Source of the DNA: Dipetalonema caudispina
Taxonomy: Eukaryota > Nematoda > Chromadorea > Rhabditida > Onchocercidae
Assembly: GCA_013365325.1 (NCBI GenBank)
Contig: JABVXV010000038.1
Span: 1 to 64,000, forward strand
Length of the DNA stretch: 64,000 bases
Reading direction: 5' to 3'
The notes under the pieces were generated by a model. It made no database searches and was not told the DNA's origin. It worked only from the letters and a program-made list of their open reading frames with translations. Shown in pieces: positions 1 to 64,000 of this stretch (within the stretch, counting starts at the first letter, position 1; every line of letters starts with the position of its first letter). The position numbers were made by a program, and so were the translations under genes.

Positions 1-160
<160 letters not shown>

Positions 161-1548
161 CTACAATGGTGTCAGGTAGCTGTTAACAATCATTTGTTGT
201 GATAATTTGTGGGCAATCAGAATAACATAATTTAATTTAATTTGTAAAGAACAATGGCGGATAAACTTTTTTTTTGCCAGAAAAACATCGAAAATCTACC
301 AGTGAAAACATCCTGTATAGCTTAATTAGATGACAGTTTTAAAGAAGGTATAGGTAGACATTCGTAATATTCTGTAACCATCATTGATATTCCTCCAACA
401 ATCTCGTTATTTTGAAAAATTCAATTTCAAAATATTATTACATTAAGCAAAATTATTACTCTTCAACGCTTATTGTAACATTTAGAATGTTATTTTCAAA
501 TTGAAAAATATTCACTTCAAGCAAAAGTATTTGTCTCCAGTGAATACGTTTCAATTTTTAGATACTGATAGTTGGCATTTCTGGACATTTTATTTCTTAT
601 AACAATTTTTTTTTTTTTTTTTTTTTTTTTTGCTTTTATTACTTTAGAACAAATTTAACATGATTTGTTATTGTGTCCATAGCAACGACAAAAAAACATG
701 TCGATTGGAAGAAAAAATTAAATTAGGATAGTTTTGCTAAATGTTTTTTCACTTTAGCTTATTTTTAAAAAGTAATTTTTTTGCAATCACTATTCACTTT
801 ACGGTGATATAATTTCCTCCAATCTGTTTTCCTTTCTTTCTTTTTTTACCATCAGTAATTTAATTGTTCATATTGTGTGCATAATTTAGAAACTGATTAT
901 AGACGAAACACTAACTGATAATAATTCTTCAACAAACTTGAATAAGAATGCAATGGAATGTGATAAGATGCGATAGATAAGCTTAATCACAATATAATAG
1001 CCTGTATCTTCGAATTGATCCATGTCATCATCGAGAAATGAGTGATTTTCTAGGAGCTTGTTATTTTGCTACGGATGTTTGTCGAAGATCGAAGATTTGT
1101 ATCATATAGCATTGGCCAATAAAACTTCTATCACAAGATTACACGCTGAGAAGAAATGCTAAAGGTCAGTAATATCATCAATTCAGCACAATTTATTATG
1201 TTAAATGTTATAAGCTTGAAAATTCAGAAAAAAAAAATTCCAAAAATTCTTTTTTACAGTGTTAATAAGAATTTTTGCACTTGAAATATGTATGTAAATG
1301 ATACCTTTGGCAATATTATTATTACATCATACATTTTGCTGTCAATATCAGGCGAATGATCATCATCCGTTACAGCTATCATATCCTATTGTGACATTAA
1401 TATGAAGAGAATTGTGGGAATCACCTAACCGTAAAAGACTTAAATTTTGTTTAAAATTTGATATACAACAGTAATTAAACATATAATGATATTTGAAAAA
1501 ATTCCATTGTTTATTCATGATTTCCGTTTGTTTCTTTCCCAATACCAC

Positions 1549-1582
<34 letters not shown>

Positions 1583-3395
1583 TTTTTGAATTCACGATTC
1601 ACTTCAATCATCCTGTTTATTGCTTCCGTTGTAATTTATGTAGTCATCAAATAATCTTATAAAAAATAATGGAAATAATAATCAAAGCAGGGATTAATAC
1701 GGAATGATGCGAAATTATGGGAAATAAATGCAGTAAACGTAATGCAATAGATGCTCAAAATCCGGAAATAAATAACTGTTCGAATGATTTACTGTTTTTG
1801 AAAGAAGTTTGAAATCCTGGATTGATTGCAAATAATGGGAAGAAAAAGAAAAGTCTGTATGATTAAACATTCGATAGAATCATACAAGGTGGATATTAAT
1901 TAATATCCTATCCTTTTGTTGAATATTTTCAAGCACTTCATCATTAAATGAATGGAAAAGTTTAATGATTCATCTAAAAATATATTTATAATAATTTCTC
2001 ATTGGGAATCAATCCTTCCAGATTCTCATTTTAAGATAATTAAAGTAGCGAGTACGATATGATTAAATTATTTGAAAAGCATTGAAGAGTAAATTTATGT
2101 TTTAAGCAAAATTAATTGTATGAGTTACGAATTCTCTTTCAAAATACACTTCTTTCATATTTATAACTTTGCAATAATGTTTGATTTCATTTCAAATTAT
2201 CAATAAGGAAAATTTTAGTGCAGAAGAAAGGAAGACATTAAATGGAAAAAAAAAAAATCTGTCCTATTAATTATACAAGAATACTGAAGCAAACAAACTG
2301 AACATGAATGCAAAGTAAAATTTGCTATAAATTATCTATCAACTGGCAAAATATATCACTTCAAGTTGGCAATTTCCGATCCATCAATTGATGCCTAACA
2401 TTGAATTTTCTAAAATTGAATTTAAATTTATAACAATCCGTTCATTCTATAAAATTGTCCATTCTTCCCATATTGATTCATACTGCTTTCAATTCTGTGT
2501 TTTATTTTGATTATGTTCTAAAATTTAGAAAAATTGAAAACTTGTCATATCTTTAATAAATTTTAAATGGCATTTTATTTCATAACATATATCGTTTAAT
2601 CCGATTGATTGTCGGAAAAGGGCAAAGAGAGTAAGAAAGAGTTGACATCAGGTAGTTTGACTGGTAAAGATTACTTACTGTCGCGTAAAATTAGAGATCT
2701 ATTACTTCGAATTGATTCACTTCAATGTGAGAAGATTTCGAGAGCTTCAAATTTTCCGCAATCAATTTATGACCATACATTTTACTAAAGAATATGTATG
2801 TATGTATCTGATATCGCCTATCTCTTCACTGTTTCTAGGCCTTATTAGCATTACTATAAACTCATTCACTCCACCCTTTTCTACAATTTTTAAGTTCTCT
2901 CTTGTTTTTCGTCTTTTTTTTTCTTGCAATTTTTTTTTTCCTCAAAAATTCCCTTAAGGCAATTTACTTTTCAAACCAATCGGCAGTATATCTTTCATTT
3001 AATTTTCATGCTTTGTTCACTAAAACTTTTATTGCGATCTTGCACTAAATATTTCATTCATTTTTCAGTTTTCAAAAATTTTCATTTAGGAATGAAGATA
3101 CTATTAGAGTAATTATATTGGATAATATATTTTGATTAATCTATTTGTAGAAGAATTGAATAGTATCGGTGTATAACTTCTTAATTGTTACCATGATATG
3201 ATTTCAGCTTGTCGTGTTATTATTTTGCGAACTTTTTTTTTCCCCTGTTTTGATAGGGCTTATTTGAGAAAAATGAAAATCTTTGAAGTTTTAAAGCAAA
3301 CGTCATTATCTGTTCCAACGAGCATAATATGATTTATTTACAGAGTAAAAATAAAATGAAATGAAAGAAAGATCGAAAAATCGAAAAAATTTAAA
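161..3395. other. AT-rich non-coding stretch upstream of the GPCR
   Basis: No convincing exon is visible on either strand. There are poly(T) tracts at 606-631 and 1552-1581. The last few hundred bases (about 2600-3395) presumably carry the GPCR promoter, but I see no specific motif there. Confidence 0.6.
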
Positions 3396-6369
3396 ATGAT
3401 TGGGCAATTGTTCGATTTTGAAGGAATGACAAGTGCTGTTGGAGGAATTTATATATTTATTGGAATTACTGGTTCTTTATGTAATGTTGCAACATTACTA
3501 ATAATTACATGTTATCGAATGTATCGCTTGTCAGCCTATACCATTATGGCTAATCTTGCATTAGCTGATGCTATTATGCTTATTATTGCTGGTCTCGTTT
3601 GTGGTCTCAATATTGTCCAAGTGCCTTTTCTCAATGACAACAATGATGCCAATAATTCTGTCGAATTTCTAAATCCAGAATTTAACAAATTTTTTGGCTA
3701 TAATGCTACAAATCCTATGATTCATCTTTCAACTTTAAAAATGGATAAAATGAAAAGTGAATCACACAATGTAAATAGAAGTCAATTTAATACAATTCTG
3801 GAAAATTTGCATTTTTCCATATTTTTATTATCATTTCTTGAAATAGCTGCTTGGATAGCAGGAATAATAAGTTATGCATTATTGGGCATTAATCGTTGTG
3901 TTGCTATTTGCTTCTATCGTACACGTGCTAAAACAATCAACCGCGTGTCATTTGCGCTTCTTGGCTCTACAATAACATGGCTTATCGGCATTGTTGCAGG
4001 TTTATCCTTTTCAGTAGTGATTTGACATAAATACAAAAGAAAGCGTCAAATAACCTGAATTACGTTCAACTTTATAGACAAATAAGGGCAAAAACGAAAT
4101 AAGGATGAGGAGAACTAATAAATAATTAATTATCAAAACTTCGAAGTGACTTTTGAAAGAACAAGCAAAAAAGTTATAGAGAATCCTCGTTAACTTTGCA
4201 ATTCTCAAGTAACAAAATTTCATGAATTACTGTTGAAAAATATACATTTTGATGGTTAATTTTGTCTTTCATAGGGATCATCTCTGTTTTGATCATTGCA
4301 TTCTGCTCCACTTTCATTCTATCTAATATGAAATTAACCAAACTCTACCTCAACAATCCTAAACTTTTTACCTTTTAGCTTATGTCGGAACAATGCCTGT
4401 ACCATTGATGGGTGTACGAGCTGATATGTGGACAGTGAGTTTTTTGAACATGGACGGAAAAAGGCCGGGTATGGTTCTTTTTCATATTTCACTTTTTTTT
4501 CAAAGATTTTTAGGAAGAAGGAAAATTATCAAAAATTCAGAAGAAATAGTCTCATGGTTATTTTTACAAGGAATGAAGCTTTCTTATTTGACTGGAATCA
4601 AAATTTACAAATTTGAATGGAATTTTTGACTGAAACAAAATTTAAATTATAAATATCTCTTTATTCAAAGTTATTTCCATGCTCTTAACCAGAAGTTATT
4701 TATAAATGATAACAATTTATAGCAGTATTTATGGTACTTGCATCATCCTTCAATTTTGCCAGCATATTAGCGCAATGGTTATGCTCTTTAATGGTACTTA
4801 TAAAAATATACAAAGTTCGGCATAAAATTAACTGCAAGAAGTTGAATATTGGTAGTGCTAAAAGGTTTAAAAAACAGGTAAAATTTTTCTTTATCGTAAC
4901 ATATTAAACATACTTCTTTTCTATGGAACAATATTACTACTACTTCAGTTACTACATGCAGGAAAAAAAGAAGTTTTATAACTGGATTGCAAAAATTGAT
5001 AAAAGTTTTAAAATGTTATGATTGCAATTTTTAATACAATGATTTATTCATGAATAAAAACGTAATTTTTTTTTTTTCAGGCTCGTTTAACATTTCAATT
5101 TTTTTATCCATCACTAATTTGTACTATTTCATCTATTATATTCTTTGCTAAACCATTCTTGGCTGATTTATTAACCAGTTGGCAGTTTGTTTTTCTACAT
5201 TTGGTAAATTTAATTATTTGTAAAATCGAATAATATTATCTTTTTTGTTGTTGATAAACAGTCTCATTTGTGGAAAATAGAAAGTAAATGATAAGATGCA
5301 ACTTGTGACAACATTTTTTTCATTAATGTTAAACAAATACCTTATATAAACTATTTCGTTTAATAATAAATTTATTAGTAATTTGAAATGCTTCGTTTCA
5401 ATTAGTCAAAATTCAAACTTACTTGAAAGTCATTGTACTTTTCGTGAAGTAATGAGATTTTTCATGACAGCAAATATATCAACTCTAATGTATTAAACTT
5501 TACCATTGATTACTTAAAGTTAAATAAGTTGTAATGTAATTCTAATTCGTAGTAATTGAAAAAGAATTTTTTTTCTTTGAATCGTAGCAGTGCAAAATGT
5601 ATTAATTTATAGGTATGGCTGTGTAATCATATGTGTAATCCATTTATTTATGCATATTTCAATGAACGTATGCGTTTAACCTATAGGCAATGGTTAACAT
5701 GCGCCCCTTTACGAAAATATATCCGTAAATTCGAGAAGCAATATTCGCGAAAACACGGGGAACCTCTACGAGTATCGAAGTAAGATCTTAATAAGATTTT
5801 AATTAGAATAATCGTAATCATTCTATGATTTTTAGCAGACTAATTTCAAAAAGCGGATATCGATGAAGAGAATACAGAGAAATACTGTTGTGAGATTGGA
5901 TTCTCTGATGAGAGAGATAGGGATAAAGCATAGAAATTAGAAGGAAATTGAACTAATAATTCAAATAGAAGCAATAAACTAAATTACAATATGACATTTT
6001 TGTAGGCGATTGAATGTAGCTACATCGATAACACGAAATACATATTGGCGTAGTCGAAGTAATCGGAGTGAGAATTTTGTACGATCAAGTTTGCAAATGC
6101 AAAGTCGTGATTTTGAACAATTTTGTGAGGTAATGATGAGTGTTAATATTGCAAATGAAAGCAGTGAGGGTTGGACGGAAAGTAGTAGTGATACGGAAGC
6201 GGAACCAATAACTGGAACAATCAATGCGGCACGACAAACATCATCACGACGTAACAACAACAATAACATACATGCTGGAAAAGGCCTGGAATTACATTCA
6301 CTTGTTTTCGATTTAGGACGTCAAACAGTTCAACATTGGGCTAATTTCGCTAAGAAAGCAAGTCTTTGA
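3396..6369 (+). CDS. Rhodopsin-class orphan G-protein-coupled receptor
   Basis: Predicted plasma-membrane receptor of about 500 residues. Exons 3396-3999, 4379-4468, 4723-4877, 5081-5203, 5613-5779 and 6006-6369 join with consistent phase (total 1503 nt with stop). TM1 follows the N terminus at once, TM2 contains LALADAIML, and TM3 ends in INRCVAI in place of the DRY motif. TM6 lies in exon 4 of the second half, and TM7 carries the class A NPxxY-type motif NPFIY. Extracellular loop 1, between TM2 and TM3, is unusually long (roughly residues 75-140) and has several N-x-S/T sites. The C-terminal tail of about 150 residues is Ser/Arg/Asn rich. This layout is typical of class A receptors, including many nematode neuropeptide-type orphans. 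Ligand and precise subfamily are not recognisable. The ATG at 3396 is the first in-frame Met before TM1. Confidence 0.85.
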
Positions 6370-7444
6370 TCTCCACACTCTTTCATACAACAGACTTTTC
6401 TCAAATTTTTGATTTCCTGTTATCGGTAATATTCAAAAAGCACATTCTGGAAATGTATCAATTACTTTCATTAAATGTTAATTGATTAGTAGGAGGTAAT
6501 ATGATTGTACCATAAGGATGATAAGAAAAGAGGAAGGATATTTGATGAATAAGCGCCTTAGCTTTATTGTTAAGCACATTGATCTCTTTGTCATATCCTT
6601 CTTTATTGATATCTATTTCATTATGCACAACTTAGATAAGATTATATTTATCGAATCAAAATTAAATTTATCGAATAAAGTGTTGCACTTATTGAATGAA
6701 ATTTAATCCGTCAAATAGAAATTATTCCTTAACAGTTTACCGTAACCTGACGGGATGTTCAGTTTCACGGTTGTTGCACAATGTGGCGGATAATTTAAAA
6801 TTTCAAATCTATGAATTGCCATCAAACGGGAAATTGTTACTATACCGGAGCGGTCGGTCGAGGATTCTCGGTATATTTGAGGGAAGCTAGGAAGGAGATC
6901 AGGTTGCCGCACAGAGAATTAGTTATTACAATGCGATAGTAATATTATACGTGGATGACAATTCGTGAAGTGAAGGCTTCTTATGTATGGGGCGGGGACT
7001 ATTCAGGGGACTCCCGACTGTTTACCAGGTCAAGGAAGAAATTTTTAGACGTTGAAATTTTTAAACTTTAAAAAAATGTAGAAAGATAGCATGTCTTTAG
7101 CTCTAATTAATGTAGCTGAAAAGCTGCAAATTTCAGCCTTTCGGCTTGGGTATTGCCGAATTACGTGGTTGTACGTATTTTTAAAAATATACGTATATCC
7201 GAGTAGTTCAACCGTGCGAAGCAGCTAATCATCCCGAAGGTCGACAAAATTCTATTTTTCGGTGAACAGGGAACAAATCGGAAGTAAATAGTAATGATTG
7301 ATGCCATGTTCATTTTTCCCATAAACGATTTTCTACTGTTTCATTCAAAATACAATTTCCTAATTTAAAAAACTAGTAAGAGGAATGTATCAGTAAGTTG
7401 GAATTGAATAAAACTGGCAACAATTTTTTTTTCTTTTTTTGCAG
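6370..7444. other. GPCR-to-methyltransferase interval, 5' exons unresolved
   Basis: The part from about 6690 to 7260 is less AT-rich than its surroundings and may hold the promoter and the missing 5' exon(s) of the methyltransferase gene. One short reading frame with an ATG at 7091 (45 codons) is a possible first exon, but its donor would be weak. I could not prove any exon here. Confidence 0.4.
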
Positions 7445-10400
7445 TGTTGGAACTACCCGATAAGGAGTCTGATGATTCCAAAGAGGACCGATGGGGAAGA
7501 CGTCAATTCAGTACGTTCCCTAATTTCTCATCTGCTTGACTTATAAACTTCTCATTTTCGCGCTCTCACTGCTCTGTGTGTGCATTTACATGTCTTTTCC
7601 CAAATTATGTTATAGTATATTAAAGTTACCTAATGACCCAAATGGATATATGTCGTACTGCACGACATCTATTCTATCCAGTTACTACTTTTTAGCGGCA
7701 TGATTAATTTCCCTAGGTTGATTTTTGTTTGATACATATTTGCAACGTTCGCAGCATGCATGATTCCATATAGGAACAATTGCATATGCACCTAGCTTGC
7801 CCATCGGTTTAATGTTCTTCAAACTAAAATACTCGTTGTCAATGACTGAGAATAATATGAACTTTGATGACAATAAAGTCTAAACCAAAGTGCTGCTTGC
7901 TGCAGCAAACTAATGCACTTTTCGAAAAACATTAAAATGAATATTGTTATTGCTACCGATATTAAAATCCCTGAAGGTTTTCAGTTTTCAATGTGCAAGA
8001 TTAATATCTTTTTTACACAAAATTATGTATATGGTTCATTTCCAGGTGTTGGAAAACGCGAATGCTTCATTTGTGAGAAGGTGGACGGATCTGAAGATAG
8101 GGAATTTGTCCGTCACCCTTCAACTAGCGTTGAAAGTAATTGTAGTGACGAGCATGCAGATACTGTTGACGAGGATGCCTCTGCTTTCGGTCATAATAAA
8201 ATTAGGAAATGCAGTTTCCCATCGTGCACTTTGCGATTCCACGAAAACTGCTTTTTGATTTTTACAGAAGGTCATTATTCAAATGTTCCATGTTTCTTAC
8301 TACGAAAGTGCTCTATTTTTTCAAAAGAACAAAGCAATTACTATCATTGTGTTACACTTTTGCATTTATATGCACTGACATGCACAAGGACCAAATTTTC
8401 AGGTGACTTCTTGCCAAGAATCCATATACTGGACCGACATGGTGATTTCTGTATTAATTTAAAAGATAGCAAAAAGTGGATATGTCCTCAACATGAATGC
8501 AATTTTTGTCATCAGGAGCTTTTGCGAACACGAGCTTTTCAAGGTAATCGTTTTTGGTAGCGGTTTGAAAGTCTAAATTTCCCTCAGTCCCTTCTTACGA
8601 ACTATAAAGTTAACATTTTAAAAATACTGCCAAGATGAAGATCAGTTGCTCTTTTTTTGGTGTTCAAAAAATAGTCTGAAGTTAAATGGACAGAAAATTG
8701 TATATACAGCTAGAATTGATAGATTGTAGATCTTCCCGAAGAGGTTCATAATAACTCAATGCTAGTTTCCAGGGAAATTTATACGATGCGTAAAATGTGT
8801 GTTCTCTTGGCATCGTTCATGCGTCATAGTTGGTTCGCTGCATATGAATCGAAAACATGATCGCTATATACTTTGTCCAAGACATAACACTGTGAAACGT
8901 GCATCAAAACGAAATATTCCATACTGCATCAAATGTGAAAATTCTTTCGGTAAATTTTACAGTAAAAGGAAGGTGAATTACGGGAAACATATTCTTATTT
9001 ACCGAGACGTGAACTACCAATTATAACAAAACGTTTCAGATTTTTGGATCTTACATTCTTTTATAGAAAATGAATCTGAGAAAGTGGCATGTAACTCGTG
9101 CATACGTTCTTTTTGCCATAGCTGTGTTGCTGAGAAAAATAAAATCAAAGAAGCGGAAGCCGAAAATAGTACATTTGTGTGTGATTTCTGCCGATGCTTC
9201 GATTTCCCGAGAATTGGTGACTACGTTCTTGCAACTTACAAATCCAAGTAAAAGCCACCACTTCTTTCTTTTTTATCCGAAATAATAATTTAATACATTT
9301 TTTGTAAAAATGTATTAAATCGTTATTTTTAATTTATGCTGGAAGTATTGCGGAATGTTTTATTAACGATTTGAGAAAACAAATTTTTCTAATTTGAATT
9401 TGTGGAAGTGAAAGAAGAAAGTCGAGAATTTCAATTAGATAGCTTGTAAGCGGTGCATTTGTTTCCTCTTATCTGATTGATATTTTGTTCCAGTATTGTG
9501 GGTGGTTTAGTAAAAAGATTTCTATAAAGACTGTTATTTTTTAGCTTTTGGCCCGCTAGGACTCTCCATGCTGATTTATTACCAACATCGTTGTATTCTG
9601 TGAACAGTTTGATTGAAAAACTTCGCCAGGTATTGATATTTCTTATTTCTATGTCTCGAGACTGAAAGCATTATTACCGGTCGCATCACTCTTTGAAAAG
9701 TCCCCATTTTCCTTCAGATCTCTCATATAACTTATGATGCTTTATTTTAGCCGGGCTATGTACTTGTACAGTGGATTGAAGGATTGAGTGTTCCAAATTA
9801 TGATGTTGTTACATGTCGGGACGTGGTTCCATTTCCAAAGACACCGAATTGTTCATTTTGGAAACGTATGAAGACACACGCAAAGATTTACAAAGGTTTT
9901 TTTTTTCTTCAAGATTATTTCATGTATGTGCCATGTAGTGGTACCACAGAGATTGTTATGAAAACTACACAGTATTCAAAATGAAGTCTGATTAAGTTAT
10001 GCGTCTTCTAGCATCATGTAACTCTTTGAGCTTGAAAAAATTCTTTAGAATGCAGGAAATATAATACGTGGATTGTTAGGGTTTTGTCACTATGGCCATG
10101 TTGCACAAATGTTGATTAGGCAAGTGAAATTTTAGCTGCTGAAGCTATATACGTTACTTCGAAGGCAGCATTTGGTATCAGACGTCCACTTCCACAAGAA
10201 GTTAAGGCAGAAACAGTACCAAGGTATACTAGAATTAAGGTGCTTTTTATATCAAATATTTATTTCTAGATTCTGCACATTACATTGCTCCACTACTTTG
10301 TGTTTCATCAGTTGATTGCCAGTAATTATTCAAAGACTAAAAAAAATTGCTTCTAGAAAACAAGTTGTCAGAGGGGAGAAAGAATGAGAAGAATAGCTGA

Positions 10401-13400
10401 AGTCAAGTCACAATTTATGTGGGAATTTCCATACTCTGAGAAATAGGATGCCGGCTTACTAGAGAGGTGTAGTTGTATCATGAACTTCAGACAAATATAA
10501 ACATGCGGCTAGCCAGAGCGCCATTGGACATAACGGAATTTGGTCATTGTAATTGCGAACCTATCAATGGAATGCGTTGTACTGTTGCCCATAATTGCTT
10601 GAATCGGATCTTGATGACAGAATGTCCTGAGGTTATTCTCTAGCCAAACTTTTTTATCAAGTCCTTATTACTGCTGATTCCATGACATAAATGGTACTGC
10701 AAGTATTTCAAAGTTTTGCGGAAAAAATTAACAAGTAATTTTATAGGATTGTGATGCAACTTACTTCGGTAGACAAAACGCACTCGTAGGCGGTACGAAG
10801 CGACAAATTTCGAAAAGAACTGCGAAATCGCTTGCTAGTGAAAATTCCCTTTTACCATCACAACAGATGTGTACAAATAATTTTTTGCGACGTCATGATA
10901 CCAATGATGATAATTTATTTATGGAGGAAAAGCCAACTAAGTTGAAAGGTTTTGGTGCCTTCGCGAAATGTGATATTGATAAAGTAAGACATCAAATAGT
11001 ATGGTGGCATTCTTAGTTTAAAATTTAGACTTTATCAGTTTTATTAGTGAGTAATTCGAAAATGGAGTGGTCAAATATTTGTTTTGATCGAAGTAGATTA
11101 CTCATTGTTATATTTTAATAATTTCTTCAGCAATTAAATTGGGGAAAAGGTAACATTGGATTTCGTTTTTTTTTTTTTGGCATTCAAATCTCTTTTTAAC
11201 TTCACATTGTTTTTTGGATATTAATTACATATAAAATAATGAAGAAACGAAACTATCGTTAATGAAATAGTCTTTTAGGGTACTGATTTGACCGAATACG
11301 TTGGGCATGTGATGACGAAGGAAGAATACTTGGAGAAATTGCGGTTTCGCAGTTTATTTAATGATTTGGAGGCGTCATATTTTGGGATGCAGTTGACAAA
11401 TGATTTTTATGTGGATGCACGAAATTATGGCAATATTGCTCGGTCGTTCAACCACTCATGTGAACCGAATACTAAAGTGGATGCTGTGTTGGTGCGTACC
11501 TCTGTTTACTATTTGGATTTCACCGCTTAAATTATAATTATCAGGGTTTTTATTATGGTATTTATTTGCAGGTTGATGGAATTTACAGACTCAAGATTTC
11601 AACAATTAAGGATATCAAAACAGGTAGTCAGTAATTTGAATTAATTGAGTCATCAAGATTTTGCATATTTGACCATTGTATTCTTTTATTACCGATCATT
11701 AAAACTTCTTTACGTAATTTCTAGGTGAAGAGTTAACCTTTAATTATGACACGGAAATTATTGAAGGCCTTGTGGGCATGGAATGCTTCTGTGGTTCTTC
11801 AAACTGTCGACGCATAATTGGGGTAATTTGCTTTTTACTAAACTCTATCTCTTTCCTCTTCTCCTTACTGGTTTTTCTTGTGCTTTCGCTGTAATCAGAA
11901 TCAAATTTTCAGAAAAAAAAAACGAGCGTAAAAGGTCGCTCTGTATTGAACGAACACACCAATAATAATAATGGAGGGGACATTCAATCGGGAACAACCG
12001 GATCTGAGAGTCTCATTGGGGTAATGTTTGCTTTTCATATCACGGAAGTTTTCTATTTTCCAAAATTCTAAGTCAACATACTTCTAGATCTGTGGAAGTA
12101 GTGATAATTCCGAGCAAGAGCATGTACAAAAGAAGCGAAGGAAATATATCGACGAAAATAAAGATGCAAGAAAAAATCAAGCTTGTGAGGTTTCCGGACT
12201 TTTTATTTGATCCTTTGGTATTATATTCCACTTTGAGAAATTTCTGGATAGTTTATGTAGGTCCACATTGTTTTGAAAGAAATCGTACGGCAAACTTTTT
12301 TAGTTATTCACATATAGTATTCTGATATATTTTGTTATTGAATGCAATAAATCAGATTGTTTTAATATGGATTTTTAGATTCTGTGAGGATAAAAAGCAG
12401 CCGTAGGAAAAAGCGACATGTACAAATTTGTAAATTTTGATAATTTCAACATAATGTTTGCTGATACTTTTTTCCACCATTCCTCTTTAAATCCATCATA
12501 TAAATAACTTGCAGATCTTTCTGGACAAACCACTCAAAATGAAGAAAATATAGGAAGCAGTGAAGCTGAAAAGCATTTGCGCTCCGGAGAAGACTTGGCA
12601 AATAGGGTCGTCAATGTTTCCGTGAAAGATGCTCATTGTCAATCAGGGGAACGACGGTTGATTGATTCAGAGGATGAACTTCTGAGGAATTCTACTGCAG
12701 TGGAACTGGGAAAAGGGAAAGGTAAGTATGATACAAGCAATTTTCTTAAGCTGCTAGAATTATTAGACATTAGATTTAATTAATCTTCCTACATTAATAA
12801 GACTCCTTCGAGAGACTTCCTGGATTCTTGATTGGCTTTACTAGAAACTATTCACTTAATTTAATAAAATTTATTAAGTGTTCATAAATGATAATGAACT
12901 ACTGATGGCTGATGCTACGATGATAACAAAAGATGAAAAAAATGGGAAGAAAACGGTGTGTGGCTAGTCCATAGGATATTTGATTTGTTGTCTTAAATGT
13001 GATATTTGTTCATGTATTTTGAACGCCACGATTTTGCTGTATGAAAAATTATTTCTCTTATGATTATTCCGGTATTGTTTTGTTTTTGATTTCAAGATTT
13101 CTGCTAGAGTTATTTTTGTGTTTTCCATACACTGCATTTCATTGAATTTTACATGTTTATTAATGGATAGAGATGAATGAAACATTGCTTTGAACATGAG
13201 TGAGCACGGTTAATAAGAGATCTCTTGTTTGTTGTTCTGTATTTTCTCTAGTTCTTGTGATTTGCTTCTAATTATCGTATAAATCCCACTTATTACATTA
13301 TTTGTATTACTTTTTTCGGGTTGAAGGTGCTGCATTTATGCGATATGATAGTCTTTTCGTAATATTGTTGTTTTTTGAACTTGAAATAACCATTGCAAAT

Positions 13401-14812
13401 TCGCGTTTTTTTCTTGTTGAAATGTACGAAAGGTTATTCCTGAAACGTTTATTTCAGTCATTTCTTTTATCTGTTTCTGCACTATAATATTCTAAATTCA
13501 GCGTGAGCTTCGAATTCATGTTCACGCAGTTTTTTAGTGTTTATTTTGTCCGCCGTGTTTTTCATGTATAAAATGGGTAATGTAACTTTACTGTAAACAT
13601 ATTAGTGAGGAAATAGTGGACTTCAGTAGATTTCCTGCAAAGATAGTTTTATTTAACTTGATGACAAATGATTTACATAATAGGAGATGCATGTGGATAA
13701 AGCATGTAGTGAAGCGAAAGCCAGATTTTGCATGTAGTACATATGCAGCATTCAAATAGACATTATTTTGAACAAGGAATGGATTTTGTAAAACAATAGA
13801 CTGTGATTCACAAATGTTTGATACTGTCCTCTAATCGATTATTTTTTCGGCAATGTTTCATCATGCCATTCGGCTGAAAACATCAATTTTCCTTCATTCC
13901 GTTTTGCTGAAAATATAATTTTTATATCGTTTTTTTCAATTTGATGAGCAGTTAACAGACAAGAAAAAGATTGTTATGATTCATACATGCCCATAAGTAC
14001 AGTAATTTGCTTCTACCATACGGTAATTTGAGTGTTTTTCGACCTCTTTGAAAAGTGTATTTTCAAAGACATTACAATTCACGTTGATAGATTACATCGT
14101 TTTTTCTTGGTTAACATTAATAAACATAATGAGACTTACTTCCCGAACTTGGTTCATTAATAGCAAGCTCAGGATGGGTATCCTGTTTCATCCATGGAAT
14201 CTGTAATAAAAAGAGCTAGTAAATGTCGTCATTCTGATACGTATAAAATGTTTCTTTTTTTTTTTTCTTTTTTTTTTCTTTATTCCACAACTTTTTGTTA
14301 ATTAATCTATTTAAATGTATGAAAAATTTGCGAAATTATTCTAGGTGGGGGGAGTAATATTGGATTACTAATAAAAAGTGATGCAAATATTCCTGAGGTT
14401 AATTTTAAAGAAATTTGGTAAGAAGAATAATTGAATCTCAATTGCATAACTCTAAAATGGAGCAATAATAGCAATTTAGCAAAGCATATTTCCTTTCAAA
14501 ATATTGGAATTTTATGTTGGAGAATAGAAATTTGAATTTAAAGTCACTCAATAACAAATGATATTTTTAAAATTGGAGCAAATTTTAACATATTCATAAA
14601 ACAGCCCCAAAAAATTGCAAGAAACAGGAAGAAGTTGAAAGAAATTGTGCCATAATCATTCATTGCAACATTTTCGGATAACTTTAAACAGTTGTAATTT
14701 TGCACTTCCCATAGAATCACCCATTTATTAATTATTTATAGAACAAGCTGCAGGAGTTACTGTAAATACAGGAAGAATATTGGCAGCATCGGATAGAGAA
14801 ATTATTGAATGA
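7445..14812 (+). CDS. NSD/MES-4-type histone H3K36 methyltransferase (PHD-PWWP-AWS-SET)
   Basis: Nuclear histone lysine methyltransferase. Exons: 7445-7510, 8046-8270, 8403-8543, 8773-8949, 9067-9247, 9545-9629, 9751-9895, 10136-10239, 10491-10631, 10747-10983, 11279-11491, 11572-11623, 11725-11822, 11913-12020, 12088-12184, 12379-12429, 12515-12721, then a last exon at 14345-14421 or 14742-14812. All junctions keep phase. Domain order: Cys/His-rich PHD-type fingers (8060-9220), a PWWP-like fold with core FWPAR (9200-9895), an AWS cysteine cluster ending CLNRILMTEC (10530-10628), SET with GFGAFA, NHSCEPN and FNYD motifs, and a post-SET CFCGSSNC. That order is the NSD family; nematode MES-4 belongs here and maintains H3K36 methylation. 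The tail after post-SET is low-complexity, basic and acidic. The start codon lies upstream of 7445 and was not found, because exon 7445-7510 has no in-frame ATG. Confidence 0.88.
12722..14344 (+). other. Long intron of the NSD-type gene
   Basis: The donor GTAAGT at 12722 follows an exon ending in phase 1. The nearest in-phase acceptor is at 14344. At 1.6 kb this is the longest intron of the gene. I see no exon inside it. If the donor is not used, the frame stops at 12783, giving a third possible C terminus. Confidence 0.6.
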
Positions 14813-14879
14813 GATGTGGTATAACTGAAAGATTTAATTTCAGATCAACGATAATGACAAAATTCAATCATTGAAATTG

Positions 14880-15550
14880 TCAGTAAAGGAATACCATAGG
14901 TGATTGTTCGATGTGTCGTTCTTCTTTATATTGTGATTCTCTTTTTCGGTGAATTTTATTACCCACATTAATTGCCGTCTCATTTTTTCCATCCTTATCA
15001 TCTTCCTCACTACTGCTGCTACTACTACTGTATTTTCTATCTTTTTTTTCTCCCACCTTATTTTCTCGTTCATGTCCTGTAAAGTTCACCATTATCATTG
15101 GTAATTGATACCTTGTTCTAACATTAACAATGATTTCTTATACCAATTTATACCTTATATTTTAAAGTAATTTGCTTACGAATTTTCGAAATATTAATGC
15201 ATATGTAGAAATGCCTCAACATGAAATGAAATCAATCAGAAATTTATCTCGATATCAATTAGTTAAACTTTCATACCATGGCTCTTCTCTTTTTTATGTC
15301 TGTCATCATCGTCATTTTCTGCAAAACCTGCAATAAATCATACATAATTATATTTCCATTCATAAATCACAATACTCTTTACAAAATAAAAAATAAGAAA
15401 AAAAGTTTCACCTGAAGCGGATGAAGTAAATCCTGAAGTATCGCTCCGATCAGTTGTCTTTTTCCGACTACTTTTACTACGTGCTGCATCTATTTGCCAT
15501 ATTAATACACCGATTATTAATGTCACAGCAATTACTTTTATATTCATCAT
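14880..15550 (-). CDS. Small secreted Ser/Lys/Asp-rich orphan protein
   Basis: Three exons read on the minus strand (15550-15412, 15327-15277, 15076-14880) with matching phases, giving 128 residues. The N terminus is a clear signal peptide (MMNIKVIAVTLIIGVLIWQ, followed by IDAARS). The rest is strongly hydrophilic: a Lys/Arg/Ser patch, an acidic NDDDDRHKK segment, a run of Ser followed by Glu/Asp, and a Lys/Arg/His-rich end. There are no cysteines in the mature part. I do not recognise a family. Composition suggests an intrinsically disordered secreted or extracellular-matrix protein, possibly phosphorylated on the Ser-Glu-Glu-Asp tract. The sequence just before the ATG ends in TTTGCAG, so a spliced leader or a 5' exon could be joined there. 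Its stop lies only 68 bp from the end of the alternative last exon of the convergent methyltransferase gene. Confidence 0.68.
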
Positions 15551-16844
15551 TATGTTGCACTGCAAATATTCATTTCCTGATTAAATTTTCATTAAAAACA
15601 AGAAAACCGGATTGCAAATCACTTTAATCCTACAAATTTGTGATTTTCTAAAAAGAATTAATGAACAAAGAATGGAAAAATTTAAGAAAGCTGTTTTCCA
15701 TGAATGTATATACGTTTATTTATTCGTCACAAGTTAGGAAGGAAATTTGTAACTTTCGAGCAATGATATGAAATCTGAAATTAATAATTGAAAAATAGAA
15801 TAAGCAGAAAGAAATCTTAAACATTTTGCATATTACACTTTAGAAAGTTGATGATGTAAGAAATAACAACTACTTATGCAAGATACTTTTTCATGTGAAA
15901 CATAAATTCATAGTAATAAATAATAACTATAATGAAAAAAATATATACTTAAAAATTGACTTATTTAATAGTTAACAGGAGGAAAATCCATTTAAGATGT
16001 GTTAGATATTGTTATATATATAGAAATATTTACAAGAAAAAAAAAAAAGAAGTGGTTTAATTAGAGAGTAGTAAGTAGGAAAAAAAATTATTTTAATTTT
16101 AAAAATTCATTACTGTATTCCTATTTGAGTTATTTCAGTCTGATTCAAGAAGAATAACAAAATTATACATTGATATTTTATTATTTACAATTTACTCAAA
16201 TTATTTTTTGAAAATTTATCTGTCCCATTAATACCATTTTATAATAATATTGATGAAAATATCTCTTCAAAAAAATTTTCTTAGTGAAAAATATTTCTCT
16301 TATAAAGTTGTTGTGCATTTATATTCAAATATGAACCATATTTTTTAAAAAGATATCATAATCAGACCAATTAACTAGCATTGATCAGGAATGTTAATGG
16401 ATCTTAAGATGAATGAAGCAATTTTTATCACTACAATAAGCCATACAGTATCATTACATATACTTCATGTACAAATTATTTTACTAGACTACATAACATT
16501 GATAACAGATTAGTTCTTTAAATTCCTAAAAGTTATTATCAATTTAAGCAATGAAATAAATGGAAACATAAATAGGTAACATTACTGACAAAGTGTTATG
16601 TTACTTAGCTTAACGGATAAATGATAATGAAATCTGGAAGTTCTGGAAAAACAACTGTTTCGATCAGAATTGAAACGAAAACTATCGAATCCTTTATGAA
16701 GAGGCAATAAAGAGAAGACAGCTGATAAGTGTCTTAAAATAATAGCTTCAACGAAAAACGATGAATAATGAACGATGAGTAACGAAATAAATCACAATTG
16801 TATAGCATACACACACACACACACACATACACACACACACACAT

Positions 16845-16879
<35 letters not shown>

Positions 16880-17784
16880 CACATGCACACACACACACAC
16901 ACATACACACATACATACACATACTGGTGCAATTTCTTGGTAATTGGTAGTTACAATATCTTTAAGTTGAACTTTCTAAAATTTTAAAAACATTTCATCA
17001 TCTCAAATTTAAAACACTTCCATACTAATACGAAGAATTCTTATCCATGTTATGTACCAAAAAGAAAAAAAAAAAAAAAAAGAAAATTGAACTGAACAAC
17101 ATCACTATTTCAAATCCGCTATGCTAGCAAGTGATTTTTGAGAATGCATTCATTATTGTAGCCATAATGTAGAAGCCGAAATGTCACTTGAGATGGGAAA
17201 ATCTAAGCTCTCAGTTCTACAGCATGAACCTAGTTGATCATAACTGATGCACACATCAAGAGAGACCCTATTACAACAATTTGTTGATCTGAATCCTATT
17301 CAAGGATACTTTTTTCGTTTTATTTTTTTCCGGAGGATGACAACTTCCTCCATATTTTATCTTATACTTCATTTCATCAAATATCAGCTTTTCCATTTCA
17401 GTGCACGGTGCATTCGTTGCATTACTTCATTCATTATTTGCATGCTTTTCTTTATGTGTAAGCTTGATTTTTAATGTCAAAACACTGCAAAATTTTTTCA
17501 TTATGTAATACTGAAAATATCACAAACAAGACAGCATTACATTCATTTGTTTACACTTGCGTGAATCATATATTCACATCAAAAAGAAGTGGAAAAAACT
17601 GGAGTTCGCTGAATTATATTTTCAAAAAAAAAAAGCAAGCAGTTTTTTCCATATATAACCAAGTTTTTTTTGAATGAGGTGAGAATGACACGAAAATCTC
17701 AAAATTTGTAAAATATTTATTGGTTTCAGTTTAAATAACTATTTCCATGGACAACCAAAAATAAGAGATCTTGATAACTAAAGC
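15551..17784. other. Non-coding interval with CA repeat
   Basis: It contains the promoter side of the secreted orphan and the 3' flank of the CLPTM1 gene. Apart from the CA microsatellite and A-runs I see no gene. The His-Thr and Cys-Val reading frames over the repeat are artefacts of repeat translation. Confidence 0.7.
16808..16922. repeat. (CA)n microsatellite with TA interruptions
   Basis: About 115 bp of alternating CA, broken by CATA and CATGCA units. On the minus strand it reads as (TG)n. Confidence 0.97.
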
Positions 17785-20700
17785 TTATCGCTCTTTCTTC
17801 GTTTCTACATTATTCTGAACTGTTTCAGTCGAGCTCTGCAGGTCATTACTATTATGCAGTTTGGCATCCGTTAACTGCTTCTGTGATTCTTTTTCACCAG
17901 TTGGATCTTCCAACGAAACACCAAATTCGTTAACACGTGTTGGGTCCACTCGATAAATCCACCTTTGATAAATATATATCTAAACAAATTAACCAAAATG
18001 AATGGAAATGTCAGGTGAATCTTTCTCCATAGATTAGAAATACAAGAGCTTAACAACAAGAAGATAAAACAAAGGGTTTTAAACCGTTGGTAAGCCATTT
18101 TGGCGAAGGCAAGCTGTCATTTACCAGGTAGCCCTGACACATTAATACATATTTGATCTATAGTCCAAGTGAACTCAAACTAATTTGCTTCCAAAGATTT
18201 ATCTAAAAATGACTCAACACTACATGTCTGTAAATGAATGGAACGATATATTTCTTATTGAAAAGTTAGCAACTAACCAAAAACACAATATCATCTCGAA
18301 AACATCCTAAGCGATACATTGTTGGCATTCTGATGACAAATGCAAAGAGATCATCGATGAACGTATTAATGAATTTGTATGTTAACATGCGCCAAGGCAA
18401 ATGAGCCACAGATTTTAGCTTATAATTTATAAAAAGCTGAAATATCCAACATATCCCATCTTTCTTTCATAACCAAATTAAAAAGTATTTGGATATAAAT
18501 ATCAAATATCATTTCGCAAAAAACGTGAATTTTTGACTGCAGTAAAAACCAACCTGTGGTGTCATCATAATAAATCCAAATGTAAGTAAAAAACTATAAA
18601 GCATGCTCAGTATCCAACTATACCAACCACGCTGTTCGACATACATAAGGGAGTACACTGCATAGCCACCAAGCAGTGGAAATAGCACCCATGACAGATA
18701 TTTGAAGGCTAACTAAAATTACATCACAAAAATTCAATTTCATGAAAAACACAAAAATCCGATAATATCAAAATATCCAAAGAATTTACCACAACAAACT
18801 TTCGAGGATTTCTGTAAATATGGATAAAATTTTAATTTTTCACTAACAAAATACTTCGAATCTTCACTTCAACAAAACTACCACTACAAATAAAGTTATA
18901 CATGTGCCATCGGGAAAGCAAGTGCAGCTAAGGTTACTATAATAAATAACCACACAAACTAACCTGATCATACTGTTTTGTGTCTGATTCAACATATGAT
19001 CCCTTATCAGTAAATGTGATCTTTGGCAAGAAACCAAATAATTTTTGGGACCGATCAATCTTAAATGGTAGTTTTAAAAATCAGTAGTGAATTTCAGTCC
19101 AACAGTAGTGAGCAGGGGCTAGCTGCAAACATATATTCATATTATAGTTTAAATTGTGACAGAAGTTTAAATTTTGTGACAGAAGAAGGCAATGGTTTCG
19201 AGTACGTATTATCTGTAGATTATAAGAATGAAAATCCTACATTTATATTGACGCATTTTGGTATTTTCCATAACTCAATCACTAAACCAACTCCAACTGA
19301 CATTTTAATAATCCATGAAGTGTCATTATCACAGATATACAAGAAAACGATAACAGATTGGAACACGCTGAATAAAACTGAACGAACAGATAAGCCCTGC
19401 AAAACAAATTCAAAATGAGTAGAACAAGCAACACTTTGAAAGAACTCAGGAATTCCGCAACAGAAAATTTTCACATACCTCCAAGCTCTTTCGTGATCTC
19501 CAAAATTGGATGTCATTTTTGAAAGCCAAAAATTCGAAAACGGTGTGTAATAATGAAACAGTAATTGTCAGTCCTGGAAACACCGAAATTTTCTGCGAAT
19601 GACTGCCACCACGATGGTTTATCAATAAAAATAACAGTGTACTTCTCTTAAAATAAAATGGCTAACCAAGTAACACTGGACTTGTTTCGAGAAGTGCTTG
19701 TTTGATTGAGTCCTGGTCATCATCTCCATCCTCAAATAGTTCACCACCGAACATCTGCGACCATTTCCCACGCATCTGCAGAAAAGCAATTTGTAAAAAG
19801 TATTAAGAACTAAATTCAAGAAAAAAATATTTCAAGAAAAACAGAGATGAGATGTAGGTTGAAAGACTGACGTACAAAACCAATTACAATTTTGAACGCT
19901 AATTGCTCACCATACTTTTTAGCGCTTTATGCAAGCCAAACAAAAATTTTTATTTGAGTGGCTGAATAGAAGCGCAAAAAATTGTTCTGAAGATTCTCTG
20001 ACATGATGTTCCACATATTTTTCTCTACTATGCAAAACCAACCTGCTGCGATGCGTATAGTTGCCATTTAAATAATGATATTGGGGCATACCGGACTGAC
20101 AGCTTTAGTTCTTGAACTGAGCTATTTATTAACATATAATCGGCTGCCAAATTCCAATAGTCATTGAAAAAGAATATGGGCTTGTAAGTGTTATCAATCG
20201 GGTCAAACTTTACAGCTTCATCAAGGGGAGATGGTAACGAACCTGCAAAACAGATTGCTGCTAATTTAATAATGAACCAATTCGGAGAACACAAGGTAAC
20301 AATTCGATTATTCTTATTTACAAAGAATTCCATGCAAACTTTTAAAACATGAATTTTCCTGAACAATTGAAAAGTGTTCAAAAAAGCACCTCTTTGCCAC
20401 GCCGTCTGATCATCAACAAGACTAATCGTTAAATTTGGGTGCCAGTAATTAAGTACTTCAAAACTCATCACTTCAGCTTTCTTTTGTTCTTCCTCGGTCT
20501 GCTCCGTCTTGCCAGTAAGTAGATTTTGTGTTTTTTTGTAATACTTTTTCTTGTATTTATTAAGTTGTCGTACATTATACAGCACCTGAACAATACAAAT
20601 AATGAAACGACTGTAAAATTTCCAATAAAGATGTATAATATCCCAGCATATTTCATAATACTACATGAATTTTGGTCTTGAAAATATTACATGAAATGAC

Positions 20701-21643
20701 CAAACAAGTTTAAAAAACTTGTTGTGACTCGACTGAATATATCTACTATTGCTATGATCAAAAAGTAACCTCTCTTTTAACATGATGCCGACTTCTACGA
20801 TCAGGTGATTGATCCTTCTTTACAATGAATACATGTATGTATAACGAGCCATTATTGGCAAGTGATTTAGGAGTGGGAAACGTAGCTGATTTAGTACGTG
20901 AACCATCACCATCTGGACCAGATGTCCAGTCACTGTATGTTATACCGGTTTCTTTCCAAAACAGTGCACTTTCGTCATCAAATTCATCGAACTTCTCCTG
21001 CTGAAAATCTCTCAGATTTAATTTTGTAAAATACAAAACTAATTTTGAATGGATTCCGTGAAAAGATTAAACAAAAAATTTCCTATTATTATAATGACAA
21101 CTAAATCTAAAGATGCATTTCAGAGAGGAAAAAACAAACCGAATCTGAGAGGTATATATAAAGATCAAACTTCTGCCCAGGTTGGAAAAGATTTCGCGAT
21201 GGTAAAGAGGCACCTTTATTCGGTGCTCCCGTATTATTATAACCAACACCACCTGGCCGTCCACTCATAAAATCTGGAACAAGAATATTTTCACCAATTT
21301 AAACGCTATGATAACTAATGGACAACCAAAATTCAACACTACTTTTTAAAAAGGACGTCACGAAGTAAACAATCATAATGCGATATAGCATCCCTTTGAT
21401 GAATGTCCATGTATCGAATCCCTGAAACATGAACCGAAGATATACGGATTTCCATCTGTTTCTCTCTCTTTATCTTATGCTTTGCTTCTACTGTATTTCC
21501 AAAATAAAAGCTAATATAAAACAGATGCTTAAGGAGATTATTTCATATTAAAAAAAAAATACCCGTTGCTGTTCTGGATTAGCTGGAGATTGATCACCAG
21601 TTCCAACTACCTCACCATCACTGACTTCGTTGTTTCCCGACAT
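17785..21643 (-). CDS. CLPTM1: CLPTM1 family multi-pass membrane protein
   Basis: Cleft lip and palate transmembrane protein 1 homologue, an ER/Golgi membrane protein family tied to receptor trafficking in vertebrates. Thirteen minus-strand exons: 21643-21563, 21421-21343, 21273-21140, 21000-20770, 20585-20390, 20242-20043, 19775-19667, 19573-19479, 19396-19241, 19059-18964, 18712-18554, 18436-18278 and 17979-17785. Phases agree throughout and the sum is 1890 nt, 629 residues; human CLPTM1 is slightly longer. Family landmarks: SALFW then DWTSGPDGDG, NGSLYIHV, NKYKKK and NLLTG, YWHPNLTISLVDDQT, FFFNDYWNL, LFKWQLYASQ, EFLAFKNDIQFW, GLSVRS, YAVYSLMYVEQRGWYSW, LFINYKLKSVAHLPWRMLTY and RWIYRVDPTRVNEFG. 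The N-terminal half is the lumenal domain and the C-terminal half carries several membrane segments. The tail is hydrophilic and ends KKER. The ATG at 21643 begins a short polar N terminus. Confidence 0.96.
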
Positions 21644-22080
21644 AATAAACAAAATACCTTCAATGAATAGCATAAAGGGACGGACGAAAGAAAGGGGAAT
21701 ATTTTCTCAATTCCTTCAAGAAAATAGTATAGATCTTTCTATCCATCTCTGACCTTCCTAATCATTTCCCACCCATACCTGAACTTGACAACTTCAGAAT
21801 CACCAAAACCACCGTAATCCTTGCAACTACGATTACTAAACTTCTTCATTTCTGGTGATAAAAAATGAGGTCAACAAAGTTTAAATAACGGACGATTACA
21901 TTCTCAATCCTAAAATGAGAACACCGAAAAAGGAGTTACGTAAGAGAGAAAAGAGGAAAAGTTGATATTATTGATGAGAAAGTATCATCTCACAAGGGAT
22001 TGAGAAAAAGTGTAAAGAGTAACATGCAACTGTTGTAGCAGAGAATAAGAGCTCTCTAATACCAAACAATGAGAAGAGAG

Positions 22081-22133
22081 AAGGGAGAGAGGGAGGGAGA
22101 GAGGGAGAGAGGGAGAGAGAGAGAGAGAGAGAG
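22081..22133. repeat. GA-rich microsatellite
   Basis: Interrupted GGGAGA/GA repeat about 440 bp upstream of the CLPTM1 start codon. It could be a promoter-proximal polypurine tract, or just a microsatellite. Confidence 0.9.
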
Positions 22134-25100
22134 GTAGAAACTACTATACAAATTTCATTACAACTTCCGCCATCTTTCTTTAGCTATCAATGAATCACCA
22201 ACATTTTGTATCTCTTGTCCAACAAATGTTGATAATAATGGAATGGACACGATGCAACATCTGAATCCCATAAGTGATATTTCTACAAGGACATAATTGG
22301 GACAAATTATTTCCGATAAAGAAAAAGGAAATAAGCATTTCGTCAATAATTAGATTTCGATATGAATATGTATGATTGTTGAAATCTTCCATTGAATAAT
22401 CATTGTGATGATGAAATAATTGAAATTCCTATTGCGATTAATTCTGTCAAAGTTTATTCCTTTTAAATAAGTTATAATGCCATTAAATAAGATTGAAATT
22501 TCAAAAGTTTAATTTCGAATAGCAATTGATAAAATTCATGAAAATGAAATCAATGTCAATGGTAGAAGTGATATGTAAGGAGATGGGGAATGAGAAGACG
22601 TTTTAAATCGTTTCACTAAAGTACTTTTTGAATTGATTAATTATATAACCTTTCTGTTAGTGTTTTTTTAAAGATGAGTCGTATAAATGTTGTAATACCA
22701 TTGAATTATAGTCATTATTCGTTCTGATATTTGATTTGTTAAATTATTAATTTTATTAGTTTCATACATAACCGCTACAATCTGATAGGAAAATATAGTG
22801 CTTTGATAACAGATCGTCAATTGGTACCATTTTATGATGATATGCTATCACAAATGTTTTGATCATAAAATTAACAGAAAAGAAACTAATTAATGGCAAT
22901 TTCCTTGAATTCACTGATAAAATGTTTCGTATAGTTGCAGTGAAAGTGAAAATGAAAATAATAGATGAAAATGTTGTTGCAAATTTATTCATTGTAGTAA
23001 TTTGCTGGCAATACCATATCACGACAAAGTCGAATGTGTAGATATGATCGATGTAAGACCGTATTGTAATAAACGTTTTTAGTATCAAATATATTTATCA
23101 GTTACTTTAAAAATTCTGAATATTAATTGTGGTGAATTTTAAACGGAGAAAAGAAAATTCGTTAACTATTTTGATCAATAAATAATTAAACAAAGCAAGT
23201 AAAAAAAAAAATGCTTTATTCACTGTATTAAATCCCTTCATTGTCAACAATTAAGAAATATCTTCCATATCACTTAACTCTTTTTTGCCTAATGCTTGGC
23301 TAATATCGTCGAGAACTATATGAGGCCTATCAAGATAACCACATTTTCATTCATTTTATTAAACTCTATGAAAGCTTTTTGAAAGTTATGAAATGATATT
23401 TTCTTCTTCACAACTATTAAATGGCAATAGTTAGACGCTTTATTCATCTCTTATCAGTTTACCAAGAAAAATGTAGTTGAAAGATGGAATCATTTCTGAT
23501 ACTTAAAGAAGTTGAATGTTACAACATCTGCATGAACAAGGATCAAATCCCAAATAATTTCAACAGATTGGTTGATCTCACTGTTGACCTGAATGAAACG
23601 TCATGCTTTTAGATCACCAGGTTTTCGATTGTAGATTTTTAGCTTACATGACACGCTTCAATATCTTTTATTTGCTGTTGAACGTACGCTGGAGGATACG
23701 ACGGTTATATTGTTGAACAACAGTAACTTCATATATGAAAAAGATGATGAGGCTTTCTCGAAAAACGTTTGCTAATTAAACTAAACGAGATTTTTTTTCT
23801 AATTACAATTTAAACTAAGCAAATGTTCAAAAATAAATATTTAACATGATGATTTTTTTTACCAAATACTGAACATTATGAGTCTTTCACAGATATGAAA
23901 TGAGGCCTAACTGACTAACATAGACTTTTGCAAAAGACTATTTTTCAAAAAAAAAAAAAAAAAACCATTCGTAGCAATGTGTTCAATTATAATTAAGCAC
24001 AAAATTCATTTATACAATATTACAATAATCAGTAATCGGGTGTATTAGATAATTACACCTCGAATTTTATTCGCTAATTATGGCTTAATAAATATTATTC
24101 CATAATTGGAATATCATCATAACCAACGGTTAATAAAATGATTTAATTTTTCCTATTCTAGCTGAATTTGCCATTTATTGCGCATCAAGCATCTTCAGTT
24201 TCGATTTTTAATGGTTATTTTGGAATTACATTTCTACCTGTACTAATATTTATCAGTTGAAAATAATTCGGATATTAAAAAAAAAATCTTAAATAAATCA
24301 GAGCAAAAATTTCAACTGAAGAAATTTTGTTCAAATGACAACATTTTAGACATTAATCGTTTTACAAGCGTATACCTTTACAAGTATCTTCTTCAGGAAA
24401 TCGATCCTCTTCACTTTTCCGGTATGAAATATTTCTCATACAATATGTTTGTTAGTGGTAAAAATATGAAACTTCTTGTTGCTTCAGTTCTAAAAGCCAT
24501 AATAAGTCTGAACACTGTTTCGTATTCAAATAGCGATATTGGCTGAAGCTAAGATCGTTAGAAATTAGGATTTTTTTATTTTCTGCAAAAGCTAGTTTTT
24601 ATGCATGTATGTATGCATCAACGCTTTAATTTTTAATCTTAGCCATTACACTCATAGACCAACTAATTAATCATCATTAAGCTCCTATTTAACTTTCTAA
24701 CTCTGAATAATATCACAGTTATAGTATATCAAAAAATAGCAATTCAGTCATTTCGAAACATAATTGTATGTATTTCCCAAAACAAACGCTAAAGTGATAT
24801 TTTTATATTAGATATGGTCACTTCCTGACCTCATGACCTCCGTGATGCTTTTGTCATTGATTTCGAGAGGTAAAGTTGTACATGGCTCCCATAGTATGGA
24901 ACCAATCATCGCACATTATACTCACAAAATCAAATTAATAGATATTACTTCCTGTATTATTAGACGATGATGTATTTGACAAAATGGTTTATTTCTGGAC
25001 AAATGACCATCTTTCACGTCATTTCTAATTTAAGTTGATGCTTTTATTGCTTTTATAACAACATTTTATACTTCAAAATTGTGCAGCTTCAAATTTTAAT

Positions 25101-26165
25101 ATAACGTGTAATTAATGAGTTCCATTAATTACGGAAAAGAAGCATAGAATCTCTTGAAAAATATTTTGAGAAGAATCCACTCCGATATAAATATTCTCTG
25201 AAACTGTACTATAAAGCAACTCCTACTGGTTACACTATTTTCATCCTTTTTCGGGTATTTTTGAACTACTGAATATCCAAAGTTTAAATTTCGAGTAGTT
25301 ATGAATTAAATTGAACACTTTGTTTATCGTAATTTTACACAAATAATCATTCATTTACTTGCTATTTCTTCTAATTCGTGAAAGCTTCTTGACAGACGAT
25401 GAATGTAACTGTTAATGATTATCACTTTCCTATGATTAAATAACGTGAAAAATTGTGAAAAAAATTGAACGCAGGAATTTGGGCATTAATAATGCCACTT
25501 GAAGCCTTTTGTAAAACGTAGCTAACTGATCCAAGCAAAAAGAGTACTTGAAAGGTCTCTTGAAAATCCAAGAACTGATTCCGTAAAACTTTAGATATTC
25601 ATTCATTATTCTCAATAGTGATTCAGTTTGACTATCAGCAAGCACACTGTTATCTTAATTAATTTTCATATTAATTTCTATGTTTGATAGAAGTTGCAGA
25701 TGATGAACGTTTCGCACAGGTGCCAGTTTGAATCTTGCGGAGCAACAGAAAGCTAATTTTTGTTTTCTATTGCAAACTTATATCAATTTTGGATGATCGA
25801 TATTGAAATAGACTTAAGCTTATTATTTGAAATACCAGAAAGCTTATCATAAATGAAGAATTGCAGTATAGCTGAAACAAAATAATTTTTTAATAAATAG
25901 AAGTGGTAAGAATTTTTTGATGTTTTCTGGTAAATACTGAACATTTCTGCCCAACGTCAAAGCAATTAATAAACACTTCCATAGATCCAATACATGTTTA
26001 AAAGTTATAAATGAATTTAACAAAACTATCATTTATCAAATTCTCCAAAAAGGATCGTCATCTTCCTGCTAGCTTCAAAGACAAAAACTTGTACTGAACT
26101 TTAACTTCATTGCATATTTGTTTTGTCAGCGCTGATTTACAAACTGATAGCACTTTGTTCTATTA

Positions 26166-26182
26166 TCTCTCTCTCTCTCTCT
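26166..26182. repeat. (CT)n repeat
   Basis: Short pure CT run within the gene-poor region. Confidence 0.85.
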
Positions 26183-27240
26183 GGGAATTAAATCAATTAA
26201 GTGACACCTCACTTAGTCAAACAGTAAATACTAATACATAGTGATAACATGTGATAAGCACTTACCGCAATTTTGCCGCCATTTTAACATCACTTAGCGC
26301 CACTTACCGACATCACAGCAGCAATATTATAGATAATTTTCATCATTATGACGACGAATCATTGAAGTAATAGTTTGGGTGAAAGGAATAGTATTTATAT
26401 CCATCATTAGCAATCTATCGAAATCTTTCTCAAAATTGGTTTCGAAACCATTATTATATTCCTTGTGGAATTCAGTTCATTTGCTCAGAATTGTGTCAAA
26501 ACCGGTTTTTGTTCAGCAAATATACTGCGCGTATCTGCAGTGTAATATCATTAGTTTCAAAAGGACCGTTACATTTAATAATGTAATAGTCGTTCTCGCA
26601 AGGTCGGATCAATAGAATCAGATAGATTTGCCATTACAAATTACTTGAATCTTTAAAATGGAGACATTTTTCTATTAGTTAACTCGTATTTCGGTATAAT
26701 TACAACTGAAATGTTATAATGGTTTTCTGGACATCTAGAAAGGCAATTTATCCTTCACATTTTCATCAAAATATCCAGAAAAAGAACAAATTAGAATAAA
26801 GCAATGAAGCATGCACAGAAATGAATCGAGCATGTTGCAATACAACATAATCGGTACTTCATTGTAAACATGATTTTAAAGCATGCTATAGTTGCAAATA
26901 TCAAGAAAGTTCTGTTTTGTTGAAAAGAGAAAGTATCAATACTTATTAAGTGGATACTTAATCTCTGATCCAACTGATACCCTTTGAGGTAACCAATATT
27001 ACAAACGGGTACGGTGGCATTTGTCGGATGCTTACAACAAATATGAAATAAATTTGAATAGAAATAAACTGCCTGAAGATCAAGAAGAAAGTGAACTATT
27101 AACATTCATACCGATTTGCAAGAAATCTTATTTCCGAGAAAAAGAAGATTGGATAAAGCAAATGCGAATTTCAACATTTATACCTTGCTCGATCATTTCT
27201 TTTTAGGAATGCAAAAATGACGATTCACACATCAATTTAT

Positions 27241-27545
27241 GTTACGGAGGAATATGTGTCGCACTGATATCATTGTAGAAAACATTGCGGGTGGTCCGGA
27301 AGGTATTATTGGTCGCTTTGCTCCCAATAGATAACCCATCACAATCTGAGGCTTCGTGGGTGGTCTTGTGCGGCAACACTTCTAAATGCTCGAATAAAAC
27401 GATGTTCAACTATGCTACGGTACATGGTTAGAACTATCAAGCGATTCTCCTCGTTCATTGCTGATTAGAGGCCTTGATGAACATTACTGGTGGTCATCGT
27501 TTATTTCGAGATTGCTAGGATCATCTGGATTGAGGGCAGGGAAAA
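27241..27545. other. GC-richer island with protein-like readings on both strands
   Basis: About 300 bp clearly richer in G+C than the flanks. Plus-strand reading from 27250 gives segments such as IVENIAGGPEGIIGRF, and the minus strand gives PPTKPQIVMGYLLGAKR, both broken by stops. I do not recognise either. It may be a decayed coding sequence (host or bacterial), a non-coding RNA, or chance. Confidence 0.3.
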
Positions 27546-28270
27546 TTAGGTCTTTTTTTTTACGTGACACTAAGTTTCTTTGTGCTCATTCAGTTATTTT
27601 TTGATTTTAACTGTTAAGTTCCGATAAAGTTGTTTTCAGATGTTTTTGATGACTAGAGTATAGTAGATCTTGACGGTATGAACAATTTTTCCGGATTTAA
27701 ACTAATTTCATCCAAATTTGTTAGGATATTTTTGTCCAGTAAGAACGATCAAAAAGTAGTAAAAGAACTTTGGCACTTATGAATTATCTTCAAATCAAAT
27801 TACATGTAACCAAATTAATCGTTAAGTTTAATATTTATGTTGTATTTTCAATCTTTACATTTAACAAAACATTAGATAAATTATAATATTGTACATTATA
27901 TCACTCTGTTTCTCCTATAAGTGGGATAGATTTAAGTTTAAAAAGTTTGAAATAGCTCAACAGTATATGATATATTTTAACGATACTTTGAATAACAACG
28001 TAATTCTAAAAATGAATTCAAAAAAATACTAGTGCCAAGAAAACTATCAGGAGCTTTTTAACATTCTCGAAATGTTTATTTATGAGAATATTTTCAACAA
28101 AATTATCATTATGTATGTATATGCATATCATATTTAAAAACAATAGTAACTATATTGACAAATGGTTTTCAAAACTGCTGGTCGGAATTTTTGCAAAAGC
28201 CATGTATAATCAAAATTTATCCATTTCCGGAAAATTCATGCAAATTTTTCGAAGTCTAATATCTTGTTGA

Positions 28271-28346
28271 TTTTATAAAGTACACAATACATTTAGTGTA
28301 ACATTACATTTGTATTTTATAAAGTACACATTACATTTAATGTAAT
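28271..28346. repeat. Imperfect tandem duplication
   Basis: The block starting TTTTATAAAGTACACA and containing TACATTTAGTGTAA occurs twice in succession with small differences. Confidence 0.75.
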
Positions 28347-31300
28347 GGCTGGCTGTCGTAAATCCCTTTTTAGGTAACAAGTACTTTTCTGTTCTCACTC
28401 ATTCTTGAATATATACCTAGTTACTTCGTTTGTAACATTTAATATTCCACAAATCGTTATGCCATCAATGCCAAAATTCGAAATGTTGTAAGCATTAGCG
28501 TTTTCAGTTATGGCTTAAAAACGTACATTGTATCTATCATCTGTATTTTTTCGGAAGTCGTATCTGCTTTTATCTGTTGAATGCATATAAAGGTCTTCCT
28601 TCTATGATTATTTGGCCATCGTACCGTTGTTCTGATAGTCATAATAGCCTTAAAATTTGGATGAGTTTGAGATCTCGCATTATTTCTTACCAAATATACT
28701 TAATGTATGTTTTACTCATGTTAAATGTTAAAAATGTGAAATATTACTTAGCTCAGAATATCAAACTATTTCACTTACTATTCAAGTTGATACAATTTAA
28801 AAGTTAAATCTAATGAAATGTTTCAAATTTCAAAGAACCAATAGAAGGTCAATCATTCACGAAATAAAGATTATTTATTAAAATTCAAAGTTAGAAAACC
28901 CTTACAAAATAATTTAAGTAGAAAAGAATGAACTGTTTATAGCATAACTATCCATATCCGGTTCTACAATCATCCAGACTGATTAAAGAAGCAACATTTC
29001 CCTCCGATCAAATTCCATGCTGTCTTATTATTCTACTAATTGCTTAAATAATCTATCTTTGTCGAAAATTAACTTCGCCTTGATTATTTGTCATTTTGAG
29101 TATCAATAATATTGACTACAGAAATGTGAAATTTGGATTATTTCAATCTCTGCATAATGTGACGATCTGTGAAATAAGCTTTTAAATGAATGTGTAATGT
29201 ATATCAACACGTGAGATGAATCAAGTAATGTACCACAAGAGAAGATAAGTGTGAGAGATTTTTGGTGCAATGGAAGAAGAATTGTTGGATACTACAGCAT
29301 CCTTCATCCAAGAATCTTCTCTTTTCTGTTTAATCCTATCCGATCTATCCCTCATCCCACTACAACAACATTTACCTTCCACTTGGAGAAATTTTCTGCA
29401 GCAAAGTTCTCTTGCCTGCTCCACTGTATCGCCCTTAAGCATTTGGTGACATGAGTGATAACACTAGTAAAATTTAATCCATAATATGTTTTTCATGATT
29501 AAAATCCTTAAAATATGAATTGATTAAAACAAACTAGCGACAATATTTTGAGACCAATCGTCAATGATTCTAATAAATTCAACGTAACGTATGTTCTGTG
29601 TTTTACGTAGCAATTAAAAAACGATACTTTTCATTTTTTAAATTCTATTAGTTGTAAAATCATTTGAAAATTGGAAAAAATTTTGAAGTACATATCACTA
29701 TAAATACTGCAGGGATTTCATATCCCACAAGTGCTGCTATCATTTATATTGAGATTTTAAATCTTTTAATTACTACTTACGTATCAAATGCATTGTGTTG
29801 ATAGTGACCTTTTGCTCCAAAAGATTTAATGGATAAAATTCAACATGACCTAATGATATTTTATTCATCATGTTTCCATGCTAATAAGAGTAAATGTTTC
29901 ATCGATAAGAAGAAAGAATATTGTGGTTGAACTCTTGATGGCGTAAAAGAGAAGTTCAGTTCAGCTAACTGTTTAATAAATATATCTTTCGATTTTATAT
30001 TTAAGCAAAATAGGCACTCAAATTAGATGCATTAAAAGAGAGGCATTTTCAATCATTTACTGCTTTATGCGTATAAAGAACTATCAAAAAAAAAAAAAAA
30101 GAAGACAAAATTTATATGTTCAAATAAATTGTTAATATAAAGTTGAAATTTTAATTTTCCTAAATAATTCTTCCCAAACATTGATAATATCCATATTGAA
30201 GAAATGTTTTTTCACGCAGGAATTTCAATTTTTCAAAGCAGAATTTACAAATGAAGATGAAAGTGTAAGATATTGATAGATGCACTCTTATTTCGGAGGT
30301 TCAAAATCGTTGAATACCAAGTCATTGTGAATGATAAACATCAATATTTTTCCAATCAAAAAAACAAATTTATCATCAAATAGTACTCATGCATGTTTTG
30401 TCCACCTTCCACAAATCTATGCTCGGTTTTTACGATCCTGTAATTCTAATTCATATACAAATTTAGATGGTAGTTATTCAGGGCAGAATATGGAAGTGAC
30501 AGCTTCTGAATAAAAGTCATTCCAGCGAATTTCTGAAAGAGAAGCGCAACAAACAATTTTTTGATGATATGAAATATTTCATTGAGAATCTCAATCAACA
30601 CTTTCATTACAAAAATATGTAGAAATTTTGAAAAAGATTTAAATATTAACCATTTGCTCTTCAAACTTCCCTAAAATTAATGTATTTCGATTCAATGGCT
30701 ATCCAACATAAACAAGTTTATAAAAGTTATTGTAGGGATTAATTGTCTTATTCAATAATCAACCAAATCCTAAATGGCAATCTCATAATTAGCTAGTTGT
30801 TGGTGATATTATTGATGATGGTGACTGGTATTTGTAAGTCGTGCATAAAATTTCGTATCACAAGTCTATATTATAAAAAAAAATTACATCATGATGTTGA
30901 AATATTGGATCGATAATCCCAAATGAATTAATATTACTTCTGGATGAAATCTTCGGATTAATGTAATCTGAAATAATCATATTGGATGGAAGTTTCAGGT
31001 GAAAAGTACACTTTGCAAGTAGTTTAAAATAGCAAAGTCCGCATATTTTAATTCAATATCAATTGCAAAAAGGGTCAACTTTCTAATGCATACATCTCAT
31101 TTGTCATCAATTAGTGACAGTTTCATGGATGGTAAACGGATAATTCTATAAACAATAATTATCATCTTTTGTATTATTGCAACAATGTAATTGATTAATG
31201 TAAAAATTTCCAAAAAATTTTCTAAATAACATTTCTGTTATACTGTAATTGTGTTGATCATTGTGTACCTGATATAAAAATCATAAATTCAACACTATAA

Positions 31301-32670
31301 CAATTCATTTTCTTATGAAATAAAAGATTAGCGAAATAAATTGAAGAAGTTCTATGGTATACCGCCGACATCCTTTTGTCCGGTTTTCCCTTTTGTTCAT
31401 CAAGAAATTTAATTTGAATAAAAAATTTTAGAATACGACATCCTTTCAACATTCTTCTGCCTTACTCTTCTTCATTCCCAGCAATATCCGTAATGTTATT
31501 ACACTTTTGAGATAATACATAATTTTTTTTTTTTTAAAATACAAATCGTACATTGTGAAATTCATGCATCAAAATAAAATGACATTCTAAGCTAATATTT
31601 TGATCAACAACAGAAATTCTAAAATTTTTCTAAATTATTATTTTCTAGAATTTCAGTCAAAGTTGAATCTTTTAACCCAAAAAGGAAATAAAAGTAGAAT
31701 AAGAAAAAATGAATCATTAATTACATCTTAAAACTGTATTTTTTCCATGCAAAATTGTGTGGAAAAATTTATCTCCGATAGAATCACTTATAATGTAACA
31801 TGACATTCGGTGTTTTTAGATTACCCATTGACCTCTAAGAAAGGATGACGAATGATTCTATGCAAATTTATTAAAAATTCAAAGATACCAACTTTTATGA
31901 TATAATATGTACCAGTAAAACTATTAATTTTAGGTACGTAAATTTTCCGTACATAAATGTTCATTTAAGAAAAAAGGATGGAATTATTATTGAAACTATA
32001 GCAATTAATTCATTTCTAATTCCATCGACTATCTTATTCCTATACATTTTCTTGGATCTGTTATATTCATAGTAGAGAAAAATTTTATGAATAATTAAGA
32101 AATTTGAAGAAAGGGAAAAAAAAACATCGAATTGTCATTTATTGATAATCAATATGCATTTAAAATGTTATGACTACAAAGATTCATAATTCCAAACATT
32201 CAGAAATATATGTAGAAGCTTTAAATTCGTTTTTTTTTTTTTTGTATCTATAAAAATGAAATTTTATTTTTAAAAAAATTAAATTCAGAGGTTTTCCGTT
32301 TTAAAAAATATCACACGTGTACATATTTTTATCAAATTACATGATTTTATTATATTTGCTTAATAAAAGTAATTCTAAGTTTTAATTCGTACGCATAAAT
32401 CACACCACAAATAATTCATTATGTAATTATAATAATAATAACTTATCGGTTAAGCCATCGATAAGGTGAAAAAAAGGGGGAAAAAAAAATATTTCAATTA
32501 CACTAATTAAACCATTATTAGCAACGTATTGTGATGGCTATAGGTCAGACTGCAGCTGCAGTTGCATATCTTGATCAAATTGTAGCTGCAAGCAACACCT
32601 GTACGACATAAATAAATCGATTAAACAAATATTGATGAAACAAACATATACGAAGAATTATCTATCAGCA

Positions 32671-34246
32671 ATGAATGCTATTTACTACTATTTCCTCTTT
32701 CTATTGATTTCATGCAATTTAATCATTGATAACGGGTATGTGCATGTTATCAGTTAACATGAATATAATTGTATAATTTTATTTGAATTACAATCTTTTC
32801 GTGTAAATCGTAAAATGCACAAAACATAATTAATTGAAGAGATTTTATACAATTAGAATTTTTTTTTCCTTGACGTAATGCAAAAAAAAAAAAAAAAATT
32901 ATTGTGTCATAGGTTTCAATTAAATTTATTAATTAAATTTAAGGTAAAAAGAATTCATATGTGAAGTTAGAAAAAAGTTGCAACACCTTAAAATTTGATA
33001 AATTTCATTTTATATAAATTTAGAAATGAAAATTATGGGAATGTTTCGATTGGATTATCTTTTTATAATTCCAGAAAAAATTTGAAAATAATTTTTGATT
33101 TCAACAAAATTCTTTTTTTTTTTTTTTAGAATGTTAGTTTTCCAGGTTTTTTCTTTTTTTTTTTTTCTCGATTAAGTCACTTTTACTTGTTTGTAATAGT
33201 TTAATTCTGTTGTTTAAAATCCTGAAATTCATATATGATACAGTAATTTGGTAGCTGTCAATTTTTTCACTGAAATTTATCCTTTTTCAGACAGCCTTCA
33301 CAATCGAAAGTCAGGTTAATGCTTATTATATTCGATCATTCAGAATTTTCAAAGATATGTATTGGCTCATAAGTTGAAGAATAATTATTTGTCAATCGAC
33401 TATTTATCTACTTATGAGCCGTTTTGTACAATTAACATATCAGGTGACAGATGCATGTATTCCTTTCATGTGCTATTGCTTTTTCAATACTATTTTCGTA
33501 CAAGAGATCAACTTGAGCAGAATTTGGAAAATCAAATTTAGGAATCTTTCCGGAGGTAAAGCAACTAGTGGTAATAATGAAACAACTCAAGATGTATTAC
33601 AATTAATTACTACTTACATATTGGATGGATATGCCATACGTAAAGTGGAAGCATTCAACGATCGAATCTATCTTTCTCGATATCGGCGCAATTACTGGCT
33701 GGGAACAAAATATTATTATATGATAGTTTATTTGGTTTTCAAGAAATTTCATACTTTCAGACATTTTTGCTTATATATGAGAATAATTATATTCTTTTCT
33801 CAGTATTTTATTTTAAGATAATTTCAATTATTTACCAACACGAGACACCTGCTTGTATCGTATGGATTCAAATGAACGAAAAAATTTGGAATATGTAGAT
33901 GGATCTCCCATATATGATATTGTTTATCAGTAAGAATTCATAAAATTTGTAAAGTAAACATTTTAAAATTTTGGTTAAAAGAAAGAAATAAAAACTTCAT
34001 CGTACTCCCTTTCGTTCTTACTTTAGAAATCTTAAAAACAAAATTAAATTTGATTTATTTAGATGTCAACGATATGTTCAGTATTGTTGTGGATTAACCT
34101 GTTGTTTGGATGAATTCAGTCAAGATTTGCATGCATCGTCTCTTTATCATGAAATTCTTAGTCCACGCAATACATCGCCAACTTTGCAATTTCAATTTCA
34201 TTTTTTTCCATGGTTGATTTTTATACTTCTTCACTTAAATATTTGA
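32671..34246 (+). CDS. Secreted or membrane CX-like module protein (CCGxxCC)
   Basis: Exon 32671-32735 encodes a signal peptide (MNAIYYYFLFLLISCNLII). It joins in phase to 33291-33314 and then to an exon starting at 33542, which encodes a Ser/Gly/Asn-rich linker and the segment YLSRYRRNYWLGTKYYY. A further exon (start near 33818 or 33845, end 33929) contains DTCLYRMDSN and GSPIYDIVYQ. The last exon, 34063-34246, gives QCQRYVQYCCGLTCC and a hydrophobic C terminus. Aromatic residues followed by a YCCGxxCC cluster are typical of the nematode CX module in extracellular proteins. The hydrophobic end could be a membrane anchor or GPI signal. The junction between the third and fourth coding exons does not keep frame with any GT donor I can find, so either an indel or an unusual splice is present. 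Function is unknown. Confidence 0.6.
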
Positions 34247-36728
34247 AATAGTGGATGGGACAATTCGATACATCAATTCAAAAAAACCTTTCCGACTCTT
34301 TGATCTCAATTTTCTGGAAAAATTTTTTTCTGAAATTTTTGAAAATTTCAGAATTTGAAATTTAGCTATAAAACAACTATTTTGCTGATGCATATGTAAT
34401 CCAAAATATGGGCCATGAAAAAGTATTGCATTCAATTTATGATATTTTTCTCATTCTTTGTTAAATACAGTAATAAACAGCTGTTTCAAATAAATTACCC
34501 AAATAATTTAATGGTTAGAAGACAAATCCTAGGCAATGAAATGTTTGTGAATTTTAACTAATACTGGCTTTTTGCATATTTTCATATTTATATTCCTATA
34601 GTTGTTGTGTATTTCTTTAGCACTAATTGCTTCCTTTTGTGTTGCATAAAATACAATTCTATTTTCAAAAAAATAATTGCAATCAATTTTAATTTAAGTA
34701 TTTCCTCACTTTTGATATACATTTTATATGAAAACTATACAGAAGTTTGATAAATTAATGCACCGATAATTTCATAAATTAATTTAAATGGCTGTTTCAA
34801 ATTTAAATTTTCAAAGATTCTGAAACCTATCTGTGTACGAATGTTTGAGGTATCACATGTTAAAAATTTGATAATAACATGCAACTTTCGAATTTAAACA
34901 ATTTATTTCTTTGACAGCTCAGATCGATTCAGTTTTATATTTGTGGTTTCTTATCAGTGAACTAATTTTCCGTTTGTCTTCCATTAGATTACTATTTCTG
35001 TAATCAAAAGATTTTAAAATTTTTAAGATTTTTTAAAAATTTTATTTATATTACCCATTGTTTGTGTATTAATTATTAATATTAAGGGACGTCCATCCTA
35101 TAGAATCCAAAAAAAAAAAAAAAAAATGACTGATAGAAGCTGTATTTAGAATAACAATTGTAAGCTGTAACAGATGTAATTATTACGCAGTAAAACTTGA
35201 ATATTAACAACATTAATCGAAAAAATCATATTTGGAAATGTTGTAACTAAATTCAAAGCAATTCCTCATATGTATAAGTTATGAAATAATAAAATTTCCC
35301 GTAAAAATTAGGTATGATAGTCGTGAAATGCTGTATTTTACCTTATTCGATTTCTGGAATAAATCTACCAGATAACGGGATCTACACTTTGTGATAAATT
35401 GTAGTATACAAAGCTTGCATCGATGTATTATCATTTTGAATATTACCTGGGATGATGGTATTGTCCCATTCATTTTGGACGTCATCTGAGGAATTTGCAT
35501 GTATTTCTAAGACAATATCGCAACGTTCTTCTTTTTTCACTCACCACTTTTATGGATGACGAAAGGTAACAATTGTCAGAAAGGAGTCGCAATGAGGGCG
35601 AAGAAATTTAAAGCGTTAAAGCTGTTATGATACAAGATAATTAGGTTTCAGCACTGGTTGTTTTCTTATTGTAAGAATGAGGTAAATGTTATGAAAGGAG
35701 GAATTACGACGATGTGGAATGTGTACGGATAGAATCAAATGGAAGGGAGGGGAGGAAGGAGAAAAGGAGGAATATATTTGATACAAATCCGTCTTTGTTT
35801 ATGGGTGGTTTTGAAAAAGTGGGCCATTGTTTGTGACCTAAATGATTTTAGGTTGATGGGAAATCGTAGTTGATTAATGCCTGTTTTGTCTTGCCTTGTC
35901 GGTTATGTACCGGCAGCTAATCAGTAAACTTACCTTATTCAGCGTTATTGTATGCTTGATACACTCCAAAGGTATTTTTGTTTTTTTCTTTTTTTTTCAA
36001 CAGAAGATTTAAATTAATTAAATGAAATTATTCAGCATAAATAGTTTCATTGTTATCAATTTTAGCAAATCAAATTTATAATCGATTATTAGTTTGGATA
36101 TAAGAAGCTATAACATTTTGAAGCTAATAATAATGTTCGAATATGTTCTTTTTCTTTCTCGGAATTAAAAGACAGTTCAATTTAACTGGAAATATTTATT
36201 AAACATATTTATGCATCTGATAACCATTCTATTGTTTCTCATCTCAAATTATTTACGACAAGATATTGCATAAGCCTAAGGCCTATGGTCACTTTACCGG
36301 TATTTATGGCATTCCGTTATTCATCTCTGAATAAAAGGCAGACTTTTGTAATCCATAAGATCATCTTTTAATGATCCTTCCAATTTCTTCAGCACAGAAA
36401 GAAAATCATCGGAAAGATGTTCGAGATGTACCCCGATTTCGGGACATCCAAAATTGTGTCAAAAAGGAAAAAGAAAAATTAGTATAAAAATGGCCCCCTA
36501 AATTTCGAATTTTAGATCCTAGAATTAAATTTCGTTGCTAAATCTGGCGAATTTATCAATGAAATGCAAATTTTCAAATAAAATTATCGCATAGTTTTTA
36601 CCATAAAGTAAATTTCTGTGTTCTTTTAATCTTCTCTTGAAATAAAAAAAGAAAAATCATTGCAATAAAAGTTTACATTACACTCATTTCAATACTTACG
36701 AATTCTAATGAAGTCATATTAACTGCAG
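34247..36728. other. Interval upstream of the lustrin-type gene
   Basis: Should hold the missing signal-peptide exon(s) and promoter of the lustrin-type gene, but no convincing exon was found. It includes a purine-rich stretch around 35690-35790. Confidence 0.45.
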
Positions 36729-39659
36729 AATATGCCCAATTGTACTGTCCGAATTCCCAATTACCTGAAGTGGACAGTAATGGTATCGTAAAGCAATGTT
36801 TGCCAGGTTTGCTATGTTTTCATTTAATTTCATGAAATTCTCCATTATATTCATTGGAAGGTAATTTTTTCAACTGCTTCTCGAACTTGTTTTCCCTCTT
36901 GCTGCTTAAAGCTTTTTGGAACTAAAAATTTTACCTGAATTGTTTGAGATTTCGATATCCTAGGATTCATACGATATTCCAGGGCACGAAGAATTATGTG
37001 GATCAGGATATTCCTGTTATTTTTCCGGAACAAATTATCAATGTTGTCCAACAGAGGAAGAAATTACTTTTGATTCTATCCTTGAATGCCCTTCACCTAG
37101 TATTACAATACTTACAGATGCTGGTTTACCCCTTATTTGTACTCCCGGTCTCCGCGATTGCCCACAGGTGATTCACATGACATGTAGTATGAGAGATCTG
37201 AGTTAAGCTCAAATTATTTCTGCAGGAATTCCACACTTTTTTTATTTCTCACTTCCTATACTATATCTATTTGAAATTAGTTTCTAACACTAAACTGTAG
37301 TAAAATCATATTGAAATGTTGCATGTATTGAAATCTAATTTATGTATCAGTAAAGTCAAAATTAATTTTTAGAATTCCATGCAATGTCTAAATGTCGGGA
37401 AACATTCGATATGTTGTGAAGGATTATCATCTATTATCGAGAAACCTCATAATACTCTTTCATCAAAGGAACTAAATTCTCCAGATGAGACAATTCAACC
37501 AATTGCATTGAGTAACGAACTTTTTAGTGCACCAAATCTAGAATGTCCGGAACCTGCCTTCACTATACTTGATGGCAATGGAGATCCAGTATCATGTAGT
37601 GAGGAAGATTGCGCTCATCAAGTAATGTCTTCATGATATTTGAGAGAAATTTTAAAAAATTAATAAGAATTGATAAATATTTGCCACAACTCTGTATAGT
37701 TTTCCCGATACGCGCAGTACAAATCCAGCAATAGATACAGTTACATTATGCAGAGCAATGTATTACAATTTAAAACAATTAAAAGTCTAGAATAAGGAAT
37801 CCAGTCAAGTAATCATTAGTACTAAAAATCGATAACAAGAAGATAAATCCCAAAGATTAATGATACTAATTAATTTGATGCCATACAAAGTATTCTTCAC
37901 CTATAATGTCTAATATCTTGGCATTATCTATACCAAAATATGTTCTATTCTGTTTTCAATTTTCATAACTGTACTTCAGACAGGACGTTTTTGCTACAAA
38001 CCGCTGAATACACCAATATGTTGTGAAGGTGAAGAGAGAACTATTGATGATGATGCATTGATCAAGAAAATCTTGGAAGAAAATAAACGCGAAAAAGAAG
38101 GAAGTATTGGATGGAGTGTCCTGAAATATACACCATTGACGACCGCTCAACGCCAGTTGCAGCAAAATGAATTATCACAAAACGATAATCGTTTAGGACT
38201 TGATGTATCAAATGTCGCTAGATCATCAGTTCTTGATAGAAGCGCTCCTGAGGTGGCTCCTATATAAATTCATGGATATAGCTCTACTTTTTTTTTTTCA
38301 TCTAAAATTTTTTATTCATACATTAGCAATCATAAATGATATCAATTCATACATCACATAAGTCAAATATTTTTAGACTCGACAAGAAATACTGATGACA
38401 TTTCCAACTTTGATAAAATGTGCATGGTAGAAGATTTTAACTATCCTTTAGAATATTCTAAACGAAATTTGCAAAATTATTCATTGGTAGATTTGCAATA
38501 GCAAAAGTTTTGTAGGCAAAAAAAACTAATTTCGAGGTAACATCGCCAATTACGAATGGATTAGTGAGGCATTCTGAAGAAATGCAAATTGATGACTATA
38601 AGAATTCTCAGAAATTAGCTGCACTTGATAATACGGAGAGAACTCAAACGATTACAACTACCTCAACTACGTCTACAACAATGACAACAATAACGCCAGC
38701 AATAATCATTTCGACAACGTCAGGACCTCAGCTATTCAAAAAACCAAATGTCAGTTTTTTTTTTTTTTTTTTAATATTTGATGTGAAAAAATGAATTTTT
38801 TCCACTACAAAACAATTTTAGATAGTCTTAATTAATGGAATGGAAACATTTGCTATGTTAAGAGTTACTTCATAAAGAAAATATTGCAAGAATAAATAAT
38901 ACAGACATCACAAATGACAAATGTCAACAAATTCAACGTCACATATAAATAAATGAATGGAAGTTCAATTCTTTTGATATTTTTACAAAAAAAAAAAAAA
39001 AAAAATTCAGAACCAAAGTTTGTCATCAATACCCGAAGAATTTCAGGAAGATAGAATTGAAACCATTCGCTACAAGCCGCACGATGCTGGTGGATATGCT
39101 GTTTCACGAGTATTTTCATCAAAAATTCGTCGTGCACCAAATGATTTACGAGCTTTGGCCCGAGAATATCTTCTCGAACATATTCGACGTGGATGGCCTT
39201 ACAGTGATGAATTCTACAGAAGTGACAGTGAGTTTTATACTACTGAAATTTCAAAGAATTCCATACCAAAAAAATTTAGAACAGATTTGTTTTGCTATAT
39301 TCTTTGCATTTTATTTCAATACCGATTTAAATAAAAAAATGCATTGTAATTTTAGGACTCATTAGGAATCATTCTAAAGCTGAAATAAACTTTTTTTTTT
39401 TTTTTTTAAAAAGTCATGTTTGTATTATTAAACTGATTATCGTGAGTGTTGAAAGAATATTCCCAAGTAGAAAGTAAAATATTCATTCTTACCAGAGCCT
39501 TAGACAAAATGTTTGCCTGATTCAGTACTTTAAAATGGATCGAGGAAGTAGTAATAAAAAAAAAAAAAAAAATTCAATACTTCAAAATGTATATTTGCAG
39601 CACCACTTGAACCTCAATCTCATCATGATGACGAAATTAATTCTCCTGAACAAACTTGA
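36729..39659 (+). CDS. Lustrin-type cysteine-rich repeat protein, 5' end missing
   Basis: Probable extracellular matrix or cuticle-associated protein. Exons 36729-36806, 36983-37167, 37373-37621, 37980-38252, 38537-38749, 39011-39227 and 39601-39659 connect in phase. The first three carry repeats of the form C-P-x(n)-G-x(n)-C, GSGYSCYFSGTNYQCCPT, CLNVGKHSICCEG and CYKPLNTPICCEG, the pattern of nematode lustrin cysteine-rich domains (often found with Kunitz or EB modules). After the repeats come a polar segment, a Thr-rich stretch (TTTSTTSTTMTT near 38660) likely to be O-glycosylated, and a basic segment with RRAPNDLRALAREYLLEHIRRG. The fourth exon can also read through its donor to a stop at 38267, giving a shorter isoform. 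The first exon needs one base from an upstream exon, so the signal peptide lies further 5'. Confidence 0.72.
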
Positions 39660-41413
39660 ATTGTGGTTGGCGCTTATCAGTATTTTGTCACAGTTGTTTT
39701 ACATTTTGTTGCAATAAATTTTATTCCTTTCTTTTCTCTTTGAAATTCAGAAACAGTGATGGAAAAATTTTCCTATTAGAATGAATCCCAAAATCATCAT
39801 AGAGAGATGAACAGGATTTCGACTAATTGAAAAAATGTCGCAAATAAAATCAAATAATGTCAAAAGCTGTTTAGAATAAATTTGAAGTATGCCACATCAG
39901 ATGATTTTTTTTTTTTTTCGAGATTAGTAAATGTATATTTAAATTTTTGGAACGAAAAACAGTGTACATTGCTGCATATATTTTAGTAACAAATTTTTAC
40001 TAAAAAGCAAGCAGGCATTCAATTGATCACATTATCAAGATCATACTGGGGCAATTCATCATTCCATGCAAATCTATGTTTATTCCCTGTTCAATGATGT
40101 CAAACCTTAACATCTGATCGCGTTTGGGAGTCGAAGAATGCAGAAGCACAGCAAATATATATATATATATATATATGCTTTAGTAGAACACTACGAAGAA
40201 TCAATCAGCAAAAGTCAAGTGGTCTGAATCACTGGAAGCTTCATCACCAGGTGAAATGAACTAAACAATCCAAACAAATCATGATCATCATCCAGCCTAA
40301 CATCAGTTCATACTTACTTCTCCATGGTGTGCGATTGCACTATCATCATGAGTTGATTAAAATATTCGTCTGAATATCATTATTCTTCTGCATTGAATAA
40401 CTGCACAATGATTCAATCGTAGGAAGTTGAAAACGACTTATGCTCAATCTAAATCCTATCAAATCGAATGATTTTTTAGCCTTATCCTAAACAGGTTGAA
40501 GAAAATAATGATAATGATGGATATGCATGAATGATCGAGTCTTTATTATTCCATTCCATTCAATGTAAATAAATCATCTTGTTAGTTCCTGCTTTTATGG
40601 ATATCTCAGCTATTATTTAGCCAATAATATCATTCAGTCGTTATCATAAGCCACTGGATAAGGAAATTACAGCCGTAAGTATACATAAGCCAAGAGAATT
40701 TCCTTTTTTTTTTTTTTTTTATTATGCAACCGATAGTTTTCAATTTATTTTACCGTCATGTTTAAACCCATTTTTAACAACATCACTGCAGATATACAAC
40801 CTAATGGAAACATCCCTCCTCCTTCCCCCGACCACCACCAAAAGTTATCACAATAGAAGCCAACCATTTCCAGAAGAAACACGTAAATACGTAAATCTGA
40901 AAGATTTCTACACGTCTGCAACTATTTGGCATGCAACAGATTCAGCGATCGTAATGCAATACTGCGTCACAAACAATTTTATCCACTCGTTTGGTTCGTT
41001 AATGTGTATTAATATATTATTTCCAAGTGTTGTAAGCGTGATAATGATTTTCCCATAAAGCTGTTCTGCACGATTACCTTACTGATGTCATTGGTAGAGT
41101 TTGTTGTAATGAGATATGCAGAAATGTTTAGATCTTGACATTTTCAAAAGATCACTTACAAAATATTTATCTTCCATCCCATTTCTTCTTCTAGCATACT
41201 TATTAAAGAAGTTTTAGTATAATCGTTTAGGATATTTCCATCCATCTCCCACATGACATATGTTAAGCCATTCATGTAGTATAGTATGCTCGAGTAAACT
41301 GAAATCAACTATATTTGCTTTAAAGTGCATCACGTATTTGTGTCATAATATTGACTTAAATTTTTGTTAATTATATCCTAGAACTGGGTACAAAAAGTTC
41401 TAAGTACCGAATA
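39660..41413. other. Lustrin-to-hid-1 interval
   Basis: No gene seen. Contains an (AT)n repeat at 40153-40176 and a poly(T) run near 40705-40720. The hid-1 promoter is presumably in the last few hundred bases. Confidence 0.6.
40153..40176. repeat. (AT)n microsatellite
   Basis: Pure AT dinucleotide run. Confidence 0.93.
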
Positions 41414-44400
41414 ATGGGTAATTCTGGGAGTAAAATTAACTTTCGCAAAGCAGTGATCGAACTTACAACAAAGAAATCGAAAGTGGAAGAGGATGCATTT
41501 TGGGAAGAGTTATGGGCTTCCAATATAAATAGTGCTGCGGATGTTTTTGCACTGATCACAGCAGATGATGTTAGTTTGATAATTCCAGAAATTATTTTAT
41601 CTGGTCAGTAAAGAGCGGAAAAAATTTCTAATAATTATATATTTGAATAAATCTTACAGAACAGATATATGATAATGATCAATAACGTGAGAGAAATTAG
41701 GTTAATGTATTCATTGGATATGATTTTCTTCAAAGTAAATCTTAAATTGTTTCATTTCAAGAATATTTTCAGGTCCGTTCATTGCGTGATAATTCTCCAA
41801 ATAATCTGGCAACTTTGTGTTATAAAACTGTGGATCGAATAACAGCAGCATGTAATTCCCCATCAACCATATCGTCAACAAAGGTATTTTGAATCACTTT
41901 GTTTGTTCTTAAATCCGACCAGAAAATAAAACCATCTATTATGCTAAAATTTAATTTATGAATTGTTTAAATACTCTTATCTGTTATTCCAGAGATTTCT
42001 TTATCCTTTCTAGCATTGTGAAGCTCGTTGGAAATTTCGGCCAAGTGAAGTTTATGCTACCAATCTGAATTATGAAAAAGTTTGAAATGCAATACTTATT
42101 ATGAAGTTTTTTCTGCTTCAAGAACACAAACTCTATTGTTAGGTACTGAATTGTGTACGACTTCTAACAAGAGTTTGTCCATACTTATTCGAAGATTCGG
42201 ATTGGAAAGGTTTTTTTTGGTCATTACCACCTGCAGAAGAAAACGAACAATTTTCCCACCAGCCATTAGCATGCACACTATTATCTGCGCTTACCGATCT
42301 ACTCTTTTGTCCCGAATTCACCGTTTCATCTCTTAGAAGCCATCCGGTACTTTTCGATGCATAAGAAACAATTTTAATGAAAGAGACAAGATATATAATG
42401 ACCGAGCAGAATGTCCTGTTTATCCTTCACTATGCTGTAAGATTGATCTTTAAACCAATCATTGGTTTTTTAATAGTTCCAAAAACTATTTTTTTATTTC
42501 CACATTTTGCTGCGAAATTGGCGAATTTGAAATCGAGAAACTAAGATAGCACTACTGCACTATCGTTTTAATTTTTCAGGGAGGCTCGGATGATTTAAGT
42601 ACAATTGACAGTTGTGAATATATATGGGAGGCTGGCGTTGGTTTTGCGACCAGACCACCCCAAATAGCAGAGCATGATCAGCGAAGGACCGAAATCCTCA
42701 AACTTTTACTCACATGCTTTTCAGAAGTCATTTATGTCCCAGTTATTGGTGAGATTTAAGTCGAAAATGTTTGATTCGATGAGCGTGGTACTACACAGGT
42801 ATAGGAAGTAGAAGGATGTATTTGTTGTTACCAATCCAGCTTTAAAAATTATCAAGTTTGTGGTAGTTACAACTTATAAGACATCTAAGACTTGTGAAGT
42901 CAGACTTGGCTTACGGTGGCGAAGCGTCTTCTTAATTTCAGATGAAAATAGAATGAAATGGATAGCGAGATTTACATCTGCAGAAAATCGTCATGTTCTA
43001 CCGCTTTTCACTTCTCTGCTTAATGTAGTTTGCGCGTATGATCCAGTTGGTTACGGCGTACCTTATAATTATTTACTTTTTACGGACAGCAGAGAACCAC
43101 TTGTGCAGATTGCATTGCAAGTGCTTATCGTGTGCTTGGATAGTGAGACACAGTCGTCTGACAAGGTAAAGATATCTCCAAAAAATTTGGAAGTTAGCGA
43201 TTCAAACCCCTAGTTTGTATATGGGAACCAATTTCAGAAAAACGAATACGCTGACAATTTTTTCATTAATTATTTGTCAAGGATTCATCGCGAGGAGGAT
43301 TTTGAATTCATGTTGAAAGGCATGACTCGTTTATTGACAAATCCATTGGTTGCTACGTATCTTCCGAGTTCTACCAAAAAAATAACATGTCATCAGGAGC
43401 TCCTCGTTTTGCTCTGGAAATGCTGTGAATACAATCAGGTAGTGGTTCATTGTCTTTGTTTCTTTGGCAAGCACGGAACATCCTAATTTGATGCTCGTGT
43501 TCATGATTCTGCACAGTACTTTGGAAACGTATTATTTCAGAAATTCATGTTTTATTTATTAAAAACAAGTGATGTCCTGGAAGTGCTTGTTCCGATATTA
43601 TTTCACGTTAGTGCTTCTCGCAATGATCCAGGTATGAGAAACGAAGTATTTCTAGAATTATTTGTCATGTTAAAGCCTTTAGGAAGGCAAATAAACAAAT
43701 ATGTTATGTTTTTAATGAATATAATTTACAGCTCGTGTTGGTTTGATACATATGGGTGTTTTCATTATTCTATTGTTAAGCGGTGAGCGAAATTTTGGTG
43801 TACGTTTAAATAAACCCTACACTCCGCGGGCAGCTATCGACGTACAGTCATTCACTGGAACACATGCAGATTTGCTGATACTTGTATGTTATCAGAATTG
43901 AACTCTTAAGTATTGATATTTGAAAGTGGATTTAGAGTAATTTGTTATGAAATATCAGTTGTATGAGTAAGAAGAGTCCTTTCATTTTTTATTGTTCATG
44001 TTCTTTTATCTTTTATAACACTTGCTTTTGCTTTTCACGGTTATAATAGCAGTTTATGATTCACTTCCATCCTCACTTGTAGTAACTTGAACTATCGGTT
44101 TTTCGTTCTTTTTTTTTTCTTTTCATATGAATCGTATTAATCCAGAGATCTTCCGTTCTTCAGTACACCGCTTTCAATATTATCAAAGAGTAGCTGCACA
44201 TGTTTATATGAAAGATGCATGCAGAAAGGTTGCAAACTATGCGATATATCCAGTATATATGTGTATGATGAGTGGATTTTTGCAGGTGTTCCACAAGCTG
44301 ATAACCACGGGCAATCACCGATTGCAGTCACTTTTCGACTGTCTTTTAACAATTATTGTGAACGGTTTGTTTTCTATTGCATTGTTAACTGAGTATTAAA

Positions 44401-46395
44401 AGTAACAATAGGATAAGATAAAGACCGTGATAATGAGATAATGAATGAGGTAGTGCGATAGATGACTAGTCTCTTGCAGGATGCGTAAATTAGGAATAGT
44501 ATGGATCTTCATTTACGATTTTGTTTAATGTATGCAGTATTTCATTACGTTTTCTGATGATGGTGAACCTGAACGCCTTACGGAACCTAAAGTCTAACTT
44601 GGGTTTTAGCTTTCTACCTGTTTACTTTGCTTGACTTTTTCTTAAGCCTAAATGTTCATTAGTGACGAAGGCTTAATAGTTTTGTTTCTTTCAGTGTCAC
44701 CATATTTGAAGTCCATTTCGATGGTTGCCGCTAATAAGCTTATCCATCTTATTGAGGCTTTTTCAACTCCCTGGTTTTTGTTTTCATCACCGACGAATCA
44801 CCTTCTTATCTTTTTTCTTCTTGAAGTTCTCAATAATATTATTCAGTATCAGTTCGACGGTATTATTTAACTATAACTTTCCTTTATTCTGAAAGTTTTA
44901 TTAACAAACACTGCAATAATTCTGCTGATGACAAAACTAGTCTAACATGTGATTGGTCTCGGAAAACATTCTGGTCAAATCGATAAGAATGATCTTGTAG
45001 AACGTCAAGTACCAATTACTGGCACACACTTCAGCACTGATGCTTTTTTACCGGAATATATTCAGGAAATTCAAATTTGGTGTATACTATCATTCGAAAG
45101 CGCCAAGTATTTTATCAACTGGCAAATCTTTCGTCTGATTCCGCGTATATCATGAAAATGCTACAGGGACGCAAAGGTCGTAAAAGTGGTGTGGTTGTTG
45201 AATCAAAGTCATCAACTGCTGAAGGAAAACCTGCTAGTGGTAAGTTTTGGTGCACTGAACGTACATTTGTTAGGCAGTTTCATATATATTTTGAATTTTG
45301 GCAGAATGAGAAGTTGCCTGATGTTTTTATAAATTTTCATCAATTATTGTTGCAGTAACCATCAGTAATTAGCAAATGGTTGGATTAGAACAAATTATTA
45401 AACGACTGGTATCGATTTCTAAGGACTGATCTTCGCATGTATCTTGCCTACAACATTGAAGAGACACAGCAGTCTAAGATACATGTACTGTAGTGCTACG
45501 ATGATTATCACTTTATGGACTATAAAAACAGAATTGAATATTGTAGATGTGGAGAAGGCGAACATAAAGGCTACACTGGCTGAGACGCCGCAGGTATCAG
45601 CAATGACAGAAAAAGGAGTGAACGATTTAGCACATGAAAATGATGATGTACAGGAAGGTTGGGTGGCAACAACGGATTGGGTAGAATCCTGGAAAAGTAA
45701 ACTTCCTCTTCAAACAGTGATGAGGCTTCTGCAAGTTCTTGTGCCGCAGGTTGAGAAGATTTGCATCGATAAGTAAGTTTCTCATTTGCAATTAAAGAAG
45801 TTCGAGATTTCGCCTAGGATACTGTAAAGAAATTAGATATTTGGACTCCCAATTTCAATATTCCATCAAGGGATTGGTAAGATAGAATGGAAGTATTTTG
45901 CAATTTGATGTGTCCTGTTCAAAATGAAATGTTGTACTTGCAGAGGTTTAACAGATGAAAGCGAAATCCTGAAATTCCTGCAGCATGGCACCCTGGTTGG
46001 ATTGTTACCCGTCCCACACCCTATACTTATTAGAAAATATCAGGCTAATGCTGGTACCAATCACTGGTTTCGAACGTATCTGTGGGGAGTCATCTATTTA
46101 AGGTATTTCTTAAGCTACAGTAAATCATATTCAACCACGGTTTTGCGAATTAGTATCCAATGTTAAAGCTTGTAAACTGTGGAGATTTAGCATTGAGTTT
46201 TCTTTTCTTCACAAGTTTTATGCAGATCCAAAGGAAAGTTGATTGCTGGTACAGAAAGTTCATTTTTGCGTTGAAACGCATACTCTGTTCATTATTGATT
46301 ATCATTTAAATTATTTCCTTTGTTTTTTTAGAAATATCGATCCGCCGATTTGGTATGATACCGACGTTAAATTATTCGAAATCCAAAAAGCCTAA
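41414..46395 (+). CDS. hid-1: HID-1, dense-core vesicle biogenesis protein
   Basis: Peripheral Golgi membrane protein needed for neuropeptide dense-core vesicle formation in C. elegans and mammals. Fifteen exons: 41414-41569, 41773-41883, 42014-42079, 42143-42346, 42580-42748, 42942-43165, 43238-43438, 43541-43631, 43732-43883, 44286-44364, 44695-44859, 45066-45239, 45547-45772, 45944-46102 and 46332-46395. The sum is 2241 nt, 746 residues, close to the family length. The N terminus MGNSGSKINFRKAVI begins with a myristoylation-type MGNxxS. Family blocks seen: NLATLCYKTV, RLLTRVCPYLFED, LLFCPEFTV, CEYIWEAGVGFA, HVLPLFTSLLN, AYDPVGYGVPYN, SRIHREEDFEF, SGERNFGVRLNKPY, EAFSTPWFLFS, NNIIQYQFDG, SWKSKLPLQTVMRLLQVLVP, DESEILKFLQHGTLVGLLPV and WYDTDVKLFEIQ at the C terminus. 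The Ser/Lys-rich part around 45170-45660 is the variable linker. The small exon 42014-42079 is the least certain. Confidence 0.97.
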
Positions 46396-46651
46396 AATTC
46401 TTATCCAGTTTTTTTAAGGTATTTCTTACGGATGATTGTGCTGAAAAATTTCGTGTCATTGTTTTCGTCGTTGATTGAGGGAAAATTATCTGAAAAAGGT
46501 GTTTGTACTATCTCAGTTCGTCATGTTGCACTTCACTAATTTAACTTTTCACACTAGAAAGTAGATGGTTAATTAATTAATATCATTCCAGATTTTAGCG
46601 ACGTTGAATTGTCTGCCGTTATCGTTATCCTTTGATTTTGTACGTTCAAGA

Positions 46652-46742
46652 TCATAAGATGTGTACCACTAGCGTTGTGTAGTTCCTGGTGATGTAAAAT
46701 GCGGTGTTTTTTAAGGTTGTGCTATATACCATTTTTTTTTTC

Positions 46743-46786
<44 letters not shown>

Positions 46787-47240
46787 ATCCATAATGCGGA
46801 CGAATTCCTTGTAATTCCCTCCTGCTTCAGGAGCTTTTTTTATGGAAATATTTAACAGTTCATTTTCTATATCCCAAATATAATCCGTATCATAACTCTT
46901 TCCAGTGAATTTGAGCAGTCCCTTGCTTATATCGTTAGGTCTAACAGGGTCACATTTTATATCCAAACATTTTTTGCCATTATTTAGAATACTCAGTTTG
47001 ATGTTTCCATAGTTTTGTATACAGGCTTTGTCCTCTACCAAAACAGTATTAGGTTGCGCTTAACTGGCGCGATTCTACATAAGGAATTATCTTTGAAGCG
47101 ACTAGGAGCTTTACTTTCTACTAAAAGTCTTTCGCTGTTTTCTTGTTTTCTCTCCGAAACCCAAAGCCTGTTAGACTTATTGCATATCTATATTTCAAGT
47201 AAAATGTGTTCTTTCCTATCTTCATTGTTTTAAGAATTAC
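46652..47240 (-). pseudogene. Unrecognised coding-like segment with frame break
   Basis: Minus-strand reading from about 47040 to 46780 gives roughly 87 residues without a stop and of balanced composition, including LDIKCDPVRPNDISKGLLKF and SIKKAPEAGGNYKEF. It then runs into an Ile-Tyr repeat made by a (TA)n microsatellite. Just upstream (about 47180-47045), a second frame reads RLWVSERKQENSERLLVESK and so on to NLILF, and the two abut with a one-base frame change at 47042-47045. No signal peptide, clear start codon or known domain is seen. It could be the 3' exons of an orphan gene, with GTAGAG at the break acting as a donor, or a decayed gene of host or bacterial origin. I cannot choose between these. 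Confidence 0.35.
46746..46780. repeat. (TA)n microsatellite
   Basis: Pure TA run of about 35 bp. It adds an Ile-Tyr stretch to the minus-strand frame crossing it. Confidence 0.95.
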
Positions 47241-48221
47241 CTGGCAAGTTTCGTTGAAGCTGCAAGATGCGTTTTAGGTAAAACTTGTACATTCACTGTG
47301 TTGCCAATTTTTTGACTGAAAGTGAATCTTTATGGATGGAGTAAATATGCAGGCGATTTCTGTGTTACGACTGTTCGGTATATGCTGGACTTTTTCTACC
47401 TGAATAATGTCTGAATGATTAATACATTCCCACTTTAATCAACTTGAAGCACTCCCCCAATGCTGATTCTGTATAACTAAATGAGTTGAAAACCGGCTTC
47501 AAATATTTTATGCACATCAAGCCAATAGATGCAGCGATAAACATGTTAAGAAACAAATGAAAAAACGAACATGAGATCCAGAATAAGGGAAGGTATTTGA
47601 GATAAATTATGAATAATGCAAAGGCAAACGCCCGTATTCAAAGAAAATACATTTCTCCAAAAATTTTTACTTGAACGATTTTCCTAGACATTTTGCTCCG
47701 AAAACGTATAAAATGAGCAATACTGCTGTCAGTACAAAAAATACATCACTATGAAGTGATATCGGCAAGACACTAACAAATATTGCTAAGTGCCTGAAAA
47801 GAGCCGTAAAAACCTTGATCAATTTCAGGGCCCAACAAAGCATAAAAATTTTAATAGTTTTACTTTAATGAACAATTCAGTGGGTGTACAGCCGAAAAGA
47901 CAGATTTGCGATGTATTCACAATATGTAATAAATATTAACATTATACTGCGATTACGCAGAACATCACATCACGAGATTAAGCCACAATCCTCTTGTCGC
48001 ATCTCTCAATTGGCAGGTATATTTTCAACATTATAAGTTTCCATGTATTAACTAGAAAACAGAAGGCACTATTTCACTAGCTTTAGGCCAAGTACTTGCC
48101 AAGGTCTCTTAGTTTTGATCACGTATTTAATTTCCTAATGCTCCAAATATCTCGATCCTATATGTGGTGGCATGAAATTGAGTGAATGACATTTACTTAG
48201 TAACAACGATACCACTGACGA

Positions 48222-51200
48222 TCACCACGGCCAGGATGGACCCACCTGATTATTAGCTGCTGAACTTCCCCCACCACTGTACGGTGGCAAACTCATAGGC
48301 CGTTGCGCATCTTGGCCAACAGCAGGTGAAGAACTATCAAAGAAATCCGAATGTATGCTAACACTGTGTGGACTACGTGGCACGGGTGTTCGTAGCGATT
48401 CAATTGGAGAATCCATTATAGCACCTGAAGTATATTCAGTCATTTACCCTTATATTTTATTTTTATTAATTGTTCTAGTGTAAAAACATAAACTGAAAAT
48501 ATACAAAATGAATTAAGTGGATATCAAGTTAAAATGAAATTACCTATATGGAAATTGAGGCTCATTGCTGGTGAAACAGACATCGCTGTAGTTGCAGGCA
48601 CCGTTGCTGAAGATGGTCGTCCGATGTTCAGAGAATTTGTGGTATTAAGAGAGGAAAAGTCCACTAACGAATGTGGATGTGTTTGTTGCGTTGCTTCAAT
48701 ATGTCCAGCCGCTTGTGATTGACGATGCTCGTTTTGAGATCGAGATATATCAGACAGTGCGAATTCGGAGATGTTTTGTTGAGGTAATACATTGGCGGCA
48801 ACAGCTCTGTTCAAGCTATTCGATGAATTATCAACTAGTTCTGACGATGGAATTGGTCGAAACATGTTCTCCATATTTGGTTGTGTCTGCTAAATCAACA
48901 AATCCATGAAATTCAATGATGACTTTAGGAACAAAAATGAAGTGTACAGCTTAATAATGATGCAGAGCACTAGATTTGCAATGCAATATTTTCGACGTTA
49001 CTGAAATGCAGTTAAAGGTTCACATGGCAGGCATCTTTCACGATCTTCAAGATCTTGACACAATTAGATGATCTTGTGCTGCAGCAATAAGTGGTAAGAG
49101 TCTGCTACTGTATGCAAATGACGCTGGTCAAAAGCTGTATTAGGTTCAAAAAATGACTTGTTCAAAAATTTACTAAAAAAAAGCCTAGCCTAGAATCAAC
49201 TGTGATGTCTTTGCATCCTAAACCTAAATTATGACGCCCCGGCTTTTCAAAGTAAAAAATATCAAATTTAATAGATTTTAAAATGGACTAAAATGGCCTG
49301 AAGCGCAAAACAAAACGATAATCATAACATTCAAACCTTAGCCTGTGCAGCAAGCTGTGCCAACTGTTTCGCACGACGGTATCTTCGTCTATGTTGTTTA
49401 CCACTGTTCGAATTGCTATGATGTTTCTGAATATGTTCCTTCAACTTATCCCGCCTTGAAGATGAATAATCGCAGTTGTCACATCTAAATATCGTTTAAA
49501 TCAGTACAAGTTCATTTAGCTTATTCCCATCGAATGAACTTAATTTAATTTTGAAGGTCACAAAACTTGCTTAAAAGGTTTGTCCTCCAAATGTATCCTT
49601 TCGTGTCGCACCAAATGTGATTTCTCAATAAACGAACGATTACATGTCTTGCAGTGATGCGCTCTGACCGCTAAATGCGTTCTGGAAGTGATAAAATTCG
49701 TTAAACCAAAAATTATAAACAAAAATTGATAATCGAATAAGCTGTGCCAAACATTCCTTTAAGATCAAGCTATATTTATTTACTGAATGTAAAAGGCTTT
49801 TCATTAAAATTACTTTCGATGACTTGCTTTGTTGTCCCAAATGTCTTTCAGTAACATTTTTACAAGATCTTAACTACAAGCTTTTAAATGTGACTGGTAT
49901 TGACCTTAAAACGTACTCCACGCTTGAAAATTTTATCAAAGACCTGCATTGAAATGTCCATCCGAGTACACCTGCGAGAAATATGGTAAGTACTTCAATT
50001 CCTTTAGCTCTTAGTTAGCTTAACTAATTTAGTTTGTAGTTTAACACAAATTTTTTTTTTATTTTAGGGGAAATCAACTCATGATTTCTCTGAAATTTAG
50101 CGCCTCCTCCTCCCCCCTTAACGTTACTCTAAAAACAGCGACAGAAAGCTGTATTCCATCATTAATGCCATTATGAGAATTTTACATCTGATGACTTACA
50201 GATACAAAAAAAGATTAACAAAAAATTTGTCAACAAAAGTGATAAAAAGGAATTTGCGAAGCTAAATAATTTTGGTTCTAAATTTCTAAAAATATTAAAC
50301 TTTACCTTAAATGTGCAGCAAGTTGACTTTTCTTGGGTGATGAATAAGTACACTCTTCATAGTGACAGTGGAAAACATCACCCGAATGGATACGCCGATG
50401 AGAAATCAGATGGCTTTGATACTTTGTCGAGAAATCACAATGGAGACATTGATAAGGTCTATAAATAATGGAAACTAATTCTGTACTCCTATATATGATA
50501 CACAACTGAGAGGTAACAAAAGAGAAATAAGTTTTTCCACACTGAGCTTTAAAGAAGACGATACCTATTTTCGGAATGTGCAGCGACATGCTGATCTAGA
50601 GTACTTTTCATTGCAAATGCACGACCACATTCGGAACAATGAAAAGGCTTATCAACGGTGTGATTGCGAATGTGGCCAATAAGATGATTTCTTGAGCGGC
50701 TTTTGTATTCACATAATGTACATTTAAATGGACGTTCATCAGCTGAAACAAAATTTTTCCTTACACAATTCGAATTTTCTCTTTACATGAGTATTCACTA
50801 AAACTTTTCAAAGCTAACGTTAACCTACGAAGAATTGAATATTTTGAGATTGAAAGAACCATTTGATTTTTGACTAAATAACAGATTAATGCACACGGAC
50901 TTACAGTGTGTTAAGCGATGCGAAAGTAAACTTTGAATGGAATCATTGCCATACTGACATATATCGCATCGGAAAGGCGGACCCTCAAATTATCAAAAAA
51001 ACTTAGTATTAAATAATTCATGTCAAGCAGCGCCTTATGCTGCTCATTAAATCTGTAGTTTGCAGACATTGAGACAAATGTCGAATACATGTATATTATC
51101 CTTCCTCTCTAACGGAAAACTACTAATCGAAGGAGGAAAAAAAAGAAAAGAAACACTCTCAAATCAGTAACTCTTGAAACACATACCGGGAAATGTGTTT

Positions 51201-54200
51201 TCATATGTTCATAATAATCACGATTCCAACGGCATTCATAAACGCAAAGAGAACAAACATATGCAATGTTTCGAGTATGTGCGCGTACAATATGATGCTT
51301 GATGAGAACCGCAGCTGAACTTTTGTATGCACAGTAGTCGCATTTGAAGAGTTTCTCAACAGGTGCACCGTTTGTTTCGCCATTCGCCTCATTATCAGAT
51401 TCATCCTGTTGTGAGCACGGATCAACTTCATCCGCTTCATCAAATACAACCTGTAAAGACGTTTTCAAGTTCAATAGATTCTATTATAAACCCATACGAA
51501 GACATTTACAAATCATTATTTTCTTTAGTATAAAAAACGCTTCCAAAAATCTCAATTTAACAGGTGGAAATCTACCTGTTCATTAAGATCAATTCTGCAG
51601 TCTGGATACAATTCTTCACCTACTGGTGTCTCATCTGCTTTTAAAGCTTCCGCCCGGACAAAACTTTTATTCTTTGGTGGTCTACCTCGCCGTTTTGCCA
51701 GAACTTGGTTTGCTGCAGTTATTGATTTTCGATATAATTTGTGACGACCGGCAGCAGCTGAAAAAAAGCAAAAGAAGTGAGCTTCTGATCGTAATTCTTA
51801 CGCATCAATAGGTATAAGAGTAGAAAAAGGGATAAAAGCAAATGAAAAGTTAGTTTCAAGGGAAAAAAATATTTCCTTGAAACCACAATTTGTTATATTA
51901 TGCCACAATATGAACGTAATAAAAAGAACAATAAAAACCTATTTTAACACCAACAAACCTAAAAGACGGTTTTTCCGATTCAAAATATTCATCGCATTTA
52001 AATGAATTTTCAGTTTCAAAGCTGGACGAGAACCATCATTTGTCCCTGTAGGATTAAGCTGAAACCAAAATTTATAACTTGTAAATAGAATGCAAAATGA
52101 CATTTTACCTCAATACATAGTCTATAAATTCATTCCACTGTTGTTACGGGAAGAGAATTAGTGTAAAAACAATATTTAAACATAAAAGTTTCCATTACTT
52201 TATGCTACAGTTCACAATAAAATTTGATGAAAGCAGAAGTTCCAAAATTAATGATGCTGAAAATCAGTGAGTAAAAGTCGCAATTACCACTTCTTCAGTT
52301 GTTGAAGCACCAATTACAGGAGGTTGTCCAGTTTCTTCATTGTAATTTGATTGCGTCTGCACTTTGTTGGTATCCGTTTCATGAGCTTCATCACCAATTC
52401 TTCCACTCTGCGAACTTCCACCCTCCGATTTTACACTGTAACTACCTTTTTTAAAACATCAAAAAGACACCTAAGCAAGGTTAATCATTATCTTTTATTT
52501 CAATTCTGGATTTATTTCTTGGGCAGTTCTGTGAAATAGGAATAAAAATGTTGCATTTATGATGCAAATTTAATGAAAAGCATTTAAGCTTCATAAATTC
52601 ATACTTCATCGCGAAGCCAGTCTCTCCTTGCGAAATACCACGCGATTGTGGTTGAGACTGTGAACTGGTCCCATATGTCAGGTGGGCATCGTTATAAAAA
52701 ATCGTTCTTTCATTGCCAAACTGAGCAGTAAGAGTTCGATATTGCGCCTGGTATTTCGCCATTGGCATTGAATGTTCCCACCTTTGAATATAAATAGTAT
52801 AGATCTAAGAAATAACACGAAGTGGTACATGTTATCAAGGATGCGGAAGACACGCATTCGTGTCAATCGGATTCTATATTTTACCGCGTCCACGAGTCAA
52901 TTGCAAATGAATGCAAAGGATGGAGAACACGATTTGGAAATACTTACGTCAAACGTAAAGAAACACCCCAGTTTTCTAATGTTTCAATATAATCGCAAAA
53001 TTACAGATGTAATGAGTAGCTGTCATGCAATGCTTCTTTTCTGAACTAACAGTGCAGCTTGGAAAACTTTTATAAACTATGTGGAGTATTTCCACATTCC
53101 ATGCCAGAAACTACTTAGAACCATTCAAATTTAATTCGAAGAGTAAAACAAAAACATAAGAGAGCTAGAATCATACATCATTTGCATTAGTGTATATCGT
53201 GCTGCCTGAGAGTTGATAAGGAAAGACGAATAGTCCAGCAAATACTCCAAAGTAGCGGATTGAACCGAAGCAAACGAACACGAAGCTAGCATATCCTTGA
53301 AGAGAGAATCACGCTGCGTTGGATTATGTCCAATCCAGTGAACTATTAATCTAAACTTAAAGTGTATGAAAATTTATTAAATATAAAAAATCCGTATGAG
53401 GGAATAAATTTCCTTTTAAAAGAGACAAAGCTGCCAGTAGAAATTAACAGCAGAAAGCTGAATACACAAATTCGTTAATGATTCTCGGAAATGAAATGTG
53501 ATTTACTTCAAATGGACATCAGGGGAGATAGTATTGGCATATTTTGGCTCAGACAGTAACGCATTCAACTGAGCTAACGAGAATTCGACAATATCGGTGC
53601 TTTCCAGCAAACATCTGTTGATATTAACATCGAAGAAATCGCATGCACTCTTCAGGAGAGCCGGTAAATTATATTTTAATGCAAGCTCCTTCACTGATAA
53701 ACAATTAGCTGAATCCATGTAACGGTCCAAATACTCCGCACAATAATTTTTTACTCGTGTTATCTGAAACAAAAAGGAGAACAATAGGTTCTGTTCCGAA
53801 TAATTTTTATAACTGTAATTCGTTAGCTGGGATGTAGGGTTAGTCAACAAAGTACAACAGCCATATGCCAGAAACGCAAAAATAATGAATAATTTAAAGC
53901 AAATAGCAAAAATAATGAATAATTTAAAGCAAATACAGTGTATTTTCTGAAATCAAAGAATAAATTAACCAGAAAATTATTGGCGAGCTTCAGTAGATCC
54001 ATTACACTACTGCGATCGATGACAACACTTCCACTATACATGTAATTGAGCAATAGTTCAAAAACTGCAGGATTCTGACAGTTCACGGTCACCTGAAATT
54101 AAGTTGCAAAGATGACATTAATAAATACGCAGCGAAAGCCATACTGAAAATTAAACTATAAATATAATATGTCGTTGCAGCAGGACTAAAAATCCATTTA

Positions 54201-54661
54201 AAAAAAAAGAAAAAGATGCATACAGTTTTCTGCTTACATTGACGTAGCAAGTATCAGTTGATCCGTAAATGACAAGTACTTTTATAACTCATATATCTTA
54301 TATGGTGCATGACCGGTACAGCAATTATCTCAATTTTCCCTCGCATACAAACTAATGAAGAAGTTATGGCAAAATGTTGTTCAGTGTCAAAAGCACGACT
54401 GTTCGAATCGACACAACAAACCTGTTCTTTTACAACTTTCGAATTCCTCAAGATTGAATCGAAATATGGACTGCACGCCGCAAGGATATTTCGATGTGCA
54501 CAAAAGTGACGATCCTTAACGACAATGTATACATCACAAAAACGTCCCGTATCACGCTGATAACGTAAGCGTTCCAATATGACATTTCCGTGCTGATCCG
54601 TAAATGACATCGGATTCAAGCTTCCATTCCCATCCTGTGCACAAGTTGACAGCGTTGTCAT
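48222..54661 (-). CDS. eor-1: EOR-1-like BTB/POZ transcription factor with nine C2H2 zinc fingers
   Basis: Nuclear DNA-binding factor; C. elegans EOR-1 is the PLZF-related BTB plus nine-finger protein that acts with Ras and Wnt signalling. Sixteen exons: 54661-54422, 54092-53970, 53763-53507, 53350-53177, 52781-52605, 52435-52288, 52058-51959, 51757-51576, 51450-51187, 50983-50905, 50742-50565, 50458-50306, 49681-49571, 49484-49337, 48889-48544 and 48424-48222. The sum is 2883 nt, 960 residues. Order: BTB ([20 protein letters not shown]), a BACK-like helical region, a polar linker, an AT-hook-like [10 protein letters not shown] in the eighth exon, an acidic stretch, nine C2H2 fingers from FKCDYC to FKCDNC, and a Ser/Gln/Pro-rich tail. 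The junction 49571/49484 needs a GC..AG intron; this restores the linker KPFKC in frame. An in-frame Met at 54733 could extend the N terminus by 24 residues. The eor-1 name rests on architecture and finger count. Confidence 0.85.
53876..53935. repeat. Exact 30-bp tandem duplication in an eor-1 intron
   Basis: The 30-bp unit starting GCAAAAATAATGAATAATTT occurs twice back to back with no mismatch, within the intron between the second and third coding exons. This implies a recent duplication. Confidence 0.92.
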
Positions 54662-55640
54662 TGCTCTAAATATTTTCTTTAATTTCGTTATGGCCCAATA
54701 CACATCAATACTGTACGCCACCGAAAAATCCAAATCTATCTCTTTTCACTTAAAAACCGAAATTCTATGTATTCACAAAACTACATCTAATTCCGAAATT
54801 CGAAAACTACCAAACATAGATTCAAGTTGCAAGTTATCCAAATCAATCAAACGTGACTTCCAATATATTTACCAACATCGAGGGACCAGAATGCAGAGGA
54901 AACAACAGCTTAACGTTGGAGATAAGTGGGAGAGCATGAACAACCAAACGCCACTAAACGATTGCTTTTAATGATATTTGATTCAACTGTTCGACTTAAA
55001 TATATACATATAAAAGAACTATGATGAAAATTTGCATACAACATTAAGCTTTATGGGGTAGTAGAGTTATTTTGCATGTTTTTCTAACCCTGAATTACTC
55101 TCAATCATTTCTACCACTATCATACCACTAATCCAGCATGGGTATCAAAGAAATGTTCAATTCTTAACGTTATGCTATTAATTCTGTGTTCTTTAATCTT
55201 ACCAACTTATTGATGTCTCGTCCCTTTAAATAACTACATTTCCAAATTCATCCAGCCTCTAACTCAAGCACTTCAGAACCTCACGTAAGCGTCCCACTTT
55301 CCGTCATTAACTTTGCGGGAACACGTCGTAGCATCCCAATGTGCGCAACGAAACGTGAAACGAAATATGAATAAGAATTTGTGGTTACGTTGGTGAACTA
55401 AGATTTTGTGGTTTATTTACGAGTCGATTTTGTTGAAAGTATAGTGTCAGTGGTAGAGAAGGCAATATCAATTTTGAGAAGAGAATGCAGGTTATCATGA
55501 TAACGATAACATCAGTCATTGCAAGATATTTGAAGATTAAATCATTGAACAAAAATTCTAATACATTTGTACTTACAGCCCATTTGCAATAATGATAACA
55601 TCAGTGAATTTATAACGGTAATTGCGAAGACTGCATCAGT
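54662..55640. other. Divergent promoter interval, eor-1-like (-) and dehydrogenase (+)
   Basis: No gene seen. The two genes are transcribed away from each other, so this 1 kb probably contains both promoters. The part at 55220-55400 is slightly more GC-rich. Confidence 0.55.
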
Positions 55641-57391
55641 ATGAAGGTATTCTTTTTCCTTTCATTATAGGTCATCTTCAATTTGTTGAACTATATTAGT
55701 CTTGGATAACTAATGTTAGAGTAATTAAATTCAAGTTGATAAATATAGTGGGGGTTAAGAAGAGGGAGCATTTTACAAATTTTCATCTGATTGATCAGTT
55801 CCTTAAAATTTTAGGAATTGTCGGATATGTCAGGATTTATAACTTTTTTAAATGATATCCTTTTTTCTTCTTTTAATTCCTATAACGTCAATAAACCATC
55901 CTTTTTCCTCTGATTTATGAAGGAATTTCACTACTAATTTGTTATTTTATAGAAAATTGAGGATGCATAACATTGATATAAGATATGATGTCGGAATGTA
56001 AGAAAATCCTGCGACACTGTAATTCAAATGTTTGAACCACGCTCATTAAGTTTTTTCAGTGGGACTTTGAAGCTTTATGGCAATTTTGTGCACTTTTTAC
56101 AGGAAGCAGTAGCTTTGGTAACCGGTGGAGCATCAGGTCTGGGTAAAGCGACGGTCCAGCATTTACTGAAGCATGGTTTCAAAGTTGCCATGTTGGATCT
56201 TCCATCTTCAAATGGTTCTTACCTGGCGAAACTGATAAATCAGAATTGTTTATACGTACCAGCCAATGTAATGTTCAGTTTTAATCAGAATCCTCAATCT
56301 AACATTTTCAAGCTTTAAATATCGTCTTTTAAATGTATAACAATTAATAATAGTGATTCAGATAACAGTTGATGAGGAAGTAAAAAATGGTATATTGAAA
56401 GTAAAGAATAAGTTTGGGCGTTTGAACGCTGTGATCAACTGCGCCGGGATCTCTTTCAATAGTAAAACGTTCAGCTTCAATAAACAAAATAGAACTCAAA
56501 AATCGACAGTAGAGTCGAAGTTAAAAAAAGTGTTAGAAGTGAGATTTTTCTTCCGTATTATTGGGTCTTTCGTATATAGTGTGATTTAACTTTTACTGTA
56601 ATTTATTTACTGTTACGCCTTAATGTATAAGTTCTGTGACTAATATAAAACTTTCTTATGTATTGCAACATTCCCTAATGTTTATTGTATTTTGTTTACT
56701 TTTTCCATTAAGGTAAACGTTGTCGGGACATTCAATGTTATTCGACATGCACTGGATTTAGTGACACAAAATGAAAAAGATGAATCGGGATGTCGAGGCA
56801 TTGTTATCAATACGTCATCGTTCTCATCGTTTGAGCCACAGTTTGGGCAAGCAAGTTTTTAAATTTGCGGGATGCCGATTAGATTCATTCTGGGAATCAT
56901 TTCTGATTAACATTAATTTCATTGAATTAAGTTCGGCTTACTGTTGTTATGGATTCTTTGTTAATGTGCAAGTCGTCTTATCAAGTGATAACCTTACCTG
57001 TAGCAGGATTTTAGGGATTTGATGCGATGTCTTCTGGAGCTTTGAACAGTGCTACATTAGCTTTAGCAAAAGATCATGCCTCGGATGGTGTTCGATTTGT
57101 CACAGTTGCACCAGGCATTTTCCGGACACCTTTGGTGATTTCCCATATGAATGAATTGGTAATTAATTCAAGAATTTTCAGACATTCATTCTTAATTTTA
57201 TTATAAACGGAATATCGAAAAATTAAACATCAATTTTATAGCATATGGAAATATATGAAAAAATGGTGGAACTTCCTGCGCGATTGGGCATGCCAGAAGA
57301 ATTTGCTGCTCTTGTGCTGCATGTCATTCAAAATAGTTACTTGAATGGCGTGGTCATTCGTCTAGATGGTGGTCTTAGGATGCCACCATAA
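55641..57391 (+). CDS. HSD17B10-like short-chain dehydrogenase, copy 1, active-site residues lost
   Basis: Short-chain dehydrogenase paralogue of about 259 residues. Exons 55641-55646 (only ATGAAG), 56103-56267, 56362-56538, 56713-56850, 57015-57158 and 57242-57391, all in phase 0. The cofactor motif TGGASGLG and the INCAG motif are intact, as is the C terminus [17 protein letters not shown]. The catalytic region reads [11 protein letters not shown] where copy 2 has [11 protein letters not shown], so the YxxxK tyrosine is Asp and the lysine is Ser. The Ser in the INTSS motif is still there. The frame is open throughout, so this looks like a pseudoenzyme under selection rather than a decayed copy. 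The fourth-to-fifth junction uses GC (GCAAGT) as donor. The two-codon first exon matches the end of the short first exon of copy 2 but is the weakest part; a start at an in-frame codon near 56028 is the alternative. Confidence 0.82.
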
Positions 57392-58051
57392 ACTGTTGTT
57401 CATTAGGTAGATCTATGAATTATATCTCAATTTCTTATTCATTTTCAGACTTGCTTGCATGATGTGTGTACTGATTTTGTTTTGTTGTTAATGTTAACTG
57501 TCACCATTTTTTTGCTTTTGACTTCTATTAATCGATAAAATTAGTGAATCAGAGTGTTGATTTACTTATTCATTGTTTGTCGATCGGGATTTTATCATAT
57601 TTGAAACACTAACACATGGATTATCGATCTTTGCAATAATTTTAAAAATTTTGTCAAATGAATTTGAAAACTCAAGAAGAACTTTTGTAAAACTTACGTC
57701 ATAATTAACTAACAATTACCCTGGCAATTGATATTTTGGGCAATGGAATCGAATTTCCATCCTGTTGCTGCTGATTCTAGTTTTGTTTGTACCATGCTCG
57801 AGCAAGGTTGTCTAATCACTTATAATAGAGAGGCTGGGATATGGACGGACCGCGTGTTTTGTCGTAAAATTTGGTTGGGCTATGGGTCATACAGATTTTG
57901 TATAGAATTTGGTCCGTTCAATTGGTAATCATTCTGGTTTGTTGCAAGGCTAAGCTTAATTTATATTGGAATTTAATGGGAATAGGTATGGAGATATCGA
58001 TGAATCCCTGCTGAGGTTATTTAGTTGTGACTTCAACAAGTTGCTTTGCCC

Positions 58052-58086
<35 letters not shown>

Positions 58087-58579
58087 TTTCCCACTTTTAT
58101 TTCTTTAGTTTTATTTGGTTTTCTCATTTATGATCTTTGTGGTGAAATCGTGAAATGGAGAGTACACCGGAATGATTGCTGCTATTATGTATACTGCTCG
58201 TAGAAGGTGGTTCGATGTTATTATACTCTCCCACATGTCTTGGTTTTCGAATTCTGAGTTAGGTCACGTGAACGGATAAACCTGGATAGAAACTTGATTT
58301 TTTCTTTTTTAATGGTTAGAGAAGTCTCATCATTTGACTAATTATGTGCTTCTATGGTATCCTGGAACGAGAAGCAGTAGAGTACTATTTGTTTGCAAGG
58401 TCTTGATGATTTCTTTCCCTCTGATGATTTTCTTTTTATCTTCTTCGTTGTTAATAGTCGATATCATTACGTTTGTAATTTAAATTTTATTATTGCTAGT
58501 AAATAAACCCACAATAAATAAGTCTATGGTTAATCTTCCGACCACTTGTCATTTAATATAGTTTAAGATACTGTTAATT
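57392..58579. other. Intergenic DNA between the two dehydrogenases
   Basis: Non-coding as far as I can see. Holds a poly(T) run at 58054-58084. A short open frame at 57743-57928 has no recognisable similarity. Confidence 0.5.
58054..58084. repeat. Poly(T) tract
   Basis: Uninterrupted run of about 31 T residues, about 500 bp from the ftsK fragment. Confidence 0.9.
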
Positions 58580-59010
58580 CACATATACTTGTTATGGTTA
58601 ATTATTCCATATTTTCCTATTAGCAGTAAAAAACTGCTATAGATAACGAACGCATTTTACAATTTGGAGATTCGAATAAAGCATAGCATTACAAACTCTC
58701 GTTCTTTGTTTGGTAGTTCTATTCCCAAAGCATTTTGTCCACGAATTATTAAAATTCGTGCAAAAACTGCACTCAATGAACGTGCAATATCTTTTGCAAG
58801 ACCAATTACTCTTGCAGATTTTGTGCCAGCTTACGGTTCAAATTTGTATAAAGTTACAACTAGACCATAACACACATTGATAATTTTTTCTTGCATGCTA
58901 AAACCATTAAGAACCTGTTCCAATAGAGAAATTTTGGTACTCGAAGGTTTCTTTCAAATCTATTATTCTGACATACTTTGGTAATGGTTTAGATTCAGTC
59001 GTCTGGGGCC
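58580..59010 (-). pseudogene. ftsK: Fragment of a bacterial ftsK gene (probable Wolbachia-to-nucleus transfer)
   Basis: FtsK is a bacterial DNA translocase for chromosome segregation at division and has no nematode counterpart. One minus-strand frame from about 58965 to 58681 reads the conserved FtsK block just before the Walker A motif: LLEQVLNGFSMQEKIINV, VVTLYKFEP, a TAA stop at 58828-58830, then [20 protein letters not shown], then [20 protein letters not shown]. Typical alphaproteobacterial FtsK has VVTLYEFEP, GTKxxRVIGLADDIARS and IGIELPN at matching spacing. A frame change near 58680 continues as LFESPN, again FtsK-like, before resemblance fades near 58600. Upstream (58965-59010) another frame reads KPLPKYV, plausibly the linker. 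The Walker A and B motor is absent. The stop and frame changes show it is non-functional. No host exon overlaps it. Confidence 0.9.
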
Positions 59011-59191
59011 GATAAAAATTTTTTCTTCCTCAATTTATGAAATGAACCTAGCTTATAGTGGGCAGTTAGGATTGCAGTTAAAGTACTCGAGATTGATAAC
59101 GCGTTGTGTTATCGAGTCGAACAGTGGACAATTACCATAAAAAGGTAATGCCCACAGATCCTGTTATTGTCCGAATTCGTCATTAGAAAGA

Positions 59192-59206
59192 TGAGTATTG
59201 TTGCAG
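59192..59206 (+). promoter_or_regulatory. Probable trans-splice acceptor of dehydrogenase copy 2
   Basis: The sequence ATTGTTGCAG ends 14 bases before the ATG at 59221. A 3' splice site with no usable upstream coding exon, placed just before a start codon, is what a spliced-leader acceptor looks like in nematodes. Confidence 0.5.
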
Positions 59207-59220
59207 GTGTGGCATAAACT

Positions 59221-60699
59221 ATGGCTACATATTTGGCTTCGGTGAAGGTATGACTTTCAGAAGTTATATATTTATCATTTCTCCAAATATTTTGATTTAT
59301 TAAGTTAGCATATTAGCATAGTATTCGTTGCCCTTTTTCAGGGTATTGTGGCATTAGTTACTGGTGCTGCATCTGGCCTTGGAGCTGGTACAGCACGACA
59401 TCTTCTTGAACATGGAGCCAAAGTGGTCATTATGGATTTGCCACAGTCGAAGGGTGAGGCACTGGCGAAGGAAATGGGGCAAAATTGCATATTTACTGCG
59501 GCTGATGTGAAATTTTTAATTTCCAATTTTTAGTTTTTGTTGTGGTGGAATTACCGCAATAAGAAAAGTGATGATTTGTAGATTAAACGAAATTTGAAAT
59601 ATACTTCTTATTTGAGCATCATAAATATAAAATAAGCATTTGTTTCTGCCTAATGTTTGAAGTGAAACTAGGTGTTCAATTTCCAGGTGCGGTCTTCAGC
59701 TGAAGTATCAAGTGCATTTCACACTCTGATTAATAAATTTGGACAATTGGATGCTGTTGTAAACTGTGCTGGTGTATCATATCCATTCAAACTGTACAAC
59801 TTGCAGAAGAAGAAAGCCTGTGATGCAGAACTCATTCATAAAACATTCGATGTAATAACTTCCTTCTGTATTTAATCTTTATTCACTCATCAACGTACGT
59901 AACATTTTTCGAGTCTTCTTCTTACTTGGTTGGATTTATACTAATCGGGAAATACTGGATGGGTGTAAGATCGCAGTGAATGAAGTTTCCTCTCTTCCAG
60001 TATTCCTATGTATTTACTTTTAGGTTAACGTTTTCGGTACTTTCAACGTTATACAGCAGGCTCTTGAAACATTTGCTCTTAAGAGCAAGGACAGCTTGGG
60101 TTTTCGTGGTGTTATTATCAATACAGCATCTACAGCAGCTTACGATGGACAAGTAGGACAGGTACATCATTTGTTAAACTTTTGTTGTATTTCAAGAAAG
60201 TTCTGTGGAAAATGGGCTATGAATGGCAAAAACAGGTAGATGATATAATATTTAGCAATTTCTTTAATTTTAAAACATTTAATACCATGATTCATGTCAT
60301 TTTCTCGTTGTAGAGTGCTTACGCAGCCTCCAAAGGAGCCATTGTAAGTGCAACGCTTGCGTTTGCTCGTGACTATTCTGAGGATGGAATACGATTTATG
60401 ACGATTGCACCGGGACTTTTTGACACTCCACTGATGAGTGGGCTTCCTGAAAAGGTAACAGTACACTATACATTATTACTTGCCAATGATTAATAAATGG
60501 AATTTGTCTGATTGTTATTTTGCAAACATTATTGATGATTACGTTCCAGGTACGAACTTTTCTAGCCGACATGATTCCACTCCCTAATAGGCTGGGTAGC
60601 CCAGAAGAATTTGGCGCTTTGGTGCGTCATATCATCGAAAATCGGTACTTGAACGGAGAAGTGATACGTCTTGACGGTGGCTTGCGGATGCCTCCCTAA
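59221..60699 (+). CDS. HSD17B10: HSD17B10-type 3-hydroxyacyl-CoA dehydrogenase type 2, copy 2
   Basis: NAD-dependent short-chain dehydrogenase; the family acts in mitochondria on short branched-chain 3-hydroxyacyl-CoA (isoleucine breakdown) and steroids. In vertebrates it is also a subunit of mitochondrial RNase P. Exons 59221-59247, 59342-59506, 59687-59851, 60024-60161, 60314-60454 and 60550-60699, all phase 0, sum to 786 nt, 261 residues, the same length as human HSD10. Motifs: [10 protein letters not shown] (cofactor loop), MDLP after beta 2, VNCAGVS, the INTAST catalytic Ser segment, SAYAASKGA with Tyr and Lys intact, APGLFDTPL, and the C terminus [17 protein letters not shown]. Its splice sites match those of copy 1, so the two arose by tandem duplication. 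Copy 2 should be the active enzyme. Confidence 0.95.
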
Positions 60700-61428
60700 G
60701 TCTGTAATATGACATCTATTCGAAACTTACCCTATTCTATAATTAGGATAACAATCGAAAATAGTGAAGAGAAGGAGTCACATTTTTAAGTAATATTTCA
60801 AGATAATATTGTGAAACTAACCGTTATGCTATATATCCATCCACTTTTTCAAGAATTGTTTGTTGTTTGTTATCCGGTGAGCAGTTATTTGTTCATTGAC
60901 ATTCATTTTTTCAATAAGCTTTTGTAAAGTTTTTGTTCATTTTGTCTTGCAGAAATGTTCTGCTCAGCGATTGTTACATATATACGTTGTTAATTTGTCA
61001 TGTTGGAATAAAGTTTCAAAGTTCGAATCACTTTTCTTCTTGTTATAGTCAAAAGTTATGCTTCTTTGCAAACAAGTACTTTTCATTTCAATATTTAATC
61101 GCTGAAATTTCAAAAGTGCACATAACATTAAATATTCAGAGCACTAACCTCACTGCTTGTCTTCATGTGGTATGAGAATGTTGTTAAATTATAGGATCAA
61201 CAACATGATTGCTATTAGTGTAGTGAAGCTTGATTTAATCAAAGTGCGGAGTGTACCGGAAGGATCGGTAGTAAGAAGCATATAAAGGGAGCCCTTTTCG
61301 CTTATCTGGTTATCTGTAGTTATTTCTTATTTTTTGATGTGTACATTTGTTATTGTGGCATGCCTTGTTCTTAGATGTCTCTTGTACAAGTATTTCCTTT
61401 TTTCTTTCCAGGTTGGTCGACATCTAGG
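60700..61428 (+). other. Short dehydrogenase-to-WAPL interval
   Basis: Non-coding. Contains the 3' UTR of the dehydrogenase and ends in the splice acceptor before the WAPL start. The gap of 729 bp between same-strand genes is compatible with a nematode operon. Confidence 0.5.
61394..61411 (+). promoter_or_regulatory. Probable trans-splice acceptor of WAPL
   Basis: TTTCTTTCCAG ends 17 bases before the ATG at 61429. It is either a spliced-leader acceptor or the end of a 5' UTR intron. Confidence 0.5.
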
Positions 61429-64000
61429 ATGTCGAATATATCTTCAAGCTGGAAGACTACGCGTCGTTATGGCGAACCATCAAAAAAAGATAAAGCAGCT
61501 GCGCTTTTCGATTCCGTATTTGCCAATCAACCAAAAGCATCTACTTCATTAGCAAGACCTCCAGATTTGAATCCGTAAATTTTTGCCTAGCCATTGATTT
61601 TGTTCACAATTATTTGCATATATTACATCTGATAATAAAGGAGCTTCTATGAAGGTTGGGTTCGAAACCTGATGATTCCCTTGATTTGGTTGCACTTTGA
61701 AAATTCCAAAACCTCTGTAAGGTTTAAGGAAGTAACACAGAAGATGTAGAAACCAGGAACTTCTCGACTTTTGAAGTTTTCAAAGTTGGTGGGTTTGGTT
61801 CATGGGATTTCAAGCCGCACCAGTTGCAATAAAGAAGACACAATTTGATGTATTTGATGTTTATGACATAAGCGAAATACGCACAAATTTCCAAGTCTTT
61901 TTCTTGTCTAGCTCATCGAAACCTGCATCTCCGAAGCGGGATCAAGCTCGTAGTGAAGTAAGTACACCAAGTCCATCAAGCAGCTCGTTTCTTTCACCGA
62001 CAGTCAGCATTCCAGACTTCGAAAAGGTTTGTTTCTAAATTATTGTTTGCTTTTCAAAATATCCCATTTGTAATATCAGAATTATTACTTCTATTTTTTT
62101 CAACAAAAACACAAGCGTTCGAAATAGGGAATGAAATTTTTGGGTACACAAGCTTACATTAATACTGTCTTTTTTTTACATTGAAAAAAATAATTGTTCG
62201 ATTCGTGTATGCAGTGGGGCAACATTTTTATATACTGAGACAATTATGTCATCAGTGATTTTAACGTTCACTTTTAGAGTAAGCACATGGGTTGTATGAA
62301 AGAGATTCAGACCTAGTTTTCGCATCACTTTATTATTCTATTGCGTGAGTAGCAGACCAAATATATTTCCGTTTGCAGTCCGATGAGAGCGACGAAGAAG
62401 AGAGCAGTGGTAATAAGTTTGGAAGTAATCATTCATCGACATGCATGCTAAATATTTCCATGACGCATGCGACAATTTCTGATGGTAAATCCTCTAGTTC
62501 ATCACCTGTCAAGCATTCTTCTGAATCAGATGCAGATCGACAAAAAATTGGAATCCCCAAACATCATTCCACTGAATCTAATCCGCAACGCGGTGATGTT
62601 TTTTGCTTCGAAATAGAGGATGAGGAAGATGAAGACACTGAAGATAGTAATGAGATAGCCCCTCAAGCAAAACGCGCAAGACCGGAAGAGGAATGTACTA
62701 GTTCTCAAGGTGAGACGTTGTTGTTATGGATAGGTTCGAAGTTTTCACTACTAAAGTAGTTTGTGATGCACTGATATATGAATTTCCAAAATAAAGTAAA
62801 GTGTCTTGCCGATCTTATTCTGCAGCCACGACAGCTTAGACCTAATTATAATAATTAAGAGAATGACAATTTTTTTTTTCACTGATCGAAATTTTTAAAT
62901 CTATAAACCAATATATTATAGAAAAAGTGCCTGTTATTTCAGAAAGAATAAGAAGTTCTGGAAAAGGATATACTCTGGGTATTAAAGCGACGTATAAACA
63001 CAGGTGGATGTTGGATGACGATGATGATACTGACGATGTTGAGTTGCATTCGAAACATTCAGATACTGGTTTAATAACTTCTAAAGCAGAAGTATTATTT
63101 GTTTTCGTAATTTAGTTGTAATGCTTCGTAGGTTACGAAGCTGTTGCTACTCAGATTCCCGTTTTAGGAAATTCTTATTGGCTGGAACAAATTATTGTAA
63201 GCAAAGAATTTTTCGTTTGTTGCTTAAACATTTTAATGCTTAAATTACTGAATTATCAGGACGATGGTTCGGTTACTCAAGCAAGTGTAAACAGCACTGG
63301 TCCGTCAGGTAATAGGAAAGGCGATCGGGCACATGTTTGGATTCGAGATGTTAAGGAAGCACATGAATGCTTAAAGTCTGGTGAACAGGATGATTTCAGT
63401 GACGATGTGAAATATATTTTGAGTACCCTTTTGGATCCTTCATCATCGAACAATCTGAAATGTTTAAGGTAATGAAATTTTGCATGTTTTTTTGGTATGG
63501 TTAATGTCTTTTCCGTACTTCCAGACTGATTAGTGTATGAAAGAAGTTTCACATCATTAACAGCCTAAAAAGATTCATCACCTTCGATTTGTCGTTTGTA
63601 TTCCTTTTTCCACAATTTAGCGTCATATCACTAGCGAAGAAGTGTGTTTCGAGCGAATTCCGGCGATTTTTCCGATCTAACAATTTGATCAGTCAGACAC
63701 TGAAAGCAATTCCGGACTCGCCAAAATCACCAGTAATTTAGTTACCAGTCTCATATTTTCAATAAATTTAGCATTTTAAACATTAAGATTTAGAAGAAAT
63801 TGTTTCAGTGGAACATATAATGCACTTGTGAGGCAGCATGCGGTTTTCATTCAATTGAATGATCACATTTCAGAGTTTGGCACTTTGTGTCTCAGTGGTT
63901 GTTTATTTGTTGTCTCGCGACACCACTTCTGTATTCGTTGATGCATCTGCGCTCCGTTTGTTCAGTCAACTGTTAAAATTAGAACATCCAAATCCGAATG
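61429..64000 (+). CDS. wapl-1: WAPL cohesin-release factor, N-terminal part (runs off window)
   Basis: Wings apart-like protein, which with PDS5 opens cohesin rings on chromatin. Exons found: 61429-61574, 61912-62026, 62379-62709, 62922-63091, 63260-63468, 63621-63732, and 63874 onward to the window end, all in phase. The N terminus MSNISSSWKTTRRYGEPSKK has the basic start followed by an FDSVF motif, as in other WAPL proteins. A long acidic Ser-rich unstructured part (62379-63060) follows. The conserved WAPL domain then begins: DDFSDDVKYILSTLL matches FTDDIEYLLSGL of vertebrate WAPL, CLSVISLAKKC matches CLSVISLATKC, and YLLSRDTT matches YILSRDR. The rest of the helical domain lies beyond 64000. 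The junction 63091/63260 was chosen because it keeps the WAPL domain in frame. Confidence 0.93.

Follow-up and report, generated by a model that had tools for sequence, protein, structure and literature searches.

We analysed a window of 64,000 bp from the filarial nematode Dipetalonema caudispina (C321:1-64000), which contains no N and belongs to a contig of 370,683 bp in an assembly of 78,057,119 bases and 764 contigs. The published host assembly comprises 81.6 Mb in 2615 contigs (PMC8116671), and the smaller 78-Mb version used here may lack small contigs. Within the window, positions 58419-58945 of the minus strand hold an insert of approximately 527 bp that consists of two Wolbachia-derived segments, A and B, and is situated between two genes of the HSD17B10 type (Table 1). 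The insert begins approximately 1.03 kb past gene 1 and ends approximately 276 bp ahead of the likely ATG of gene 2. At the level of the assembly, host HSD17B10-type exons were found on both sides of it on the same contig, in agreement with a preliminary description of this DNA that had placed host sequence on either flank. A run of 31 T residues (58054-58084), noticed by eye, lies approximately 335 bp from the left end of the insert.

Table 1 Features of the insert and its surroundings in the window
Feature	Position	Strand	Content or basis
Host gene 1, HSD17B10-like paralogue, active-site Tyr and Lys replaced	56109..57391	+	Exons from tblastn; upstream neighbour
Segment A	58419..58651	-	3′ end of an Oxidored_q2-family gene, intergenic stretch, first 16 rpoD codons
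Segment A/B junction	58647..58652	-	About 5 bp without assignment; alignments and translation
Segment B	58652..58945	-	ftsK fragment, residues ~238-336; PF17854, protein and DNA matches
2-bp deletion between 58680 and 58681	58680..58681	-	Codon alignment; ftsK frame broken
In-frame stop TAA	58831..58833	-	End of the open reading frame and alignment
Possible extra ftsK sequence, homology uncertain	58946..58980	-	Protein match; DNA match of G016 to 58970
Host gene 2, HSD17B10-type	59221..60699	+	phmmer and exon positions; first exon and splice sites by eye; downstream neighbour

The similarity of segment B to FtsK, which the preliminary description had proposed, proved significant in domain, protein and DNA searches. 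hmmscan of the minus strand identified the FtsK_alpha domain (PF17854) at 58657-58830 (E 5.9e-7, above the Pfam cut-off) and, below the cut-off, at 58831-58953 (E 0.0017); the minus-strand piece 58907-59029 gave no Pfam match. Searching the worm's own genome with the 709-aa FtsK encoded on contig C650 returned two matches, namely C650 itself and 58681-58980, the latter aligning with residues 227-326 (66%, E 3.1e-33) and containing four stops if read in a single frame. At the DNA level, the ftsK piece was matched in 39 of 41 genomes of the genus Wolbachia, a count for which the ftsK region of G019 (the resident type) lay outside the comparison, and the best match was to wOo (85%, E 1.9e-83).

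The DNA match to C650 assigned the fragment to FtsK residues ~238-336, and Pfam placed the alpha domain of FtsK at 216-317 and its motor domain from 325 onward. By these coordinates the fragment corresponds to the block ahead of the Walker A motif, the placement of which in FtsK we presume here, and ends just within the motor-domain match. The earlier assignment to this block thus holds, with most of the alpha domain covered. Its proposed extent, 58580..59010, requires revision at the lower end, where ftsK stops at ~58652 and 58419-58651 constitutes the second Wolbachia piece. At the upper end, DNA homology is firm to ~58942, a single genome of the 41 continues to 58970 and the protein match reaches 58980, which falls short of 59010. 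The one internal stop described previously was recovered, and a sense codon occupies its position in the eight living Wolbachia compared in the alignment; of the frame changes described at both ends, only the 2-bp deletion could be placed. The resident ftsK on C650 is open over 709 aa. A functional animal ftsK was ruled out, as only residues ~238-336 of 709 are represented and the frame is broken.

A search of eight genomes with positions 56000-62000 detected ftsK in all eight and a second match, at ~58419-58648, in six. Segment A was matched in 34 of the 41 Wolbachia-genus genomes (in one by just 47 bp), and at least one of the two pieces in 40 of 41; its DNA identity in BLAST was 86% to wDcau (G019), 84% to wDi and 79% to wOo. 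In wOo and wDi, the corresponding DNA runs from the last part of a gene for a small membrane protein across an intergenic stretch into the beginning of a sigma-70 gene. Pfam analysis of the wOo genes at this site identified Oxidored_q2 and the Sigma70 regions 1.1, 1.2, ner and 2, and we take these genes to be MnhC/MrpC-like and rpoD. The rpoD start codon lies at 58465-58467, from which the translation of the insert still reads MISTINNEEDKKKIIR.

The two loci lie at 164 and 326 kb in wOo and at 720 and 874 kb in wDi; in wDcau, rpoD is found at 207 kb and ftsK, by extrapolation from C650, at ~60-62 kb. In all three genomes, the pieces therefore share a strand and are separated by 146-162 kb, and along the direction of the genes their order is the reverse of that in the insert. 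This arrangement marks the insert as a composite, stitched on this evidence from two Wolbachia loci that lie apart in the three genomes compared. Two fragments of the Wolbachia chromosome, the region upstream of rpoD and the middle of ftsK, would have been joined end to end and captured at a single host intergenic site, most likely, we infer, by end joining during the repair of a double-strand break. A decidedly unlikely alternative is that the pieces represent two independent insertions at neighbouring sites: they meet within ~5 bp and show similar identity to living strains, and we judge such closeness improbable in a genome of 78 Mb. We also consider it rather unlikely that the donor chromosome was rearranged, so that the pieces were already adjacent and entered as one contiguous fragment. 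The donor lineage is outside our sample, and a deletion of ~0.7-0.8 Mb from a circular chromosome, or another rearrangement, would yield the order seen in the insert; against this, the spacing and strand relation of the loci are alike in wDcau, wDi and wOo, and strong synteny of C and J genomes has been reported (PMC8116671). We favor the joining of two separate fragments at a single capture event.

To gauge matches arising by chance, the 64 kb were tiled with 254 windows of 525 bp, and each window was set against 13 named Wolbachia loci, as opposed to whole genomes. Four windows scored 128-311 bits, all of them overlapping 58419-58945, and the next best scored 39 bits. Comparison of 44001-64000 with four whole Wolbachia genomes recovered both pieces and nothing else, and the same comparison for 4001-44000 yielded only exact matches of 25 bp and 24 bp at one spot; positions 1-4000 were covered by the 13-locus control alone. 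That spot (40152-40176), exact over 25 bp to wOo with 24 bp also on the opposite strand, is probably a simple repeat. Apart from the intact ftsK of the resident on C650, the assembly yielded no second copy of the insert.

C650 (14,924 bp) carries several long open genes including ftsK, and although placed inside the host assembly, it consists of DNA close to wDcau, the supergroup J Wolbachia of Dipetalonema caudispina (PMC8116671). Across the 5.3 kb open to comparison, it is 99.5-100% identical to the single-contig wDcau genome of 863,427 bp, and from its sequence it looks like symbiont DNA left over in the host assembly. Because the assembly thus contains at least one symbiont contig, we considered whether the insert could be a chimera in which DNA of the living symbiont was misjoined into a worm contig. 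Across whole alignments, the ftsK piece was 83% identical to the resident, 83% to wOo and 81% to wDi (281 columns), and segment A was 81% identical to the resident, 81% to wDi and 79% to wOo (221-223 columns); BLAST blocks gave 85% and 86% identity to the resident for ftsK and segment A, respectively. Overall, the insert is just 81-86% identical to the resident rpoD region and ftsK (14-19% divergence), which argues strongly against a chimeric assembly. Furthermore, the stop and deletion in the insert contrast with the open ftsK of the resident, and a second misjoin beside the first would be required. We rejected this explanation, which is scarcely credible given a divergence from the resident that is too great.

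In the ftsK piece, differences between the insert and wDcau were distributed over codon positions 1, 2 and 3 as 18/10/19, compared with 6/1/21 between wOo and wDi (Fisher p 0.0044) and 10/3/19 between wDcau and wOo (p 0.11). Sites private to the insert numbered 20 and were distributed as 9/6/5 (p 0.023 versus wDcau-wOo), and 16 of the 18 private changes that could be classified alter the amino acid, in both cases by a measure that favors positions 1 and 2 because third positions are already variable among living strains. The living wDcau ftsK has five private changes (3/1/1), all amino-acid-changing. The case for a pseudogene is built more on the lesions than on the substitution pattern. As far as can be judged from its sequence, the insert has decayed since integration and shows no sign of function. 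Its position 276 bp upstream of an HSD17B10-type gene is the one point in favor of co-option, for instance as part of the promoter of that gene; as the ftsK frame is disrupted and no clear constraint is visible in the substitutions, we regard co-option as very improbable and simple decay as the better description.

The flanking genes differ in their likely activity. The best phmmer match of gene 2 was 3-hydroxyacyl-CoA dehydrogenase type-2 (PDB 7n09, E 2.1e-105). Gene 1 has close relatives, at 76-86%, in Loa, Brugia, Wuchereria, Cercopithifilaria, Setaria, Litomosoides, Dirofilaria, Onchocerca flexuosa and Thelazia. At the active-site motif SAYxASKG it has GFDAMSSG, with the Tyr and Lys, which we assume to be catalytic, replaced by Asp and Ser. 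Both residues are also missing in all eight of the relatives aligned (Loa, Brugia, Cercopithifilaria, Setaria, Litomosoides, two Dirofilaria entries and Thelazia) among the 13 filarial or Thelazia matches listed, and gene 1 therefore looks like a conserved inactive paralogue next to an active gene. The presence of gene 1 relatives in Setaria and Thelazia suggests that the gene duplication probably predates the insert and is unrelated to it. By the same token, the duplicate is probably older than the filarial association with Wolbachia, which is modelled in PMC12693587 as beginning after the Setaria branch. The preliminary description had placed the insert inside a tandem duplication; it does lie between two HSD17B10-type paralogues, yet the absence of a second copy indicates that it was not duplicated along with the gene pair. 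An origin of the insert as part of a duplicated block was rejected on these two grounds, the lack of a second copy and the gene 1 relatives known from Setaria and Thelazia.

To place the donor, trees were computed from both pieces together with full-length ftsK, using 58663-58943 as the ftsK part of the insert and 29 of the 41 genomes, that is, 29 of the 34 with a segment A match (G024, G027, G032, G033 and G037 were omitted). The group of C, J and the insert received support of 99-100, and that of the insert with wDcau UFBoot values of 94-98 and aLRT values of 76-80. In a tree that included the end of the insert past firm homology, identity to wDcau was 79% and the branch of the insert was long, and the nearest neighbor was unchanged. 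In AU tests, a sister relation to J received p 0.91, a position basal to C+J 0.33 and a sister relation to C likewise 0.33; with wDi or wOo as sister, p was 0.084 or 0.044, respectively. Donors sister to G017, wStur, wLbra (D) or wOc (F), each one representative, were rejected (AU p 0.0008, 0.021, 0.009 and 0.0005, respectively), with wStur giving p 0.064 in the SH test, which alone does not exclude it. The trees thus place the donor within the C+J clade of Wolbachia.

Site counts over both pieces bear on the age of the insertion. At 17 sites the insert agrees with C and most strains and the resident alone has changed, at 7 it agrees with the resident against C and most others, and at 5 it agrees with C against the resident and most others. 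By these counts, the insert is older than much of the resident's own divergence. The most probable donor is an early member of the J lineage, which persists in the worm to this day. The AU test does not significantly prefer the sister relation to J over a position basal to C+J or a sister relation to C (p 0.33 for either alternative). A donor that branched before or at the C/J split, of the type proposed as the first filarial symbiont, seems unlikely but deserves consideration. If it were correct, the same composite would be expected at the same HSD17B10 spacer in the other filariae of the group, and the insert would provide a fixed point for dating the symbiosis. An early J-lineage donor remains our preferred placement.

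Collectively, the insert is nested within Wolbachia diversity, joined in the assembly to host DNA on both sides, distinct from the resident symbiont and disabled by lesions. We consider it very probable that it is a nuwt (a nuclear insertion of Wolbachia DNA) in which fragments from upstream of rpoD and from the middle of ftsK, contributed by a C+J donor, were joined, captured at one host intergenic site and have decayed since. The central proposal of the preliminary description, that Wolbachia DNA entered the nuclear genome of a filarial nematode long ago, is thereby borne out by the FtsK match, the host flanks, the 14-19% divergence, the lesions and the C+J placement.

The insert belongs to a well-known class of fossils. 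A survey of nuwts in 22 filariae, Dipetalonema caudispina among them (Vancaester et al. 2025, PMC12693587), reported 74 nuwt regions for this species. That study names J-derived nuwts for D. caudispina and both C- and J-derived ones for its neighbors; it makes the case that filariae underwent an old C-like infection and that the ancestor of the ONC4 group carried J. The insert resembles the nuwts described there in being a short, decayed piece of Wolbachia DNA in a filarial chromosome. Unlike what that survey targets, segment A is mostly non-coding: the screen, as described in PMC12693587, relied on protein-coding genes, whose HMMs were applied at E below 1e-30, and according to its authors it does not detect non-coding pieces, so segment A, and hence the composite nature of the insert, would probably be missed. 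The composite structure thus illustrates how part of an insert can escape a survey that looks for coding genes.

In Brugia malayi, two nuwts that stem from different genome regions have been described side by side between Bm1_46245 and Bm1_46250 (PMC3849323); that pair differs from the present one in species and donor genes, and one of its two members shows stage-specific transcription. In Dictyocaulus viviparus, decayed Wolbachia fragments likewise co-assemble with nematode DNA and were interpreted as relics of a past infection (PMC4046930), whereas in D. caudispina a J-type symbiont contig is present in the same assembly. In a search of open-licence papers, we recognised no description of this composite and found none containing both "nuwts" and "ftsK". 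The insert is therefore presented as a further relic of an old Wolbachia infection. As no second copy was found and the HSD17B10 genes provide a clear landmark, its presence or absence can be scored in related filariae, which would date the infection relative to host splits.

Additional Wolbachia-like pieces were observed elsewhere in the genome with queries of 19 kb from wDi, 19 kb from wDcau and 9.9 kb from C650, leaving shorter or weaker pieces unlisted. Those at C333:333018-333340, C16:2135-2322, C19:6075-6255, C124:46099-46215, C99:402501-402555 and C664:226900-226964 measure 55-323 bp and show 78-100% identity, compared with 75-100% across the Wolbachia-like pieces seen elsewhere in the genome as a whole. 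The listed pieces suggest insertions of differing ages.
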